A stretch of 64,000 nucleotides of DNA from Frankia sp. QA3. GTDB lineage: Bacteria > Actinomycetota > Actinomycetes > Frankiales > Frankiaceae. Under the pieces are notes generated by a model. That model did not search any database, was not told the DNA's origin, and saw only the letters and a list, made by a program, of their open reading frames with translations. How positions within the stretch are numbered: the stretch's first letter is position 1; every line of letters begins with the position of its first letter. A program made the translations under genes and the position numbers. The DNA is taken from NCBI RefSeq assembly GCF_000262465.1, contig NZ_CM001489.1:5370741-5434740 (forward strand), read 5' to 3'. Below, in pieces: positions 1 to 64,000 of this stretch.

Positions 1-77
1 GTCTCGCGATTTATGGATCGGCGGCATTCACAACGATGAGATGAATATGACACGCAGCCCCGCCAAATTTCCTTGCC

Positions 78-105
78 CCGACCTGTCGGCTGGCCGACAG
101 GTCGG
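78..105. repeat. Perfect 12-bp inverted repeat (hairpin)
   Basis: CCGACCTGTCGG (78-89) and its exact reverse complement (94-105) are separated by the four bases CTGG. No T-tract follows on either strand, so it is not a standard intrinsic terminator. It could be an operator or an RNA hairpin. No convincing gene is seen in 1-552; the open frames there are shadows or lack coding character. Confidence 0.6.
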
Positions 106-552
106 TAAGATGGGTGCCTGGCGGGAAATCATCGTGCGCGTTTCACGGCCGGCGCCTCGAGCCCGGTCGTACCGGCGTTCGAGGCCTGTAGGAGTAGCGC
201 GGCAGGGAATGGTCTCGATTTGACGGTGGGCGGCCGAAGGTACGCTTGGCCACGCAACATTCGAGGTCGAGTCGACCGGTGGGCGCACAGCCTGTGCGGG
301 ACCCGGGTGAATGCTTCGGGAGTGGCTCCGAAGCGGATCACGAAGCCGGTGCCGGCGGCGGACCGCCGATTCACCGGAAAACTTTGCCCGGATGTTGTGA
401 GCGTACCGGGGCGGTACGGAACGTGGATTCCACCGGTGGCGGACCAGGTGGGCTCGGCCCGGTTGCGCGACCGGCCCCGCGCGGCCGACCGGGTCCCGGT
501 GGGGTCCGCCCGAGGACGGCGGAACCCACCGTCCGACCTGGCGGCGGGCCGA

Positions 553-1266
553 TCAGCTGCGGGCGGCGCCCAGGTAGACCGACGACAGATCCCTCGTCGG
601 CTTGATCTTGAGGGTGCCGTCCTTCTTGTTCTGACCCCGGATGGCCAGGCCGGCCAGGCGCCCGAGCGGGACCAGACCGGAGGCGGCCAGGTAGCCGATC
701 ATCTCGTTCGGCGTGATGAAGTCGTTCCAGTCGTGTGCACCCTTCGGGACGATGTTCAGGAGCCTCTCGGGAAGCCAGATCATGTTCACCCAGGAGCGGA
801 GGGTGCGATTGATCGTGTCGTACAGGAACAACCCGCCCGGGGCGAGAACCCGCTTGATCTCGCTCACCGCCTGGCCGGGGCTCTCCACGTGCTCCAGCAC
901 GTCCACGCAGGTGACGATGTCGAACGAGCCGTCGGCGTAGGGCAGCGACTCGGACTTGCCGAGCGAGTACTCGATGTCCTTTCCGGTGTCCTTCGCGTGC
1001 CGGCTGGCCGCCTCGATCAGCCGCGGGGACGGGTCGACGCCGGAAACCTGGGCGCCCCGCTGGTGGAGGAACTCGGCGGTGAAACCGCCGCCGCAGCCGA
1101 CGTCGAGCACCCGCTTGCCCGCCCAGGAACTCTCGACGAACTGGTCGAAGTACTGGAAACGATGCGGGTTGAACGACTGCAACGGGGTCATCTTGGAACC
1201 TTCGGCCCACCAGGTGTTGGCGTAGGTGGCGAAGAAGTAATCATCCTGCGCGAGTTGCTCGGTCAT
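553..1266 (-). CDS. Class I SAM-dependent methyltransferase (UbiG-like)
   Basis: A 237-residue cytoplasmic methyltransferase. The SAM-binding motif I is seen as VLDVGCGGG near residue 50, followed by an acidic end of strand 2 (GVDPS) and the post-I motif CVDVLEHV. The overall pattern is that of UbiG-type O-methyltransferases, including the late D-T-I-N-R segment. The ATG at 1266 was chosen because it overlaps the stop of the upstream monooxygenase gene as ATGA (1263-1266); a longer frame upstream is only the shadow of that gene. Coupling to an FAD hydroxylase suggests sequential hydroxylation and O-methylation of one small molecule, probably a secondary metabolite or quinone-like aromatic. 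The substrate cannot be read from the sequence. Confidence 0.85.
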   Translation of the reverse strand: MTEQLAQDDYFFATYANTWWAEGSKMTPLQSFNPHRFQYFDQFVESSWAGKRVLDVGCGGGFTAEFLHQRGAQVSGVDPSPRLIEAASRHAKDTGKDIEYSLGKSESLPYADGSFDIVTCVDVLEHVESPGQAVSEIKRVLAPGGLFLYDTINRTLRSWVNMIWLPERLLNIVPKGAHDWNDFITPNEMIGYLAASGLVPLGRLAGLAIRGQNKKDGTLKIKPTRDLSSVYLGAARS

Positions 1267-2612
1267 GATGCGGAACTCCACTTCCGTTGTGCGGCCGCCG
1301 GTTCCGGGCTCGGTACCGGGTAGGGGACGAGGATGGATTCGGGGGTGGCTGTGGGGTTGGGCCGGGGGTTGGGCCGGGGGTTGGACCGGGGGGTGGACCG
1401 GGGGGTGGGCCGGGGGGTGGGCCGGTCCCGGTCCGGGCGGTGCGCCCATCGCGTTCCGTAGGCGACCTGGTCCTTCTCGGCCGCGGCGAAGGCCCGGGTG
1501 TTCCAGTTCCGGCGCATGAACGCCTCCCGGAGGCGGATCGCGGCGCGGTTCTCCACCGCTCCCATCCGCCCGATCCACCAGGCGATGCGCTGCATGGGGG
1601 CGGTGCGGGCCCGCCGTTCGGCCTCGTACCGGCGCAGTGCCGCGGCCGGGTCGCCGCTGTCGCGCTCCAGGTGCTCGGCGAGGACGAGGGCATCCTCCAG
1701 GGCCTGGCAGGCGCCCTGTCCGATGTTGAAGGTGATGGGGTGAGCCGCGTCGCCGAGCAGGGTGACGCGGCCCTCGCCCCAGCGCCGGTCGGGCCGGCGG
1801 CCGAGCACGTCGCCACGGATGATCCAGTTCTCGGGGGTCGCGGCGAGGATGTCGGCCACCGGACTGGCCCAGTCGTGGTGACGTTCCAGCAGCATGTCGC
1901 GGACGCCGGGTTCGTCCCGCCCGCCGGCCGGCCCGTTGGCGACGCTCATCCAGTGCACCAGACCGGGCGCGACGTCGTAGTAGGTGAAACGGGTGCCCGG
2001 GCCGAACATCGCGTTGAAGGTGCCCCGCGGGATCTCCGGATGTTCCATGGGAGCCCGGCCGCGCCAGGCTATGTACCCGGTGTAGCGGGGTGGGACGGTG
2101 CCGAGCAGGCCGTCGCGGACGGCGCCGTGAATGCCGTCGGCCCCGACGAGCACGTCGCCGCGTTCCGAGCCGCCGTCCGCGAAGTGGACGGTGACACCGT
2201 CACGGTCCTGGTCGAAGCCGACGACGCGCGAGCCGGTGCGCACCGGCGTGGCCGTGAGCGCGTCCCGCAGCGCGCCGTGCAGCACCGACCGCTCCACCGC
2301 GATGGTCGGCCGCCCGTAGCGGGCGACGAAGTCGCCGACCGGCCAGGCCGCCAGCGTCTCGCCCCGCCAGGTGCTGAAGTGCGCGGTCTGCTGGGCCGGG
2401 GCGACCTCGAGCACCGTGTCGGCCAGGCCCAGATGGTCGAGGGCGAGCACGCCGTTGGTCCACACATGCAGCCCGGCACCGCCGTCACGCAGCTCCTCGG
2501 CTCGCTCGAAGACGACCGGCTGGAAGCCCTTGCGCTCCAGTGCGAGCGCCGCAGCCAAGCCGCCGATACCGCCGCCGGCGACAAGTACGCGACGGGCGCG
2601 TCCATTGACCAT
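1263..2612 (-). CDS. FAD-dependent aromatic monooxygenase
   Basis: A 449-residue group A flavoprotein monooxygenase (UbiH/PHBH superfamily). The N-terminal dinucleotide fold is VLVAGGGIGGLAAALAL at residues 9-25, followed by an acidic residue after strand 2 (FERAEEL). The DG motif is VLVGADGIHGAVR and the second FAD motif is RVTLLGDAAHPI. Such enzymes hydroxylate aromatic or polyketide substrates using NAD(P)H and O2. The start has a good ribosome site (AGAGGAGAAGAA before ATG). The last ~50 residues form an unusual Pro/Arg/Thr-rich tail (PRPTPRSTPR...) encoded by a 12-bp tandem repeat at about 1350-1425, probably a late expansion. The gene is first in a two-gene unit with the methyltransferase and is transcribed away from the TetR gene at 3151. 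Confidence 0.9.
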   Translation of the reverse strand: MVNGRARRVLVAGGGIGGLAAALALERKGFQPVVFERAEELRDGGAGLHVWTNGVLALDHLGLADTVLEVAPAQQTAHFSTWRGETLAAWPVGDFVARYGRPTIAVERSVLHGALRDALTATPVRTGSRVVGFDQDRDGVTVHFADGGSERGDVLVGADGIHGAVRDGLLGTVPPRYTGYIAWRGRAPMEHPEIPRGTFNAMFGPGTRFTYYDVAPGLVHWMSVANGPAGGRDEPGVRDMLLERHHDWASPVADILAATPENWIIRGDVLGRRPDRRWGEGRVTLLGDAAHPITFNIGQGACQALEDALVLAEHLERDSGDPAAALRRYEAERRARTAPMQRIAWWIGRMGAVENRAAIRLREAFMRRNWNTRAFAAAEKDQVAYGTRWAHRPDRDRPTPRPTPRSTPRSNPRPNPRPNPTATPESILVPYPVPSPEPAAAQRKWSSAS

Positions 2613-2806
2613 TTCTCTTCTCCTCTCTTTTCTGGGGGAAAGGTCGGGGAACGCCGTTCAGTGGCATGGAAGGGCCCGCGGGCCGCCTTCCCCGACAGGA
2701 ATGCAGCGGCGAGGGAAAGGGGTAAGGGAGGATGCGCCACGGTGCGTCGGCCGGCACTGACGGCGACGTCCACAGCCCGGGCGGAGTGCTCTTACAGGAT
2801 CAGAAG

Positions 2807-2837
2807 CATCCCTTCCGGGATGTCGTTGATATCAACG
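2807..2837. promoter_or_regulatory. Hairpin and 14-bp palindrome in divergent regulatory region
   Basis: The 538-bp gap between the divergent monooxygenase and TetR genes contains CATCCC-TTCC-GGGATG (2807-2822) directly followed by the perfect palindrome CGTTGATATCAACG (2824-2837). A 14-bp perfect palindrome between a TetR gene and a divergent operon is the usual form of a TetR operator. Binding is an inference. Nothing else of note is seen in 2613-3116. Confidence 0.5.
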
Positions 2838-3116
2838 CTAGCAGAAGGATCGCCGCTTATCTAGTGCCGTCTCGGGCCACGTTCGTCCGGGTGATGATCT
2901 GGTCTAGTTGCTTGTCAGCGACGTGGCGGTCCCGCCGGATGATGTCGCTGCAGATCATGCTGGTCGCGGTGGTCGGCGCCGTCCGGGGAGAAGGTGCCGT
3001 AGGCGATCGCGATCGGCGCGGTCGGCGGGCAGGGCGCCGCGGCCCCCGCTTCGGATCCCTCCTCGCAGCCCCGGCCCACTGCCGCCCTGGTGGGGTGCGA
3101 ACGAGCAGGGCTAGTG

Positions 3117-3144
3117 TTGACAGGGCAGCTAGCTCCGCTATATT
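3117..3144 (+). promoter_or_regulatory. Sigma-70-like promoter for a leaderless TetR mRNA
   Basis: TTGACA (3117-3122) and TATATT (3139-3144) are separated by 16 bp, and the ATG of the downstream regulator lies only six bases after the -10 box. Transcription would therefore start at or within a base or two of the ATG, giving a leaderless message, which is common in actinobacteria. No ribosome site precedes the ATG, in agreement. An AGCTAGCT palindrome (3127-3134) lies in the spacer and could be an autoregulatory site. Confidence 0.55.
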
Positions 3145-3150
3145 CGTGCC

Positions 3151-3747
3151 ATGGCCATACAGCGTCGTCGACAACGCGAGGAGACACAGCGGCGGATGCT
3201 CATCCTCTCGGCCGCGCGCGATCTGGCCGAATCGGTGGGCTGGGAGGCAGTGACCACAAGACGTCTCTCCGACCAGATCAAGTTCAGCCAGTCGGTGCTC
3301 TACCGGCATTTCAAGGGAAAGGAGGAGATCGTCCGTGGCGTCGCCATCGAGGGTTTCGGCGAACTGGCCGACGCGCTCCGGGAGGCCCGACTGACCGGCG
3401 CGCCGGACGATCCGAGTCTGGACACTCTAGCCTGGTGCTACGCGAAATTCGCCGCCACCAAGCCCGCCTTGTACGAGGCGATGTTCATGTTGTCCACCGA
3501 CCTCGCCTTCGGCGGTTCCAATGCGCCGGAGAGTCTGGTCCGCTGCTTCGCCGAACTCAAGGAGTCGGTCACCGAGGTGGCGGGCGGGCGTGATCCGGAG
3601 ACGTTCACCGAAGTCATCTGGGCGTCGCTACACGGCCTGGTGATGCTGGAGTGCGCCAGCCGGCTGCGTCCGCGGCAAGAGAACAACCGGCTGGCGCTGC
3701 TCGTGCGCCAGCACCTGACCGAGGCCTCGTCGCCGGCCGGACCCTGA
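3151..3747 (+). CDS. TetR/AcrR-family transcriptional regulator
   Basis: A 198-residue one-component repressor. The N-terminal helix-turn-helix spans roughly residues 17-60, with the recognition segment VTTRRLSDQIKFSQSVLYRH and the family-typical YRHFKGKEE. The C-terminal ligand domain resembles the WHG-type TetR domain (ALYEAMFML... LHGLVMLE). It starts an apparent same-strand run with a second TetR gene, an MFS exporter and a DUF1772 gene, and it faces the monooxygenase operon. It may therefore control both export and modification of the same compound. The ATG directly follows a -10 box, so the message is probably leaderless. Confidence 0.88.
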   Translation: MAIQRRRQREETQRRMLILSAARDLAESVGWEAVTTRRLSDQIKFSQSVLYRHFKGKEEIVRGVAIEGFGELADALREARLTGAPDDPSLDTLAWCYAKFAATKPALYEAMFMLSTDLAFGGSNAPESLVRCFAELKESVTEVAGGRDPETFTEVIWASLHGLVMLECASRLRPRQENNRLALLVRQHLTEASSPAGP

Positions 3748-3765
3748 TGGCCGAGGAGCATCAGC

Positions 3766-4377
3766 ATGCTGACGCGCACCGGGAACACGCCCAGGCCCGG
3801 GGGGACGCTGCGTTCTTCCCGGATGAGCGGCGAGGAACGGCGGGAGATCATCGTGCGGATCGCCGCCTGCGAATTTTCCACCGGGGGGTACCACGGCACG
3901 ACGACCGAACGCATCGCCCGCCGAGCGGGTATTTCCCAACCCTATGTCTTTCGCCTGTTCCCGGACAAGAAGGCCCTGTTCCTGGCCTGTGCCGACCTGT
4001 GCTTCGAGCGGCTCGCCGCGGCGTTCGAGAACGCGGCGGACGGGCTCGAGGGCCGGCCGGCGCTGACCGCGATGAGGGCTACCCATCAGACCCTGACCGC
4101 GGATCACTGCATCCTGCTGCTTGAACTGCAGTTGTATGTGGCCTCCGCCGCGGAACCCGACATCGCCCGACTGGTCAACGACCGCCGGACCCGCCTGCGG
4201 GACCGTGTGCAGGCCCGGACTGGCGTGCCGGACGAAGAAGTGAGCGATTTCTTCGCGACCAGTATGTATGTGACGACCCTGCTGGCGCTCGGAGTGCCGG
4301 CGCCGAGCCGGCTTTGGGCCGGGATGAAGCCACCCGCCGCTCTTCCCGAAGGGCGCCGCTGCGGCTGCGACATCTAG
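3766..4377 (+). CDS. Second TetR-family regulator
   Basis: A 203-residue TetR-type protein, 18 bp downstream of the first. The HTH region is clear: GYHGTTTERIARRAGISQPY followed by VFRLFPDKKALFLAC, the usual helix 3 and helix 4 pattern. The C-terminal half has no recognised subfamily. A GAGGAG ribosome site precedes the ATG at 3766; an internal ATG at 3823 (MSGEERREI) is a possible alternative. Two TetR genes in tandem before an exporter suggest dual control of the drug pump at 4503. The C-terminus ends in an odd Cys-containing tail (GRRCGCDI). Confidence 0.85.
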   Translation: MLTRTGNTPRPGGTLRSSRMSGEERREIIVRIAACEFSTGGYHGTTTERIARRAGISQPYVFRLFPDKKALFLACADLCFERLAAAFENAADGLEGRPALTAMRATHQTLTADHCILLLELQLYVASAAEPDIARLVNDRRTRLRDRVQARTGVPDEEVSDFFATSMYVTTLLALGVPAPSRLWAGMKPPAALPEGRRCGCDI

Positions 4378-4502
4378 CGCGGCCGACCGAAGGTATTCCG
4401 GCATTTCTGTCGGTAGCCGGATCCTGGCCGCCGAGGCTAGTAGGCAATCACTGCTAGGTGCCGACGGAATAAAGTCTTGTCTGATTCGAGACAGAAGGTG
4501 GA

Positions 4503-5993
4503 ATGATGACTACTAAGGGCGACGTGGATAGCGAGGGTAGGACCGGATCGCTGTTCTGGGTACTGGTGGTGACCGGTCTCGCCGGCTTCATGGCGATGCT
4601 GGACAACCTCGTCGTCATCACCGCCCTGCCCTCCATCTCCCGGGATCTGGGCGGCGGCATCGAGGAGCTGGAATGGACGGTGAGCGCCTACACCCTCACC
4701 TTCGCCGTGCTGCTCATGCTCGGCGCGTCGCTCGGCGACCGGTACGGGCGCCGCCGGATGTTCATCGTCGGCCTGTCGTTGTTCACGGTGGCCTCGGCCG
4801 CGGCGGCGCTCGCTCCGGGCATCCACGAACTGATCGCGGTCCGGGCCGTCCAGGGCGTCGGGGCCGCCATCGTCATGCCGCTGACCCTGACGCTGCTGAT
4901 CACGGCGGTGCCGGCCCGGTCTCGTGGGGTCGTGCTCGGCGTCTGGGGCGGGGTCAACGGACTCGCCATCGCGGCCGGTCCGCTGATCGGCGGCTCGATC
5001 GTCCAGCACATCTCGTGGAACTGGATCTTCTGGCTCAACGTGCCGATCGGCGTGCTGCTGATCCCGCTGGCGGTCTGGAAGCTCACCGAGAGCCGCGGCC
5101 CCAACGCGCGCCTCGACGGGCCCGGAACGATCCTGGCCAGCCTCGCCCTGTTCGGTGTCGCCTACGGCATCATCCGCGGCAACGCCGACGGCTGGACCAA
5201 CCCGCTGATCCTCACCGCGCTCGGTGGCGGCGGCCTGCTGCTGGTCGCCTTCGTGGCCTGGGAGATGCACGCCCGCGAGCCGATGCTGCCGATGCGGTTG
5301 TTCCGTAATCGGACCTTCAGCGGCGTCAACGCGGCCAGCCTGCTGATGGCCCTGGGCAACTTCGGCGCCATCTTCCTGCTGACCCAGTTCCTGCAGTCGG
5401 TCCAGGGCTACAGTCCGCTGGAGGCCGGGCTGCGGATGCTGCCGTGGACCGGCGCCCCCATCGTCGTCGCCCCGCTGGCCGGCATGCTGTCCGACCGGAT
5501 CGGCGGCCGCTCGATCGTCGCGGTCGGGCTCGTCCTTCAGGGCGTGGGACTCGGCTGGTGGGCATCGGTCGCCACGACGGACGTGTCCTACGGCGCCCAG
5601 CTGCTGCCGATGATCCTCAACGGCGTCGGCATGGCCATGTTCTACGCCCCGGTGGCCAACATGTTGATGGGCTCCGTGCATCCCGAGGAACAGGGCGTCG
5701 CGTCCGGCGCCAACAACGCGCTGCGCGAGATCGGTGGCGCGCTGGGTGTGGCGGTGCTGGGCGCGGTCTTCAGTGCTCACGGCGCCACCATCCCGGCCGA
5801 CCGCTTCGTCGACGGCCTGGTACCGGCCCTGTGGGTGGGCGCCGGCGCGACGCTGATCGGCGCCGTGGCGATGCTGTTCGCCCAGGGCGGAAAGCCGCGG
5901 GACATCGACCAGACGCCGATGGAGACGTCCGCCGACGTCGAGTTCGACCCGGCCGCGCGGGACATGGTCGCCACCGGCGCGGTGGTCAGCTAG
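4503..5993 (+). CDS. MFS drug exporter, DHA2 (EmrB/QacA) family, 14 TM
   Basis: A 496-residue integral membrane proton antiporter. The DHA2 signature is visible: LDNLVVITALPSI in TM1, loop motif A GDRYGRRR after TM2, and motif C-like glycines in GVWGGVNGLAIAAGPLIGG. About fourteen hydrophobic segments fit the family. The start is ATGATG at 4503 (or 4506) after GAAGGTGG. It probably exports the product of the neighbouring monooxygenase/methyltransferase pair or a related toxic compound. An imperfect inverted repeat, GTCT-gattcg-AGAC, near 4474-4487 lies just upstream and could be a TetR site. The C-terminal cytoplasmic tail is short and acidic. Confidence 0.92.
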   Translation: MMTTKGDVDSEGRTGSLFWVLVVTGLAGFMAMLDNLVVITALPSISRDLGGGIEELEWTVSAYTLTFAVLLMLGASLGDRYGRRRMFIVGLSLFTVASAAAALAPGIHELIAVRAVQGVGAAIVMPLTLTLLITAVPARSRGVVLGVWGGVNGLAIAAGPLIGGSIVQHISWNWIFWLNVPIGVLLIPLAVWKLTESRGPNARLDGPGTILASLALFGVAYGIIRGNADGWTNPLILTALGGGGLLLVAFVAWEMHAREPMLPMRLFRNRTFSGVNAASLLMALGNFGAIFLLTQFLQSVQGYSPLEAGLRMLPWTGAPIVVAPLAGMLSDRIGGRSIVAVGLVLQGVGLGWWASVATTDVSYGAQLLPMILNGVGMAMFYAPVANMLMGSVHPEEQGVASGANNALREIGGALGVAVLGAVFSAHGATIPADRFVDGLVPALWVGAGATLIGAVAMLFAQGGKPRDIDQTPMETSADVEFDPAARDMVATGAVVS

Positions 5994-6099
5994 GTCCGCC
6001 CGGCCGCTGTCCGCCGGTACGGCCACGATCGACACCGGCCAGCACCAGCCACGGGACAGTGGCGCCGAACAGCGGAATCCGACAGGCAGGAGCAGCATC

Positions 6100-6579
6100 A
6101 TGGAAGCATTCGTTCAGGTTCTCGCCGTGGTTGCCATCCTGGCCAACGCGGTGGTCTACGGCACGGACGTCTTCTGCGCGATCGTGCAGCGGCCGGCCTT
6201 GGCGAACGTCGACGACGCCACCCTCACCAGCACCATGGGCCAGGTCCACCGGTTCGGGGACCAGCGCATGCCCATCCCGGGCGTCGGCGGCCTGATCGCC
6301 GCGATACTGACCGCCGTCGTGGCCGGGATCGACGGCCGGGCGACGGCCTCCGTCGCGGCGGCACTCGCCGCGCTGGCCCTGATCGTCTGGCTGGTCGTCT
6401 ATGCCCGGGTGAGCGCGCCGGTCAACAAAAGGCTGACCGCCGCCGCTCAGCAGGGCAGTACCGCACCCGACGCCCGCGCCCTGCAAGGCACCTGGGACAG
6501 CGTCATCAACGCCCGCGCCCTGCTCCAGGGCCTGGCCCTGGCCGCGCTCTGCGTAGCGCTGGTCACCGCCGCCACCTGA
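6100..6579 (+). CDS. DUF1772 (anthrone-oxygenase-like) membrane protein
   Basis: A 159-residue protein with four predicted membrane helices (residues about 3-25, 65-85, 90-108 and 140-158). It matches the DUF1772 pattern: an N-terminal membrane helix with G-T-D-V-F, then a region QRPALANV, a Pro-rich loop MPIPGVGG, and the C-terminal SVINARALLQGLAL. DUF1772 includes fungal anthrone oxygenases acting on polycyclic aromatic polyketides, while most bacterial members are uncharacterised. Its position next to a flavin hydroxylase, a methyltransferase and an exporter makes a role in oxidising an aromatic compound plausible, but this is inference. The ribosome site is AGGAGCAGC before ATG. Confidence 0.75.
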   Translation: MEAFVQVLAVVAILANAVVYGTDVFCAIVQRPALANVDDATLTSTMGQVHRFGDQRMPIPGVGGLIAAILTAVVAGIDGRATASVAAALAALALIVWLVVYARVSAPVNKRLTAAAQQGSTAPDARALQGTWDSVINARALLQGLALAALCVALVTAAT

Positions 6580-6651
6580 AGCCCCGTCCGCCCACCATCC
6601 CCGCCCCCGGTCCACCCGGCCGGGGACGGGATGCACCGGCCGTCGCACGGG

Positions 6652-6720
6652 CGGGCACGGTCGGATTACGGTGGAGATCTACGCGCACGCCTCCCTGGAG
6701 GGCAAGCGCGTGGCGTTCTA
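6652..6720 (+). pseudogene. C-terminal fragment of a tyrosine integrase
   Basis: The frame ending at the TAG of 6718-6720 reads ITVEIYAHASLEGKRVAF. This is the characteristic end of phage/ICE tyrosine recombinases, including the catalytic-tyrosine neighbourhood (EIYAHAS). Only about 20 codons are recognisable; the rest of the gene is absent upstream. It lies at the left edge of the defence island and is best read as a scar of the element that delivered it. The remaining DNA to 6986 has no convincing gene. Confidence 0.6.
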
Positions 6721-6986
6721 GAAGTTTGTTGAGCGGTTGGGGTGATGTGCCACCGGCCGCCCGCATACGCCGAAGTACCTTCTTGACCACCTCCCCGCCG
6801 GGCAGCACGGGAAGAGGCGGCAGCAGGCGGCGTCCTGCACGATCGTCAGGACCGGCGGAACACCGAACTCGTCGAGACCAGACTGACGGCCTCGTAGAGA
6901 TCGGCCACGGCGTTCTCGGGAGTGCCGCCGAGCCCGTGCGCGCCGCCAGCCGCAAGGTTCGGAGCAGCTGCGATCACGGCGGCGGA

Positions 6987-9128
6987 TCACACGGGGCGGA
7001 CCGCCGGGTCGAACTGGGCGAGGAACGGGCTCTGGGTGCCATGCCAGGAGACGTACAGCTCCTCCCGTGCCCGGGTGCACGCGACGAAGAGCAGGCAGCG
7101 CTCCCGCTGGACGTCCTGGGCGTGCGCGATTTCGTCCTCCCCGGCTGGCGTGACCGCGCTCGGGGCCGGAACCTGACCCTCGCCGACGCCAAGAACCGTC
7201 AGGCACCGGAACTCCAGCCCCTTCATCCGGTGCATGGTGCCGACCGCGACCGCCAGACCTCCAGCCTGTTCGGTCTGCGCAGGCTGCTGCTCGGGCAGCC
7301 GGGCCAGCAGCCGCGCGGGCACGCCAAGCCGATGCAGGGCGGGCAGAACGGACTCGGCGAGTTTGTTGGAGCGCACGGCGACGCCGATCTCGTCCGGCGC
7401 CACGCCGGCCCGCATCCAGGCCCGCACCTGTTCGGCGGCCTCCCGGATCTCATCGTTCCAGGTCGCGAAGCCCTGTAGCCGGGGCACGAGCCCATGGAGC
7501 TCCGACCGGTAGCCGGCCACCGAGTCCAAGCCGCCGTCCATGTCGTCGATCGGTTCGCCGCGCAGCATGCCCAGGCTCCAGGCGAGGATCTCCGCGGTCG
7601 TCCGATAGTTCACCGTCAGCCGCGCAGACCGGCCGACCACCTGGATGCCGAGCTCCCGCAGGCTCACGCGGTTGTGGTAAATGCGTTGGTGGGCATCGCC
7701 GGCGAGGAAGATGTCGTCCGCGCCTGGCTCGACCGCCGCTCGCAGGAAGCGCCACTGCACCGGGCTGAGGTCCTGCGCCTCGTCGATCACCGCATGCCGG
7801 TATGGCCGTTGCGGTGCCCGTTCCAGCAGACGCGCCGCCTCGACGCAGATCATCTCGTGAGTCCACCGACCGGAGGCGCGCAGTTCTCGATCGAACTGCT
7901 GCCAGGCGGCCCACACCTGAGCTCGCTGGCGCGGCCCGAGCGCGCGGCCCCGCCCGGCCCGGCGCGCCTTCTGATACCCCGCCTCGGTGATGATCTCCTG
8001 TGCGAGGATGACCTGCCGCCACTCCTCCGACAGAAAGCTCTCGGAGAAGGGGAGGCCGAGATCGTGAGCGATGGTGCGCCACACCGCCCGTTCCTCAGCG
8101 TCGGTCAGGATGGTCGGCTGAGGTTGCCAGGCCCGAAAGACATCGTAGGCAATCTTGTTCACCGTCGCGACGGTGATCCGTTCGCGTATCAGCGGATCGT
8201 GGACCAGCAGGTCGAGATCCGCGGTCAGCGAGTCGCTCATCGTCGAGGTGAAGGTGGTCAGGAGCACCCGACCGACCCCCCGCGCCGCGAGATCGCGCGC
8301 GCGGTGCAGGGCCACGACGGTCTTCCCGGTCCCCGGTCCGCCGGTCACCCGGGCCGGCCCCCGAAACCTAGCCTGAACGATACGACGCTGGGTCGGGTGC
8401 AGATAGACCCGCCACAGGGCAAACGGGTGCCGGAACACCTCCAGTAGTTCCTCCGGCCCGTCCACGAGGACCACCCGATCCGCGCTGCGCTCGACCGCGG
8501 CAACCACGTCATCGGCGTCGAAGGACGCCCGGTCAGCCTCGGACGCGGCCCCGATCTCGGCCCACACCTCCTCCAGAGTCATCCCCGCCGCCAGACCGAA
8601 CAGCGCGTCCCACTGATTCGGGGGAAGGAAGCCGCGCGCCATCTCGAGCTGCCGCACATCCGTCAGCACGCGGGCGAAGGCCAGCGTCTGCTCGTCGATG
8701 CCGAGCCGACGCAGATCCTTGTCCGCCACGTCGGCGAACAGCCTGCTGGGGACCTGCTCGGCCCGTCTGGTCAGCTCCGGGAGCGTCGCGTCGATCGCGA
8801 CCACATCACGAATCTCGATCCGTCCCGTCGCCACATTGATCGACACGCGACGCCGCTGGGCCCAGGCGTAGGCGTCGTCATGCGGCAACACCTTCAGCAG
8901 CGTGTAGGTGTCGCCGCTTTCCGGCTCGAGGACCACACCCCGCCAGAACTTGTCAATGCGGATCGACCGGAACCGGTTGTCACGTGCATTCCCAATCTTC
9001 TCCAGATGAAGACCGGCGTGGGTCGCCGCCTCGAACTTGGCGAACACCTCGAGCACCCGGTTCTGCACCTGTTTCTCCAGGGCCGCGAAGCCGAGCAGAA
9101 ACTCCTTGTCGATCCCCAGCCGCGCCAC
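6987..9128 (-). CDS. UvrD/Rep-like superfamily 1 helicase with RelE-like N-terminus
   Basis: A 713-residue cytoplasmic SF1 helicase. Visible motifs are Walker A GGPGTGKTVVALHRA (~265), Walker B AVIDEAQDLSPVQW (~448), VNYRTTAEILAW, VGTMHRMKGLEF and the motif VI region FVACTRAREELYV. The first ~110 residues (FAALEKQVQNRVLEVF ... FWRGVVLEPESGDTYTLLKV) resemble the RelE/ParE toxin fold found at the front of some actinobacterial helicases; this is inferred from pattern, not alignment. The GTG at 9128 follows GGGAGA. It is the last gene of the minus-strand defence run, 125 bp after the kinase, and probably unwinds nucleic acid in the defence response. Confidence 0.85.
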   Translation of the reverse strand: MARLGIDKEFLLGFAALEKQVQNRVLEVFAKFEAATHAGLHLEKIGNARDNRFRSIRIDKFWRGVVLEPESGDTYTLLKVLPHDDAYAWAQRRRVSINVATGRIEIRDVVAIDATLPELTRRAEQVPSRLFADVADKDLRRLGIDEQTLAFARVLTDVRQLEMARGFLPPNQWDALFGLAAGMTLEEVWAEIGAASEADRASFDADDVVAAVERSADRVVLVDGPEELLEVFRHPFALWRVYLHPTQRRIVQARFRGPARVTGGPGTGKTVVALHRARDLAARGVGRVLLTTFTSTMSDSLTADLDLLVHDPLIRERITVATVNKIAYDVFRAWQPQPTILTDAEERAVWRTIAHDLGLPFSESFLSEEWRQVILAQEIITEAGYQKARRAGRGRALGPRQRAQVWAAWQQFDRELRASGRWTHEMICVEAARLLERAPQRPYRHAVIDEAQDLSPVQWRFLRAAVEPGADDIFLAGDAHQRIYHNRVSLRELGIQVVGRSARLTVNYRTTAEILAWSLGMLRGEPIDDMDGGLDSVAGYRSELHGLVPRLQGFATWNDEIREAAEQVRAWMRAGVAPDEIGVAVRSNKLAESVLPALHRLGVPARLLARLPEQQPAQTEQAGGLAVAVGTMHRMKGLEFRCLTVLGVGEGQVPAPSAVTPAGEDEIAHAQDVQRERCLLFVACTRAREELYVSWHGTQSPFLAQFDPAVRPV

Positions 9129-9206
9129 GTCACCGTCTCCCGTCGATTCCTCGAAGTTCGCTGCCCCGCACTCCCCGCCTGCGAGCCGCCTGCTGCCCCG
9201 CCTACG

Positions 9207-9266
9207 CGGGCCACCGGGCTCAGCGGGCCACCGGGCTCAGCGGGCCACCGGGCTCAGCGGGCCACC
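9207..9266. repeat. 17-bp tandem repeat, 3.6 copies
   Basis: CGGGCCACCGGGCTCAG occurs three times without mismatch (9207-9223, 9224-9240, 9241-9257) plus a partial copy. The stop codon of the kinase lies inside the third unit. It fills part of the gap between the kinase and helicase genes and could vary in copy number. Confidence 0.85.
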
Positions 9267-10903
9267 GCAGTGCCATGCGCGCCGGCGAGCAGCTCCCGGA
9301 CCACGGGCACCATCGGGTGCTCCGGTCCCCAGACCCGCAGCAGGTCGGCGAGCAGCGCAGCGAGGCTCTCGGCTGCGGCGGCCCGATGGCCGGCCCCGAG
9401 CTGCAACAGCCCGATCTGGCGGCGCAGCTCGAGGACGCGGGGATCGTCCGCGCCGAACACCCGGGTCTCGTCGGGTAGCAGCGCGCCGAGCTGTTCCAGC
9501 GCCCGCGGCGTGTCACCGATCAGAGCCCGGCAGGTCGCCTCCCGCAGGCGGGCGAGCATCAGCCGTTCGCTGTTCCGACCGTCCCGGCGGGCGAGATCGG
9601 CGACCAGCCGTTCGTACTCGCCGACAGCCTGGCGGAAGTCACCCCCTTCGAACAACAGCTCGGCGAGCTCGAGACGAAGCGCGAGCGCGTCGGGGCTGTC
9701 GATGCCCAGCGCCCGGCCGGCCCGATCGACGGCCTCCGCCAGGATCGCGGTGGCCTGGCTGTATCGGGAGGAGCCGGCCAGCGAGCGGGCCTCATCCCGG
9801 GCTCGGCGAAGCTCGACCTGGTCGATCCCGCTGGAGGACGGCGACCGCAGCCCCGGCACGGTCATCGCGTCCGACCGTGCCGGTTCCCGGACGCCAGGAC
9901 CCGGCAGGTCAGGACCCGGCAGGTCAGGACCCGGCACAGGAGAGGTCGGCGCGGTGGTAGTCGGCCTGGACGGAGCCGGCGCGGAAGGATGCACGCGAGC
10001 GGTGATCCGGTTGTACATCCGGACCGTGTTGTCCGCCGCGGGATCGACGATTCCGGGAAGGGGAACCAGGTCCGTCATCCAGCCGATCAGCGCCTCGTAC
10101 ACCGCCTCCGCGCCGGACGGGCGTTCCTCCGGCGCCTTGCGCAGCAGGTCGGCGACCAGCCCGTCGAGGCCCGCGGGCACGTCGGCGCGCAGGGTTCGTA
10201 CCCGCGCCGGGACCTCCTCGACCTGCTGATGCATCACCGAATAGGACGACGACCCGGCGAAGAGCCGCCGGCCGGTCAGCATCTCGAACAGGGTCGCGCC
10301 CAGCGCGTACAGGTCGGTAGCCGGCGCGCTGAGCCCGGCGAGCACCTGCTCCGGGGCCATGTAGGCGGGACTGCCGAGATGCTGGCCGGTCAGGGTGATC
10401 TTCGACAGGTCGGTGCGGTCGAGTGCGACCGCGAGGCCGAAGTCGAGCACCTTCACCGTGCCGTCCGGCTCCAGCATCAGGTTCGCCGGCTTGAGATCGC
10501 GGTGGACAAGGGACGCCCGGTGCGCGACAGCCAGCACCGAGGCGGCCTGGGCCGCGATGGCCGCCGCCCACCCGATCGGCAACGCTCCCTGCTCGGCAAC
10601 GAGATCGGCGACGCTGATCCCATGTACCCGCTGCATGACCAGATAGGGGCGCCCCTCGTGGGTGCCCGCGTCGTATACGGCGGGAACCCCCGGATGCACC
10701 AGCCGAGCGGTTATTCGCGATTCACGGATGAAACGACGAACGAGCTCCTCGTCGGGCCGGCCATCGGGAAAACGGACGAACTTCACGGCGATCTCCCGGT
10801 CGAGTTTCACGTCCCGGCCGACCCAGACCTCGCCCATTCCGCCTTTGGCCAGCGGCAGAGCCTCCAGCTCGTACCGCCGGTCAATCATCCAACGTCCGGC
10901 CAT
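9254..10903 (-). CDS. Serine/threonine protein kinase with TPR-like tail
   Basis: A 549-residue soluble Hanks-type kinase. The kinase domain (about residues 8-265) has the Gly loop LAKGGMGEVW, Lys in IAVKFVRF, catalytic loop HRDLKPANLML, DFGLA and GSPAYMAPEQ, so it should be active. A Pro-rich linker with a 15-bp repeat (9896-9940) leads to an Ala/Leu-rich helical tail that looks like tetratricopeptide repeats (SRYSQATAILAEAVDRAGRA). There is no membrane segment, unlike PknB-type receptors. The ATG at 10903 follows GGGGGAGGG; a GTG at 10969 is an alternative. Its place between a methylase-like gene and a helicase gene inside a DISARM locus suggests it phosphorylates defence partners. Confidence 0.88.
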   Translation of the reverse strand: MAGRWMIDRRYELEALPLAKGGMGEVWVGRDVKLDREIAVKFVRFPDGRPDEELVRRFIRESRITARLVHPGVPAVYDAGTHEGRPYLVMQRVHGISVADLVAEQGALPIGWAAAIAAQAASVLAVAHRASLVHRDLKPANLMLEPDGTVKVLDFGLAVALDRTDLSKITLTGQHLGSPAYMAPEQVLAGLSAPATDLYALGATLFEMLTGRRLFAGSSSYSVMHQQVEEVPARVRTLRADVPAGLDGLVADLLRKAPEERPSGAEAVYEALIGWMTDLVPLPGIVDPAADNTVRMYNRITARVHPSAPAPSRPTTTAPTSPVPGPDLPGPDLPGPGVREPARSDAMTVPGLRSPSSSGIDQVELRRARDEARSLAGSSRYSQATAILAEAVDRAGRALGIDSPDALALRLELAELLFEGGDFRQAVGEYERLVADLARRDGRNSERLMLARLREATCRALIGDTPRALEQLGALLPDETRVFGADDPRVLELRRQIGLLQLGAGHRAAAAESLAALLADLLRVWGPEHPMVPVVRELLAGAHGTAVAR

Positions 10904-10985
10904 CGCACCCCCGACCAGCCCTCCCCCATCAGACGGCTTGGAATCATACTCCCACCAAGGAATATCCACCGAGTAGGAGCCGGCA

Positions 10986-13172
10986 TTATCGAGAATCGGG
11001 GTCGCCGCAGACCCGCAGCCGGCCGTCGGCTACGCCGAGGTAGCCGACCCGAATGATCTCCTCGCCCAGTTCGGCCGCCTCGCGCACCGATCTCGCCAGC
11101 CGCCCGAGTCGGCGGAAGTCCGCCCCCAGCTCCCGCTGGGCGGCCAGTGCCAGCGCGGGAATCCGGACCCGACGCAGGTCAGGCCGCGACAACGTCCCAC
11201 CCGACCGGCTGCTGGCCCCGTCCTCATCGCCGACGCCCGGCCCCCCGACCGCCCGATAACCCGCGGCCCGTAGGCTGCCCGCCAGAAAATGTGGATCGAG
11301 GCGGTCGGGATCGACACGCAGGAGCGCAACCTTCGGCCCGAGCACGGCGCCCACCTCATCGATCACCTCGGCCGCGATCCTCCCCACCGCGACCGCGCAG
11401 ACCACGTCTCCGGATCGGAGCAGCAGCATTCCGGGAAGTTCGCCGGTTCGACCGGAGGCTCCCCGGCCGCGCCGCACGTCGGCGGCGGTGAGCAACGGCA
11501 GGTCGCCACCGTCGGTTCTGGTCTGCAACGGGGCCGTCAGCACCGTCAGCGCCCCGCTCTTCGCCAACTCCCCCACCGTGACCCAGGCCGGTTGCGTCGC
11601 GACGGCCGTTTCGGACGCCGCCGCGGGCTCCGGGGTGGAGTCGGACGCTTCGGCCGGCGACGACGCGTCCGACGGCGTAATACTCGGCGTCAACGTACTC
11701 GGCGTCAACGTACTCGGCGTCAACGCGGACAGCGGCGTCAACGCGGACAGCGACGACAACGCGGCCAGGAACTCCTCGCGCACTGCCGGGAACTCGCGCT
11801 CGATGACGCTGGCCGGATACACCGGGACGTGGCGGCGCGGACTCAGGTCGACCTCGCCGTCGAGCAGGTCGGCGACCGGCATCCGCCGGAATCCGGGCGG
11901 CAGACCCGCTCCACCCGGTTCGACCACCCTGCCCGGCTCGCCCGCCGGGACCGAGCCGGTGAACGACGACCAGGCCCCCTCGACCGCGCTCGGATCGGCG
12001 CTCGCCAGGCCCATGAGCACCTGGGCGGGGGACGCACCGTCGCCTGGCACCCGCAGCACCCACAGATCCGGCGGCGAGCCGGCGCCGAACAGGTCCGGTG
12101 GCAGCCCCAGCACGGCCCGCAGCGCCCCGGCCCGCAGCAGATTCGCCCTGATCCGCCGCCCAGCCGGTCGGGACGCGGCGGCGGCCGGCATGATGACCAG
12201 CACCGGCGCGCCGCGCCGGCCATGGGCCAGGCAGTGCTGGACCCAGGCCAGCTCCGGTTCGCTCCGCGGCGGCACCCCGTAGCCCCACCAGGGCGAGTCG
12301 ACCAGCTCGTCGTGGGGCCAGGACCGCTGGCCGGACGGCGGCCCGCACAGCACGACGTCGACCCGCTCCCCGGCAAGGGCATCCGCCAGCAGGGAGTCGG
12401 CCGCGACGATCCGTGCGTCGGCGCCGTGTAGCAACAGCCCCGCGGCGGTGATCCGGGCCGCCGTCGGATCGATGTCCTGGCCGAGCAGCCGGCGGACGCC
12501 CGCGGCCCGCGCCGCCTCCAGCAGCCCACCGACCCCGCAGGCGGAGTCGAGGACGGTGAGTTTCCCGGGCCTTCCCCGCAGGCCGGCGAGTCCAACCATC
12601 AGTTCCGCGACCGCGGGCGGGGTCTCGGCCACCTGCCGGGAGTACACCTCGCGATAACGGACACGCAGAACCTCGAAGAGCGCGCCATGCCCGTCCCGGT
12701 CGGCGGCGGCGGCCGCGGACCGGGCGACCGGTACCCAGTCCGGCTCCCAGATCGGCGGAAAGCCGACGGGAAGGTCCGGCGCGGCTCGCTCGATCGCCGG
12801 CCCCACCAGGCGAGCGACCGCGGCATCGGCCTCCCCGAGCAGCCCGATCGCCGCGTCCCGGTCCCGCTGGTGGTACAGCAGGAAGCCGCCCAGGTGCCCG
12901 ACCAGCTCACCCAGCCGGGGATCGTCGACGGTCCCGCGGATCTGCTGCCAGACCCGGTCGCCGACCTCGACGCGAAACGGGCGGTCATGCCGGTCGAACC
13001 AGTCCTCCACCGCCGTCAGCGCGAACAGCGGACTGGTGGAGGCGCCGCCGACCGGCTGCGGGAAATCGACGAACCGGCGCCGCCAGTTACTGACGGCCGC
13101 GCGGCCCACCCCGGCGAGGCGGGCAATGTCGGACGCGGTGACCGTGGCCGAGACGTCTCCATCATTCGGCAT
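10986..13172 (-). CDS. N-6 DNA methylase-like protein with altered catalytic motif
   Basis: A 728-residue protein built like HsdM-type adenine methylases: an N-terminal HTH (ASDIARLAGVGRAAVSNWRRR), helical region, Rossmann-like domain, and a C-terminal target-recognition-like region (VRIPALALAAQRELG). Motif I reads VLDSACGVGG, near the family form. The catalytic (N/D)PP(Y/F) motif is replaced by CGPPSG in VDVVLCGPPSGQRSW, losing the catalytic Asn and the aromatic residue. It is therefore probably inactive as a methylase and may act as a DNA-binding sensor or specificity subunit. A linker of 15/18-bp repeats (11686-11751) joins the halves. The gene starts 3 bp after drmC, so it is part of the same operon. 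Confidence 0.8.
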   Translation of the reverse strand: MPNDGDVSATVTASDIARLAGVGRAAVSNWRRRFVDFPQPVGGASTSPLFALTAVEDWFDRHDRPFRVEVGDRVWQQIRGTVDDPRLGELVGHLGGFLLYHQRDRDAAIGLLGEADAAVARLVGPAIERAAPDLPVGFPPIWEPDWVPVARSAAAAADRDGHGALFEVLRVRYREVYSRQVAETPPAVAELMVGLAGLRGRPGKLTVLDSACGVGGLLEAARAAGVRRLLGQDIDPTAARITAAGLLLHGADARIVAADSLLADALAGERVDVVLCGPPSGQRSWPHDELVDSPWWGYGVPPRSEPELAWVQHCLAHGRRGAPVLVIMPAAAASRPAGRRIRANLLRAGALRAVLGLPPDLFGAGSPPDLWVLRVPGDGASPAQVLMGLASADPSAVEGAWSSFTGSVPAGEPGRVVEPGGAGLPPGFRRMPVADLLDGEVDLSPRRHVPVYPASVIEREFPAVREEFLAALSSLSALTPLSALTPSTLTPSTLTPSITPSDASSPAEASDSTPEPAAASETAVATQPAWVTVGELAKSGALTVLTAPLQTRTDGGDLPLLTAADVRRGRGASGRTGELPGMLLLRSGDVVCAVAVGRIAAEVIDEVGAVLGPKVALLRVDPDRLDPHFLAGSLRAAGYRAVGGPGVGDEDGASSRSGGTLSRPDLRRVRIPALALAAQRELGADFRRLGRLARSVREAAELGEEIIRVGYLGVADGRLRVCGDPDSR

Positions 13173-13175
13173 CGC

Positions 13176-14015
13176 TCAGCTTCCCGCCGCCGGCTCGGCG
13201 CCGGGAAAGAGGCGGGCCAACACGCCGCTCGTCTGCAACGCGGCGAGGTGCTCGGCAGCTCGGCGCGGGGGCGCCCCACCCCGGACGAGCAGACCGGCCT
13301 CGATGTTCTCCTCGACGCCCGAGGAGGTCAGGTTGGCGCTCGACACCAGCAGCGCCCGCCGGTCGGCGACAGCAATCTTGGCGTGCATCCGGGCGCCGGG
13401 GTGTCCGCGGCGGCCGGTCGGCCAGTGCCACAGCTGCACCCCACGGACGCTCGCGAACGCGGCCGCCGGCTCGCTGCCGGCCAGTCCGCCGCCGGCCCCC
13501 TGAAGTGTCTCGACGACGACGCTGACCGCCACCCCCCGCCCTGTCGCGGCACTGAGCGCGGTCAGCAGCGGCGGGTAGGGGCGCGCCGCATAGGTCATGA
13601 ACATCAGCTCCATGGTGGCCTCGGCGACCAGGTCCATCAGCACCCGGGCGGTCGCCCGGACGGGCACCTCATGGCTACCCGGACCGCTCCACACCGACTC
13701 CACCCGCGTCTCGGCGGCCCGCCCGGCATAACCGGCGCTGACCCCGTGCAGGTAGGCGGCCGCCTCGGCCGGGGCGATCTCCTCGGCTCGGCGGGCGCGC
13801 AGGACCGCCCGGACGGCGTCCCGGGCGGCCGGCCCGGCGACGGCGGCGATCACCGCCTCCTCCCACCCAGGCTCCCCCACGGCAGCCCCGGGCGGGGCCG
13901 ATCGCGGGCCGATCCGATCGGCGAGCTCGCCCAGCCGGGCCGGGCCCAGAGCGCTCACGGCGACGGCGACCGCCGCCGTGAAGGCGCCCGCCCGGCCCGG
14001 TTCAGACGGTGCCAT
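13176..14015 (-). CDS. drmC: DrmC, phospholipase D-like DISARM protein
   Basis: A 279-residue protein with a PLD-type nuclease/phosphodiesterase signature near the C-terminus: MHAKIAVADRRALLVSSAN followed by LTSSGVEENIEAG. This is one HKD motif, H-x-K-x4-D with the downstream Asn/Glu. The N-terminal third is Ala-rich and variable. In DISARM, DrmC is the PLD component and has been reported as dispensable in the Bacillus system. It lies 58 bp after drmB on the same strand, as in known DISARM operons. The ATG at 14015 is preferred to the in-frame TTG at 14018. Confidence 0.87.
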   Translation of the reverse strand: MAPSEPGRAGAFTAAVAVAVSALGPARLGELADRIGPRSAPPGAAVGEPGWEEAVIAAVAGPAARDAVRAVLRARRAEEIAPAEAAAYLHGVSAGYAGRAAETRVESVWSGPGSHEVPVRATARVLMDLVAEATMELMFMTYAARPYPPLLTALSAATGRGVAVSVVVETLQGAGGGLAGSEPAAAFASVRGVQLWHWPTGRRGHPGARMHAKIAVADRRALLVSSANLTSSGVEENIEAGLLVRGGAPPRRAAEHLAALQTSGVLARLFPGAEPAAGS

Positions 14016-14073
14016 CAACGCCGATCACCTGCACACACTCACCGGGATTTCCGATCATCATGGATCTCCGCCC

Positions 14074-15993
14074 TCAAGGCAGCTCATCGAACAGGGCGAG
14101 GTCTCGGTGCTGCGGGCCGTCGCCGAGGGGAACAACGAAGCGGCGGTCGAGGAACCGGTTGCCGCGCTCGCAGGTCGTCTCGGAGACGAACAGGCAGACG
14201 TGGCAGGCAGCGCCGTGCAGGAAGTCGGCGGGTGCATACGGCAGGCGTTCGGCGCACAGCGGGTCGGAGGAGCAGTGCCGGGCGTCGGCCAGGGCCCGGC
14301 GGGTGAGCCGAAGCAGCTGGTCGGGTTCGGCGAGGGACACCAGCCCGCCCAGGGTGCCCTCGGCGTCGGGGACGGCGGTGTAGATGAGGATGCCGCCGCG
14401 GGGATCGTCGTCGGTGCCGGCGTAGATCCGCTCGCTCAGGCTCGCCGAGCTGTACCCGCACTCCAGGGCGATGGTCCGGATCAACAGGTGGGACAGGGAG
14501 TGCAGGGCGATGAACCGCTCCCCGGGCCAGCCGTGCATCGGGTCGAAGTCGCCGGCGATCCGATCCGAGTAGCGGTTCACGCGGAAGCGGCTGTACGCGT
14601 CGCGGTGCTCGCGCATCTGCGTGCTGTCGGCGACCCGGGCCACCCACGAGCCGAGGATCTCCTCGGGCACCCGCAGGAAGATGCCCTCGCCGCGGACCTC
14701 GCTGGCCGGCACCCAGGTGGCCGGCCCACGGGTCAGCGGTGCCCGGATGACGAGGTCGGGATCGTCCGGGTCGGGGGCGTCGAGCCGGGTGAACCCGGTC
14801 AGCGCCCGCACCTCCCGCAGCCGTTCGGCCTGCACGACGTCGGTGTAGAAGCGGGCCAGCCGGGGCGGCACCCCGTCCGGATCCCGGCGCAGCGCGAAGT
14901 CGTCGCTGGCCTCGGGCAGCACCGGCGAGGAGAAGATCTCCCATTCGGGGGTGCGCAGATCCGGGTAGCCCCGTTCGTCGCCCTCCTCGGCACCCTCGCC
15001 GGGAGCCGCGTTCAGCGCCGCCCGATGCCGCTCGACCGCGGCCCAGACCTCGGCGTCGGTCCACCGCTCCAGCTGGCGGAACACCGGCATCACCGACCGG
15101 GAGAACCCCATCATCGCCTCGCCGGGGATCTGGCTCAGCTGCTCCCAGTTCTGCTCGACCTTGCCCGCCAGCTCGCTGGCGCCGGTGCGGGGGACGGAGA
15201 GCACCGACAGCGTCTGGGCGAACCACTGGTTGGAGGCGCCGACGACCAGCAGCCGGGGCTCGGCCTGGCAGCCACCGTCGGTGAAGGTACGCAGGTGCGG
15301 GTGGCGGCCCCGGCAGCGAGGCAGGTTCGCCGCGCCGCGGCGGCCCATCGCGTCCCGGATGTTGCGCCGCGCATCGCAGTTGACGCACCGGATCTCGACG
15401 TTGGCCCCGAGGTTGCCGCCCCGGTCCTCCATCCGCAGCCGCGGGTGGCTCGCCTTCGCGCACTCGCCGCCCCGGTGGACGAACATCACGTAGGGGAAGT
15501 CGTCGAGATGCCCGGCGGTGCAGGCGAGGACGAAGCGCGCGGCCACGGCGAGCGGCCGTCGGCCCGACCTCTTGCGGGGGCACACCTCGTGGAAGAACCG
15601 GGCGTCCTGCGGCCGGTGCGCGTTCTCGAACGGGAAGGTCCGCGAGGAGATCACGTCGAGTTCGTTGCAGGCGGTGCACCGAAGCCAGCTCGGAAACGGC
15701 AGGGTGGGCACGCCGATGCGATCCGCCTGACCGCTTCGGTCGCGGGGGTCGGTGTCCACCCACGGGGCCGGCCGCAGCTCGGTGACGCCGCGGTCGTATA
15801 CCCGGCGCACGGCGGCGAGCAGCCGGGGCTCGGCGATCGGCTCGTACTCGGGGACGTTGCGGTAGTCCCAGTCGTCGAGCCCGCGGACCAGGGTGGAGAA
15901 GCTTGGCAGGTCGACGAGGGCGCCGACCCCGCTGGTGAACATCAGATGGCTCGGCCGGACCGCGCCGACGCGCCGGTGGAACCTGGTGGCCAT
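14074..15993 (-). CDS. drmB: DrmB, DUF1998 zinc-binding DISARM protein
   Basis: A 639-residue protein of the DUF1998 family, partner of the DrmA helicase. Many paired cysteines are seen: CTACNE (~105), CTAGHLDDFPY, CVNCDARRN, CSSDPLCAERLPYAP, and the C-terminal cluster CHVCLFVSETTCERGNRFLD that defines DUF1998. The N-terminus MATRFHRRVGAVRPSHLMF is typical. The ATG overlaps the drmA stop by one base (TGATG), showing translational coupling. DrmAB forms the core DISARM complex that recognises and blocks incoming phage DNA. The gene appears intact. Confidence 0.93.
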   Translation of the reverse strand: MATRFHRRVGAVRPSHLMFTSGVGALVDLPSFSTLVRGLDDWDYRNVPEYEPIAEPRLLAAVRRVYDRGVTELRPAPWVDTDPRDRSGQADRIGVPTLPFPSWLRCTACNELDVISSRTFPFENAHRPQDARFFHEVCPRKRSGRRPLAVAARFVLACTAGHLDDFPYVMFVHRGGECAKASHPRLRMEDRGGNLGANVEIRCVNCDARRNIRDAMGRRGAANLPRCRGRHPHLRTFTDGGCQAEPRLLVVGASNQWFAQTLSVLSVPRTGASELAGKVEQNWEQLSQIPGEAMMGFSRSVMPVFRQLERWTDAEVWAAVERHRAALNAAPGEGAEEGDERGYPDLRTPEWEIFSSPVLPEASDDFALRRDPDGVPPRLARFYTDVVQAERLREVRALTGFTRLDAPDPDDPDLVIRAPLTRGPATWVPASEVRGEGIFLRVPEEILGSWVARVADSTQMREHRDAYSRFRVNRYSDRIAGDFDPMHGWPGERFIALHSLSHLLIRTIALECGYSSASLSERIYAGTDDDPRGGILIYTAVPDAEGTLGGLVSLAEPDQLLRLTRRALADARHCSSDPLCAERLPYAPADFLHGAACHVCLFVSETTCERGNRFLDRRFVVPLGDGPQHRDLALFDELP

Positions 15994-18900
15994 CAGACGC
16001 CCCTCCCCTGCCGGGTCCGCGCCGGGGCCAGCCGGGTCTCCCCGAGTTCGTCGCCGGCCGGGGCGTCGTCGGGGTCCCGGGCGTCGGAGTCCCGGTCGTC
16101 CTCGCCGATGTCGGCGTCCGCGTCCGGCGGAGCCCCGAAGCTCCATCCCGGTTCCCCGTAGGCGGGGCTGTAGATCTCGTCCGCGCCGGGGACGAGAAGG
16201 TTGATCTCGTGTTCGGTCTCCCGCATCGACTGGGCGACGGTGAGGACCTCCCAGCGGCCGTGGCCGGCCGGCTCCAGCAGGCCGGTGACCTTCTGCGGCC
16301 CACCGCTCTTGCGGTAGCCGAGTCGGATCGGCCCCGTCGTCATCAGCTGCCAGCGGTCGACGAGTTCCCGTAGCCGCTCGCCGAGGTACTCCTGGCCGCG
16401 CGGGCCGGCGACGGCCTCCGCCCGGGCCAACAGCCGGTTGATCAGACCGGTGGCGACCGGGCCGGCGAGGTCCACGGCGTGGGCGTCGGTGTTGCGGGTG
16501 TTCGCGTCGTCGAGGTGCCGCAACGCGGCGACGAACGTGCCGGTGGCGGTGCGGTCGAGCGAGCGCCGGGTGAACGGGGTGACCGACAGGGCCTCGACCT
16601 GCCGGTAGAAGCTGGCGTGGTAGGGCTCGAAGTCCTCGTAGTGGGCGAGGTCGCGGGGCCGCGCCCAGTTGTAGAGGGTGACGACGAGCCCGGGTCGCGC
16701 CGCGTCGCGCCCGACCCGCGACGACGCCTGGATGTACTCCGCGGTGTTCTTCGGCTGCCCGATGACGGCCATCAGCCCGAACCGGGAGACGTCGACGCCG
16801 ACCTGCAACATCGAGGTCGCGAGGACCACGTCGACGGGGATCCGGTCCTGGCGGGCCCGGGACCGCTCGGCCACCGGGTGGGCGGGCGGCCGTTCGCGGA
16901 CCCGGCTGTCCCGGGCTCGGTACACGTCCCGCCAGTTGTCGGCGATCGCCTGGCGCCGGGTGGAGGTGTCGAGGTCGGGATCGAAGGCGATCTCCAGCCG
17001 CTTCAGCACGTCGCTGATGTCCGCCGACGACACCCGGGAGGTGAGCTCGGAGATGGTGAGCATGCCGGCGGCCGGGACGATGCGGTTGGACAGCCCCTTG
17101 CGCGTGCCGTGGGTGCGCACCCGGGTGGTGACGTCGTCGTCGAGGTAGCGGCGCATGCCGGCGAGTTCCCGGGTGGCGTTGAAGTAGCCGACGAGGGTCT
17201 GGTACGCCTCCGCGGCCTCCCCGTGCCGGTCGAAGAGGGTCTGCCCGGCGAGGAGCAGGATCTCGGCGAGCCGGATCTCCGCCGACTTCATCCGGGCGCC
17301 GTGGGCGCACACCCCGAGGTAGCGCCGGCCCGGCTCAGCAGGGGTGACGGGGACCTGGCGGGAGAAGAAGGTGTCGGCGACGTCGATCACCTGCGGCGGG
17401 AAGACGGCGAGCCGGCGGCCGAACACGCCGAGAACCTGGTCGCGGGCCCGCTTGGTGGTGGCGGTGGAGGCGACGATCTTCGGCCCGGTGAGCGTCGTGC
17501 CGCCGGCGGCACCCGCCGCGTCGGCCGGGACGGGCCAGGAGCACAGCTCGTCGACGGCGCTCTCGAACAGGCCGACGGTGGTGCCGAGCGCGCCGGAGAT
17601 GAGGTGCAGCTCGTCCTGGATGATCAGATCGGGCGGGCGCAGCCGGCGCACCGGCTCGCTGGCCACGGCCGGCAGGTTGCCGCGGCGGTGATGCCGGGAC
17701 CCGCAGCCGGTGCGGTCGTCGAGGTCGTCGTGGCGGTAGCCGTGCCGGGGGCAGCGCTCGCGCACCCGGCCGAACAGGATGCCGGCCTCACCGCGCCAGG
17801 GCAGCTGGGCGAGCTTGTCGACGGTGGCGATGACGAGGCTGGGGGCGTAGCGGTAGATCTCCTCGTCGACGGTGAGGACCGGCAGGCCCTCCCCGGGGGA
17901 AAGCCGCCGGGAGAACGGGCAGGCGTCGGCGCCCTCGCCGTTGGAACAGTAGAGCAGGACCCGGCGGGTGTCCTCGTCGATGTGGGCGTCGGTGTGGGCG
18001 GCCAGCGCCGTGCCGCACCACGGGCAGCTCAGTGTCTGCAGGACGTTGGCCCGCTTGCCGTTGCCCACCTCGCGGGCCTCGCTGATCTGGTCGCGGGCGT
18101 CCTCGAACCGGTTCGGGGAGACGCCGCCGCCGACCCACAGCCCGATCCGGAACGGCACCGCGCCCCAGGTGGCCTCGTCGGCGCGGCGCAGCACCTCGGC
18201 CGCGCAGACCAGGGCCGCCGCCCGCTGGAACTGCTGGGCAGTGAGCAGCCGCAGGGTGTAGCGCATGAGGACGGCGACGCCGGCCTCGCCGGAGCGGGCG
18301 TCCAGCCCGGTGCCGATCGTGCCCTGCAACCGGCGGATCGCGAAGGTGTAGGCGGTCAGCCCCAGGTAGGCCTCCGTCTTGCCGCCGCCGGTCGGGAAGA
18401 ACAGCAGATCGACGACGGCGCTGGCGTCGGCGGCCCGTTCCGGATGGGTCGGCTCGGTCAACGCGGGCAGGTTGAGCAGGACGAACCCGAGCTGGAACGG
18501 CCGCCAGGACGCCGCCCTGGCCCCCTCGGCCTCGACCTTGGCGGTCGCCTCGGGGTAGCTCAGGCCGTGCTCGTCGCGCAGCCGGGCGATGGCGGTGTGC
18601 CGGCGCTGGGCCGCCATCGCCCGGTTGGCGAACCGGAACGCGGCCAGCGCCTCGCCCTGGCGGGGCTGGGCCGGGTCGGTGAGCAGGGCGATCCCGGCGC
18701 GGATGCGACCCGCCGCCACCCGGGCCTCGCCGATGGCCGTCCGGGCGGCCGGCCGCAGCCGCTCGGGCAGGCTCGGCACCTGCACCTCACGCTCGTCGAG
18801 CCAGGCCTCGTAACCGTCGGCGAGCGGCATCAGCCCGCGGCGCAGGGCCGCGGCGTCGGCGACGACCAGGGCATCCATGGACAGTTCGACGTGTTCCAGC

Positions 18901-19991
18901 GGGGTATTTGGGCCGGCGGGCGCGATGGTCGACGGGACGTCATAGGTGGGCAGCCAGGTGGTCTCCAGCCGGTGGGCGCAGCGCTCACCGTCACGGACGG
19001 CGGGATGCACCGCGACGTTGCGACCGTTCGCGTACCGCCGCTGCGCCCGGTAGAGCAGCCGCAGGTGCAGCTCCTCGTGATCCTCGTGGTCGTGGCCGTC
19101 GTGGTCTGCCCCGACGCCGTCCTCGGGATCGTCGACGGGCAGGAAGACGGCGCGCTCGCCGTCGAGCGCGGTCACGGTGAGCCGCGGCTGGAACAGCCAG
19201 GCCGTGTCGGCATGCGACGGCGGCTCCGGCTGACCGTTGACGAGGGTCAGCTCGACGATCCGCCGGCCCGACCGCTCGCGCGGGCCGGCCCACTCGCGCA
19301 GCACAACAGCGAGGAAGACCCCCGTCTCGTCGTCGCCGACCAGCGGCACGCGGTATGCGTCGGAGCCGAGCGAGCCGTCCAGCCGGATCTCCCGGTTCGC
19401 ATGGACGACCGGCTCCCGGGCCCAGGTGGTGCGCTTGCGCCCCTCGTCGTCCTCGGTCTCCTGCCGGACGTACTGGCCCCAGGCGGCGGTGACGGCGACG
19501 ACGTCGACCGCCGCGCCGCCCGGACCGGCCGGGACGGCGAACGACAGCCCCATCGACGAGGCCCAGATTCGGCCCCGGTTCTGCGGGGTGAGGATCTCGG
19601 GGAGGTCGGTGTCGGCGTCGCCCTGCACCGCCGTCTCGGTGTCGGCCACCGTGTCGGCGGCCGCCGCCTCCCGGGCTCCACGCGGGGCGGGCTTCGGACC
19701 GAGCATGCCCACGAGGTACCGCTCCCGGGGTCCCATCGCCCGGTGGTGGAACACCTCGTGCTCCCCGTCCCAGGGGCCGAGCAGGTCACGGCGGACGAGA
19801 TCTTCGAAGGCGTCCCGGACCTCGTACGAAGTCGCCGGGATAAATTCCACCGGCTTGTCCAGGATCTCCGTCGGCGAAAGGCCGTCCGAGGTACCGGCGC
19901 CGCCCCCGCTCACACCCCCCGATCCGGCGAGCGAGGGCGAGGCGCCCTTCTCCGGGGGAAACAGCGCGCCCTGACCTTCCTGCGCCACCAC
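15993..19991 (-). CDS. drmA: DrmA, DISARM superfamily 2 helicase
   Basis: A 1332-residue helicase. Walker A is FFPTGGGKTEAYLGL (~533), the DEXH box is IIQDELHLISGALGTTVG (~793), and the C-terminal helicase domain has ATSMLQVGVDVSRFGLM and YIQASSRVGRD (~1090). Four cysteines (CPWCG ... CSNGEGADAC) lie between the helicase motifs. The size and motif order fit DrmA of the DISARM anti-phage system, which binds DNA with DrmB. The GTG at 19991 follows GGGGGAGATGAG. It heads the drmABC block and is separated from drmD-drmMI by an 8.3-kb toxin-rich block, which is unusual because these genes normally adjoin. Confidence 0.93.
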   Translation of the reverse strand: MVAQEGQGALFPPEKGASPSLAGSGGVSGGGAGTSDGLSPTEILDKPVEFIPATSYEVRDAFEDLVRRDLLGPWDGEHEVFHHRAMGPRERYLVGMLGPKPAPRGAREAAAADTVADTETAVQGDADTDLPEILTPQNRGRIWASSMGLSFAVPAGPGGAAVDVVAVTAAWGQYVRQETEDDEGRKRTTWAREPVVHANREIRLDGSLGSDAYRVPLVGDDETGVFLAVVLREWAGPRERSGRRIVELTLVNGQPEPPSHADTAWLFQPRLTVTALDGERAVFLPVDDPEDGVGADHDGHDHEDHEELHLRLLYRAQRRYANGRNVAVHPAVRDGERCAHRLETTWLPTYDVPSTIAPAGPNTPLEHVELSMDALVVADAAALRRGLMPLADGYEAWLDEREVQVPSLPERLRPAARTAIGEARVAAGRIRAGIALLTDPAQPRQGEALAAFRFANRAMAAQRRHTAIARLRDEHGLSYPEATAKVEAEGARAASWRPFQLGFVLLNLPALTEPTHPERAADASAVVDLLFFPTGGGKTEAYLGLTAYTFAIRRLQGTIGTGLDARSGEAGVAVLMRYTLRLLTAQQFQRAAALVCAAEVLRRADEATWGAVPFRIGLWVGGGVSPNRFEDARDQISEAREVGNGKRANVLQTLSCPWCGTALAAHTDAHIDEDTRRVLLYCSNGEGADACPFSRRLSPGEGLPVLTVDEEIYRYAPSLVIATVDKLAQLPWRGEAGILFGRVRERCPRHGYRHDDLDDRTGCGSRHHRRGNLPAVASEPVRRLRPPDLIIQDELHLISGALGTTVGLFESAVDELCSWPVPADAAGAAGGTTLTGPKIVASTATTKRARDQVLGVFGRRLAVFPPQVIDVADTFFSRQVPVTPAEPGRRYLGVCAHGARMKSAEIRLAEILLLAGQTLFDRHGEAAEAYQTLVGYFNATRELAGMRRYLDDDVTTRVRTHGTRKGLSNRIVPAAGMLTISELTSRVSSADISDVLKRLEIAFDPDLDTSTRRQAIADNWRDVYRARDSRVRERPPAHPVAERSRARQDRIPVDVVLATSMLQVGVDVSRFGLMAVIGQPKNTAEYIQASSRVGRDAARPGLVVTLYNWARPRDLAHYEDFEPYHASFYRQVEALSVTPFTRRSLDRTATGTFVAALRHLDDANTRNTDAHAVDLAGPVATGLINRLLARAEAVAGPRGQEYLGERLRELVDRWQLMTTGPIRLGYRKSGGPQKVTGLLEPAGHGRWEVLTVAQSMRETEHEINLLVPGADEIYSPAYGEPGWSFGAPPDADADIGEDDRDSDARDPDDAPAGDELGETRLAPARTRQGRGV

Positions 19992-20250
19992 GGCTCATCT
20001 CCCCCTCGAAGCGGTCGGGTCCGGCGCACCCCTCGCGCCATCCCTGTGTACCGAGTTCACAGACTACACCGCAACCCCGGCTCGCGTAAGGGCACCATCC
20101 CACGCAGGTCCGACAGATCCCCGGGCTCCGGCGGCACGCCCGCCCGCTACGATCGACTCAACTACCCACAGTAAGATCACCGCCACGCATTAGCTCCGCG
20201 CGACGGCGGGCATCAGATAGAGCGGTTGGCGTCAGGACGGAGATGAGCCG

Positions 20251-20511
20251 ATGACCTCTCCCCAGCGCACGCTCGACGAACTGGCCGCACAGCAGAGGGT
20301 GCGACCGGTGCGGAGCCTGGCCGAGTTGACTCTGTCGGAGCCGCTGACCGACGAGGAGTACGCCGACTTTCTCGCCGCGGCGATGTCCGCGCGCGGAACA
20401 CCAGACGGTGGATCCGCGGTCAGTCCTCGTCGAGCGCACGGGACGCGGCCGCGACCCGCTCCTCGGACTGCTCGACATAGCGGAAGTCGCGGGACCGCAC
20501 GTAATCGATGA
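20251..20511 (+). CDS. Antitoxin-like small protein, probably 3'-truncated
   Basis: The first 49 residues (TLDELAAQQRVRPVRSLAEL ... LTDEEYADFLAAAMSARG) resemble the short acidic antitoxins that precede PIN toxins in actinobacteria. After SARG the frame runs for 37 more codons of low-complexity Arg/Pro sequence antisense to the neighbouring gene, so the true C-terminus has been replaced. A near-copy of the EYADFLAAAMSARG segment occurs at 22373-22415, where it leads into the start of a PIN domain. The antitoxin/toxin pair therefore seems to have been split. The ribosome site is GGAGATGAGCCG before ATG. Confidence 0.5.
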   Translation: MTSPQRTLDELAAQQRVRPVRSLAELTLSEPLTDEEYADFLAAAMSARGTPDGGSAVSPRRAHGTRPRPAPRTARHSGSRGTARNR

Positions 20512-21843
20512 ACTCGGGCTCGGGCGGCAGGTCGTGCTCCTGGAGATAGTAAACGATCTCCAGGCTCCACACCCAGTCACCATCAGTCACGTAGACGAGC
20601 GGCACCTTCCTTCCACGCGACGGATCGAGCAGATCCTCCACCAGACCCGCGACCCGCAGGATGGTGACCCCCCGCTGGAGGTACTCGACAAAACGCGACC
20701 TTTCCTCGCCGGCCGGAAGCGGCGCGCGGTCCCGCGCCCAGGGAACCTCGCCGTCCATTCCATCAAAAAGCTTCGCAATCTTCACATCGCCAACGATCTC
20801 CGGCATTAGCCCTCGCTCTCTACCGCGGAAGAAATCTGATCCATCGACCGTCCTGCGCAATCGACTGTCTGATTCGCCCGAAGCATTCCTTCTCTCCTTG
20901 ATGAGAACAAGGGAGCCATCTCCTCTGTTGGCCACGAGCTCGGTCGGCGCGACCACAGGGACACCGAGATGATCTGCAAGATCCTGGGCAACAGGCGCCT
21001 CGCCTCGCCCGGTCTCGCAGGACACCAACCTGATCGGGCGGCCCATCCATTCACCGTCCGCCCGGATAGCCTGCTCAGATCCCGACCGTCCAACGGAGTT
21101 CCGTCAACAACAAAGGAATCAGGGTTTCCATGCAGATCGGCAGTATACACGTCAGCCAGAGGGCGTACGGAGGAGGCGGCGTCCCGCATCCTGTGGTCCT
21201 GCTCCGCGTAGAACGCTCGGCCGCCGTCCGTCCGCATGCTCTCCAGGTAGACCGCGGCAAGTCTCGGCTCCAGCCGCTCCAACGGACGAAACGCGTCTGG
21301 TGGTGTCCATCCGTCGCCCGCCTCCGGCGGCGGATACCGCACTCCACCTATTGAGTCGCGTTGTGCCACCACAGCTTCTGGATCACGGTCTCCATCATCA
21401 GGGATCGCAGGATCTCCAGATGGGGCTGGCTTGGCCGTGACCGTCTCCGGAACTCCTTCATCCGGCTCGTCAGCGCCCAGCCTCTCCGACTTGACCGCAG
21501 ACGCTTCAGTGGATGTGCCGGCCATGTCCTCCGAAGGATCTTGCGACCGATCGTTCGACTGCTCCGGAGGCTTCCCAGCGGTCGTCGCCGATCCGCTCTC
21601 GGCTTCCTTCTCCGCCGGTTCGCCATACCATTGTCGACCGGGCCGCTCCGCCTCTGCGTGATCCGATTCCTCAACCCGCGGTGTCGAGGCCGGCGCATCG
21701 GACGGTTCCCGGCCCGATGCGGAGGGCCGACTTTCAGAACCGGCGGGATAAGTCTCCTCCAGAGAGAGGAGATCCTGGTCGGACGCGTGCCGCCGTCCCG
21801 AGACGTCACCAGTTCCCACAGCATCAGTCGGGTGCTCCGACAT
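20420..21843 (-). pseudogene. Frameshifted toxin-like protein with His/Cys (caspase-like) signature
   Basis: Two overlapping frames make one gene. The upstream frame (21843 to ~21070) has a Glu/Ser/Pro-rich linker, then AVYLESMRTDGGRAFYAEQD and ADLHGNPDSFVVDGTPLDG. The downstream frame (~21060 to 20420) continues as GRPIRLVSCETGRGEAPVA and QDLADHLGVPVVAPTELVA. The pattern ...HG...(30-40 residues)...SC-E-T-G...LADxLGVPVxAPT recurs in actinobacterial polymorphic toxins and resembles a caspase-like His/Cys dyad. The join needs a one-base shift near 21060-21085. A C-terminal module (LVYVTDGDWVWSLEIVYYL) of unknown function ends the protein. It follows the 163-aa frame at 21844 with TGA-ATG adjacency. 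Confidence 0.55.
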
Positions 21844-22335
21844 TCACCGTTCAAGTCGGGCCAGCTTCTTGTCGAGGGGTGTATTCCCCGCACCCCCGGC
21901 AGAGGGCGAGGCAGATTGGCCGGGCGGTACCGGCTTCTCGTCAACGTCCAACGTCCGCCGCCCCGCCGTCTGATCCCCACCCGGGCTGAGGGCCCTCCGT
22001 TCCGCCGGCCGGTCGAGAAGCGCGAGTGTGCGGCCCATGGGTGTCGGCGCCACGGCGGAGACATCGGCTGCGCTCCGTTCGGGGATCGTCGTGGTGTGGT
22101 CACGCCCGAGTGCCCGCCGTTCGAGCGCATCCAGCTTCGTTTCCATCGGCGTTCGTTCTCGAGTGTCGGTGCGCAGCTCACGATCCGCGCCAAAATCGTC
22201 CCCGGCGGCCCGGCCGTCCCGCTCTGCGTCGCCGTTCCCAGTGGGATGGGCGTTATGCGCGTCATGCCGGTCCAGCAGCCGGAGCTTCGCCTCGACCGCG
22301 GACGCGGGGCACGTTATTTTTGCCTGGGCCTGCAC
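21844..22335 (-). CDS. Helical-repeat linker protein, N-terminal part of toxin-like unit
   Basis: A 163-residue protein with no known enzymatic domain. It contains four copies of a short helix (EAKLRLLDRHDA, METKLDALERRAL, MGRTLALLDRP, LDKKLARLER) separated by polar linkers. The EndoU-type toxin at 25631 carries the same element (EAKARLLDLATRRA, AERKAALLDWAHERA), so these two proteins share an N-terminal repeat, probably for delivery or partner binding. It ends directly before the ATG of the His/Cys protein and may be its separated N-terminal half. No signal peptide is visible. Confidence 0.5.
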   Translation of the reverse strand: MQAQAKITCPASAVEAKLRLLDRHDAHNAHPTGNGDAERDGRAAGDDFGADRELRTDTRERTPMETKLDALERRALGRDHTTTIPERSAADVSAVAPTPMGRTLALLDRPAERRALSPGGDQTAGRRTLDVDEKPVPPGQSASPSAGGAGNTPLDKKLARLER

Positions 22336-22372
22336 GACAGGCGTCGACGGAAGACTCAGACCTAGATCCGGA

Positions 22373-22474
22373 CGAGGACTACGCCGACTTTCTCACCGCG
22401 GCGATGTCTGCACGTGGACGCCAGCTGCCGCAGTAAGCGACTACGTCATCATCGATACCGACGTCTTCTCCTGA
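22373..22474 (+). pseudogene. Antitoxin tail plus first residues of a PIN-domain toxin
   Basis: The frame ending at 22436 reads EDYADFLTAAMSARGRQLPQ then stop. Immediately after, in another frame, comes VSDYVIIDTDVFS then TGA (22436-22474). VIIDTDVFS is the N-terminal strand of a PIN ribonuclease with its first catalytic Asp. This is a decayed VapBC-like pair whose toxin has been cut to about 13 codons. The antitoxin segment duplicates one at 20349-20396. Confidence 0.6.
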
Positions 22475-22505
22475 TCCGCCGTATCCTCCATGGACCCGCC
22501 GGGTC

Positions 22506-23708
22506 TCACGGAGAGGGGCGGCGAGGGAGTGATCGAGCCAGGTCTCGGCGCAGGTTCTTGAGACTGACGAGCTGCCCACTCGTCGGGTCGGGGGCCTTCC
22601 AGAAATCCCAGCCGTCCGTCTGACGCGCGGTCTCCGGCAGACCGGGGCCGGCGATGTCAACCTTTGCCGCCGCCCCCGCCGCGCTCAACGACAACTCGTC
22701 GCCGCCGAAATTGACCTTCCCGTCCGGTAGTACCTCCGCCGTGCGCCGCCCGCCGCGGTAGTCGCCGGTCAGCGTGCTTCCGGGCCGCACGATGCCGGCC
22801 TTGACCAGATCGGTCAACTTCAGGCTCCGCTCCTCGGGGGTGACCCGAGCGGGGCTGGTCGCCGAGGCCGAGGCCGAGGCGACAGCGGTCGGCGCGGGCG
22901 GGCCGGTGGTCACGCTCACCGTCGAGCTTGGTCGTGGGGAGGGACCGGTCCCGGCTCCGCTCGAGGCGGGTGGCGGTGATACGGCCGGCGGCAGGGAGGA
23001 AGTTCGGGGAGCGGAGCCGGCCGCCGGGAAGCCAGCCGGGAAGTCAAAGGTCGCGCGGGTCCGGATCAGCCCGGCCCGAACATCGGCCTCGCTCAGGTCC
23101 CGCGTGCGCCGGTGGACCAGCGAGACGAGTTCGGCTGCCGGGTCACCGCCGTCGAAGAGCTCCGCGAGGGCGGACCGGAGCTGGCCGTCGACGAACTCGG
23201 CGCGCCACAGGTCATCGATCCGGTCGCCGTTCATCGCGTCCTTGCCGAGCAGGGCAAGGACTTCCGCCGCGCCGCCCGGATCCGCGGATATGCTGACCGA
23301 CCGATAGAGTTTCTGGTCGACCGGGACCGGCGCGTGCGCGTTGTAGATGCGCCATTCATCGCCGTTCGTGAGCGCCACCCATCTCACCCCCGCCGACGTG
23401 GCGTAGCTGAGCACCTGGGTCGCCCACCTGAGCTGGGAGAGGTCCTCTCCGAGCCCCTTCGCCTCGATGAAGAGGCGGGGTCTGCGCAGCAGGAGCAACG
23501 CGTAGTCCACCGGGTTCGCGGACGGGCCGAACCGGTACTCCCGGTTGACCTCGTCGAGGTCATGGATGTCCCAGCCCAGTGCCTCGATGACCGGTTCGAT
23601 CAGGCTGGCCTTGGTGTTCTGCTCACCGATACGCCGCCCGTGCCGGTACCGCCCGAGCCGATCGGCGCACTCCTTGAGCGTCTCCTGCAGCGTTCGCGCC
23701 ACTCTCAC
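22506..23708 (-). CDS. PD-(D/E)XK nuclease-like protein with C-terminal RAMA domain
   Basis: About 400 residues. The N-terminal part matches the type I restriction HsdR_N fold: an IEPVIEALGWD lead, then NPVDYALLLLRRPRLFIEAK with the D...E-x-K catalytic signature, then WATQVLSYATSAGVRWVALT and NGDEWRIYN. A Pro/Ser/Thr linker leads to a C-terminal RAMA (restriction enzyme adenine methylase-associated) domain: VKAGIVRPGSTLTGDYRGG ... GWDFWKA ... LVSLKNLRRDLA. RAMA domains are thought to read modified DNA. The combination could cut or sense DNA by methylation state and lies between the two halves of DISARM. Starts at 23708 or 23702 (both GTG) are possible; the frame is open to 23777. Confidence 0.8.
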   Translation of the reverse strand: MRVARTLQETLKECADRLGRYRHGRRIGEQNTKASLIEPVIEALGWDIHDLDEVNREYRFGPSANPVDYALLLLRRPRLFIEAKGLGEDLSQLRWATQVLSYATSAGVRWVALTNGDEWRIYNAHAPVPVDQKLYRSVSISADPGGAAEVLALLGKDAMNGDRIDDLWRAEFVDGQLRSALAELFDGGDPAAELVSLVHRRTRDLSEADVRAGLIRTRATFDFPAGFPAAGSAPRTSSLPPAVSPPPASSGAGTGPSPRPSSTVSVTTGPPAPTAVASASASATSPARVTPEERSLKLTDLVKAGIVRPGSTLTGDYRGGRRTAEVLPDGKVNFGGDELSLSAAGAAAKVDIAGPGLPETARQTDGWDFWKAPDPTSGQLVSLKNLRRDLARSLPRRPSP

Positions 23709-23866
23709 CCCAGCCACCGATCGCCTGCTGTCCTGGGGCTGTGGGCGGCACCCCTCCCCAACAACAATCAGTATCATCCGATTACTGAGCGGTGCACGGG
23801 GGGCCGTCAGCCCGACCTCGTCGTCCAGCAGTCCGTGACCGGCGTTCCACCACCCACGACTTGCAG

Positions 23867-23944
23867 TTGATCTACAACTTGATCGGCAACTTAGCTTGCA
23901 AGTTGTAGATCAAATTGTCACTCACCCCAACCAAGTTGTAGATC
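23867..23944. repeat. 15-bp inverted repeat with a third direct copy
   Basis: TTGATCTACAACTTG (23867-23881) and its exact reverse complement CAAGTTGTAGATCAA (23899-23913) surround a 17-base loop. A further direct copy, CAAGTTGTAGATC, lies at 23932-23944 at the very start of the truncated NYN frame. The arrangement could be an operator array, a hairpin, or a recombination scar that replaced the 5' end of the gene. Confidence 0.8.
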
Positions 23945-23949
23945 GTTTG

Positions 23950-24627
23950 ATGGGCGGCAACGGGAGGCCGGGCTGGCGCTGGCTGGACCTGCGTGCCCTG
24001 GCTACCTCGATCGTTGCCGCGCGTCCGGAATGGCGCGACTCGCACGTCGCCCGGGTGGTGTACTGCACCACGCCGATCGACGGCGCGAGCAATCCCAGCG
24101 GCGCGGCGGACCAGGAGATCTACCTGCGCGCCCTGCGCGCGGCAAAGGCTGTCGACGAGATCACCAAGGGCAGGTACATCACCAAGATCGTCAAGGCACC
24201 GCTGGCTGTGCGGGGCCCGAAGGGCCAGGCGATCCTGGCCGCCCCGACGTGGCCGGTGATGGTCCAGGACCCAGCGGGGCAGCCGGTTCCTGACGCCCGC
24301 TTCCTGGTCTCCGTCGCTCAGCGAGAGGAGAAGGGCTCGGATGTCAACGTGGCTTCCCATCTCCTGCTCGACCTGCTCCACCAGCGGATCACCGCCGCCG
24401 TCGTGATCAGCAACGACAGCGACCTGGCCTTCCCCGTGGCGCAGGCCCGGGAGCTCATCCCCGTCGGCATGGTCAATCCCAGCAAGAACTACACCGCCGG
24501 TGCGCTGCGGGGTTCGCCGCACGCCGGGGTGGGCCGGCACTGGTGGCGCAGCCTGCGTGACACCGACCTCACCGCAGCTCAACTACCGGTACAGATCGGT
24601 GCGATCACCCGCCCGCCCGGATGGTGA
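23950..24627 (+). pseudogene. NYN-domain (LabA-like) ribonuclease lacking its N-terminus
   Basis: About 225 residues matching NYN/LabA-like PIN-fold RNases: [48 protein letters not shown] and [18 protein letters not shown]. The last two motifs hold acidic metal ligands. The family begins with a strand of the type V-Y-V-D-G-x-N-L-Y carrying the first catalytic Asp. That strand is absent, and the homologous segment starts directly at [10 protein letters not shown], preceded by an inverted-repeat cluster. No ribosome site precedes the ATG at 23950. The gene is therefore probably inactive, although the rest of the frame is intact. A strong terminator follows at 24677. Confidence 0.7.
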
Positions 24628-24676
24628 CCACGCTTTGACAGGCAGGCAAGCGCGTGCCTAGCTCGACATCTAGACC

Positions 24677-24704
24677 ACCCGGCTCCTTCGTGGGCCGGGT
24701 TTTT
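24677..24704 (+). terminator. Intrinsic terminator
   Basis: ACCCGGC (24677-24683), a 10-base loop and GCCGGGT (24694-24700), then a T run TTTTC. This is a perfect 7-bp GC-rich stem with T-tract. It ends plus-strand transcription from the NYN locus. Confidence 0.85.
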
Positions 24705-24777
24705 CTATGGGCCTCTCCCTGCGGTTGTGCCGCCGACTGGGCACCGCAACGGAAGCTGCCCCGGGGATGACTTCAGA

Positions 24778-25145
24778 CCAACTCGGCTTCGGGCTCACTC
24801 GGTTCGACGGCTGGTGACCCGGGAACTGGGCCGAGATCGCCGTCCGGTGCCCGGTCGGCGCCGGCAGCCCCCGCGAGGCCGGCCAGGTCGCCGTCGTAGG
24901 CGAGGCGGCCGTGGTCGATGACGAGGACCCGCTCGCAGAGCCGCTCGGCCTGAATCGAGCTGTCCGCACTCGCGGATCTACGAAGTTCGGTGATGACTGT
25001 GTCCGGGATAAAGGCCTGTCTTCCGCCGACGACCGCCTTGAGTGCGCCGAGCCAGCCTCGGATCCCCCAGCAGCTTTCCCTCCGGGAAGTGGTCCGCCGG
25101 GTCGACCTTGAGCCAGCCATTCTCGTTCTCGACAAATTTCCACAT
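24778..25145 (-). pseudogene. Immunity-protein remnant fused to an ABC-ATPase C-terminal scrap
   Basis: The ATG at 25145 (with ribosome site GAGGGGTGTGTG) starts MWKFVENENGWLKVDPADHF, which parallels WRFVDGKYGSLSIDPEGFF of the intact gene at 25270. After GKLL an extra G in a G-run breaks the frame, and the homology continues in the next frame as GIRGWLGALKAVVGGRQAF. The frame then joins ERLCERVLVIDHGRLAYDG, the typical end of an ABC-2 transporter ATPase, and closes with an acidic tail. It is thus a decayed paralogue of the immunity protein recombined with unrelated DNA. Confidence 0.6.
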
Positions 25146-25269
25146 CACACACCCCTCAATCTTCCTCATCGATTACCGGAAAAGCGGTGCGAACGGACCC
25201 ATCAGGTTGCATGGCCCCGCGCATACCAGTGCCGGTCCATCCCATGCCTGGAGCCGGATGGTGACACGA

Positions 25270-25641
25270 CTACGTGGCGCCGTCGACCGCATCGCGGCGC
25301 TTGGCCTTTTCTTGGAGGTAGGCGGCGTATTTTTCCAGGATCTCGTCGATCTCCGCCAGCGGTATCCTGACGTCGTCCCACCGGTCGTACAGCGACTCGA
25401 ACAGCACCTCGTCACCCACCAGAGTCTGCTCGGTGACGTTGCCGGCAGTCCCCTCAAATTCACCGCGCCGCACTCGCGACCAGTCGTCCCGGAATCTGCT
25501 CAGGCTCCTGAAGCTGTACCCGATGTCGCCCTGAAGCCAGTCGCGGAGGGCAAACAGCCTCCCGTCATCGAAGAATCCTTCGGGATCGATGCTGAGTGAT
25601 CCGTACTTCCCGTCGACGAACCTCCACGTCTCAGGACTCAT
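25270..25641 (-). CDS. Probable immunity protein for the EndoU-type toxin
   Basis: A 123-residue acidic protein starting at the ATG at 25641, which overlaps the 3' end of the toxin gene by 11 bp. Conserved-looking features are TWRFVDGKYGSLSID, LFALRDWLQGDIGYSFRSL, WSRVRRGEFEGTAGN and VRIPLAEIDEILEKYAAYL. The mix of a short beta-rich N-terminus, a G-N turn and a final amphipathic helix fits small immunity proteins. I do not recognise a named family. The overlap with the toxin and the remnant paralogue next door support an immunity role; cytoplasmic location is expected. Confidence 0.6.
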   Translation of the reverse strand: MSPETWRFVDGKYGSLSIDPEGFFDDGRLFALRDWLQGDIGYSFRSLSRFRDDWSRVRRGEFEGTAGNVTEQTLVGDEVLFESLYDRWDDVRIPLAEIDEILEKYAAYLQEKAKRRDAVDGAT

Positions 25642-26512
25642 CGCGCAGATCCTCCTTGATCGGGAATGCGGTGCGCACGGTCCCGTCCGGCCCGACATAG
25701 AACTGGATCTGGACCCCGTCATGCGATCCAACCAGGATCTCCTTCGACACGTCCCGCCCTTCTTCCAGTGCCGGCGCTATCTTTTGATCGTACACCTCGC
25801 CATATGTCTCCTCGACGGCTTCGCGGACCTTCTCCGCGTTCCAGGAGTCGGGAAACATGGTATGCGTAGGAACCTTCTTCGGTCGCCACTCGGCGGCGGA
25901 CTCGTCCCAGAACTCGACCTTGGCCTCGTATTCGCCCGACCGGGACGGCTCGCCGGTCCAGGTGAAGCGTCGGTCCGGGGGTGGGACTCCGCCGGGCGCA
26001 CTGTGGAATCCCACCGGTCGGCCCTTTCTACTCCACTCGCCATCGAGAAGATGGTTGAACGTCTTCTCCGGGATGGGAGGACGGCGGTCGGCGGGACGGG
26101 CGGTGTCGGTGTCGGACGCAGCGACCTGGTCGCTTCGTTTCGCCCGCTCGTGCGCCCAGTCGAGGAGAGCCGCCTTTCGCTCGGCGGATGTCGGCTCGCG
26201 TGGCAGGGCGGCCGGAGGGCTCCGGTCGACGTCGGCGGGCGATACCTGGTCTCCCAGCACCCGCCGGTCCAGCGCCTGCGCCTTCGACTCGGCGCGGGAA
26301 TGCGGCACGTCCCGCGATCCCGACCGGCCGGGATCCACGGAACCGGCGGAATCAACCGGATCGACGGGCTCGGAGGCATCGCCGGCCCGCCTGGTCGCCA
26401 GGTCCAGCAGCCGCGCCTTCGCCTCGGGCCCGCTGATCCGATCCGTCCGATCCGCCGCACCGGACAAAGGTTCGGGAAGATCAGCACTGGGTGCCGAGAG
26501 GTCACGCGGCAT
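25631..26512 (-). CDS. EndoU-type polymorphic toxin
   Basis: A 293-residue protein. The N-terminal ~150 residues are a polar linker with repeated helices (EAKARLLDLATRRA, AESKAQALDRRVLG, AERKAALLDWAHERA) shared with the protein at 21844. The C-terminal ~140 residues fit bacterial EndoU RNase toxins: KTFNHLLDGEW, RPVGFHSAPGG, THTMFPDSWNAEKVREAVEE, and a last strand DGVQIQFYVGPDGTVRTAFP. The two His residues (NHLL and GFHS) would be the general acid/base pair for RNA cleavage. No secretion signal is seen. The gene is coupled to its probable immunity gene by an 11-bp overlap. Confidence 0.7.
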   Translation of the reverse strand: MPRDLSAPSADLPEPLSGAADRTDRISGPEAKARLLDLATRRAGDASEPVDPVDSAGSVDPGRSGSRDVPHSRAESKAQALDRRVLGDQVSPADVDRSPPAALPREPTSAERKAALLDWAHERAKRSDQVAASDTDTARPADRRPPIPEKTFNHLLDGEWSRKGRPVGFHSAPGGVPPPDRRFTWTGEPSRSGEYEAKVEFWDESAAEWRPKKVPTHTMFPDSWNAEKVREAVEETYGEVYDQKIAPALEEGRDVSKEILVGSHDGVQIQFYVGPDGTVRTAFPIKEDLRDES

Positions 26513-26597
26513 CGACGCTCACGGGATCAGTATTGCGGCAACGCCCTCCGCTACGGGCGGGTTGCCCAGCTCCGCGATGGAACAGGTGCCGGCGGGG

Positions 26598-27278
26598 TCA
26601 GACGAAGCCTTCCTCCAGCAGGACGGTGTCATCAGGCGTGATGCGATGCCGGCTGCCGGAACCGTCGACGACGCGGCACCAGCTCTCCACGATCAGCGCG
26701 TTTTCGGTCGTCTCCAGACGGATGTTCGCGCCGCCGTACATCCCTGGAACCGGAAACCAGAGCCGACCCTCCGGTATCTCGGTCAGTACCTCGACCTGCG
26801 GAAGGCGCATCCGCTGACGTTCTGTCAGCCCCATGCTCACCTCCGCCAGCAGCGGGTGCAGTCGACGTTCGAGCGCGACCACGACCTCCGCCGGGAGCGG
26901 ATGCCGGGCAACAGGGCGCAGAACGTCAACCAGGTGGCGGTGGCCGCGGGCGGTGGCGATGTCGACGGGCCGCTCCCCCCGCGTGGTCCGCAACGTGCGC
27001 CAGGCACCGCGGGACAACAGCCCGTTCACGACGCCGGGCGACGCACCGTGCCAGGCGGCCTGATGCAACGGCGCAAATCCGCGGTGCCCGTCGAGCCGCG
27101 TGGAGTTCACCCAGTTCTCGAAATTCCAGGCGTCGAGTTCACCGAACAGTGCGTCCCAGACTCCGTCCCGGGCGGCATCGGCTATCCGATCCCTGACTTC
27201 GGAAACCTTGACGGAGACAGCTTCCCGCCGGTAGCCAAACCATTCTGTGCATTCTCGATCATTCGCGGGGACCAGCAT
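26598..27278 (-). CDS. Ankyrin-repeat protein
   Basis: A 226-residue protein. One to two ankyrin repeats are visible: GFAPLHQAAWHGASPGVVNG, LLSRGAWRTLRTTRGERPVD and IATARGHRHLVDVLRP. The C-terminal ~90 residues form another domain (PEGRLWFPVPGMYGGANIRL ... ENALIVESWCRVVDGSGSRHR) of a kind sometimes seen in immunity or hypothetical proteins. Its place just upstream of the EndoU toxin on the same strand (85 bp) suggests a role in the toxin module. The start is uncertain; the ATG at 27278 or an internal GTG near 27215 are possible. Confidence 0.65.
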   Translation of the reverse strand: MLVPANDRECTEWFGYRREAVSVKVSEVRDRIADAARDGVWDALFGELDAWNFENWVNSTRLDGHRGFAPLHQAAWHGASPGVVNGLLSRGAWRTLRTTRGERPVDIATARGHRHLVDVLRPVARHPLPAEVVVALERRLHPLLAEVSMGLTERQRMRLPQVEVLTEIPEGRLWFPVPGMYGGANIRLETTENALIVESWCRVVDGSGSRHRITPDDTVLLEEGFV

Positions 27279-27331
27279 GTATCGACCTCGATTCTGCCAC
27301 CGTTGTCCATGGTGACGGCCGCAGGGCTGTT

Positions 27332-27568
27332 TTATTGGCCGCGGAGCCGCAGCCAGGCGTCCAGCTCCTCGTAGTCGTCGTCGCCCGGACGTACGGTGAC
27401 GGTGAGGTTGGTCAGGGCGCAGTACTCCTCCGTGCTCAGGTTCACCGGGTTCTCGATCGAGCCGTCGGGTAGACGCCAGGGCGAGAAGCCTGAGCGCCGC
27501 GCTGGCGGCTCGACCGTCCCGCCGCGTCGGCGGGAACGCGACAATACCCGCGTGATCCGGCGGTTCAC
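27332..27568 (-). CDS. Small hypothetical protein
   Basis: A 78-residue frame starting at a GTG (27568). The C-terminal half (GSIENPVNLSTEEYCALTNL ... DDYEELDAWLRLRGQ) has a balanced, protein-like composition, whereas the N-terminus is Arg-rich. A short frame upstream (stop at 27565-27567, possible ATG at 27648) would couple to it by GTGA. No domain is recognised. It may be a remnant of a larger gene. Confidence 0.35.
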   Translation of the reverse strand: MNRRITRVLSRSRRRGGTVEPPARRSGFSPWRLPDGSIENPVNLSTEEYCALTNLTVTVRPGDDDYEELDAWLRLRGQ

Positions 27569-27697
27569 GAGGTCGCCCCGTGCCGGTTCGCCGTGGTCCG
27601 CGACCGCTTCCCGACCGCGATGATGCTGGTCACGCCGGTTTCACCCTTCATTGCGTCGGCTGTCGTGACGGTGGTTCCAGGACGTGGTGGCCCAGGT

Positions 27698-28267
27698 TCA
27701 GAAGCCGGGCCACTCCACCAGGCTGGCGGAGTCGAACAGGCTCGAGGTGTAAACGAGGTTGCCATGGGCCACGTCGACGGTCAGGCAGCCCTGGAACTTC
27801 TCCCCCGCCCCGAGGGTCGCCGCGTTGAACGCCGGTTCGCAGCCGAACGTCGGCTGGACCCGGGCGCCCTCCGGCGTGCGGACGAAGAAGTCGAACGGGT
27901 TGACGTTGAAGCCCTGCTTCTGCGAGCTGAACGACACTATGAAGGTGGCGAACGCCGGGCCGCTGGTCGGTTTGCTCGCACCACCGAAGAAGGACGCGAC
28001 CGGCTTCGGTGCGGCCACGCTGAGGGTCGCCGCGACGTCACCACCCTTGCGGACCTCCAGAACCTCGCCGTACTGGGCCTGCTTCGCGCCGCCCGCCGCC
28101 GAGCCCGGCTTGCCGGCCGGCGCGCCGGTCGATCCGTTCGCGGCGGCGCCCTGCGCCGAGCCGGCGGTCGTCCCCGTGGTGGAGACGGACGTGTCCTCCA
28201 GACAGCCGGTCAGCCCGACCATCCCGGCGAGGACGGTGGCGACGACGACAAGCCTTGCCTTACCCAT
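27698..28267 (-). CDS. Secreted lipoprotein, DUF4352-like
   Basis: A 189-residue lipoprotein. The signal peptide MGKARLVVVATVLAGMVGL ends in the lipobox L-T-G-C, so Cys22 would be lipidated and the protein anchored outside the membrane. A Thr/Ser/Gly/Ala linker of ~40 residues precedes a beta-sandwich-like domain: GPAFATFIVSFSSQKQGFNV, NPFDFFVRTPEGARVQP, and a pair of Cys residues (FGCEPAFNAATLGAGEKFQGC) that may form a disulfide. This resembles DUF4352 telokin-like domains. No link to the defence genes is evident. The start was set at the Met before the signal sequence. Confidence 0.8.
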   Translation of the reverse strand: MGKARLVVVATVLAGMVGLTGCLEDTSVSTTGTTAGSAQGAAANGSTGAPAGKPGSAAGGAKQAQYGEVLEVRKGGDVAATLSVAAPKPVASFFGGASKPTSGPAFATFIVSFSSQKQGFNVNPFDFFVRTPEGARVQPTFGCEPAFNAATLGAGEKFQGCLTVDVAHGNLVYTSSLFDSASLVEWPGF

Positions 28268-28528
28268 GCGAAAACCCCCGAGAAAATCGCCACCGAAATC
28301 ATTTTCCGGCAGCATCGAATACACCTCACCGGCGCACGGAGAATCCATGACACCGTGGTGTTTGGGTGATGCGGCGAGCGTCGTCTCCACGTTCGCCGAT
28401 AGGGCCGCGTCGGGCCGGGACCTGGACGCGGCTTACGGCTCCAGGGCCGCTACCGGCTCCCGGCAGTTAGGCACGCGACGCCGTTTCAGTCCCCGCCGGG
28501 TTGCTTGATGATGACGACCGGCGGGTAG

Positions 28529-28553
28529 GCCGAAGGCTGTCCCGGCCTTCGGC
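28529..28553. terminator. Strong hairpin downstream of drmMI
   Basis: GCCGAAGGC (28529-28537) and GCCTTCGGC (28545-28553) form a perfect 9-bp stem with a 7-base loop. A second structure, CGGAGAC/GTCTCCG, follows at about 28568-28587. Together they could stop transcription of the drmD-drmMI unit before the toxin block, but there is no T-tract. The rest of 28268-28659 shows no gene. Confidence 0.45.
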
Positions 28554-28659
28554 GGTGGTGCGGCCGGCGGAGACGGACGATGTCTCCGTCCGCCGACCGG
28601 CCGCCTGTCCTAACCGACCCGCCGCAGATCACGACGGACAGGGTCGGGCGAGCACGGAC

Positions 28660-31600
28660 TTACAGGTCGAACAGGGCCTCGCCTGGCGGTGCGGCAGCGG
28701 CTGGCTTGGCGCGGGCGCCCTTCTTCCTGGCGCCCTTCTCATGCAGCCCGGCGGCGACCTCCTCGGCATACCGGACGTGGTTCAGCTCGAGGAGCCGGTC
28801 GAGCACCTCCCGCTGCGCCCACGGCCCGATCGTGTACCGCGTGTACTTCCCGGCCGGGTGAAAGCCGTGATCGAGCCCCCGCTCGATCATGTCGTCCCAG
28901 CCGTACGCCCGGAAGGTAGCCTCGTCGATAAGCCGATGAATCTCCCGCAACTCAACGATATCGGCATCCTTACAAGCAGAATCAAACACCAAATTGTACG
29001 TCTTCGTCAACCCCGACTGCCGCCCCAACATAACCTCCCGCCGGAACGCGTCTAGACGCTCCCCGAGCTTCTGCATATCGCCAGAGAGCATCGGCAAAGG
29101 AAACGTCTCGAAGACGTCCGAAGGAGTGTACCGAAGGTCACCTTTCAGCGACGACCCACGAGAATATGCCCACCAATAATGAGGCGCACTCGATAGGAGG
29201 TTCAGCATTGCAGGATCTGCAGTCGGGAAAACGATGAGAGCATGTGAAAATACCTGCCTGGCGGCCACCATCGCGGGCATCGCGAGACTGCTTGTGGCTG
29301 CAATAACCACCACTTGATCAAGACGGTTGAGTACCTCAAAAAGCTCGAGCGTTGGCCTTTTATACTGCCACCAGAGTTCCCTTAGCTGTCTCGTACCGCT
29401 CTTCATTCGCTCCGGTTTTACTTTTTGCAAAATCCACGCATGCTCCTTCGGATACTCGGCAATACACTCCAAAGGCATAGTCCGAAAGTTAATAATCCAT
29501 CGACTCGCTTCGAAGTCCGGATTACTATTGAGATCCTGTCCATTTAGATAAGGATACAACACCTCTTTACTTTTAGAGTTACTTTTGATCCAGTTGGCCG
29601 CCAGGCCGGGTTCAACCGTAAATCCGGTGCCGTGAACATATGTTCCATAATGCACAAGTTTTGCACTTTTAGCAAGTCGATAGAAAGTCCTCGGACCCGA
29701 GTCCGAGATATCAAGGGATGAGGAAATTTCCTTGACCAAATTCCCATCAAGTAGCGGTCTAGCGCTTTCCCCAATTTTGTCCATGCTAGTCCACACGGCA
29801 CAGAACTCTAGGGTGGCCGACTTCGATGGCCACGGCGCACTCTTGATTGCTCGCCGTATACAAACGCCACCAGACAGAATGCGATCTAGGCCGACCGCTC
29901 GACTATCGCCCTGCGCAAGGGTATTCGTGGCAATAAGACCCACATGACCGTGTTCGGCTATGATGCGGTGCACCCTAAGAAAAAAGTAGGCGACAAGATC
30001 CGCATTACCCCGAGCACCAAATGCGATGTTCGCAACCAAGTAGTCGCGATAGGCAACGCCCGATGAGCCAGTTATACGGGAGCCATGCAGGAAGGGTGGG
30101 TTTCCGACGATGGCATCGAAGCCACCCTTCTCGAAGACCTCGGGGAAGACCAAGGGCCAGTGGATTGGCTCTCGATTGAAGCTGCCGTCGACATAGTCGG
30201 TCGCCAGCCAACGCTTAATTTCGCGCTTGGCGTCGTCCATGCCCTCGCCGCCCTCAGCGACGTCGGCCGCGAGCTTGGCCGCCTCCTGGGAGGCGATCTT
30301 CTGGCCGCGTTCCCCTCGGCCGGCGCGGGCTAGGGTGGCGCCGATCAGGGCGTCGGCGAACAGCCGTACCTGGGCCGTGCGCTTCATTGCATCGTCGAGC
30401 AGCCTCTCCTTCTCGTCCAAGCCCTCGAGCGTCGATCCGTCCGTTTCCACGAGCTCGCGGCGCTCGGCGGCGACGTCCCGGACCAGTTCGCGTACGCCGA
30501 ACGTCCAGCGGAAGAAATCCGGACGGTCTTCGTCCTCGTGGATCTCGCGGCCCTTGGCCGGGTCGAGGTGCATGTATTCGAGCTGGTCCAGGGACGTGAT
30601 GCCGAGCAGGGAGTCGCCGGCGACGAGTTTGTCGTCGAGGAAGGTGAAGGGGCGGCGGGTGTCCATGGAGACCAGCCACAGCGACAGCTTCGCCATCTCG
30701 ACGGCCATCTCGTTGATGTCCGCCCCGTACAGGCAGTGCTCGATGATCGCCCGGCGGGCCTCGACGACGACCTCGTCCTCCTCGGCGTCCCGACCCAGCC
30801 ACTCGCCGGTCTCGTCGTGCCCGGGCAGGCTCGCGTCCGACCGTCCACGGGCGCGGGGATCGCCCTCCAGCGTCCAGGCCTCGACGAGCCGAGCGCCGAG
30901 GTAGCGGGCTGCGGCGACGAGGAACGCCGCCGAGCCCATCGCGATGTCGGCGACCTTCAGGGCGAGGATGTCCGTGCTGGACCGCAGCTTCCAGGCGGTG
31001 GTGTCGGCCGTCTGCAACGGACCGGGCGCGTAGACCAGCGGCTCCAGGGCGTTGTTCGCGACCTCCTCGGCGAGGAAGCGCGGCGTGTAGTGCGTGCCGG
31101 TGTTCTTGCGCAGCGGCGACTCGGTGACGTACAGGCCGCTTTCGAGGATCACCACCGGCTGGTCGCGCAGGTCCCGGCGCAGCAGGCCGTAGAACGGCAG
31201 CAGCCGCTCGGCGGTCGGGTAGTCCCCGCGGGTCACGGCGAGCAGGGCCTTGCGGGCCTCCTCCCGCTCGGCGGCCTCCAGCGGAACCAGCCGCTTCTCG
31301 ACCGCCTTCGCCGAGCCGAGGCCACTCGCCGCAAACTTCTCGGCGAGAGCGGCGGCGAGCAGCGGCCGGCCGCGGTGGCGCGACGCCAGCTCCTCCAGCT
31401 CGGACAGCCTGACCTCGGCCTCCAGGCCCTCCTTGCCGACCAGGCCGACGATCACCTCGCCGGCCGGGGCCCGACGGGCGTCGTAGGACAGCAGACCCTC
31501 GTAGACGTAGCCGATCTGCTCGACGTCCAGGGACCGGAAGCTCAACGTCCGCCGCTCCCGCGAGCGTCCGGAGCCGACCTGGATGTACTGCACGGCGCGC

Positions 31601-32994
31601 AGCATGTGCAGGACGGTCCGGTCGTCGACGCCGAGCGGCAGCCAGGGATGCGTTCCCGGGTCGAACAGGGAACCGCCGTGGGCGTGCATGCGCAGCCGGG
31701 GATGATCGACGCCGGTGTAGACGGCGGTGAACACCGCGCGCAGCCGGTGCCAGGCCGCCGTCGACTGCTCCAGGTCGTCCTCGGTGGCGCCGTCGGAAAG
31801 CTGCTGTTCCAGCTCCGCGCACAGCCGGCCGACCGAGTAGGTGCCCGCGTACAGCTCGTTGTCCGCGGGCAGCAGGCCGCGTTCCTCGGCGTAGAGCAGG
31901 AAGACGATCCGCATCATCACCGCGACGGCGCCACGGTAGACGTCGTGCTCGCCGATGTCGCGCAGCCCGATGCCGCCCCGGGCGTGCTCGGCGACGTGCC
32001 AGCGGCCGAAGGCGGCGACGAGCAGTTCGACGGCCTGGCGGACCTGGATGCCGAGCGCCTCGGTGATCTCCTCCTGGCTGCCGAGGCTCGCGTTCAGCAG
32101 CGGGACCAGCGTTTCCGCGTCCGGCACGCCGAAGAACCGGCGCCGGCACAGCAGCGAGACGAACGCGCGCACCACGTCCCGCTCGGCCGCCTCCGGCCAG
32201 GACACCGCGTCGAACACCGCCGTCGTCGTCACCCCGCCGCGCGGCGCCCAGACCAGCGCCCACTGTCGGCCGTTCGTGACCAGCGCCAGCTCGACGCCGT
32301 GATGCCGGCAGGCCAGCGCCGCCCGGTCCACCGGGGTCGCCGCCCACGCCTGCCCGGCGATCCGCCCCGTCGGCGACTGCCCGGGCGCCACGACCAGGCC
32401 GAGCAGCCGCACCGCGTCCGGCTTCACCCCGGCACCGGCACCGGCGACGTCGACATTCGGATCGACGAGGACGAAGGACGGGACGACGCGGGTGTCGTGC
32501 TGATCGACGTCCACGGCAAGCGCGGACAGCGGGTCGGCAGCCCCGGTCTCGGCCTCGGTCTCGGCCTCGGTCTCGGTCCTGGCATCGGTCCTGGCATCGA
32601 CAGTCCTGGCATCGACGGTCCCGGCCTCGACCCGGCCGGCGGCCTCGGGCCAGACCAGGGCGTCGCCCCAGCCGAGCAGCTCGGCGAGCACGAAGCGGGC
32701 CCAGTCGCGCTGGCCGGCCGCCGGGGCGTCCAGCCAGGCGGCGTGTTCCCGGCGCAGCCGCTCCCGGGTCTTCTTCTCCAGCGCGTCGAGCGTCGGCCAG
32801 ACCCGCCGCAGCACCGGCAGGCTGAGGAACGGGCCGCTGACGTCGATCAGGCTCAGCCAGTCGCGATGCTGCGCCGCCCCATCCTGGACCGGGGGACGCC
32901 GCCGCCCGGAACCGCCGGGCCCACCGGAACCGCCGCGGCCGCGGCTCTTCGTCCCCGCACCCGCCGTCCCTGCGCTTGCCGTCCCCGCGCTCAT
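28660..32994 (-). CDS. drmMI: DrmMI, DISARM adenine-specific DNA methylase
   Basis: A 1444-residue Eco57I-like N6-adenine methylase of the class 1 DISARM type. N-terminal linkers with short repeats (VDARTVDART, TETEAETEAET) precede a helical region, then the methylase core. SAM motif I is VADIAMGSAAFLVAAARYLG and catalytic motif IV is FDAIVGNPPFLHGS (~965), so it should be active. The C-terminal ~400 residues are the target-recognition region, and DNA from about 28900 to 30060 is visibly less GC-rich than its surroundings, suggesting a swapped specificity domain. It marks host DNA to protect it from DISARM. The ATG overlaps the drmD stop as ATGA (32991-32994). Confidence 0.92.
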   Translation of the reverse strand: MSAGTASAGTAGAGTKSRGRGGSGGPGGSGRRRPPVQDGAAQHRDWLSLIDVSGPFLSLPVLRRVWPTLDALEKKTRERLRREHAAWLDAPAAGQRDWARFVLAELLGWGDALVWPEAAGRVEAGTVDARTVDARTDARTETEAETEAETGAADPLSALAVDVDQHDTRVVPSFVLVDPNVDVAGAGAGVKPDAVRLLGLVVAPGQSPTGRIAGQAWAATPVDRAALACRHHGVELALVTNGRQWALVWAPRGGVTTTAVFDAVSWPEAAERDVVRAFVSLLCRRRFFGVPDAETLVPLLNASLGSQEEITEALGIQVRQAVELLVAAFGRWHVAEHARGGIGLRDIGEHDVYRGAVAVMMRIVFLLYAEERGLLPADNELYAGTYSVGRLCAELEQQLSDGATEDDLEQSTAAWHRLRAVFTAVYTGVDHPRLRMHAHGGSLFDPGTHPWLPLGVDDRTVLHMLRAVQYIQVGSGRSRERRTLSFRSLDVEQIGYVYEGLLSYDARRAPAGEVIVGLVGKEGLEAEVRLSELEELASRHRGRPLLAAALAEKFAASGLGSAKAVEKRLVPLEAAEREEARKALLAVTRGDYPTAERLLPFYGLLRRDLRDQPVVILESGLYVTESPLRKNTGTHYTPRFLAEEVANNALEPLVYAPGPLQTADTTAWKLRSSTDILALKVADIAMGSAAFLVAAARYLGARLVEAWTLEGDPRARGRSDASLPGHDETGEWLGRDAEEDEVVVEARRAIIEHCLYGADINEMAVEMAKLSLWLVSMDTRRPFTFLDDKLVAGDSLLGITSLDQLEYMHLDPAKGREIHEDEDRPDFFRWTFGVRELVRDVAAERRELVETDGSTLEGLDEKERLLDDAMKRTAQVRLFADALIGATLARAGRGERGQKIASQEAAKLAADVAEGGEGMDDAKREIKRWLATDYVDGSFNREPIHWPLVFPEVFEKGGFDAIVGNPPFLHGSRITGSSGVAYRDYLVANIAFGARGNADLVAYFFLRVHRIIAEHGHVGLIATNTLAQGDSRAVGLDRILSGGVCIRRAIKSAPWPSKSATLEFCAVWTSMDKIGESARPLLDGNLVKEISSSLDISDSGPRTFYRLAKSAKLVHYGTYVHGTGFTVEPGLAANWIKSNSKSKEVLYPYLNGQDLNSNPDFEASRWIINFRTMPLECIAEYPKEHAWILQKVKPERMKSGTRQLRELWWQYKRPTLELFEVLNRLDQVVVIAATSSLAMPAMVAARQVFSHALIVFPTADPAMLNLLSSAPHYWWAYSRGSSLKGDLRYTPSDVFETFPLPMLSGDMQKLGERLDAFRREVMLGRQSGLTKTYNLVFDSACKDADIVELREIHRLIDEATFRAYGWDDMIERGLDHGFHPAGKYTRYTIGPWAQREVLDRLLELNHVRYAEEVAAGLHEKGARKKGARAKPAAAAPPGEALFDL

Positions 32995-35900
32995 CGTCCT
33001 GCCTCCCGGGCCGGCACGACCAGGACCACCGCGACCGGGAACTGGTGCTGCTGCGGGTCACGGTAGCGGCCGGCGATCACATCGAGCTCCCGTTGCTTCT
33101 CCTGTTCCAGCCGGTGCAGGCGTTCCTCCCAGGACTGCCGGTCCTTGCGGAACTGGGCCAGCTCCTCCCGGCTCCTGGTGAGCTGCTCCAGGCTGAACAG
33201 GACGCCTTCCTCGTTCTCGGGATTCTTGAGCGCCTTGCGGAGCGTGCTCGCGAACTGGTCCAGGATCGCGGTGATGCGGTCCTCCTCGGCGCTCTGGCGC
33301 TGGGCCAGGATGCGGGTCAGCGACTCCTGGCGCGTCCTCGTCCGCCAGTTCAGGGCGGAGAGCACGCCCTCGCGCGCCGCCGGCCAGCGCTCGGCGAGAC
33401 GCTCCTGGGTCTCCTTCGTGACGGGACGGCCGGCGGCGAGGGCCGAGCCGACGATCTCCCCGAGAACGGTGAGGTTCTCCAGCCGGCGGAACCGGCCGGC
33501 CGCCGGCAGCCAGCCGCCGGCCTGCAACACCTCCTCGTGCAGCCGCACCCCGTCCGCGCCGACCAGCACGAACCGGGAGAACGCGCCGACGAGCACCTCC
33601 TCGCAGCGTGGATCGTCGGTCTGCACGGCGGTCACCCGGTGCAGGCCGACGTCGGCGTTGGAGACGGCGCCGCGCAGCAGCCGTGTGGACATGTCCACCA
33701 GCCGGTGGCCCAGGTGGGCGAGCACGACGTCGTCGCGGCCCCGCACCACCGCCGCGTCGAACGTGATGGGCAGCTGGCGCGGCGGGGCGCCGTCGCGGTG
33801 CAGCTTCTCGGTCAGCCCGGCCGAGGCGCGTGCCCAGGAGCCGGTCAGCGTCGGCACGTCGAACATCCCGTCGCCCGGGTCACCGTTCGGCGTGCCGGGG
33901 ATGCCGGGGAGGTGATCGCCGAACAGGTCGCCGCGCTCGTCGACATGCGGCGTCAGCCGCTGCTGGCGGGCGAGGTCCAGCGCCGTGCTCACCACCCGCT
34001 GCACCGCCCGCGGGGTGAGGCCGAGATCGCGGACCGTGTCGTCCAGGGTGGCGCGCAGCCGGCGCACCTGCTCCCGCACGTTCTCGGCGACCGGGACCGC
34101 CTCGTCCTTCGCGGCCGCCGCGTCGATCGTGACGTCGAGGTCGGCCGGGTCGGCGACCCGTTCGCCGAGCATCCGGCGCTGCACCCGATCGGACAGCACC
34201 GCGTTCACGGACCCGAGGTCGGCCTTCATCTGCGCGACCTTCTTCACCACCCGGGACAGGAACTCCAGGTCGGCCTCGTAGGAGTCGACCGCACCGGTCC
34301 ACCCGGAGCCCACGAAGTGGCGAATCTCCGGGGAGTGGCGCTGGCCGTACCGGTCGATCCGGCCGATCCGCTGCTCCAGCTTGTTCGGGTTGAACGGGAT
34401 GTCGTAGTTCACCAGCCGGTGGCAGTGGTTCTGCAGGTCGATGCCCTCGCTGGCCGCATCGGTGGCGAGCAGGATCCGCACCGGGTGCTCGCTCGGGTCG
34501 GCCTGGAAGGCCAGCCGGAGCTGCTCGCGCTCGTCGGTGGGCAGGCCGCCGTGCAGCAGGCCCAGCCGCTGCCCGCCGAGCCCCTCCTGGCGCAGCAGGC
34601 CGGCGAGCCAGATCTGGGTGTCGCGGTACTCGGTGAAGACGACGACCCGCTCGTTCAGCCAGAGCTTCCCGTCCGGCCGGCAGACCGCCGCCAGATAGTC
34701 GAGCAGGGCGCGGGCCTTCGCGTCCGGCTCGGCCTCGTGGGCGTCCCCCCAGCGCTGCATCCGTTCCAGCAGCGCGATCTCGGAGTCGGTGGGGTCCGGC
34801 TGCATCGGGCGGACCCGGTCCAGCGCGTCGTCCTCGGCCTCGGCGAGCTGGGTGTCGTCGAGGGTCGCGACATCGTCGAAGTAGTCCTCCAACCACTCCG
34901 GCACCTCGTCGAGGTCGTCGTCGAACCCGCCGTCGAACCCGCCGAGGCCACCGGAAACCTGCGAACCGCCGGCGGAACCCGCCCGGCCCGCCCGGCCCGG
35001 CCGTCCCTGCCGCGCCACGAGGGTCTCCCGGTAGACGGCGACGGTGTGCGCGAACGCGGCCGGGGAGGAGAACAGCCGCTTCTTCAGCAGCAACGTCACC
35101 AGGTCGGTCGCCTTCCGGCCGCGCTCGGTGTTCAGCCGGACCCGGCGCAGCGCGGAGAACTCCTTGAGCAGGCCGTGGATCTCCCGCTCGCTGTCCGGAT
35201 AGACCACCGGCATGTCGATGGAGCGGCGCGGGGAGAACCGCGGCGTGCCGTCCGCGTTCTCGATGCCACCCTTCAGCCGGCGGACCACCACCTCCTCGAC
35301 CGCCTTGCGGTCCGGTGCCACCCCGCGGGCGAACCGCTGGTCGTCGAGGATCTCCAGCAGGGCGGTGAACGACGCCAGGTAGCCGTTGTGCGGAGTGGCG
35401 GACAGGAACAGCCGGTGGGTGAAATGCGGGGCGAGCCTTCGGATCAGCTTCGTCTGCTGGGAGTCGACCGCGTAGACCTGTTTCGGCGCGGCCGGGGCGA
35501 CGTGATGCGCCTCGTCGAGGATGAGCAGATCGAACGTGCGCGGATAGGTCGGCTGGCCGTCGCCGGGAAGCACCTCGTCGAGCAGCCGCTGCGCCTTCGG
35601 GCCGCGCAGCCACGGCAGGCTGACGATCGTGAGCGGATAAACCTCGAAGGGATTCGCCGCGCTGCCATGCGAGCGGCGGACCGCGGCACACAGCTCCGCG
35701 TCGATGACGGTGAACTCGCGACCGAACTTCTCGGCCATCTCGTCGCGCCACTTCAAGGTCAGCCCGGCCGGGCAGACGATCATGATCCGCCGGGCCCGAT
35801 GACGCAGCAGCAGCTCCTCGGCGACCAGCCCCGCCTCGATCGTCTTGCCCAGGCCGACGTCGTCGGCGAGCAGCAGGTTCACCCGCGGCGCCTCGAGGGC

Positions 35901-36353
35901 CCGGGCCACCGGCTCGAGCTGGTAGTCCTCGACCGCCACCCCCGAGCGGAACGGAGCCTGGAGCCGGCGGGCGTCCGCCGAGGTCACCGCCGACCAGCGA
36001 ATGGCGTCGAGGAACGCGGCGAGCCGTTCCGGCGAGTCGAAGCCGCCCCTGGTCACCTCGGGCAGGGAGCCGCTGGGCAGGACGCGCCGGCCCGGTTCGA
36101 CCTCCCAGATCACCTCGATCGTCTGCCCGTACCGACCGTCCTCGACGCTCTGCAGAGTGACGAGGGAACTCGGCACGGCCGCCCCCGAGCCGCGGTGCGC
36201 TCCCCCACTCTCCGGCGCGGCCTGGGCGTCGGTCTCCGCGACCACCCACTTCTGCCCCCGCACCTCGACCAACGCCCCGATGCCGGGCAACCCCGCCCCC
36301 GCCGATACTGCGCCGTGACGTGATGGCGCACGCTCCGTGGTCAAACCCGGCAT
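32991..36353 (-). CDS. drmD: DrmD, DISARM SNF2-family helicase
   Basis: A 1120-residue SF2/SNF2 ATPase. Motifs are LLLADDVGLGKTIEAGL (~167), LLILDEAHHVAPAAP (~282), RLFLSATPHNGYLASF, and C-terminal ATDAASEGIDLQN and EQRIGRIDRYGQRHSPE (~640-680). The C-terminus has a long helical segment with a coiled-coil look (LEQLTRSREELAQFRKDRQS). DrmD accompanies drmMI in class 1 DISARM. The ATG at 36353 was chosen because GAGGGGGATGAGG precedes it; the frame is open to 36500 but the extra residues look non-coding. It is the first gene of the drmD-drmMI unit, with ~300 bp upstream free for a promoter. Confidence 0.93.
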   Translation of the reverse strand: MPGLTTERAPSRHGAVSAGAGLPGIGALVEVRGQKWVVAETDAQAAPESGGAHRGSGAAVPSSLVTLQSVEDGRYGQTIEVIWEVEPGRRVLPSGSLPEVTRGGFDSPERLAAFLDAIRWSAVTSADARRLQAPFRSGVAVEDYQLEPVARALEAPRVNLLLADDVGLGKTIEAGLVAEELLLRHRARRIMIVCPAGLTLKWRDEMAEKFGREFTVIDAELCAAVRRSHGSAANPFEVYPLTIVSLPWLRGPKAQRLLDEVLPGDGQPTYPRTFDLLILDEAHHVAPAAPKQVYAVDSQQTKLIRRLAPHFTHRLFLSATPHNGYLASFTALLEILDDQRFARGVAPDRKAVEEVVVRRLKGGIENADGTPRFSPRRSIDMPVVYPDSEREIHGLLKEFSALRRVRLNTERGRKATDLVTLLLKKRLFSSPAAFAHTVAVYRETLVARQGRPGRAGRAGSAGGSQVSGGLGGFDGGFDDDLDEVPEWLEDYFDDVATLDDTQLAEAEDDALDRVRPMQPDPTDSEIALLERMQRWGDAHEAEPDAKARALLDYLAAVCRPDGKLWLNERVVVFTEYRDTQIWLAGLLRQEGLGGQRLGLLHGGLPTDEREQLRLAFQADPSEHPVRILLATDAASEGIDLQNHCHRLVNYDIPFNPNKLEQRIGRIDRYGQRHSPEIRHFVGSGWTGAVDSYEADLEFLSRVVKKVAQMKADLGSVNAVLSDRVQRRMLGERVADPADLDVTIDAAAAKDEAVPVAENVREQVRRLRATLDDTVRDLGLTPRAVQRVVSTALDLARQQRLTPHVDERGDLFGDHLPGIPGTPNGDPGDGMFDVPTLTGSWARASAGLTEKLHRDGAPPRQLPITFDAAVVRGRDDVVLAHLGHRLVDMSTRLLRGAVSNADVGLHRVTAVQTDDPRCEEVLVGAFSRFVLVGADGVRLHEEVLQAGGWLPAAGRFRRLENLTVLGEIVGSALAAGRPVTKETQERLAERWPAAREGVLSALNWRTRTRQESLTRILAQRQSAEEDRITAILDQFASTLRKALKNPENEEGVLFSLEQLTRSREELAQFRKDRQSWEERLHRLEQEKQRELDVIAGRYRDPQQHQFPVAVVLVVPAREAGR

Positions 36354-36656
36354 CCTCATCCCCCTCGTGGACAGCCCGATCATTCTGGCAGGACACCGAG
36401 CCACGCCCGCGCCCGTGGCGGCCCGCCGGCGGCGGACACCCACACATCCGCGACCAACCAGACATCCAAGAGAAGTGTAGCGACTGTGAATCCGATTCAC
36501 AAGCTAGGCCGATGCCTGCCTGCGATCATCTCGCGGCAGGGAGTCGCGGAGCGCCCGAAGCTGCGCGGGCGCCCAACGCTGCGGCGCACTCGAGCAGCTC
36601 GTCGAAGCTGGACCACCACCTCACAGCAGGTTCGCCACCCGCACGCAACCGAGCTG

Positions 36657-36941
36657 TCAGGACGGGACCTGCACCGCGAAGACCTGCTCGTGGTCTGCGG
36701 GTGTCCACATCCAGCCGGCGCCCATTCGCGAACCCAGCATCTCGGCCGCGTTCACCGGGTATGGCTCGTCGGTATTAGTCATCCCCCAACGTTGCGCGAT
36801 CGTTTGGGCAGCACTGCGCGCGGCGGCAATAGCTTGCTGTTCGTCTGCATACACTCCAATGATCCTCAGCGCCGGATCCTCTATCATGCCGCATTCGATG
36901 CAGCCGACCTTGCAGACGAGCCAGTTGAGCTTGCTGCTCAC
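36657..36941 (-). CDS. Small hypothetical protein
   Basis: A 94-residue protein starting at GTG 36941 with a clear ribosome site (GGAAGGAAATTCCC). It begins SSKLNWLVCKVGCIECGMI, with three Cys in a short stretch, and continues with YADEQQAIAAARSAAQTIAQ and MWTPADHEQVFAV. It looks like a compact alpha/beta protein; no family is recognised. It is separate from drmD (transcribed in the same direction, upstream by 300 bp). The 303 bp between them hold no gene. Confidence 0.6.
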   Translation of the reverse strand: MSSKLNWLVCKVGCIECGMIEDPALRIIGVYADEQQAIAAARSAAQTIAQRWGMTNTDEPYPVNAAEMLGSRMGAGWMWTPADHEQVFAVQVPS

Positions 36942-37561
36942 GGGAATTTCCTTCCGGAGTATCCGTGGACGTTTTTCACGACCGCCCGGCCAAACTTCTC
37001 AGTTGCCGAGCCAAAGAGGTTTCAATGCCGGTGAGCACAGGCCGGGAGATACCCGTAAGGGTGGCGAACGCATCGCGATTCCTGCCGCGCCGTTCACGGA
37101 TTCCGCGAAATCTGGTAACCGACCTCGCTGCCTGTTGACCGGCGCTGTCGCCCACGCGCCGACTCTAGCAAGAAATCCGAAGATGACCGTTGGGGGCGAC
37201 GACACTTCTCCCCTCTGGTGGCAGGGACCTACGGCTCCCACCCGACCCCACCACGCCAGGGCCAGATGACCTTTGATGGCGAGAAGAATCCGCAGGATTT
37301 CTGGAGAGGTTCCCTTTTCGAGAGCACCCTCGGCGGGGTGGCTCGTGGCGATCCGTTCCCGCACGCTGCTCAGGGTGTGCTGCGCCAGCGGTGCGACGAA
37401 CCGCCGACCGACGACCTCCCGCCGAAGGGTGACCGGTCCGGCACGCCAGGTCGACGGGCAGCTCGTGTAGATAGTCTTCGTAGCCCGAGTCCGGGATCTT
37501 TACACCAGGCGCTACAGATCGAGCCACCGGCTGAACGCGGCACGGGAGGAGGCGGGTGGGG
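36942..37561. other. Gap without a supported gene
   Basis: No frame here has a convincing start, ribosome site or domain. A minus-strand segment (about 37440-37520) reads APGVKIPDSGYEDYLHELPV, which looks protein-like and may be a scrap of a lost gene. Confidence 0.4.
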
Positions 37562-38578
37562 ATGGGCGTGCGGGTACCTGTGATCGCGCTCACCGGCTAC
37601 CTGGGCGCGGGCAAGACGACGGTGCTCAACCACCTGCTCCAGGCGCCTGGAGCGCGCCTCGGGGTAGTGGTCAACGACTTCGGAGCGATCAACGTCGATG
37701 CCGCGCTGGTCACCGGTCAGGTGGACCAGCCGGCCTCGATCGCGGGCGGCTGCCTGTGTTGCCTGCCGGACACGGACGGCCTGGACCAGGCGCTGGAGAA
37801 ACTGACCCATCCGCGGTTGCGGCTGGACGCGGTGATCGTGGAGGCCAGCGGCGTGGCCGACCCGCCACATCTGGCCAGGCTCATCCGGTTCAGCGGCGTG
37901 GACCGCGTGCGCCCCGGCGGTCTCGTCGACGTGATCGATGCCGCCGCCTACTTCGACACCGTCGACACGGGCGGGCTGCCGCCGGCCCGGTTCGCGTCGG
38001 CCTCGCTCGTCCTGATCAACAAAACCGACCGGATTCCGCTGGCGCACCGGGCCGAGACGGTGGCGCGAATCGCCGGCCGGGTACGCGAGAGCAACCCCCA
38101 CGCACACGTCGTCGACACAACCCATGGCCGCATCGACCCGGTACTCGTGTTCGACGCCGCGAGCCCGCACGACCCGGTCGACGAACTCCCGCTCGCAGCC
38201 CTGGCCAGGCACGACCACGATGACGAGCCGCACCCGCACGTCAACGCGGTGACCGTGCCCGCCACCGGCCCGGTGGATCCCGGCCGGCTGGTCGACCTGC
38301 TTGAGGACCCACCCGCGGACATCTACCGGCTCAAGGGCACCATGACCGTGGACACCGGGCGCAGCCTGCGCGGCTATGTCGTCAATGTCGTCGGGCGACA
38401 GATCCACGTCGCGGTCAAACCCGTGACGGAAGGTCCCAGCGGTCTGGTCGCGATCGGCATGCGTCTCGACCAGTCCACCGTCCGCACCCGTCTCGAGGCG
38501 GCCCTGAAGCCCTGCACCGGCCGCCCCGCCGCGGACGGGGTACGCCGCCTCGCCCGATACCGGCGCCTTAGCACCTGA
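37562..38578 (+). CDS. CobW/COG0523-family GTPase (metal chaperone)
   Basis: A 338-residue P-loop GTPase. Visible are G1 GYLGAGKTTVLNHLL, the metal-binding CxCC motif GGCLCCLP (~65), the Walker B-like VIVEASGVADP, the G4 motif NKTD, and a His/Asp-rich stretch ARHDHDDEPHPH (~220) that could bind Zn or other metals. The C-terminal CobW_C domain ends in RLARYRRLST. Such proteins deliver metal ions (often Zn under limitation) to client enzymes. The ATG at 37562 follows GGGAGGAGGCGGGTGGGG. No Zur box was recognised upstream. It stands alone between hypothetical DNA and a kinase gene. Confidence 0.9.
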   Translation: MGVRVPVIALTGYLGAGKTTVLNHLLQAPGARLGVVVNDFGAINVDAALVTGQVDQPASIAGGCLCCLPDTDGLDQALEKLTHPRLRLDAVIVEASGVADPPHLARLIRFSGVDRVRPGGLVDVIDAAAYFDTVDTGGLPPARFASASLVLINKTDRIPLAHRAETVARIAGRVRESNPHAHVVDTTHGRIDPVLVFDAASPHDPVDELPLAALARHDHDDEPHPHVNAVTVPATGPVDPGRLVDLLEDPPADIYRLKGTMTVDTGRSLRGYVVNVVGRQIHVAVKPVTEGPSGLVAIGMRLDQSTVRTRLEAALKPCTGRPAADGVRRLARYRRLST

Positions 38579-38655
38579 GCACCTGTATGCGCGGCGGCCT
38601 CTCCCGCCGTTACGGGTACCGCGGGTGCTGGGTGTGAACGCCTTCGCGCCGCTCC

Positions 38656-40296
38656 CTAACCGCCGGGTTCGTACCGACTAGGCCCGTATCGGGGGTACCA
38701 TTTGTAACGGTTGTCCCGGCTGAACGGAGTTTTGTCGCGCCCCGGCCGCGAGAACGTCCGGGCTCGGTCGGGGTCGGCCGTCGCCGAGCCTGCGGCCGCC
38801 GGACCGGGCGTGATCATGGTGACCGTCGGCGGGGTTCCCGGTGGCTGCGGGACAGTTCCCGACGTCGACGGGGTGGCTTCCCGCGGCGCCGGGACTCGCG
38901 CCGAGGGAACCGATGCGGTGGCTCGCGGCTGGGACGCCGGCGTCGCCGCTGGGGGCGGGGATGTCCGCCCCGCGGGCTCGGCGACGATCGCTGCCGTCTC
39001 ATCCGGCGCACCGTCATCCGGCGCACCGTCGTCCGGCGCACCGTCGTCCGGCGTGGTGAGAACCTTGCTGGCGGCTTCGGGGCTCACGTCGATCGCCGGC
39101 GCGGTGCCGCCCCCACCCGGTTGATGAGGCAGCGGTGGCGAAACGGCGGGCAGCCAGCCGGCTTGCGCGCCGATGGACGTCGAGGGGGACGCCTGCTCCC
39201 GATCGGCACCCAGTGCGATCGGCACCGCCGTGGCGATCAGGGCCAGCAGGGCGGCGGCGGTCGCCAGTACGGCGGCCCGCCGGCGGCGACCACCGCGCCG
39301 GTCGGCCGTCGGCCCGGGTCGCAGAGCCGCCCGGCGCGTCGACGGCTGGTCCGCCTCCGCCCCCGGTTCGCTTGTTTGGCCGGCGCGCCAGCCGTCGAGG
39401 GCCCGGGCGACGGCCGGCGCCGAGTCGTCTCCCGTACCGCCGAGCAGGCCCAGCAGCACCTCACCCGCGGTCGGCCGGGCGTCCGGTTCCTTCTGGAACG
39501 CGCGTCGGACCAGATCGATCATCCCGGCCGGCACGCCGGACAGGTCGGGTTCCTCGTGCAGCGTCCGGTGTAGCAGCACGTCCGGCGCACCGTCCCCGAA
39601 GGGGGGCCGGCCGGTCGCCGCGAAGACCATCACCCCCGCCCAGGCGAACACGTCCGCCGCCGCGCCGATCTGATCACCGTGGGCCTGCTCCGGCGCCATG
39701 TACCCGGGCGTGCCGATCCATGCGGCGTCATCGTCGACCGGCGCGGTCGTCCCGAGCGCGTTCGCGATGCCGAAATCGATCACCCGCGGTCCCGCGGGAG
39801 GCAGCAGGACATTCGACGGGGTGAGGTCATGGTGTGCGATGCCGGCCGCGTGGATCGCCGTCAACGCCGACGCCACCCCGATACCGAGGCGTTCCAGATC
39901 GGCGGGTGACAGCGGGCCGCCGGCCATCACCGCCCTGCTGAGGGTCGGTCCGGGAACGAACTCGGTGACCAGATACGGAAACTCGGCGTCCGGACACGCG
40001 TCCAGCACCTCGGCGGTGCAGAATCCGGCGACCTGCCGGGCATGGGTCGTCTCCCGGCGAAAACGTTCCCGGAACTCCGTTACGGCCGCATATTCCGGAC
40101 GAATGACCTTGATGGCAACAAGCCGGCCAGTCGAGGACTCGCCCAGATAGACCGTCCCCATGCCGCCCTCGCCGAGCAGGCGCAGGACCCGGAAATCGCC
40201 GATCGCCACCGGGTCCGCCGCGCGCAGCGGCGAGCCGGGCTGGTCGACCGCGGCAGTCTCCGTCGCGACGCCGGCGTCCGCGCTGCTGCGAGTCAT
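38656..40296 (-). CDS. Membrane-anchored Ser/Thr protein kinase
   Basis: A 546-residue PknB-like receptor kinase. The kinase domain has the Gly loop LGEGGMGTVYLG, VAIKVIRPEYA, DFGIA and GTPGYMAPEQA. The catalytic loop is HHDLTPSNVLL, with His in place of the usual Arg, a variant common in actinobacterial kinases and still carrying Asp and Asn. A transmembrane helix (AAVLATAAALLALIATAVPI) follows an Arg-rich stop-transfer, then an extracytoplasmic Pro/Ala/Thr-rich tail with DDGAP repeats (15-bp units, 39001-39045). The tail has no PASTA domain. The start ATG 40296 follows GAGGTGGAGCCG. Substrates are unknown. Confidence 0.88.
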   Translation of the reverse strand: MTRSSADAGVATETAAVDQPGSPLRAADPVAIGDFRVLRLLGEGGMGTVYLGESSTGRLVAIKVIRPEYAAVTEFRERFRRETTHARQVAGFCTAEVLDACPDAEFPYLVTEFVPGPTLSRAVMAGGPLSPADLERLGIGVASALTAIHAAGIAHHDLTPSNVLLPPAGPRVIDFGIANALGTTAPVDDDAAWIGTPGYMAPEQAHGDQIGAAADVFAWAGVMVFAATGRPPFGDGAPDVLLHRTLHEEPDLSGVPAGMIDLVRRAFQKEPDARPTAGEVLLGLLGGTGDDSAPAVARALDGWRAGQTSEPGAEADQPSTRRAALRPGPTADRRGGRRRRAAVLATAAALLALIATAVPIALGADREQASPSTSIGAQAGWLPAVSPPLPHQPGGGGTAPAIDVSPEAASKVLTTPDDGAPDDGAPDDGAPDETAAIVAEPAGRTSPPPAATPASQPRATASVPSARVPAPREATPSTSGTVPQPPGTPPTVTMITPGPAAAGSATADPDRARTFSRPGRDKTPFSRDNRYKWYPRYGPSRYEPGG

Positions 40297-40831
40297 CGGC
40301 TCCACCTCATCGGGCCCGACCGTGGGTGCGGATGTCACATCCTCCGAGTTCGTCCGATTCTCCCGGTGCCGGCATCGCGGGATCCGGAGGCGTCGGTTGG
40401 GAGGACCGGAACTCTCCGCCTCCGCCCAACGGCCGACAAAATCGTCACCCGGCCTCCGGCAAGGCCCGAACGAAGACAGAGCACGGCCCATCAGTGCGTT
40501 CCGTCCCACCCTGACGGTATGCGGCCGCCAGCCGGCGGACGGAAACGGCCACGGGAACCCAACCGCCCGACTTCCCGTGGTCTCGGGCTTGCCGCCGATG
40601 ACGGGCCGCATCGGACAATGTTTATCTGACCGTCCGGGACGGAGTGGGTCCGGTGGCCAAGGTCGACGCCCGCGGTCCGCTGATCGAGACGACAGGCTTT
40701 CGTACCGCGACGGGGTGCCCGCCGAGCCGCATTCCATGGTCCGCGTCCTGCGCCGCAACGATCAACCGGCGGAGCTGCCGCCCAGCCACAGTCGCCGGAT
40801 ATACAGCTGACGATCTGGCAGGATTGGTCCG

Positions 40832-41040
40832 TGTATGCGTTCCCACCAGTTCGGCTACTCGACTTCGTTCTCGGCATCGCCACGGCGCGGAGCGAACTCG
40901 GCGGGCGGTGTATCCGGATGCCCATCCTGGCCGCGGTGTTCCTGCTCGCCGCGGGGACATTCCTGCAGCAGGCCCTGGCCGGAACAGTCTTCGCCGTGGC
41001 GGCACTGACCCTGCTGCCGATCGCCCTGGCGAGAGGATGA
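40832..41040 (+). pseudogene. C-terminal fragment of a membrane acyltransferase (acyltransferase-3 type)
   Basis: The frame reads VYAFPPVRLLDFVLGIATAR then a hydrophobic segment MPILAAVFLLAAGTFLQQAL and ends at TGA 41040. The YAFPPVRLLDFVLG signature is typical of the middle of acyltransferase-3 membrane enzymes. Only about 69 codons are recognisable and no upstream part is found in 40297-40830. Its stop overlaps the ATG of the next gene (ATGA), so it may still serve to couple translation of the hydrolase. Confidence 0.45.
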
Positions 41041-42029
41041 CCACGTCTTCCGGCGCGCCTCGTCCGCGTACCCTCGACCCAGAACTCGCCGCCGTCGCCG
41101 ACGCCCTGACCAGCGGCAAGCCGGATGTTTTCACGCGCGTGCGGGAGCAGGCGCAGGCCGAGGTCGCGGCGCAGCTGGCACGTGCCGAACTACCGCCGGT
41201 CGAGGCCGTCGACCTGTCGGCCCCCGGAGACCCCGCGGTACCGGTACGGCTGTTCCGCCCGCAGCGGCGGCCGCCCAACCTGCCCGTGTTCCTGTGGATC
41301 CACGGAGGCGGATTCACGGCCGGGAGCGCGGAGGCACTCGACCCGTTCTGCGCGGAGATCGCCTCGCGCCTGGACATCGCCGTGGCCAACGTCGAGTATC
41401 GGCTCGCCCCCGGGACGCCTTTCCCCGGTCCGCTCCACGACTGCTATGCGGCTCTTCGGCACGTGTACCACGCTGCTCGGAGCCTCGGCCTGGACGAGAG
41501 CCGGATCGCCGTCGGCGGGGCGAGTTCCGGCGCCGCCCTCGCGGCCGGTACGGCGCTGCTGGCCCGGGACGAGGGGGAGGTTCCCCTCGTGTTCCAACTG
41601 CTCGACGTTCCGCTGCTCGACGACAAGCTGAGTACCGAGTCGATGGCGCGGTTCGTGGACACCCCGGGGTTCACCCGCGCCGGCGCGGCCGCCGCGTGGA
41701 CGGCGTACCTGGGGCCGGACCAGCGGCCCGGCGATCCGGACGTGTCGCCCTATGCGGCTCCGGCCAGGTCGACGGACCTCAGTGGCCTGCCCAGCACCTA
41801 TCTCAGCACGATGGAACTGGATCCCGCCCGGGACGAGGGAATCCTGTACGCCTTGCGGCTGCTGGCCGCCCGAGTCAGCGTCGAGGTGCATTCGTTTCCG
41901 GGCACCTTCCACGGTGCGGAGACTTTCGCTCCTTTTGCGGCAGTGTCGCGTCGCGCGGCCGAGGAGCGGCTACGCGCGCTGGCCCGCGGGCTCTCGGTCG
42001 ATGCGGACAGGCGGGTGCGGCTGACCTGA
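41037..42029 (+). CDS. Alpha/beta hydrolase, hormone-sensitive lipase family
   Basis: A 330-residue esterase/lipase. It shows the oxyanion motif HGGGF (~91), the nucleophile elbow GASSGAALA (Ser ~163), the catalytic Asp in ELDPARDEG, and His in TFHGAETF. This order is typical of the HSL (GDXG) family that cleaves short-chain esters in the cytoplasm. The ATG overlaps the stop of the acyltransferase fragment. A TetR regulator follows 117 bp downstream in the same direction and may control it. Confidence 0.9.
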   Translation: MTTSSGAPRPRTLDPELAAVADALTSGKPDVFTRVREQAQAEVAAQLARAELPPVEAVDLSAPGDPAVPVRLFRPQRRPPNLPVFLWIHGGGFTAGSAEALDPFCAEIASRLDIAVANVEYRLAPGTPFPGPLHDCYAALRHVYHAARSLGLDESRIAVGGASSGAALAAGTALLARDEGEVPLVFQLLDVPLLDDKLSTESMARFVDTPGFTRAGAAAAWTAYLGPDQRPGDPDVSPYAAPARSTDLSGLPSTYLSTMELDPARDEGILYALRLLAARVSVEVHSFPGTFHGAETFAPFAAVSRRAAEERLRALARGLSVDADRRVRLT

Positions 42030-42146
42030 TCGACATGATGCCGAGCGGGCAGCCCGCCTGGCAGCATCCAATGGTCGTACCGGGCAGCGGAACTTCGTAG
42101 TCTCGACAGACGGCCGACGCGCCCGGCCAGGATCAGGGAGGTTCGC

Positions 42147-42791
42147 GTGGTCGACCAGGCGGAGAGCCAGGAACGGCGGATGCGGTCCCACGCTCGCCGC
42201 AACCGGGAACGCATCCTGGAGGTCGCCCGGGAGGCGCTGGCCAGCCGCGACGGGGACATCTCTCTCAACGAGGTGGCGCGCAGGGCCGGGGTGGGGACGG
42301 GCACGCTCTTCCGTCATTTCCCGAGCCGGGACGCGCTGCTCGAGGCGCTGCTGCACGACCGGACCGCGGCCCTCTGCGCCGAGGCCGAGCGGCTGCTCGG
42401 CGCCGCGGACGCGGCCACCGCGCTGTTCGACTGGCTGGCAGACCTGATCTCCCACGTCGCCATCTACCAGGGCGTGTCGGCGGCGCTGCTCGCCGGTTCC
42501 CGGGACGAGGGCTCGGAGCTGCACAGGTCCTGCCGGGCCGTCGACCTGGCCGCCGAGTCGCTGCTCATCCGGGCACAGCGGACCGAGCAGGTCCGGGCGG
42601 ACGTGCGGACGGACGAGGTCATCTCGCTGGTCAGCGCCCTGTCCTGGGTCAAGGAGCAGAGCCCCGACCGGGACGCGCACGTGCGTTCGCTGCTGACCGT
42701 GATGGTCGACGGGCTGCGGACCTTCCCGCCGACGAGAGAACAGGGCGAACAGCAAGGAACCATCCAAACACGAAGAGCAATGGACTCCTAG
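42147..42791 (+). CDS. TetR-family transcriptional regulator
   Basis: A 214-residue protein. The HTH is clear (NRERILEVAREALASRDGD, NEVARRAGVGTGTLFRHFPS). The C-terminal domain resembles the SbtR-like TetR subgroup (LLAGSRDEGSELHRSCRAVD). The GTG at 42147 follows GGGAGGTTCGC. It probably represses the adjacent hydrolase and/or itself. The tail (QGTIQTRRAMDS) is unstructured. Confidence 0.87.
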   Translation: MVDQAESQERRMRSHARRNRERILEVAREALASRDGDISLNEVARRAGVGTGTLFRHFPSRDALLEALLHDRTAALCAEAERLLGAADAATALFDWLADLISHVAIYQGVSAALLAGSRDEGSELHRSCRAVDLAAESLLIRAQRTEQVRADVRTDEVISLVSALSWVKEQSPDRDAHVRSLLTVMVDGLRTFPPTREQGEQQGTIQTRRAMDS

Positions 42792-42898
42792 CGGGTCGCG
42801 AGCGGACAGACGGCCTGCCTCGACAGACTCTTGCAAAGCGGAGTACCGCGCCGGTAAGCTGCCACCGGCGGCGGATCATCCGATAAGGAGGCAGTGAG

Positions 42899-43072
42899 AT
42901 GAGCGACGGCGATTCGCCGTACAGCGAAATCCCGCCCGCCCCCAATGACGCGGGCGGCGATTCCACGCCGCCGGCGGTCGACTTCTTCCGTCGTCGGCAT
43001 GTGGATTTCGGCACAGTAGTGAGTGCTTCCTGTCCCGACTCTCGTCCCTCCCTCCATCCGGTATTCCGCTGA
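42899..43072 (+). CDS. Putative leader peptide of a sulfur-related operon
   Basis: A 57-residue ORF with a strong ribosome site (AAGGAGGCAGTGAG before ATG). Its core, RRRHVDFGTVVSASC, matches the actinobacterial putative leader-peptide signature (R)RHVDxxxVxSAxC found before sulfur/cysteine assimilation genes. Translation of its late Cys codon is thought to sense cysteine supply and control downstream expression. Here the downstream genes are two flavin monooxygenases and a solute-binding protein, which fits organosulfur use. The tail after Cys (PDSRPSLHPVFR) is longer than in most family members, and the N-terminus is extended by ~30 residues. Confidence 0.65.
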   Translation: MSDGDSPYSEIPPAPNDAGGDSTPPAVDFFRRRHVDFGTVVSASCPDSRPSLHPVFR

Positions 43073-43275
43073 ACCTCGGCCCCGGCTGATCCGACCCGGC
43101 CGTCCACGACCGGTAAGCGGATATCCGCCGGCGCACACTCAGGAATCTGGTGGCTTCGGGCCGCCGAGTCGCTGATTCATGTTTCTTTTCGGTTGAGAGG
43201 CTGACGCGCCGGCAATCCCGCTGCCGACCGGCCCACGCCGCTCCGGACCGACCCGCAATCCGCCCGGCGGAAACG

Positions 43276-43401
43276 TCATGGCCGCATGGGCTCTCATGGC
43301 CGCATGGGCTCTCATGGCCGCATGGGCTCTCATGGCCGCATGGATTCTCATGGCCGCATGGGCTCTCATGGCCGCATGGATTCTCGTGGCCGCACAGGCA
43401 G
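43276..43401. repeat. 18-bp tandem repeat array (7 units)
   Basis: Units of TCATGGCCGCATGGGCTC run from 43276 to 43401 in the order A-A-A-B-A-B-C, where B ends GGATTC and C is a diverged copy. They sit in the ~440-bp gap between the leader peptide and the first monooxygenase gene. The unit is a multiple of three, so all six frames stay open across it and give artificial repeat proteins; no ribosome site or domain supports a real gene. It could form RNA structure affecting downstream expression and is likely variable in copy number. Confidence 0.9.
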
Positions 43402-43515
43402 GCGCCACGTCGCCGTGGCCGCATGCGCCTCGCCGGCGGCGCCGCGTTCGACTGTCCAGCCTGTGCCGCACGAGCGCCGTGCCGTGCAGGCGACCAATGA
43501 TCCTGAAGGAGCACA

Positions 43516-44862
43516 GTGGTGTCGTTGTCGGATCTGCGTGGGCGCGAGTTACACCTGAGCGTTCATCCGGTGGCGGCCGGGCACCATCCCGGAGCGTGGC
43601 GGTGGCCGGGCTCCGACCCACTCGCGTTCGCTCGGATCGAGGGCTACCTCGAGGTCGCGAAGATCGCTGAGCGCGGACGGCTGGACTCGATCTTTCTCGC
43701 CGACGTGCCGGGCCTGCACGCCGACATCGACGACTACCCGCAGCTCAACGGCCTAGAGCCGACGCTGATCCTGACCGCGATGGCCACGGTCACCGAGCGG
43801 ATCGGGCTGGTCGGCACGGCGTCCACCACGTTCAACGAACCGTTCAACATCGCCCGTCGGTTCCGGGCGTTGGACCTGATCAGTCACGGCCGGGCCGGCT
43901 GGAACGCCGTGACCACCTCGGGTCCACGGGTCTCGGCGAACTTCGTCGCACAGGAGCCGAGCAGCCAGACGCGCTATGCCCGGGCCGAGGAGTTCGTCGC
44001 GGTCGTGCTCGACCTGTGGCGCAGCTGGGCACCCGACGCCCTGGTCGCGGACGTGGAATCCGGGCGGTATGCCGACATGGCCCGGATCAGGCCGATCGAC
44101 CACCAGGGCACGTTCTTCAGCGTCCGGGGACCGCTCAGCCTTCCCCCGTCCGAACAGGGCTACCCGGTGCTGTACCACGCGGGGGTGTCCGACGAGGTGC
44201 GCACGCTCACCGCGCGGACCGGCGAGGCGATGTTCACGGCCGTGGTGGACCTGGACACGGCCCGTGCGGATCTGGACGTCGTCCGGTCCCGGGCGGCAGG
44301 TCTGGGCCGTCCGCCGGATTCGGTGCGGTTCCTGCCCGGACTCGTCACCTCTGTCGGTGGCACCGAGCGAGAGGCACTCGAACGGCGCCAGGCCCTCGAC
44401 GAGCTGTCCGACCCGCGCGGCTCTCTGCGGGCCCTCGCGGCGCAGCTCGGCCTGCCCGCCGACGATCTGGAGCTGGACCGCCCGGTTCCGCCGACCCTGC
44501 GGGAGAGCCTGGTGCACGTGCGCGGCCACGCCCGCCCGTTCGCCCGCCTCGCCGCGGCGGGGCACACGGTGCGCGACATCATCCGCCGGGGCGGCGGTGG
44601 AGGGCACGTCGTCGCGGTGGGCGACCCCGAACAGGTCGCCGATGTGATCGAGACCTGGTTCGCCGCCGGGGTGGTCGACGGGTTCACCCTCATGCCGGAC
44701 GTCACCGTCGACGGGCTGCCGGCGCTCGTGGACCAGGTGGTGCCGATCCTGCGGCGGCGTGGCATCTTCCGCTCGGACTATCGCGGGACGACGTTGCGGG
44801 AGCACTACGGGCTCCCGATCCCGGCCGTCGCGGCCCGGCGGCCGCTGGCACGGGCGCTGTAG
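43516..44862 (+). CDS. NtaA/DmoA-family FMN-dependent monooxygenase
   Basis: A 448-residue luciferase-like TIM-barrel monooxygenase of the NtaA/SnaA/DszA(SoxA) group. Family hallmarks are LAFARIEGYLEVAKIAERGR, LDSIFLADVPGLHAD, GLVGTASTTFNEPFNIARR, DLISHGRAGWNAVTTSGP and RYARAEEFVAVVLDLW. Such enzymes use reduced FMN from a partner reductase to cleave C-S or C-N bonds in, for example, sulfones, sulfides or aminopolycarboxylates. The GTG at 43516 (or 43519) follows AAGGAG. The upstream cysteine-type leader peptide points to sulfur scavenging. It is directly followed by a second luciferase-like gene with no gap. Confidence 0.92.
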   Translation: MVSLSDLRGRELHLSVHPVAAGHHPGAWRWPGSDPLAFARIEGYLEVAKIAERGRLDSIFLADVPGLHADIDDYPQLNGLEPTLILTAMATVTERIGLVGTASTTFNEPFNIARRFRALDLISHGRAGWNAVTTSGPRVSANFVAQEPSSQTRYARAEEFVAVVLDLWRSWAPDALVADVESGRYADMARIRPIDHQGTFFSVRGPLSLPPSEQGYPVLYHAGVSDEVRTLTARTGEAMFTAVVDLDTARADLDVVRSRAAGLGRPPDSVRFLPGLVTSVGGTEREALERRQALDELSDPRGSLRALAAQLGLPADDLELDRPVPPTLRESLVHVRGHARPFARLAAAGHTVRDIIRRGGGGGHVVAVGDPEQVADVIETWFAAGVVDGFTLMPDVTVDGLPALVDQVVPILRRRGIFRSDYRGTTLREHYGLPIPAVAARRPLARAL

Positions 44863-45888
44863 ATGGTCGCCGTCTCCATCGTCGACCAGGGCCCCGTGTC
44901 CGAGGAGACCACCCCGGCGCGGAGCCTCGGTCATTCGACCGCGCTCGCCCAGCTCGCCGACGAGCTCGGCTACACCCGGTTCTGGCTGGCCGAACACCAC
45001 GGCGTGCGGAACATGACGATCGCGGCACCGGAGATCCTCATCGGCCACATCGCCGACCGGACGAGCCGGATACGCGTGGGCTCCGGCGGCGTCATGCTGC
45101 CCAACCACTCGCCCCTGCACGTCGCCGAGCAGTTCCGCACCCTCGAGGCGCTGCATCCGGGACGGATCGATCTCGGGGTGGGCCGGTCCACCGGGACCGG
45201 GGACGACCCCACCCGCGACGCGCTGCTGCGCACCCCGGACGGACTCGAGAGGTTCGGCGACCACCTGCGGCAACTGCTCGGCGTCGGCGGGCGCTGGGAC
45301 CTTCCCGCCGATGATCCGTACCGAGCGCTCGTCGCGTCACCGGCCGCGGTCCCGTTGCCTCCGGTGTTCCTGCTCGGCTCCAGTGTCGGCAGCGCCGAGC
45401 TCGCGGCACGGGCCGGGCTCGGGTACGGCTTCTTCTGCGTCTACCAGGACCCGGCGGTGGCCGCCCGCGCGCTGCGCCGCTACCGCGAGTCGTTCGTGCC
45501 GGCCGCCGAGGGAGCCCGGCCGCTGGGGATCCTCGCCGTGCGGGTCTGGGTCGGCGAGGACGACGAGCACGCGCAGGCCCTCGCCGCCCCCGAGCGGCTC
45601 GCCGTGCTCGACCACCTCACCGGCAACCCCAGCCCGCTCGAGCCCGTCGAGCGGGCGCTGGCCCGGCGTCTCACCGACGCTCAGCTGGCCGCGCGCGACA
45701 CGCTGGATTTCCGCGGCGACGTGGTCGGCGGCGTCGACCGGGTGGCCGGGCGGCTTGCCGAACTCGTCGCGGCCAGCGGGGCCGACGAGGTGATGGCCAT
45801 CTCCAACATCCACGATCCCGAGGATCGACGGAACTCGTTGCGGCGCCTGGCGATGGCCGCCGGCCTGGGTCCGGTGCCCGCGAGGTAG
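44863..45888 (+). CDS. LLM-class flavin monooxygenase (MsnO8-like)
   Basis: A 341-residue luciferase-like oxidoreductase. Visible are VSIVDQGPVSEETTPARSL, ADELGYTRFWLAEHHGVRN, the SGGVMLPNHSPLHVAEQF segment typical of the MsnO8 subgroup, and EALHPGRIDLGVGRSTG. It binds reduced flavin in a TIM barrel. Its ATG comes directly after the stop of the previous monooxygenase, so the two are cotranslated. Together with the SBP remnant it forms a putative organosulfur or xenobiotic oxidation unit. No flavin reductase gene is found nearby. Confidence 0.92.
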   Translation: MVAVSIVDQGPVSEETTPARSLGHSTALAQLADELGYTRFWLAEHHGVRNMTIAAPEILIGHIADRTSRIRVGSGGVMLPNHSPLHVAEQFRTLEALHPGRIDLGVGRSTGTGDDPTRDALLRTPDGLERFGDHLRQLLGVGGRWDLPADDPYRALVASPAAVPLPPVFLLGSSVGSAELAARAGLGYGFFCVYQDPAVAARALRRYRESFVPAAEGARPLGILAVRVWVGEDDEHAQALAAPERLAVLDHLTGNPSPLEPVERALARRLTDAQLAARDTLDFRGDVVGGVDRVAGRLAELVAASGADEVMAISNIHDPEDRRNSLRRLAMAAGLGPVPAR

Positions 45889-45969
45889 CGCGGTTCACGG
45901 CGTTCGCCGTCCGCGGGGCGCATCCGGTCCGCCTGATTCATCTGACCACGAGAAACGGGGGTCCTTTCA

Positions 45970-47262
45970 TGCCTACCCGCAGGAACTTCCTCGCCTTGTC
46001 GGCGAGCTCGCTGGCCCTGGCTGGCCAAGTCCTGGAAGGTCTCCGATGACGCCCTGAGCTACACGTTCGTCCTCCGCGACGACGTCACGTTCCAGGACGG
46101 GACGCCGTTCGATGCCCAGGCGGTGAAGGCGAACTTCGACCATGTCGTGGCGCCGGCGACGAAGTCGCGCAACGCCAAGACCCTGCTCGGCCCCTACCAG
46201 CGGACCGACGTGGTCGACGAGCACACCGTGGTCGTCCGTCTGAGCACGCCCTACTCGCCGCTCCTGGGCGGCCTCGCGTCGGCGTATCTGGGCTTCCACT
46301 CGCCGGTCGTGCTGCGCGAGCATGCCGCGGACATCGGCTCCGGCGGGAAATCGGTGGTCAGCACCGGCCCGTTCGTGTTCTCCAGGCTGACCCCCGGCCA
46401 GCAGGCGGTGTTCACCCGCCGCAAGGACTACCGGTGGGCACCGGCCTCGGCGCCGCATCAGGGCGACGCCTATCTCGATCAGTACACGGTGGAGTTCCTG
46501 ACCGACGACGCCGCCCGGGTCGGCGCGCTCACCTCCGGGCAGCTCGACATCGCCGACCAGGTGCCCGCCGCCCGGGTCGCGCAACTGCGCAGGCAGCCCG
46601 GCATCAAGCTGGTCGACCGGGACAAGATCGGGGCGCCCTTCACGTACGCCCTCAACACCACCACGTTTCCCTTCAACGAGCGGGACGTGCGGCTCGCCGT
46701 CCAGTCCGGGGTCGACGTCAGGACCATCACCCAGGGGCTGTTCCAGGGTGCGTACAGCAACGGCTGGTCGGCGCTGACCTCCTCCACTCCCGGTTACGAC
46801 CGCTCGGTGGAGAACACCTGGAGCTACGACAAGAACCGCGCGGTGAGCCTGCTGACGAAGGCGGGGTTCACCGCGACCGACGGCGGCGGCTATCGCACCC
46901 GCAACGGCCAGCGGCTGAGCGCGACACTGGCCTACGCGGCGGAGTTCACCACGGCGGAGCAGAAGAACTACCACACGGCGCTCAAGGACGCCCTCAAGCA
47001 GATCGGGATCGAACTCGTCCTTCACCCGCTGGCAACAGCGGGGATCGTGCAGGCGCTCGGTTCCGGTGACTACGACATCGGCGCCGGTGCGGCCACCGCG
47101 ACCGACGCCTCGGTGCTGCGCACGCTGTTCTACTCGACCGAGCTTCCGGCCGACGGCGGAGCGAACACCACCCGCATCAGGGACGCGGAGATCGACGGGT
47201 GGCTCGACAATGCCCTGCGCACGCAGAACACCGCGGCCCAGAACGCGCTCTACGCGAAGGTG
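45970..47262 (+). pseudogene. ABC solute-binding protein (family 5), internally deleted and 3'-truncated
   Basis: The ATG at 45970 starts a Tat-type signal (TRRNFLALSASSLALAG). The frame then shifts directly to the mature protein (LAKSWKVSDDALSYTFVLRD), skipping the ~80 residues that family 5 (DppA/OppA-type) binding proteins have there. The rest is good SBP sequence: FQDGTPFDAQAVKANFDHV, VVSTGPFVFSRLTPGQQAVF, and LNTTTFPFNERDVRLAVQSG. Near 47262 the homology ends where the tRNA-derived attachment sequence begins, about 50-80 residues before a normal C-terminus. So the gene carries both a deletion and an insertion break. No permease genes follow. Confidence 0.75.
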
Positions 47263-47271
47263 CAGCACGGT

Positions 47272-47324
47272 GGTGGGCAGGGGCGGGGTCGAACCGCCGA
47301 CCTTCCGCTTTTCAGGCCGAACTG
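47272..47324 (-). repeat. Attachment site: 3' half of a tRNA, copy 1
   Basis: On the minus strand this 53-bp stretch reads from the anticodon loop CTGAAAA through GCGGAAGGTC, the T arm GGCGGTTCGACCCCGCC and the acceptor end CCTGCCCACC. This is the 3' half of a tRNA whose anticodon would be GAA (Phe). No 5' half is present. It is identical to 56651-56703. Integrases of actinomycete elements use such tRNA 3' ends as att sites. Confidence 0.8.
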
Positions 47325-47398
47325 GCCGTGTTGTCGGTGTCCGTGGACGTGTGCTCTCGGCTGTGGAGGACCGCCGACGTGCGTGCTTGGCTGCTGCC

Positions 47399-47421
47399 GT
47401 TGCTACACCCGTTGCTACACC
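47399..47421. repeat. Two 11-bp direct repeats beside att copy 1
   Basis: GTTGCTACACC at 47399-47409 and 47411-47421. The same pair occurs at 56778-56800 beside att copy 2, and a variant pair (GTTGCCACACC, GTTGCCATAC) at 56580-56601. The spacing near the tRNA half suggests integrase arm-binding sites. Confidence 0.65.
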
Positions 47422-47733
47422 TCGGCACGAGCGCGAGAGCACTGTGCCGGCCTGGGCGGCAGCCCTTTCGCCCACCCCAATACCCGAGCAGGTCCGTACC
47501 CTCTGCGGGTGGCTGCGCCGGTCCAACGTCGACCTAAGCCGACTGGAGTCCACGCTGGGTACTGGGCGTCGCCGCATCCGCGCCCGCAACGTCCCTCGCC
47601 CCGAGGAGATCGGCTGCCTGGGTTTGACGCGGGGACCACGACCATATTTGAGCATCGATTTGGCTTGGCTCGATGCCGCGCCGGGATGGTCGGTCGGGAT
47701 GGCCGTATGGCTGCCCGTCGGAGGCGGTGCCCG

Positions 47734-48554
47734 GTGAATATTCGGCGGGAAATATCGTCGGCCGTGTCCCGTGACGAGTCCTCGGGTGTTGCCGGGCCTG
47801 CATACGCCGCGAAATTCGCGACCGTGGCGATCGGGGCCGTGGTGGCGTTGGCGTTCCGTTTTGGTTTTGGGAATTATTTTGCCCTCGGTCCGTGTTCGGG
47901 TGTCCCGATCCTTATTGCGCCCGTGGTAGCCCCGGCGGTGGATTTTTCTGTGGTCGGGCTGTTGCTGGGTACCCGTCAGCTGGCGCCCGCTGTACGGCGG
48001 TCCCGCCGATGTGCAACGGTCCGCTCGGCGTCTGCTCATCTTCGCCAGTCTGGTCACATTGACCCTCAATGTCGTGGAATCGTTGATCGCCGGCCAGTAC
48101 GGTAAGGCCGCGTCGACGCCGTCGGCCCGCTGCTGATGATTGGTTGGCAAAAGTCGGTCCTGGACTGATCCAGGCCATGCAGGAGACGGGGACACGCGCA
48201 CCCCTGCCGGCTTCACGCACCGCGGAGGATTCGCATGAATCGACGGTGGTGGATCAGCGCGCGCTGCCCGCGCAGGCTCGCCCGAGTGCCAGGGCTGCGA
48301 CGCCCTCTGCAGGCGCGAGGAGTCATCGGAATGGTTCGGGTGCATGGGAGCAGGACATGCTTCATCGAGCGCGGGCTGAAGATGTGCTGCACTGGCAGCA
48401 GCACCAGCGCCCGATCTCCGCGGAGACACTGCGCAAACGCCTCCGCGTCGACGCCGGCACCGCCCGTGGGCTGGTCACGCAGCTGCGTAGCGACATCCAC
48501 GCCCAGATCGAAGACACCGCCAGACCGGTCGGCGGTGAGCCCCAGCAAGTCTGA
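47734..48554 (+). pseudogene. DUF2637 (SpdB-like) gene, decayed
   Basis: Homologous throughout to the intact gene at 56983. The frame from GTG 47734 reads GFGNYFALGPCSGVPILIAP and VVAPAVDFSVVGLLLGTRQL; after about 47985 the homology moves to a second frame (GGPADVQRSARRLLIFASLV), then near 48115 and 48150 to others, ending KVGPGLIQAMQETG and HQQHQRPISAETLRKRLRV. At least three frameshifts show it is inactive. DUF2637 proteins are membrane proteins of actinomycete plasmids and ICEs. The same relative place after an att site in both copies marks it as element DNA. Confidence 0.8.
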
Positions 48555-48681
48555 TCGAAGGGGGTAACGGCGATCCCCGTGGCCGCGGGGATCGCCGATG
48601 ACCATCTGCTACGACTGACACTCCGATCGTCACGGACCGCCCGTCGCCAGTGAACGCGCGCGCCGCGCACATCGCCTCATT

Positions 48682-49698
48682 TCAATGATCGCAATGTTCC
48701 ACGTGCGGGGTCTTCTCACGTTGGGATACCAAGTAGAGATAGATCAGGGAGGGGATGAGCAGGGCTGCGCCGATGGCGAGCGCCCACAGCACCGGGTGGA
48801 GAACGGTAGTGCCGCTGGCGGCGGCGTGGGCAGTGAGGCCGGGGAGCATGCTCGGGTACTGGGCGATGCCCCAGGCCCAGAGCACGCCGGTGACCGCGAG
48901 GGCCGCGGTGAGGCGGACGAGCAGGTAGCGCCGGGCCAGCAGCAGCGCCAGGGACAGGACGCCGGCCGTGCCGCTGGTGATGACCAGGGGAAGCGCCTTG
49001 CCGGTGAGCCCGTCGAACAGGTGGGGGGCGTCGGCGCGCAGGACGGGGAGCCCGCCCAGGGTGAGCGCGCCCAGGAGCAGGCCAGTGATCAGAGCGCGGC
49101 GTCGGAATGCCTCGGTCAGCGTGGGCTCGCGGGCGCGGCGGGCGTCGGCGGTGAGGTAGACCGCGGCGAGGTAGGCGGTGGTGACCACGGCGATGACGCC
49201 GGTGGTGATCGAGGTCGGGTTCCACCAGCTGGCCAGAATGTCTCCCTCGGGGATGTCTGGTGGTATCCGCCCGGAGGCGACCGCGCCGAGGGTGGTTCCG
49301 AGGAAGAATGGGGTGACCACCGAGGAGAAGGCGAACGCCGCTCCGAACATGCGTCGCTGCCACAGTTCGTCGCTGACCTTGCGGAAGGCGAACGCCGCGC
49401 CGCGGGCGATGATGCCCAGGGCCGCGAGAGTCAGCGGGATGTAGAGGGTGGCCGCGAACGGGGCGAACGCGGCGGGGAAGCACGTCCAGAACAGAGTGAT
49501 CACGAAGATCAGCCAGACGTGGTTTGCTTCCCACACTGGTCCGATGGAGTGTTCGATCAGGTCCCGCTGGGGTTGGCCTCGGTCGGCCCTGCCGGCGAGC
49601 AGGTCCCAGAGGCCGCCGCCGAAATCGGCGCCGCCGAACAGGGTGTAGAGCGTGAGCCCGATCCACAGCACCACGAGCAGCGTGTCCGCGGCGGTCAT
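48682..49698 (-). CDS. cydB: Cytochrome bd ubiquinol oxidase subunit II
   Basis: A 338-residue membrane protein with about eight helices. CydB features are GGADFGGGLWDLLAGR near the start, GPVWEANHVWLIFVITLFW, and AWGIAQYPSMLPG. With CydA it forms the high-affinity quinol:O2 oxidase used in low oxygen. The ATG overlaps the cydA stop as ATGA (49695-49698). No cydDC assembly transporter follows; the strand ends in element DNA. Its location between two att sites suggests it travels with a mobile element. Confidence 0.95.
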   Translation of the reverse strand: MTAADTLLVVLWIGLTLYTLFGGADFGGGLWDLLAGRADRGQPQRDLIEHSIGPVWEANHVWLIFVITLFWTCFPAAFAPFAATLYIPLTLAALGIIARGAAFAFRKVSDELWQRRMFGAAFAFSSVVTPFFLGTTLGAVASGRIPPDIPEGDILASWWNPTSITTGVIAVVTTAYLAAVYLTADARRAREPTLTEAFRRRALITGLLLGALTLGGLPVLRADAPHLFDGLTGKALPLVITSGTAGVLSLALLLARRYLLVRLTAALAVTGVLWAWGIAQYPSMLPGLTAHAAASGTTVLHPVLWALAIGAALLIPSLIYLYLVSQREKTPHVEHCDH

Positions 49699-51104
49699 GA
49701 TCTGGTTCCGTCCGCGTCCGCGTCCGTGTGGGCGGGTCCGGGCGGGCTTTCCTGGGGTGCCACGGCTCGTGCGGGTACGGGGCCGAGGCGGGCGAGGCGC
49801 CGCAGTACGTAGATCGTGGCGACTGTGAGGGCCGCGTAGACCGTCAGGACGATCAGCAGGCCGGCCAGCAGGCCGGGTTGCGGGTTGACCGCGTCGCGGG
49901 TGAGCAGGACGTTGTAGACGACCCAGGGCTGCCGGCCGACCTCGGTAACCACCCATCCGGCCTCGACCGCCAGCGCGGCGGCTGGCCCGGCCACCGCCGC
50001 CGCTCGGAGAAACCAGCGGCTGTGGGGCAGGTCGCGGTGGCGCCACCAGGCCAGCGCAAGCCACATGCCGAGCGCGACGAGGGCGAACCCGATGCCCACC
50101 ATGAGCTGGAAGCTGAGGTGCACCACGTTGACCGGTGGTTGTAGCTCGGCGGGCGCCTGGTCGAGGCCGAGCACGACCGCGTCGGGATCCCAGTGCGCGA
50201 GCAGGGACAACGCGTTGGGGATCTCCAGGGCATGGCGCAGTTCCCCGTCGGCGTAGACGCCTCCCAGTGAGAGTGGCGCGCCTGCCGTGGTGCGGGGCAG
50301 CCCCTCGATCGCGGCGAGCTTGAGGGGCTGGAACTCCGCCAGGAAATGCGCCGCCCAGTCACCCACGACCACCTGGACCGGGGCCAGCGCCGCGGCGGCG
50401 GTGAACGGGACCAGGAATCCCAGCCGATGGTGCCGGTCTCGTTTGCCGCGCAGCAGCGCCACGGCGTAGACGGCGGCGGTGCCGAAGCCGGCGACCATGA
50501 GCGCGGCGATGATCATGTGCACGGTCTGCGGCGGGGTGGCCGGGTTGAACATCGCTTCCCACGGGCGCACTCCGGTGACCTCTCCGTTGGAGATGTCGAA
50601 GCCGCGGGGCTGGTTCATCCAGGCGTTCGCGGTGACCACGAAGAACGCCGAGGCGACCCCGGCGATAATGATAGGAAGCCCGGTGAGAACATGCACCCAG
50701 GGTCGCAGTCGGTCCCAGGCGTAGAGGTAGATTCCCAGGAAGATCGCTTCGATGAAGAAGGCGAATCCCTCCAGGGTGAAGGGCAGGCCGATGACGTCGC
50801 CGAACCTGCCCATCAGGCCGGGCCACAACAGGCCCATCTCGAAGCTGAGAATCGTGCCGGAGACCGCTCCGACGGCGAACAGCACCCCCATCGCCCGCGC
50901 CCAGGTGCGGGCCAGTGACTCATAGGCCACGTCGCCGGTACGCAGGGCCCGCCACTCCATGAACACCGTCAGGGCCGGCATACCGACCCCGAAGCAGGCG
51001 ATGATGATGTGCCACCCCAGCGAGAAGGCCATCTGTGTCCGTGCCGCCGCCAGGTCACCCGGTGTCGCCCCCTGGGCCAGCACACCGGCCAGGAGGTCCC
51101 GCAT
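49695..51104 (-). CDS. cydA: Cytochrome bd ubiquinol oxidase subunit I
   Basis: A 469-residue membrane protein. Heme-ligand regions are seen: SLGWHIIIACFGVGMPALTV (His for heme b595), TPPQTVHMIIAALM (His for b558), and the C-terminal GRQPWVVYNVLLTRDAV. The periplasmic Q-loop appears to be the short type. The ATG at 51104 follows GGGAGGCCGGGACC. A frame open to 51275 lacks a ribosome site. Upstream, 51105-51467 has no certain gene; a plus-strand 44-codon frame (51282-51416, SELKRFGKELVAAGPGLIDL) looks protein-like but is unsupported. Confidence 0.95.
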   Translation of the reverse strand: MRDLLAGVLAQGATPGDLAAARTQMAFSLGWHIIIACFGVGMPALTVFMEWRALRTGDVAYESLARTWARAMGVLFAVGAVSGTILSFEMGLLWPGLMGRFGDVIGLPFTLEGFAFFIEAIFLGIYLYAWDRLRPWVHVLTGLPIIIAGVASAFFVVTANAWMNQPRGFDISNGEVTGVRPWEAMFNPATPPQTVHMIIAALMVAGFGTAAVYAVALLRGKRDRHHRLGFLVPFTAAAALAPVQVVVGDWAAHFLAEFQPLKLAAIEGLPRTTAGAPLSLGGVYADGELRHALEIPNALSLLAHWDPDAVVLGLDQAPAELQPPVNVVHLSFQLMVGIGFALVALGMWLALAWWRHRDLPHSRWFLRAAAVAGPAAALAVEAGWVVTEVGRQPWVVYNVLLTRDAVNPQPGLLAGLLIVLTVYAALTVATIYVLRRLARLGPVPARAVAPQESPPGPAHTDADADGTRS

Positions 51105-51467
51105 GGTCCCGGCCTCCCTGTCCTGCACTGCCCTGCGGTTGGTTTGCTGGATGTGAGGTCCGAAGGTAGTCATCCGGCGACATGTCGATGGCGCGGTCCG
51201 TGACGGAGGACGGCCGCCGCGTGGCCCTCGCAGAGAACGATCGAGGGTTCGACGAGAAAACACGAGGCCGTACATCCGGCTGTGAGCGAGCTTAAACGGT
51301 TCGGCAAGGAGCTGGTGGCGGCGGGTCCAGGTCTTATAGATTTGTCGGTGAAGGCGTGTCTCGAGGTGCCGACAGATGCGGAGGTGGACCGATCCGCAAC
51401 GTGCCGTACAAGATAGTTCCGAAATGCTGGGCGACCTCTCCGCCCGACGGGGTCCCGTCGTCGAGCA

Positions 51468-51872
51468 TCACAGAAACCATCGGCTCTCGCGGAGCCTGGG
51501 CGACGTCACGATGTCGGAGTTCCAGTTCGAGACCTCACGCAGTTGACCGAAGAGTCTCGCGATGAGGTCGGAGTACGACACCGTGACGGGCTGCCGGCTG
51601 GGATAGAGCCGGCGCCACGACATCGCGGTGAACCGGAAGATCTGCCCGGCGATGTAGTCCAGGTCGGTGAACGTCGACTCGCAGTGCACTTTGATCAGGA
51701 GTGGGTGTGGCGCGCCCTGTACCGGTGTCTCAGGCTCCGGTGGCGCGGCGACAAGCGTCGGATTCTCCTTGGTTGCGGAGATGATCTGCCGATACTGTAG
51801 CTGGAGCGCGGCGTGGCACCGCCGCAGACGTCGCAGTCCAGATAGAGATCCGACCTGGGGGTACGCCGCCAC
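51468..51872 (-). pseudogene. Probable C-terminal remnant of a prokaryotic Argonaute (Piwi domain)
   Basis: The last ~110 codons read LLIKVHCESTFTDLDYIAGQ, IFRFTAMSWRRLYPSRQPVT, VSYSDLIARLFGQLREVSNW and end ...LRESRWFL. This follows the final helices of Piwi domains of the long pAgo type: an AxQIFxFTxxSWR segment, then P-V-T-x-x-Y-S-x-L-I-A, and a terminal W-F-L. The frame opens at 51872 without a start; sequence further upstream (to ~51976, other frame) may be more of it. The MID, PAZ and catalytic residues are missing. It lies before a SNF2 helicase gene. Confidence 0.5.
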
Positions 51873-52131
51873 ACGTCCCGCGCGATGAAGGCGAGCCCCG
51901 AGACAAATTCACGCACCGTCGTCTCGACGTCGTCGCGACTACGGCCATGCGCGTTTCGGCTACTCCGCACAGCCAATCATCATCTCATTCGACCGGCCCA
52001 GCCTGATGGCAATCGCGAGCAGATCGCCCTGTTCATAAATAATTCTCCGCGACCACACCCTGTAGCCGACCCGCGCCCAGCGGTGTCTCGATTGGGATTG
52101 GCAGGGGTCCGGTCGCGCGGCGCCAGGCATG

Positions 52132-54900
52132 TCAGCCTGCGGTCGGGTCGTCAGCCGTCTGGACTGCCGGCTCAGCGAACAGCCGCGCACGCTCGGCCGC
52201 GACGATGATGTCGTGGACCAGCTTGTTCTCGGACACGTCGAGCGCTTCCGGCGCGCTGGCAGCGGTCGCGCTGATCCGGGCGAAGTCGTCGAAGACGGAC
52301 CCCTTGCGTGCGAGGAGCTCGCGGATCCTCTGGTCCACGCCCTCCTCGGACAGCAGCCGATGGACCTGGACGGACTCGAGCTGCCCCATTCGTTGGGCGC
52401 GCCTGATGGCGTGCTCCTCGGTGGAGGGCTTGAGCTGCGGTTCGCACAGGATGACGACGGATGCGGCCTGGAGGTTGAGCCCCGTACCGACAGCGAGGAT
52501 CGACGCGATGAGTACTGCTCCGCCGTCGGCGGCGGAGAACTCGTCCACCAGAGGTTGGCGTTGCGCGGCGGGCGTCTTGCCGGTGAGCGGGCCGAAGACC
52601 GGGCCAGGTAGTTCCTGCTTGACGTGATCCAGGACGTCGAGGAAGAAGGAGAAGACGAGCACCCGTCGTCCGTTAGCCACCGCCTCGGCGACGATCTCCC
52701 TCAGCCGGCCGAACTTCTCCGAGTGGCGCCCCTGGATCATCGCGGCCCGCCTCATGGCCATGAAGTTGCCGTCTCGCACCGCCTCCTGGTAGGCAGCGAG
52801 ATCCTTGGCGGACATCGGGAGCACCTCGTCGACCTCGACGAGCGGGGGCAGTTCGGGGAGCACGTCCGCCTGGTTGCGGCGCAGATAGGCCGGGGCCACC
52901 TGTGCGCGGAACCGCCGGGGGGACAGGCCGCTGGTATCTACCACGAGCCTGGGCTGCACGTGGCGCACGAGGGTGACGAACTCGTCGAGACGGTTCTCCA
53001 GCGGAGTGCCGGTCAGCAGCAGGGCACGATCGGACATCTCCAGAAGACGCGCCGCCAGCTGCGATCTCTGCGTCTCCGGTTTCTTGATGTAGTGCGCCTC
53101 GTCAACGACCACGCAGCCCAGTTCGACGTCGTGGAGCTGGGGCAGCAGCCAGCGCAGGGTCTCGTAGGTGGTCACGGCGACGCCGCCGTCGCGCCGCCAG
53201 TCGTCCACGGCTGCGTCGCGTCTCGGTCCGTGGACGCGATGGGGGTCCAGCGTCGACTTGGCCGAGATTTCCCGGGTCCAGTTCGTGACCACCGCGGCGG
53301 GACAGACCACGATCGTGTGACGGTGGCCGTGTGCGCGAAGGTGGGCGAGCACGGCGAGGGCCTCGACGGTCTTGCCCAGTCCCATCTCGTCACCGATGAT
53401 GACCTTGCGTCGGGCCAGCGCGAACCGGGCGCCGAAGCTCTGATAGCCGCGCAGTGTCCCGACGGTTAGGTGCTCGGTGTTGAGGGACGTCGCGCGGACG
53501 GCGGCGACGATCTGCTCGGGCAGGTCGCCATGGATCCTGTTCTCGTCCTCGGGTGCGACGCCAAGCTCGGTCAGCATGCCGAAGTAGTCGGCGGGCCGGG
53601 CGAGGAAGTCCTCCCACGGGTCGGCAGCTGGTACCTGGCCCGGTTGGACGTCGCTGACCGAGGCCGCCCGGCGCAGGACCGAGGTGACGCCGGTCAGGAA
53701 CTCCTGCGCGGACCGCCCGGCGAGCGGGACCACGGCCAGGCGTTCAGGATGGCGGCCAAGCGCCTGTGCGAGCGGCGCCAGTTCCTGGGCACGTGCCAGG
53801 TCCCAGGCCGCGTTACGCAGCCTGCGGGTGGCGTCCCAGGCGCCAAGCAGACGCAGTAACCGGGTGGCCTCCAACGTCTGAAGCCTGATGTCGATACGGA
53901 CCGGCATCTCGTCGTAGGTCGTCTGGCGCAGTGTCTGCGCGGCTCCCAGGAACCTGGCCGCCAGGGTCGACCCGATACCGGACACGCCTTCCAGCGCACG
54001 CCCGCGGTCGAGCACCGCCTGCACGGTCGTGATGCCGGCGTCGGTCAGCAGGTTGACGCGCAGCCGGTCCCGGGTCACCTCCCGGAGCCGATCGACGGAC
54101 ATGGCGGCAAGCCGACTGCGGGTTTCGGTCCGTCGGACCTGGTTACTCGCCTGGACTGCGGCGGCCCGGTGAGCCGCTTCCGACTGCAGGACCTGGTCGA
54201 TCATGGTGATCGCCTGGCCGAGCCCGGCGACGACATGGCCGTCGAGGAGTTCGAGACCTCCGGAGTCGGGAGCGCCGAGGTGTTCGGCGAGCCCGATCCC
54301 AGGATCCAGTGCATCCGCCACACTCATCCCACGGACGCTGTCGGGGTTCGGCGTCAAACTGGCCAGCAGACCGGGCAGGTCGGTCTCGACTGCCTGGTCT
54401 CTGTAGCGGATGAGGAGAGTGCCGGCTTCCGCAGCGGCGCTACGTCGTGTGGGGCGGCTGAGGAATCGACGGGCGCTGAGCAGAACCCGCGCGTCGCCGA
54501 TGATGCCGGGGACGTCGGTGACGAGGTCCCCGATGTCCTCGGCGTCCAACTGGGCGAGGTCGGGGAGATGCGAGCGCAGCGCGAGGGCGCGGATCAGGCT
54601 TTCGTCCGTTTTTCGTAGGGGGAGGACTCGCCAGACTGACACGCCGTCGCGAGGAACGTCGATGGCGGCGCGACGCAGTTCCTCGCCGGCGACCCTCGCC
54701 TCCTCGACAATTCTTGAACGCTCGGCGAGCAAGCGCTGGGCCTGCGCCAGCCAGCCACTTATCTCCTCGACAGCAGTGCGCAGCCGTTCTCTTTCTGCCC
54801 TGTCCATCTGCCCCTGGATCCCCCAGATTGTCGTGGCAAACAGATCAATGGTGCCATCAACGCCATGGTTTAGCTGCAAGAACGTAGAGAAGGAGGCCAT
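52132..54900 (-). CDS. SNF2-family DEAD/H helicase with HhH region
   Basis: A 922-residue SF2 ATPase. The N-terminal ~300 residues are helical and include a helix-hairpin-helix-like stretch (LLTDAGITTVQAVLDRGRAL, EGVSGIGSTLAARFLGAAQ). The helicase core follows: VIIGDEMGLGKTVEALAVLA (~505), VVVDEAHYIKKPETQRSQ (~600), LLLTGTPLENRLDEF, and C-terminal ASILAVGTGLNLQAASVV and RRAQRMGQLESVQVHRLLSE. Such helicases recur in defence loci with Argonaute or methylase partners. The ATG at 54900 has a weak ribosome site; an internal ATG at 54807 is possible. Confidence 0.85.
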   Translation of the reverse strand: MASFSTFLQLNHGVDGTIDLFATTIWGIQGQMDRAERERLRTAVEEISGWLAQAQRLLAERSRIVEEARVAGEELRRAAIDVPRDGVSVWRVLPLRKTDESLIRALALRSHLPDLAQLDAEDIGDLVTDVPGIIGDARVLLSARRFLSRPTRRSAAAEAGTLLIRYRDQAVETDLPGLLASLTPNPDSVRGMSVADALDPGIGLAEHLGAPDSGGLELLDGHVVAGLGQAITMIDQVLQSEAAHRAAAVQASNQVRRTETRSRLAAMSVDRLREVTRDRLRVNLLTDAGITTVQAVLDRGRALEGVSGIGSTLAARFLGAAQTLRQTTYDEMPVRIDIRLQTLEATRLLRLLGAWDATRRLRNAAWDLARAQELAPLAQALGRHPERLAVVPLAGRSAQEFLTGVTSVLRRAASVSDVQPGQVPAADPWEDFLARPADYFGMLTELGVAPEDENRIHGDLPEQIVAAVRATSLNTEHLTVGTLRGYQSFGARFALARRKVIIGDEMGLGKTVEALAVLAHLRAHGHRHTIVVCPAAVVTNWTREISAKSTLDPHRVHGPRRDAAVDDWRRDGGVAVTTYETLRWLLPQLHDVELGCVVVDEAHYIKKPETQRSQLAARLLEMSDRALLLTGTPLENRLDEFVTLVRHVQPRLVVDTSGLSPRRFRAQVAPAYLRRNQADVLPELPPLVEVDEVLPMSAKDLAAYQEAVRDGNFMAMRRAAMIQGRHSEKFGRLREIVAEAVANGRRVLVFSFFLDVLDHVKQELPGPVFGPLTGKTPAAQRQPLVDEFSAADGGAVLIASILAVGTGLNLQAASVVILCEPQLKPSTEEHAIRRAQRMGQLESVQVHRLLSEEGVDQRIRELLARKGSVFDDFARISATAASAPEALDVSENKLVHDIIVAAERARLFAEPAVQTADDPTAG

Positions 54901-55535
54901 TCAGCTCTGACTACGCAAATACGACAAACCAGCAGAAACAAAGCCTAATACGCCGAGCGACTCTTCCGATCACTCCCCGGTGCAACCCTCGGACAGCGAG
55001 CAGGGCCATCACCCGGCGCATCACCGCCACTTTCGGTGTCCGACAGCGATGCTCACCAGGAGGCGCTGGTGGTCATCGGATGACCTGCCGACGCCGCAGA
55101 ACATCGCGGCCACCGTCGGAGGACGTCATGGTGGGAGGGTTGTGCCAGACGAGGCGGAGGTTCCGTCCAGCGACGGCGAAGATCTTCACGGCGCAATCAG
55201 CCGAGTTCACCGGCGAGGATATGCGCGGCTGGCACCTACCCGCGATCTTCTCGGGGTAGACGGCGAACGGATAGTCTCGGAAAGCTCCACGCTCGAACAG
55301 GCGGTCGCGCTCATCGAGGCCGCGGCCGGACCTGTACCGACGCCTCCCATCCAGTCGGCACCAGGCAGTCTTGCCACATGACTCCTGCGGCGGGCACGGG
55401 TGTTGCGGGATTTCGGGCCTGCCGCTCCAGACCAAGCACGTGCTGGCCGCAGCCGACAACGCTTCCGCCAGTGGATGGCATGTGGCTCGGCGGATCGCAG
55501 CCTTCTCACCGTGCCGCTAACCGCTAGCGCGAGGG
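54901..55535. other. Gap without a supported gene
   Basis: Several overlapping frames cross this 635-bp stretch, but none has a good start or recognisable domain. A minus-strand run ending near 55075 (SSPVNSADCAVKIFAVAGRN) looks protein-like and may be part of a lost gene. Confidence 0.4.
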
Positions 55536-56197
55536 TCAGCTGGGGCGACGCGGATGGCACGGAAGATCCGCTTCGGATTCGTAGAGGTTCTCGAACGCGC
55601 GGGCCGCTGGATCGGCGCGGAACGCGGCGAGGCGAGTGCACAGGTGTTGGACCCGGTCGGAGGTGCGTGTTGATCCTGCGCAGGCGTCGAGGCGGACGAG
55701 GTGGGTGGTTTCCTCGACAGTCCGTGGAGGTCGCCTGTCTGCAGGTAGGCCTCGGCGAGCCAGGAACGGTAGAGGGCGGCTTCGCGAGCGTGATCTTCGT
55801 CGCAGCGGGCGACCGCGTCGACCAGCAGTGGTTCGGCGCGTTGCGGGATGCCGAGCTCGACGTAGCAGCGGCCAGCCATCACCTGGGTCTCGTTGTCGTC
55901 GAGCCAGTACACCCACGTCGGTCCGTCGTCAGGGTGTCGCTGGTCGTAGTGCCGTTCCACCGCGGCAAGCGCTCTCTCCGTGGCGGGCCGGTCGCCGGCC
56001 TTCGCGTGTGCCCAGGCGATCCGTTCGTACAACAGCGCCAGAGTGGCCGACATGGCGGAGTTCTCCGCTCCGCGCAGGGCGGTACGGGCCAGCAGGATCA
56101 CGGTGCGCGGGTCGTGCTGATTCGCGAACTGGTAGCTCAACGTCGAGATCAGGTTCGCCGCGACCGGGCTGTTGCCCACGGCATGTGCGGCTTTCAC
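55536..56197 (-). pseudogene. C-terminal part of a TPR-containing regulator, frameshifted
   Basis: The frame from 56197 reads NSPVAANLISTLSYQFANQH, ALLYERIAWAHAKAGDRPAT and EPLLVDAVARCDEDHAREAA, a TPR pattern found in the C-terminal half of actinomycete XRE-family regulators. After AYLQTGDLH it diverges, and the homologous ending (TVEETTHLVRLDACAGSTRT ... AFRADPAARAFENLYESEAD) lies in the next frame. The N-terminal HTH is missing. A one-base frameshift near 55745 and the truncation make this a pseudogene. Confidence 0.6.
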
Positions 56198-56579
56198 CTG
56201 TCGAGTCGGACCAGGCCCTGGACATCGGACCCGGTCGAGTCAGGCATGCTGCGACGCGGAAATGCCACACAGATTGGTGCGGAACCCGCTGGCGAGCGGA
56301 TCAGGTACCAGCTCTTACGCAGGTTGGTGATGGTGTGTCGCGGACCGTCCGCCGCACAAGCGGACGGTCCACCAGCCCCGATCTTGAGCACCATTGCAGG
56401 TCATGGCACCGACACGACCGGGCCAGACTAGCTTCGTTGCCATACAAAACCCATACCGTGTGGCAACGTCCGTGGACACGGGCCTCGTGACCTCCCACCC
56501 GGAAAGCGGAGGTCGATTCCACCATTTACGCAGGTCAACCCGGGTGGCAGACGGGCCGCCACCGGGATCACGCGACGCC

Positions 56580-56601
56580 GTTGCCACACCCGTTGCCATA
56601 C
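56580..56601. repeat. Variant 11-bp repeat pair left of att copy 2
   Basis: GTTGCCACACC (56580-56590) and GTTGCCATAC (56592-56601) resemble the GTTGCTACACC pairs at 47399 and 56778. They lie 50 bp to the left of the tRNA-half, so att copy 2 is flanked on both sides, as an integrated attachment site would be. The gap 56198-56650 has no gene. Confidence 0.55.
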
Positions 56602-56650
56602 AACGATCAAAAAGTGATCGACAAATCCTGCTATTCTCGCAGGTCAAAAG

Positions 56651-56703
56651 GGTGGGCAGGGGCGGGGTCGAACCGCCGACCTTCCGCTTTTCAGGCCGAA
56701 CTG
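56651..56703 (-). repeat. Attachment site: 3' half of a tRNA, copy 2
   Basis: Identical over 53 bp to 47272-47324, in the same orientation, 9379 bp away. On the minus strand it carries the GAA anticodon loop, T arm and acceptor end of a tRNA without the 5' half. Similarity continues more weakly for about 100 bp to the right of both copies, including the GTTGCTACACC pair. Confidence 0.8.
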
Positions 56704-56777
56704 ACCGTCATTTCAACGTCCGCGGACGTACGTTTTCGGCCGTGGAAGGCCGCCGACGTACATGCCGGTTCGCCTGC

Positions 56778-56800
56778 GTTGCTACACCCGTTGCTACACC
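56778..56800. repeat. Two 11-bp direct repeats beside att copy 2
   Basis: GTTGCTACACC at 56778-56788 and 56790-56800, the same arrangement and distance from the tRNA half as at 47399-47421. Confidence 0.65.
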
Positions 56801-56982
56801 TCGACGAGGCTGCGAACGGGCCGTTCCCAGCGGCCCGGCAGCGCTTTCGCGCGCCTCAGCCCTCCGGACGAGCGGGCACGGTGGCGCCCAGCGCACCGGC
56901 TTCGAGGGGCCTCCCACACCCCACGCCCGAGGTCGGGTCGGCGTGGCTCAGTTCTACGGCTGCAGGCTGGGGGTGGTGACGA

Positions 56983-57807
56983 GTGAGCCCCACCATGACG
57001 AACCCCGCCGAGTCGAACAACGACGCTGCTCCTCCTCTCACGGCAGCGGTCGTCAAGCTCGTCACCGCGACGATGGCCGCCGTCGTGGGCCTGACGTTCC
57101 TGTTCGGGTTCGGCAATGTCCTCGCGCTCGGGCTACGCCTCGGCGTCCCGATCTGGGTCGCACCCCTGGTCGCTCCCGCCGTCGACCTCTCCGTCCTCGG
57201 GCTCCTCCTGGGAACCCGACACCTCGCCGTGCACGGCGGCCCAGCCGAAGTGATGCGGTCAGCGCGACGCCTCCTCATCTTCTCCAGCACGGTCACCCTG
57301 GCCCTGAACATTGCCGAACCTCTGATCGCCGGGGACTACGGCAAAGCAGCCTTCGACGCCGTCGGCCCCCTCCTCCTCATCGGATGGAGCGAAGTCGGCC
57401 CCGGCCTCCTCCAAGCCATCCAGAGCACCGGAACCACCGAAACCACCGTTCCGGATACGGCTGTCATAAAGTTCAGACGCAGAGGCGAAAACACCACAGA
57501 ATCTGCGGCATTGGCCGGACGGGGAAAATCAGAGGAACCACATCAGGAGGAGAGCAAATTTCGCGGGCATCGGCGGCGGTCCTCGGAGCAGGACCTGCTT
57601 CACCGAGCACGCGCAGAAGACACCCTCCATTGGAGTACACACAACCGGCCGATCTCCGCCGAGACTCTCCGCAAACGCCTTCGCATCGGCGCGCCGGCCG
57701 CCCGCAACCTCGTCACCCAGCTACGCACCGATACCAGCGCCAGACTCCACCCAGCGCTCACCGCCGGCACAGCTTCACCGTCTACCGAACCGGTCGACGG
57801 TCCGTAG
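56983..57807 (+). CDS. DUF2637 (SpdB-like) membrane protein
   Basis: A 274-residue protein (GTG 56983; ATG 56995 is an alternative). Four hydrophobic segments are seen: VTATMAAVVGLTFLFGFGNV, VPIWVAPLVAPAVDLSVLGL, LLIFSSTVTLALNIAEPLIA and AFDAVGPLLLIGWSEVGPGL. A charged C-terminal domain follows with LHWSTHNRPISAETLRKRLR, a winged-helix-like segment. The family is typical of actinomycete conjugative elements near attachment sites, where SpdB proteins assist plasmid spreading. The homologue at 47734 is decayed. Its role here is inferred from family and context. Confidence 0.8.
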   Translation: MSPTMTNPAESNNDAAPPLTAAVVKLVTATMAAVVGLTFLFGFGNVLALGLRLGVPIWVAPLVAPAVDLSVLGLLLGTRHLAVHGGPAEVMRSARRLLIFSSTVTLALNIAEPLIAGDYGKAAFDAVGPLLLIGWSEVGPGLLQAIQSTGTTETTVPDTAVIKFRRRGENTTESAALAGRGKSEEPHQEESKFRGHRRRSSEQDLLHRARAEDTLHWSTHNRPISAETLRKRLRIGAPAARNLVTQLRTDTSARLHPALTAGTASPSTEPVDGP

Positions 57808-57951
57808 AGCACCTGCGGTGTGCGGTCGAGCCACCGACGAGTCGACCGCACACCGCGCCCACTCCGTCACCGCCTCGATCTGCGCAGCCGCAGCACTGGG
57901 CCACGACCGCACCGGGAAGATCCTCGACGCCGGGGTCGAGGTGTGCCCGCC

Positions 57952-58248
57952 GTGACTGCTACGCCCCGGCACGCGGAATGCACCACCGCCTGGGCACCCC
58001 TGACCGCCATCTACCGCGCCCCCACCGGGCAGGAGCTACCCGAGACCGCTCCGCCCCGCGAACGTCGACGACTCGACATCATCGCCCGCTACCCCGACGG
58101 CACCCACCAGGCCATAGAGATCGACGAACGCCAGCACTTCACCGCCGCCCGCGCCGCACGCTACCCGCGCTACCCCACCGTCACCACCCTCGGCTACGAC
58201 ACCCGCCCCTGGCTGCAACGGTCACAGGAACTCCGGCGAAGGCCATAG
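57952..58248 (+). CDS. Small nuclease-like protein
   Basis: A 98-residue protein starting at GTG 57952. The central motif is RLDIIARYPDGTHQAIEIDE followed by RQHFTAARAARYP. D...E-x-D-E-x-Q-H-F is a PD-(D/E)XK-like arrangement seen in short actinobacterial hypothetical nucleases. It is shorter than most relatives and may lack a C-terminal part. It lies 145 bp after the DUF2637 gene on the same strand. Confidence 0.5.
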   Translation: MTATPRHAECTTAWAPLTAIYRAPTGQELPETAPPRERRRLDIIARYPDGTHQAIEIDERQHFTAARAARYPRYPTVTTLGYDTRPWLQRSQELRRRP

Positions 58249-58439
58249 ACCTGCTCGCCGGCGCGGGCGAGCGCGCGCCCGCGAGGACGATCCCCGCCTG
58301 ACGGCGGGCTGGGGCCGGGCCGACCGGCTTGGTCAACTCGACGACGCACCCATAAATCGATCAAGGAATATTTTGGGATCGTACGGCGATGGCAGGTAAC
58401 GTGGTACTCTGATGCTGCTAGTTGACGGGAGGTAGCGAG

Positions 58440-59522
58440 GTGACGCAGTTTGTGGCGAATGCTGCGGTTCTTGCTCTCGCCCGTGAGTCGCGGGGCCTGA
58501 CCCAGGCTGAGGTCGCTCGGGCGATGTCCGACCTGGCGGGCGAGGCTGTGTCGCAGGCATTCGTGAGTAAGGCGGAGGCCGGGCGGCTAGCGGTCTCGGG
58601 TGACCGGCTGGGCCTGTACGCGGCGGCGTTGTGCTATCCGGTCGAGGTCTTGTGCACGGATCCTGAGGTTCATGGCGTCGGGATCGGGCTGGTCTATCAC
58701 CGCCGGAAGGCGTCGCTGGGCGCGAAGGCTCTTCGTCGCGTGCATGCCGAGTTGATGTTCACGCGAAGTCAGCTGCGCGCCCTGCAGGTTGCCATAGGGT
58801 CGACGCCGAACCGCTTCCATCGGGTGGAACGCGGGCCTATGGATATTCCGGCGGAGATCGCCCAGCACGTGCGCAAGGAATGGGACCTGCCACCCGGCCC
58901 GATCGACGTACTGGTCGCAGCGGTCGAGGCAGCCGGAGGTCTTGTCATCGCCCGCGACCTGGACGCGGACGGCCTGGACGCGGTGACCCAGTGGACCGGC
59001 GACGAGCCGCCACTGTTCCTCATCAACCTGAAGGCGCCGACTGATCGTTTTCGGTTCAGCCTCGCGCACGAGATCGGCCACGTCTTCCTCCACGGTGGAG
59101 TCGGTGGCGGCCAGGAGATCGAGCAGGAGGCGGACGAGTTCGCCTCCGAGCTCCTCCTTCCCGCGGACGAGCTCCGCGGGAGCTTCACCGGGAGCGTCGA
59201 TCTGCAGCGGCTCATCGAGTTGAAGCGCTACTGGGGCGCGTCGATGGTCGCGCTCGTGCGCCGTGCTGTCACGCTCGGCGCGCTCAGCGACTGGCAGTAC
59301 CGCCAGCTCATGATCGAGATGTCGGCGCTCGGCTACCGCACCCGGGAACCCGCCGAGTTACCCCGCGAGCGCCCTCGGCTCGTGCGCCACCTCGCGCAGC
59401 AACTCGTCGTGTCGACCGGCTCGACGGAAGCCGCCGCCGCCCTGGTCGGTGTACTCCCGGACGAGTTCCATGATCTCTACTTGTCCCCCGGCGGTGACGC
59501 CGACCCCATCGAACTCTCGTGA
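58440..59522 (+). CDS. HTH-XRE regulator with ImmA/IrrE (M78) metalloprotease domain
   Basis: A 360-residue protein. The N-terminal XRE-type HTH covers residues 8-70 (LARESRGLTQAEVARAMSDL, VSQAFVSKAEAGRLAVSGDR). The C-terminal M78 peptidase has the zinc motif FSLAHEIGHVFLHGG (~209) and the distal Glu region EQEADEFASELLLPADELRG. ImmA/IrrE enzymes cleave repressors on DNA damage or phage stress, so this protein may be a self-controlled switch. The GTG at 58440 follows GGGAGG. The gene directly downstream starts 8 bp after its stop, forming a two-gene operon. Confidence 0.9.
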   Translation: MTQFVANAAVLALARESRGLTQAEVARAMSDLAGEAVSQAFVSKAEAGRLAVSGDRLGLYAAALCYPVEVLCTDPEVHGVGIGLVYHRRKASLGAKALRRVHAELMFTRSQLRALQVAIGSTPNRFHRVERGPMDIPAEIAQHVRKEWDLPPGPIDVLVAAVEAAGGLVIARDLDADGLDAVTQWTGDEPPLFLINLKAPTDRFRFSLAHEIGHVFLHGGVGGGQEIEQEADEFASELLLPADELRGSFTGSVDLQRLIELKRYWGASMVALVRRAVTLGALSDWQYRQLMIEMSALGYRTREPAELPRERPRLVRHLAQQLVVSTGSTEAAAALVGVLPDEFHDLYLSPGGDADPIELS

Positions 59523-59530
59523 GGTAGCAC

Positions 59531-60712
59531 GTGCCCGACCAGGCTCTGCGCCCGCCCGTCCCGGCGCCGCGACCGGCCGCGACCGAGACGGAGCGGCTGC
59601 TCTCGGAGCGGATCTTCCTGCTCGTATCCCGTAGCACCCCCAGCATCTCCGCGATTGGCCCCCAGCTGCATCGGCAGCACGGCGGGCTCGCGGTCTGCCG
59701 ATTCGACGAGCTGTACAAGGGCGGCCAGCTTGCACTGGCCCGATACCGGGGGCCTCTGCTCCTCGATCCCGGACGTTATGAGGCGCACCCCGCGACCAGT
59801 GACAAGCCCTTCATCGTCCCGCCCGACGACATGTACGGGTCAGGGCTGGAGCGGGAGCTTGACCTCCAGATCGAGCGCCGTGCGATGGCCGCGATCACAC
59901 CTACGGGCTACATCCGCGCGGCGGACTGGAACGCGCTCAAGGCCGTGGTGGGCGCGGCGCAGGATCTCGGGCGTGCCGACGTCATCGTGATGCTGCCGAT
60001 CGACGCCACCTGGCTGCGCGACGACAGCGTGGAGAAGCTCGACCTGGCGATCAAGAACATTCCACACCCAGTGGCCGTCGCCGTCGGTGGCCAGTTCAAC
60101 CCGTTCGACAGGTACAAGAAGGCGACCACGAACCTGCGAAGGCTGCTGACTGACAACCCACGTGTGGGCCTGTGGCGATCCGACCTTCAGGTGTTCGACG
60201 CGATCGGGCACGGCGCGCTGTTCGCTGCGCTCGGACTCAGTGGCTCCCTGCGACACACGGTGCCGCCCGGCGAGCCCACCGAGTCGAAGAAGGGCGGGGG
60301 GCCGGCGTCCGCCACCGTTCTACTCACCGAGTTCCTGCGGTTCACAAGGGGCTCGGACCTCGCGACGCTGTACGCGAACGCGGACGCCCCTACTTGCGAT
60401 TGTCCCGCCTGCGACGGCGCGCGGCTCGACCGGTTCGACGGCTCCGACAACGAGGTCCGCGCCCTGGCGGACAGCCACAACGCCGCGGTATGGGCCCGCC
60501 TGCTGGACGCGGTGTTCCGCTACACCGACCTGGGCAGCCGCCAGTCCTGGTGGCAACAGCTCTCCAGCGACGCCCGCGCGGCCATCACCGCTGAGAACGA
60601 GCGCCTCAGACAGGCCGACGCCATCAAGATCCCAAAGGACCTGGAAAGATGGGCCGATCTGTCTGTCACCCACGAACCTGCGCCGGCGACTGCGCCGGGT
60701 ATACGCCCGTGA
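59531..60712 (+). CDS. Hypothetical protein with TGT-like zinc motif
   Basis: A 393-residue protein that I cannot name. Several strands suggest a TIM-barrel (GPLLLDPGRYEA, AAITPTGYIRAADWNALKAV, DVIVMLPIDATWL, VAVAVGGQFNPFDRYKKA). The segment RVGLWRSDLQVFDAIGHGAL, then LRHTVPPGEP, precedes a cysteine cluster CDCPACDG (~290) and, 22 residues later, SHNAAVWARLLD. C-x-C-x2-C with a following H-N is the zinc site arrangement of tRNA-guanine transglycosylases. A TGT/DpdA-like nucleic-acid base exchange role is therefore possible, but the typical active-site DSGGFQ is not seen. Partner of the ImmA regulator. Confidence 0.55.
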   Translation: MPDQALRPPVPAPRPAATETERLLSERIFLLVSRSTPSISAIGPQLHRQHGGLAVCRFDELYKGGQLALARYRGPLLLDPGRYEAHPATSDKPFIVPPDDMYGSGLERELDLQIERRAMAAITPTGYIRAADWNALKAVVGAAQDLGRADVIVMLPIDATWLRDDSVEKLDLAIKNIPHPVAVAVGGQFNPFDRYKKATTNLRRLLTDNPRVGLWRSDLQVFDAIGHGALFAALGLSGSLRHTVPPGEPTESKKGGGPASATVLLTEFLRFTRGSDLATLYANADAPTCDCPACDGARLDRFDGSDNEVRALADSHNAAVWARLLDAVFRYTDLGSRQSWWQQLSSDARAAITAENERLRQADAIKIPKDLERWADLSVTHEPAPATAPGIRP

Positions 60713-61364
60713 GGTGTATCCGGTACACCTCTTCGATGAACCACCACGTCCTGGGCACGACCCGGCGCGGCCGATGCGCTTGCGGCGCCACGAGCACCTC
60801 GACGTCCGAATCGACCGCCGCCACGATCAACCCGACGCCGTAGAAGTCCGCGTCGAAGCAGGCGGCCGTCAGGTCTCGGGGAGCCTTGTTGACCACGACC
60901 GCCTTCGGACAGAACGGTGCGAAGCGGCCAGCCAGCTCCAGCTTCCGCCGGAAGCTGCCGTTCCCGCCGACGATCGCAAGCGACGGGGTCAACGGTGGAC
61001 GAGCCCGCCGGATGACAGCGCCGCGCCCGAACTCCACGCATCCCGGCGGCATCTTCGCGAGAGCGCGACGCCCACGACGTCCAAGATCATCGATCCGGAC
61101 TGGCTCGCCAACCGGAAGACACAGAAGAAGATCAAGCACGTCGACGTCCGTGATCGCAGTCGCGCCGTCCCGGTCGCGACGAGCGTCCTCCTGTCCGTCG
61201 AGTTCGTAGAAAACCGCGGCGCTGACGCCCAGCACGGAGCCGACGCAGACACGCGCCGTGTCCGGGACGAGGTGCCTGGCGGCGTAGCGCACGGCCGAAA
61301 CAGGCGCGGACGTCGAGGTCAGGGAACTGGGCACGGGCCCCACTCTGCCGCACCCGTGCCGCAC
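60666..61364 (-). CDS. Hypothetical protein, convergent with the TGT-like gene
   Basis: A frame of up to 232 residues; GTGs at 61364, 61343 and 61334 are possible starts. The sequence has protein-like composition: ARVCVGSVLGVSAAVFYELD, AITDVDVLDLLLCLPVGEPV, RRKLELAGRFAPFCPKAVVV and FDADFYGVGLIVAAVDSDVE. No known domain is recognised. Its 3' end overlaps the TGT-like gene by 47 bp, tail to tail, so the two would form antisense RNAs. It may belong to the same module. Confidence 0.55.
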   Translation of the reverse strand: MRHGCGRVGPVPSSLTSTSAPVSAVRYAARHLVPDTARVCVGSVLGVSAAVFYELDGQEDARRDRDGATAITDVDVLDLLLCLPVGEPVRIDDLGRRGRRALAKMPPGCVEFGRGAVIRRARPPLTPSLAIVGGNGSFRRKLELAGRFAPFCPKAVVVNKAPRDLTAACFDADFYGVGLIVAAVDSDVEVLVAPQAHRPRRVVPRTWWFIEEVYRIHLTGVYPAQSPAQVRG

Positions 61365-61739
61365 TCGCGAACATCACCTGACTGTGATCCTCGTGTCAGG
61401 CCACCATCGCCCACATCAAATCGGGAGATCAAGCCGCGGCGAGCACCTGCTCCATCCACTGTCTCAGGCCGAGTCGCCCGCGCTACCTGCGCGATCACAG
61501 GCCAGAATGGCCTGGCAGCTGGTTGACCATAGGTGCAAGCTGACTCCACTCATCGAGCGTCCGTCGCCCCCGGATAACGGAACCGCTGGCCGGCTGGGAG
61601 TTCTACGACCGGCAGCAGCCGACCTACTCAATCTCGCGCGCCCACGCCGAGCCCTACGCCGGACGACCGGTGAACCTGGTCTGAGTCGAGGGCGGGTTCC
61701 CCGGAATCTTCGCTGCATGGCGGTGGCGTCTCGGTGCCG

Positions 61740-61927
61740 GTCTTCAGCAATGCGGTACCTGAGCCCGGCCACCAGCCCGCTGTCCGAGTTGGCCGACCTC
61801 GCCCGGGTCCGCCCCGCGTGGCTCGACACGCAGGCGATCCGCTCCCCCACGCCTGGTCGGCCGGGGCATAGGAGACGAAGTAGTCCCAGCCCGCACCGCC
61901 CTCGTCCACCACCGCTTCATCATCCAC
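61740..61927 (-). pseudogene. TIR-domain N-terminal remnant
   Basis: The frame from GTG 61927 reads DDEAVVDEGGAGWDYFVSYA then PADQAWG. WDYFVSYAPADQAW is the first strand and helix of the TIR domains found in actinobacterial TIR-NB-ARC/TPR proteins, where AEWIAWQL would follow. Directly after AWG the match stops. The downstream DNA to 61365 holds only frames without homology. So a TIR-domain defence gene has decayed to its first ~30 codons. Confidence 0.5.
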
Positions 61928-62073
61928 GAACCAGCACACGACCTTCGTGGAAGGCGCGACGGACGGCGGCTGATCTGGCAGGCGAGGGTGGTTTGCTACC
62001 ACTGGCCGCGGCCGAGGCTGCCCCCTGATCGGTGTGGTGATCGTGCTCCAGGCCCGGCTGAGGCGGATGCCGG

Positions 62074-62775
62074 CTACGAGAGCAGGGCTCGGAGGACCTC
62101 CGAGCGGTCTTCCTCGGAGAGAGTCGTGAACATGCTGATGACGTAGCCTGTGGCCAGGTCGTGGGGTATGGCGCGTGCGTAGGCGTCGCGAATCAGCTGG
62201 CTGCATGGCGGCAGCGGATCGGCACTCGCCGCCTGTTCAGGATCGTCTGTCTGCCTGAGGGCCGCGCGTGTGACAGCGACGAGGTCGGCGACAGAGGCGA
62301 AGTCGGGCGCTGAACTGTTAATAGTGAGAGCCAGCAGGCTGGCTGCGGCTTGGGTTGCGGCAGTGGGACCAGCCGCAGCAGCCGCGCCCTGCACTGCTCG
62401 GTGTAGCCATTTTGGAACCGACACTGGGTTGTGGGCGATGGCCTGGACGATCAGCTTTTGATACAGTGCGGCGGCTCGCGCGAAGTCGATCCAGGCTGCG
62501 GGTCGGCCGAGAAACTCGGCCATGCTGTCGGCCGCCCAGCCGTCCTCTTGTGCAAGGTCGAGAAAGCGGACCTCGCCAATCGGCATGTCACCGATTCGCG
62601 CCTTGATCAGGGTGCGTATCGACCCTTCGTGCTGCGCAGTCGTTATCTGACCGGTCTCGGCGAGGAAGTCAAGAACCGCGGGCGTCGAGGTAGCCGGTAC
62701 TCCCGCTTCGCGCGCGATGCCACGTAGTACAGGGTCGTCGCTCCATATCGCGATCTTTCGATGGCTTGCGAGGTC
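62074..62775 (-). pseudogene. Hypothetical gene truncated at 5' end next to an IS256 element
   Basis: The annotatable ATG is at 62586 (170 residues), but the frame stays open to about 62775 with good coding character: HRKIAIWSDDPVLRGIAREA, GVPATSTPAVLDFLAETGQI, TLIKARIGDMPIGEVRFLDL. The first part resembles the C-terminal half of a PIN domain (acidic SDDP, then GVPATST). The rest (AAALYQKLIVQAIAHNPVSV ...) is helical and unrecognised. The 5' end is missing where the IS256-type element begins, so insertion probably destroyed the gene. Confidence 0.5.
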
Positions 62776-62834
62776 GGGTCACGTCCGCTGGCGTGGTGTA
62801 TGGAGGGTGACTCCGCGTGATCCTTAGTTGAAGT

Positions 62835-64000
62835 TTATGCGGTGAGTGCTTCGGGTGTCACGCTGATCTCGGGTGTGTCGGACGGCGTGTCTCGCGCGTC
62901 GACTTTCGCGAGGATTTCCACGCCGAAGTAGCGGTGGGTTTCGATCCACTCGTCGTGTTGCTCGGCGAGGACGGCGCCGACGAGCCGTATGATGGCGTCA
63001 CGGTCGGGGAAGATACCGACGACGTCGGTGCGCCGGCGGATCTCCTTGTTCAGTCGTTCCTGCGGGTTCGACGACCAGATCTGCCGCCAGATCTCCCGCG
63101 GATAGCTGGTGAACGCGAGCAGGTCCGCTTTCGCTTCTTCCAGATGGGTCGCGGCGCGGGGTAGTTTCTCGGTCAGCGCGTCCACGACCCGGTCGAACTG
63201 CACCGCCACCTCGTTCGCGTCCGCCTGATCAAAAACGGTCCGGACCAACGTCGCGACCCATGGCTGCGACGACTTCGGGGTGAAGGTGAGAAGGTCCCGC
63301 AGGTAGTGCGTCCGACATCTCTGCCAGGAGGCCCCGGGCAGAGTCGCGGCGATCGCGTTCACCAGACCGCGGTGCGCATCCGAGGTCACCAGCCGCACCC
63401 CGGACAGCCCCCGGGCGACCAGGCCCCGGAAGAACGCCAGCCAGCCGGCACCGTCCTCGCTGGACACGACCTCCAGGCCGAGGATCTCCCGGTGCCCGTC
63501 GCCGTTCACCCCGACCGCGAGCAGACAGTGGACGTTGACGACCCGGCCGTCCTCACGGACCTTCATCGTCAACGCGTCGGCCTGCACGAACCGGTACGGC
63601 CCGGCATCCAGCGGCCGCGACCGGAACGCCTCGACCTGGCCATCGAGATGCTTCGCGAGCTCCGACACCTGCGACTTCGAGATGTGCGCGACCCCGAGCT
63701 GCTCGACAAGCTTGTCCACCCGGCGCGTCGAAACCCCCAGAAGATACGACGTGGCGACCACCGAGATCAGCGCCTGCTCGGCGCGTCTCCTCCGGGTCAG
63801 CAGCCATTCCGGGAAATACGACCCCTGCCGCAGCTTCGGGATCGACAGGTCGATCGTCCCGGCCCGCGTGTCCCACTCCCGCGTCCGGTAGCCGTTCCGG
63901 CGATTCGTCCGCTCCGGTGATATCTCCCCGTATTCCGCCCCGCAGATCCCGTCCACCTCGGCGCCCATCAACGCCTCCGCGAACGCCTTCACCATCGACC
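62835..64000 (-). mobile_element. IS256-family transposase, running off the window edge
   Basis: A 386-residue visible part of a mutator-type DDE transposase. Family segments are AEVDGICGAEYGEISPERTN, RNGYRTREWDTRAGTIDLSI, PKLRQGSYFPEWLLTRRRRA and WRQIWSSNPQERLNKEIRRR. The catalytic triad is Asp in VQADALTMK, Asp in LVTSDAHRG, and Glu in NPQERLNKE. About 20-40 N-terminal residues lie beyond 64000. The terminal inverted repeat should lie between 62775 and 62834 but cannot be confirmed without the other end. The frame itself is uninterrupted, so the element may be active. Confidence 0.95.

Follow-up and report, generated by a model that had tools for sequence, protein, structure and literature searches.

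The window, a 64,000-nucleotide stretch of the Frankia sp. QA3 genome (a single contig of 7.59 Mb), includes a complete class 1 DISARM system that is interrupted between drmMI and drmA. All five genes of the class are located on one strand and the DrmA is of the class 1 type; the system has drmD and the adenine methylase gene drmMI rather than drmE and drmMII, and 8.7 kb split drmMI from drmA. The genes drmA, drmB and drmC were called using the curated NCBIfam cut-offs, all three of which were exceeded. The window differs from class 1 DISARM in that three genes are appended 3' of drmC, coding for a methylase-like protein (MTL), a kinase (KIN) and a UvrD helicase, and the order on the strand is drmD-drmMI-[8.7 kb other genes]-drmA-drmB-drmC-MTL-KIN-UvrD. 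The features are listed below.

36500-32991, minus strand: drmD, SNF2-like helicase (PADLOC DrmD, 1389 bits), with a 4 bp overlap with drmMI
32994-28660, minus strand: drmMI, Eco57I/MmeI-like adenine methyltransferase (PADLOC DrmMI, 1662.6 bits)
15993-19991, minus strand: drmA, YprA-family helicase (class 1, DrmAS; NF038325, 1383.7 bits, cut-off 950)
14074-15993, minus strand: drmB, DUF1998/MZB protein, start at 15993 (NF038324, 709 bits, cut-off 240)
13176-14018, minus strand: drmC, PLD-family protein (NF038319, 240.3 bits, cut-off 133)
13172-10986, minus strand: MTL, 728 amino acids, helix-turn-helix (HTH), HsdM-like helical and methylase domains and half-HsdS (PF02384); 3-bp gap to drmC
13074-13148, minus strand: N-terminal helix-turn-helix of MTL, amino acids 9-33 (IAR...VGRAAVSNWRRR, near-invariant in 43 homologs; weak match to the MADS mad1 profile, E 3e-4)
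12333-12344, minus strand: motif IV of MTL, amino acids 277-280, GPPS replacing N/DPPF (alignment columns across MTL homologs)
10969-9254, minus strand: KIN, Hanks-type Ser/Thr kinase with a TPR-like C-terminus, 571 amino acids from the GTG at 10969 (Pkinase, TPR_12)
9128-6987, minus strand: UvrD, UvrD/GajB-like superfamily 1 helicase, ArmD-like, 713 amino acids (Pfam UvrD-helicase)
8784-9128, minus strand: extra N-terminal domain of UvrD, amino acids 1-115 (strand/helix order in the AF2 model; weak ParE_like matches in homologs)

The last gene of the canonical class 1 DISARM loci compared (Nocardia, Microvirga and Planktothrix plasmids) is drmC. The sequence-only reading had placed the trio directly after drmC on the same strand and outside described DISARM; the ORFs lie as it said, and its second statement holds in the open literature searched. 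A promoter and terminator scan of the locus was uninformative, with 0 promoter-like sites and one terminator-like site (10985-10967) compared to 2.6 expected in shuffles. The segment between drmMI and drmA (20000-28650) includes a gene for a RAMA plus HSDR_N-like protein (22506-23702, minus strand), which near relatives conserve at 85-91%, and a 505-amino acids ORF (25857-27374) that has the opposite relative orientation in the relative G005. On the other side of the system, 2.2 kb upstream of drmD and on its strand, there is a second Hanks kinase gene (38656-40758), whose product groups in the tree with a control kinase and not with the MTL-linked family. A further SNF2 helicase (52132-54900) scores 801 bits with DpdE vs 426 bits with DrmD, and no further Dpd gene was found among the neighbors tested.

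The MTL protein combines the parts of a type I modification enzyme with a DNA-binding segment. Its N6_Mtase domain (PF02384, 80.8 bits) spans amino acids 184-373, and a profile search matched type I M subunits (7vru_A, 8.9e-48) over profile positions 148-458 and, as a separate match, the C-terminal half of HsdS subunits (5ybb_D, 1.6e-8) over positions 510-635. The AF2 model has a mean pLDDT of 85.5 and its top Foldseek match is the PacII M subunit. Motif IV of active N6-adenine methyltransferases reads N/D/S-PP-F/Y/W; that of the window MTL reads GPPS, and the protein is probably catalytically inactive. Having lost the catalytic Asn/Asp, it most likely still binds DNA without methylating it, and it perhaps still binds SAM.

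The KIN gene codes for a kinase domain (Pkinase, 136.6 bits, amino acids 42-290) followed by a TPR-like tail (TPR_12, 33 bits, amino acids 395-456); an alternative start, the ATG at 10888, would give a 544-amino acids protein. The AVK, HRDL and DFG motifs of an active Hanks kinase are intact, and the catalytic Lys, HRD and DFG are present in all 20 DISARM-linked kinases tested. A crude hydropathy scan of KIN revealed no obvious membrane segment. In a quick tree with some long branches, the MTL-linked kinases form one family separate from that of the control kinases; its clades are context-specific and include DISARM-linked ones.

The third protein matches UvrD-helicase at amino acids 244-487 (73 bits) and UvrD_C at amino acids 625-696. 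The Walker A motif GGPGTGKT and the DEAQD motif are intact in an alignment of 15 sequences, and a structure comparison (VIA-align) covering amino acids 216-709, with the N-terminus outside it, gave the UvrD fold for amino acids ~241-709. Thus the altered methylase motif, the kinase with a TPR-like tail and the UvrD helicase had all been recognized correctly from the sequence. The N-terminal domain of UvrD may be RelE/ParE-like, as suggested by weak ParE_like matches in two homologs (E 0.003 in L084 and 0.11 in L114); the same segment of the window protein had no match in Pfam. A tblastn search against plasmids revealed full-length homologs on E. coli plasmids, with 34.5% identity over amino acids 3-703. 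One of these plasmids has an operon consisting of genes for a DEAD helicase, a methyltransferase, a 2113-amino acids DEAD helicase and, last, UvrD, which corresponds to the published ARMADA type II layout, and on this basis the UvrD of the window can be considered ArmD-like. ArmD of ARMADA type II is a GajB-like helicase with an N-terminal RelE-like domain and is essential (Bell et al. 2025, PMC12458937). Members of the UvrD family also follow the drmA/drmB-like genes in a DISARM-like group that is more distant (L147 and L151, 984 and 957 bits), without MTL or a codirectional KIN. A gene of cluster c65 adjoins UvrD in L046, L059, L060 (on the opposite strand) and L114; its product has a GmrSD_N domain in L114, and it is perhaps a fourth DISARM add-on.

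The sequence-only reading had named co-occurrence beyond chance in other genomes as its test, and such co-occurrence was found in a drmB-anchored survey of 394 Actinomycetes genomes, in which 16 loci with a DrmB scoring above 780 bits were taken as the close clade and 49 other loci had a weaker DrmB. In 14 of the 16 close-clade loci the drm genes were followed by KIN, either immediately or with MTL in between, vs none of the 49 distant loci with a codirectional KIN at this position (Fisher p 2e-8, computed on loci outside the window's family and ignoring relatedness); the co-occurrence spans several families. The genome of the window itself carries about 60 matches to protein kinases in 7.6 Mb, and despite this number the 14/16 vs 0/49 distribution rules out that KIN is a random neighbor. 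In the close clade MTL is found in 11/16 loci and a same-strand UvrD of the window's family in 10/16, UvrD being missing or displaced in the other six. Of 12 non-identical loci in which it was measured, 11 have a drmC-MTL gap between -7 and +34 bp, and in several the two genes overlap. Pairwise distances of the three proteins are correlated with those of DrmB (r 0.61 for KIN, 0.82 for MTL and 0.84 for UvrD; Mantel p ~0.0005 each). The gene order is conserved in actinobacteria of several families, and near relatives (the closest named one at the locus is Frankia tisae, with ~90% identity) retain the complete drmA-B-C-MTL-KIN-UvrD order with local differences: in G010 MTL is located straight 3' of drmB and no UvrD was found, and in G002 UvrD aligns in fragments only. 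Because of this gene order, the overlapping genes and the co-divergence, the data support that MTL, KIN and UvrD are a conserved DISARM extension in one actinobacterial DISARM clade. The proposal of a phospho-regulated extension of DISARM is therefore borne out in its second half; phospho-regulation is what we infer from the sequences. KIN is absent from L127 and L130. In L124, L126 and L128 it is found directly 3' of drmC with MTL missing, which indicates that the kinase is the steadier part and that in these loci it cannot act only through MTL.

The loss of the catalytic motif is recurrent. Alignment columns show that motif IV departs from N/D-PP-F/Y/W in 14 of 22 DISARM-linked MTLs (GPPS, APPF/S, VPPF/Y, IPPF and DPVV), a count that does not represent 14 independent events since the five rows with GPPS come from the window and near-identical relatives, L041 duplicating L021; the tree requires a minimum of four changes inside the DISARM set. 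On the other hand, an initial N or D and a final F are found in motif IV of 5/5 MTLs of the type I restriction group (RM1), 2/2 of the Hma group (HMA) and 10/11 of those with UvrD only. A group of other MTLs has a motif IV starting with H, and thus motif loss is not confined to DISARM. A reading in which MTL serves DISARM as an additional, active modification subunit with a second methylation specificity, and the kinase regulates methylation, would agree with the M-subunit fold and with the NPPF kept by homologs beside type I restriction and Hma. This is very improbable for two reasons: 14 DISARM-linked MTLs, that of the window among them, have Gly, Ala, Val or Ile in place of the Asn/Asp of motif IV or carry a motif disrupted in another way, and the equivalent N-to-A change in ArmB of ARMADA abolished protection (PMC12458937). 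Some DISARM-linked MTLs retain N/DPPF and may still methylate. The simplest reading of the motif is that methylation by MTL would be dispensable where DrmMI is present and that in most loci the gene is maintained for another function.

The MTL-KIN pair is not restricted to DISARM. With MTL as anchor, 79 loci from named genomes had a called MTL gene; KIN followed it immediately and codirectionally in 57 of these and was at most two genes away in 64; the 80 loci sampled are the best-scoring ones for the window protein, which biases these proportions, and genes in the fetched loci were called with a simple coding-potential caller. Further samples consisted of a 40-genome search of relatives, a 61-genome search of one order and 40 fetched loci. 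In this last sample of 40 MTL loci, all from one order, KIN was directly adjoining in 18, about 12 were in or beside a recognized restriction or defense gene set (for two of them just UvrD), and in 15 the tested partners were all lacking. With type I restriction genes there are two layouts: MTL-KIN behind hsdM-hsdS-hsdR-YgjP (L061, L086, L089, L098, L226, L233 and L234, with hsdS read in three), and MTL-hsdM-hsdS-hsdR-KIN, with MTL first and a KIN-family kinase last (L186-L189 and L221); the MTL-hsdM start is also present in L211, L215, L217 and L222. The idea that MTL is a stand-in for a missing HsdS was rejected for the three loci read, which have an hsdS-like ORF between hsdM and hsdR. The pair is also located in front of HmaA (L042, 1419 bits; L045; L202), and in Actinomadura it is found with a convergent UvrD. 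In G045 (L038:1-8272) MTL is followed by a gene for a 2097-amino acids protein in which a kinase domain is fused to a DruE-like helicase, and which may represent a relative of Druantia that bears a kinase. A divergent PP2C phosphatase gene is present beside MTL-KIN in ~35 loci, mostly in conserved chromosomal neighborhoods that include, for example, methylmalonyl-CoA mutase, and this fits a phospho-switch; the DISARM locus of the window has no phosphatase. A gene for a 1650-1750-amino acids DUF3686 ATPase adjoins MTL-KIN, mostly with PP2C, in L043, L050, L053, L204, L205 and L208, in several Streptosporangiaceae-type genomes.

These distributions bear on the other half of the earlier proposal, an independent system. 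As one indivisible new system the trio was rejected, since MTL-KIN, KIN alone and UvrD are each found apart; what stands of that proposal is that the pair occurs with other defense systems and alone, UvrD being of the ArmD family. Tentatively, and with slightly less than even confidence, we consider MTL-KIN a portable phospho-regulatory module, undescribed in the open literature searched and sometimes accompanied by PP2C, that would have been repeatedly taken up by DISARM, two type I layouts, Hma and a DruE-like helicase, and whose methylase in DISARM would now be a catalytically dead sensor. The pair could instead be an independent defense or housekeeping module that merely shares defense islands with DISARM: most MTL-KIN pairs are located away from DISARM, many of them beside PP2C in conserved, otherwise non-defense neighborhoods, and some Ser/Thr kinases, such as Stk2, act alone in phage defense. 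The fixed order and orientation behind drmC, the start/stop overlaps and the co-divergence with DrmB argue against this explanation, as do the retention of KIN behind drmC where MTL is gone and the DISARM-linked clades of the kinase tree, and we regard it as unlikely.

For the window we propose, with about even confidence, that a portable phospho-regulatory DNA-reading module and an ArmD-type effector have been appended to DISARM, MTL being the sensor or scaffold and KIN the switch. From the domains and motifs we infer that MTL would bind chosen DNA sites through its HTH and half-HsdS portions without methylating them, DrmMI supplying the protective methylation; that upon an infection cue the targets of KIN would be MTL and/or DrmA-C or UvrD, whose phosphorylation would gate DISARM from an idle to an active state; and that the ArmD-like helicase would be an added effector that processes the DNA engaged by DrmAB, any anti-phage effect being likewise predicted. 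In the DISARM class with DrmMII, DrmAB is autoinhibited and opens on 5'-overhang single-stranded DNA, and methylated DNA lowers its ATPase rate (PMC9142583).

The main rival explanation is transcriptional control of the kind exerted by CapK+CapS, a kinase and a DNA-binding repressor that control several adjacent immune operons and of which 88 of 443 pairs are located just downstream of a restriction-modification system (Chambers et al. 2026, PMC13373217). MTL would then be an HTH repressor that KIN frees by phosphorylation after infection or DNA damage, setting the expression of the adjacent defense operon. Both are two-gene modules of a kinase and a DNA-binding protein that adjoin several different systems, restriction-modification included, and the near-invariant N-terminal HTH of MTL is in agreement with such a role. 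However, CapK+CapS pairs a GHKL kinase with a STAS-wHTH protein and is located upstream of the operon it regulates, whereas KIN is a Hanks kinase matching PF00069, MTL is an HTH-methylase-like protein, and Pfam detected no GHKL or STAS family in either. Moreover, the pair is mostly downstream in DISARM, where, as in one of the type I layouts, it closes the gene run on the 3' side, and a full HsdM-like domain plus a half-HsdS would be superfluous in an autoregulator. We therefore find this explanation rather unlikely.

The wider question is how methylation-based defenses such as DISARM avoid self-damage and time their firing; a conserved kinase and a putative pseudo-methylase encoded in the operon allow phospho-control of DISARM to be tested directly. 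That MTL-KIN is also located beside type I restriction and Hma suggests a control layer shared by several systems, and searching for the pair is a route to further defense systems. Among the known systems, the PADLOC profiles mad1, mad2 and mad6 of MADS match MTL and KIN. Membership in MADS (mad1, mad2, mad6 and mad8 matches) was rejected, the MAD6 score being 123.8 bits vs a cut-off of 460 and below that of generic PknB; mad2 reached 61 bits vs 227 for a type I methyltransferase model. Pgl/BREX type 2 also includes a kinase (PglW) and a methylase (PglX) in one phage-resistance system; KIN scores 56.1 bits vs a PglW cut-off of 990, and this assignment was discarded. As for ARMADA type II, the UvrD of the window is, like ArmD, a GajB-like UvrD helicase with an N-terminal extension, but it follows drmA-drmB-drmC and the kinase instead of the large ARMADA YprA protein. 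The locus as a whole was rejected as ARMADA type II: the BrxHII-like helicase, the PglX-like methylase and the large YprA helicase do not precede UvrD, the kinase does, and the helicase present is the DISARM DrmA. Kinases are not mentioned in the ARMADA paper (PMC12458937). An ArmD-type helicase located behind a kinase would link DISARM and ARMADA through a shared effector.

Follow-up and report, generated by a model that had tools for sequence, protein, structure and literature searches.

Two tandem islands without integrase genes at a tRNA-Phe gene of Frankia sp. QA3 resemble accreted cis-mobilizable elements

Tandems of cis-mobilizable elements (CIMEs) formed by accretion are known among the ICESt1-related islands of Streptococcus thermophilus (PMC5704250). 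In Frankia EAN1pec, the AICEs Fean5518 and Fean5534 stand in tandem at a tRNA-Lys gene (PMC3218068), and accretion of AICEs and DAICEs at tRNA-Arg was described in Streptomyces, where one remnant lacks traB (PMC9513070). The arrangement that we describe here in Frankia sp. QA3, a nitrogen-fixing soil bacterium, fits both the known CIME tandems and the accretion of defective AICEs (PMC5704250, PMC3218068, PMC9513070). It shares with the S. thermophilus tandems the absence of integration and transfer genes, the preservation of attL and attR, the stacking of units, and a target gene left intact at one end. However, the host, the target gene, and the cargo are different, the QA3 stack is now devoid of a functional ICE, and its mobilization is only predicted. 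The likeness to the AICE/DAICE stacks (PMC3218068, PMC9513070) lies in the use of actinobacterial tRNA 3' ends, the direct repeats, the stacking, and the decay, but integrase and transfer genes are present in members of those stacks and in neither QA3 unit. The term tRNA-Phe is absent from the main text of the Frankia study (PMC3218068). Our additions to the known picture are the integrase-less state, a spacing rule for paired repeats (hereafter doublets), and a gene found at the left end of the units, together with a reading of such units as defence islands that we offer as a hypothesis.

The window analyzed here is a stretch of 64,000 nucleotides (G000:C1:5370741-5434740, where G000 is the QA3 genome, a single scaffold of 7,590,853 bp), and positions are given relative to its start. 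QA3 was published as a draft scaffold assembled from 121 contigs (PMC3622976). We read about 94 kb, i.e., the window and DNA beyond it, throughout which runs of N are absent. The first-pass annotation had reported two identical copies of a tRNA 3' half bounding a single 9.4-kb unit. The two copies (att copy 1 at 47272-47324, att copy 2 at 56651-56703, both on the minus strand) are indeed identical at 53/53 bp and have the same orientation, and the match of the repeat in the 94 kb has an E value of about 1e-17 to 1e-19, far beyond chance. The assignment to a tRNA holds for the first 46 bp, not for the rest. When we examined whether the repeat might differ from the 3' end of the host tRNA-Phe(GAA), these 46 bp matched it exactly (47 bp at att copy 1, counting the T just before it). 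The 7 terminal bp (CGAACTG) differ from the tRNA gene and are common to the two fragments only, and are therefore element DNA. The fragments cease to match tRNA-Phe within the anticodon region. The complete gene, predicted to exist as a third copy, was found where expected: ARAGORN places an intact tRNA-Phe(GAA) at G000:C1:5438946-5439022, on the minus strand (equivalent to 68206-68282), 4.2 kb past the end of the window, with a tRNA-Asp gene following it, and detects no tRNA gene inside the window. The bounds of the proposed unit are real (unit 1, 47272-56650, 9.4 kb), but copy 2 is also the start of another unit (unit 2, 56651-68205, 11.6 kb), which runs past the window end at 64000 and stops just before the intact tRNA-Phe. 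The order is att copy 1 at the outer (left) edge, unit 1, att copy 2 at the junction, unit 2, and the intact tRNA-Phe gene, and the window has no additional att copy left of 47272. The mean G+C of both units is 67.3%, lower than the 71.0% and 73.3% of the DNA on either side.

Both ends, left and right, are common to the two units. Similar DNA had been noticed after each att copy, and it extends over 208-213 bp at 77-79% identity and on into two copies of the left-end gene discussed below. The homology of the right ends had been missed: positions 56576-56699 and 68122-68255 are alike over about 120 bp. Each of the four unit ends carries one doublet of the form GTTGCYAYA-N3-GTTGCYAYA, with a spacing of 12 bp. 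In the left ends, the doublet lies 127 bp from the start of the att copy, both in unit 1 (47399-47419, plus strand, GTTGCTACAcccGTTGCTACA) and in unit 2 (56778-56798, plus strand). In the right ends, it is 71 bp from att copy 2 in unit 1 (56580-56600, plus strand) and 81 bp from the att start in unit 2 (at 68126, past the window); the step from 71 to 81-82 bp is nearly one helical turn. The 94 kb contain these four doublets only, all at the expected ends of the elements, while 30 simulated sequences of 94 kb had none and single motifs occurred in them at a rate of 0.3 per 94 kb. Identical spacings were found in the genomes G010, G008, G025, G002, and Parafrankia sp. EUN1f (G028). We infer that the doublets are putative arm sites of an integrase. 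At the sequence level, attL and attR are thus kept, as a core and arm-like doublets, in 4/4 unit ends. The unequal right-end distances (71 and 81 bp) and the divergence of the repeats there may reflect two integrase subtypes.

No integrase, relaxase, TraB, or Rep was identified in either unit, and the main ORFs of both units gave no Pfam match to FtsK/TraB, relaxase, T4SS, or Rep families. The tyrosine-recombinase domains of the genome are all distant from the array. The units do not have the AICE layout att - tra (FtsK-like) - rep - xis - int - att. As is expected of CIMEs, neither has an integrase gene nor, among the main ORFs scanned, conjugation genes. Integrases of one clade directly adjoin tRNA-Phe in four other Frankiaceae: G010 (which we take to be Frankia CcI3), G031 (Frankia sp. 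EI5c), G020, and G026. No relative of the G010 integrase was found in the QA3 genome at E<=1e-60. The integrases of EI5c and G010 are 98% identical and come with the same doublet, and the EI5c contig also has TraG/VirB4-like, coupling-protein, PrgI, and Replic_Relax genes, as in a T4SS ICE. This contig includes the right-end doublet and the integrase but does not cover both ends of the ICE, the left one being off this stretch. The element of G020 at tRNA-Phe encodes FtsK, RepSA, and an integrase, and in both G020 and G026 another arm repeat, GTTGCCGTCA, takes the place of the doublet. The integrases of these two genomes are 68% identical to the CcI3/EI5c type. Arm repeat and integrase type covary in the four cases seen.

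The use of tRNA-Phe extends well beyond QA3. At least 13 of the 35 Frankiaceae genomes have an extra tRNA-Phe 3' fragment and the intact gene on the same contig, and the break within the anticodon region recurs across many genomes. One such array is in G025 (contig C110, L115-L117), where five fragments in 47 kb enclose metabolic genes, and where, from our reading of the ORFs, one interval looks like an NRPS-like biosynthetic cluster; we saw no integrase among the ORFs of this array. The unit closest to tRNA-Phe in G010 has an integrase and a CBASS cassette (cyclase, HORMA, TRIP13, and SAVED-PDDEXK). In G005 (presumably F. alni ACN14a), the metabolic genes next to tRNA-Phe were considered as an ancestral flank; they are missing from the QA3 genome and are therefore accessory. 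Hence, tRNA-Phe is a repeatedly used integration site across Frankiaceae, whose cargo includes a terminal oxidase, defence genes, and, in one relative, a biosynthetic cluster.

The gene content reported for unit 1 was recovered by the profile searches. These genes are all on the minus strand: cydB (cytochrome bd oxidase subunit II, 48682-49698, PF02322), cydA (subunit I, 49695-51275, PF01654), an ORF with the C-terminal stub of a class II pAgo (51468-51872, PADLOC pAgo_II, E=6e-37), an intact SNF2-type helicase of 922 aa resembling DpdE/DrmD (52132-54900), and a truncated TPR regulator of the NsdA family (55517-56197, NF053720, E=4e-36, positions 229-384 of 432) whose N-terminal part is missing. 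The cydA of unit 1 is the second of the genome. Its origin outside the lineage is pointed to by an identity of only 49% with the other copy of the host (G000:C1:4985627-4986985), against 66% with a homologue from another actinobacterial family. The pAgo similarity covers 85 residues at the end of the ORF (profile positions 640-724 of 724); the initial 47 residues of this ORF represent sequence flanking the SNF2 gene. We searched relatives for an intact SNF2-pAgo pair, and pAgo was absent beside the SNF2 homologues in the 4 stretches examined. One homologue, 91% identical, is near a left-end gene in a contig of a congener (L246), without cydAB between the two, so the cyd segment was probably either inserted later in QA3 or lost in that congener.

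Unit 2 encodes an HTH protein with an ImmA/IrrE peptidase domain, RmrA-like (58422-59522, plus strand), a Mutator/IS256-family transposase (62835-64076), a TPR-like protein of 1126 aa, and ORFs without an assigned family. The cargoes of the two units are mutually dissimilar. Hence, their common descent from one type of element rests only on the ends and on the left-end gene.

The latter follows the shared left end of about 210 bp in both units. It is open in unit 2 (56995-57807, plus strand), where it encodes 270 aa with a hydrophobic N-terminal half, and frame-broken in unit 1 (47776-48554, plus strand), where the copy has 47-48% amino acid identity to it. The protein belongs to no family of Pfam, NCBIfam, or PHROGs. 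DUF2637 and SpdB were considered as candidate names, but neither is supported by these databases, and the gene is therefore left without a name. A tRNA gene or 3' fragment, of several different tRNAs, lies at most about 1.2 kb upstream of the left-end gene in at least 17 of the 79 named loci. A CBASS cassette is found downstream of it in G010, and also, judging by sequence resemblance, in Amycolatopsis pretoriensis. The proteins downstream of left-end genes matched 91 PADLOC families and those upstream 39 (88 proteins on each side), which is not a clean contrast, as one protein can match several families, and enrichment in defence genes around this class is suggestive only. Certain relatives of the left-end gene have an integrase gene immediately adjacent, which means that not every member of the class lacks one. 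It is conceivable, although we would bet against it, that the left-end protein marks widespread actinobacterial cargo islands that are bounded by tRNAs and prefer anti-phage systems, and that would be moved by the integrases of co-occurring ICEs, with the sequence of the arm sites choosing the ICE. Separately, in L156 (also in L158 and L160), the left-end gene is followed by genes for a KAP-type ATPase, a QueC-like, and a TatD-like protein, which by eye resemble a Qat-like anti-phage system.

The outer edge of the array is less regular. The first-pass annotation had set the boundary at 47272, and an att copy does lie there, but it abuts a truncated gene and there is no evident clean chromosomal flank. 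This pseudogene of a family 5 solute-binding protein (46014-47268, plus strand) has an internal deletion of about 220 bp close to the 5' end, and its last 44 or so codons are missing, the cut falling precisely at att copy 1. Homology to four orthologues, which extend about 44 codons beyond the QA3 cut, stops at 47264-47268, and the tRNA fragment is entered at 47271. There is no right-end doublet left of att copy 1. The cut gene implies that the outer junction was rearranged or follows an older loss, and the edge may represent the original chromosomal side, shortened by a deletion, or the remnant of an older unit. We considered integration at a secondary site as the cause of the break, but the orthologues have no att-like sequence after the cut, and thus a pseudo-attB is not evident.

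We favour, with a probability of roughly 85%, the reading of the array as tandem CIME-like remnants accreted at one tRNA-Phe gene. The accretion of related integrative elements, already proposed from the first pass, is well supported by the shared ends and the fixed-spacing doublets, although neither element is self-sufficient. Each integration would have restored an intact tRNA gene, leaving a 46-bp 3' fragment at the outer edge, and the units would later have lost their integrase and transfer genes, or would have been built without them, while keeping attL, attR, and the arm-like sites. A duplication of the tRNA-Phe segment, or homologous recombination, without any site-specific integrase could also produce similar repeats and flanks, since tRNA fragments can duplicate passively. 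We give this very little credence, the least among the alternatives, as the copies are homologous only at the ends and in one gene, with unrelated cargo between them, the breakpoint in the anticodon region is found in many genomes, the doublets are at fixed distances, and integrases adjoin the same tRNA end in relatives. An origin as phage satellites or prophage remnants, instead of ICE or AICE derivatives, is slightly less implausible but still very improbable. Integrase-less, tRNA-bounded islands carrying defence genes are generally known among satellites too, but phage structural and packaging families are absent from the scanned ORFs, the PHROGs matches that name a function (helicases and a DNA methyltransferase) all concern the SNF2 protein, and the intact relatives at tRNA-Phe have RepSA/FtsK or T4SS-like genes.

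A different question is whether the units arrived one by one in the QA3 lineage or jointly as a ready-made tandem. The stretch from the right end of unit 1 through att copy 2 to the left end of unit 2 is contiguous in G025, which is of another genus (853 bp at 89%), and in G008 (462 bp at 85%), and the transfer of CIME-ICE tandems is on record (PMC5704250). However, this junction would form wherever two elements with such ends lie head to tail, so that the match favours neither scenario, and the cargo past the junction differs. We regard joint arrival as unlikely, if more credible than the two previous alternatives. Under accretion of CIME-like remnants, we infer from sequence both the order of integration and the mobilizability of the units, which look like stranded cargo available to the integrase of a passing relative. 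An integrase of the CcI3/EI5c tRNA-Phe type entering the cell would be expected to excise unit 1 as a circle of 9,379 bp, unit 2 as one of about 11.56 kb, or the pair as one of about 20.94 kb; without such a helper, a PCR for excision circles may well be negative. Pairing stranded islands with the integrase type expected to move them is concrete and testable, and the spacing of the doublets provides a way to spot islands lacking the integrase gene that island finders need for detection.

A few minor observations concern other places. At about 2.72 Mb of the QA3 scaffold (L009:9347-9472), a degraded tRNA-Phe fragment with left-end sequence is 84% identical to att copy 2, and no tRNA gene lies within 9 kb of it. 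Window positions 6641-6947 weakly resemble the C-terminal part of an integrase (53% over 36 aa), with no att fragment that we could find; they adjoin a 167-bp stretch that also occurs about 340-350 bp inside the tRNA-Phe att fragments of G002, G008, and G009. In G010 (C1:139000-178999, L103/L104), an inverted doublet is found at about 169.3 kb, with no accompanying tRNA fragment. Finally, an 18-bp unit (TCATGGCCGCATGGGCTC, with variants) is repeated in tandem at window positions 43258-43419.
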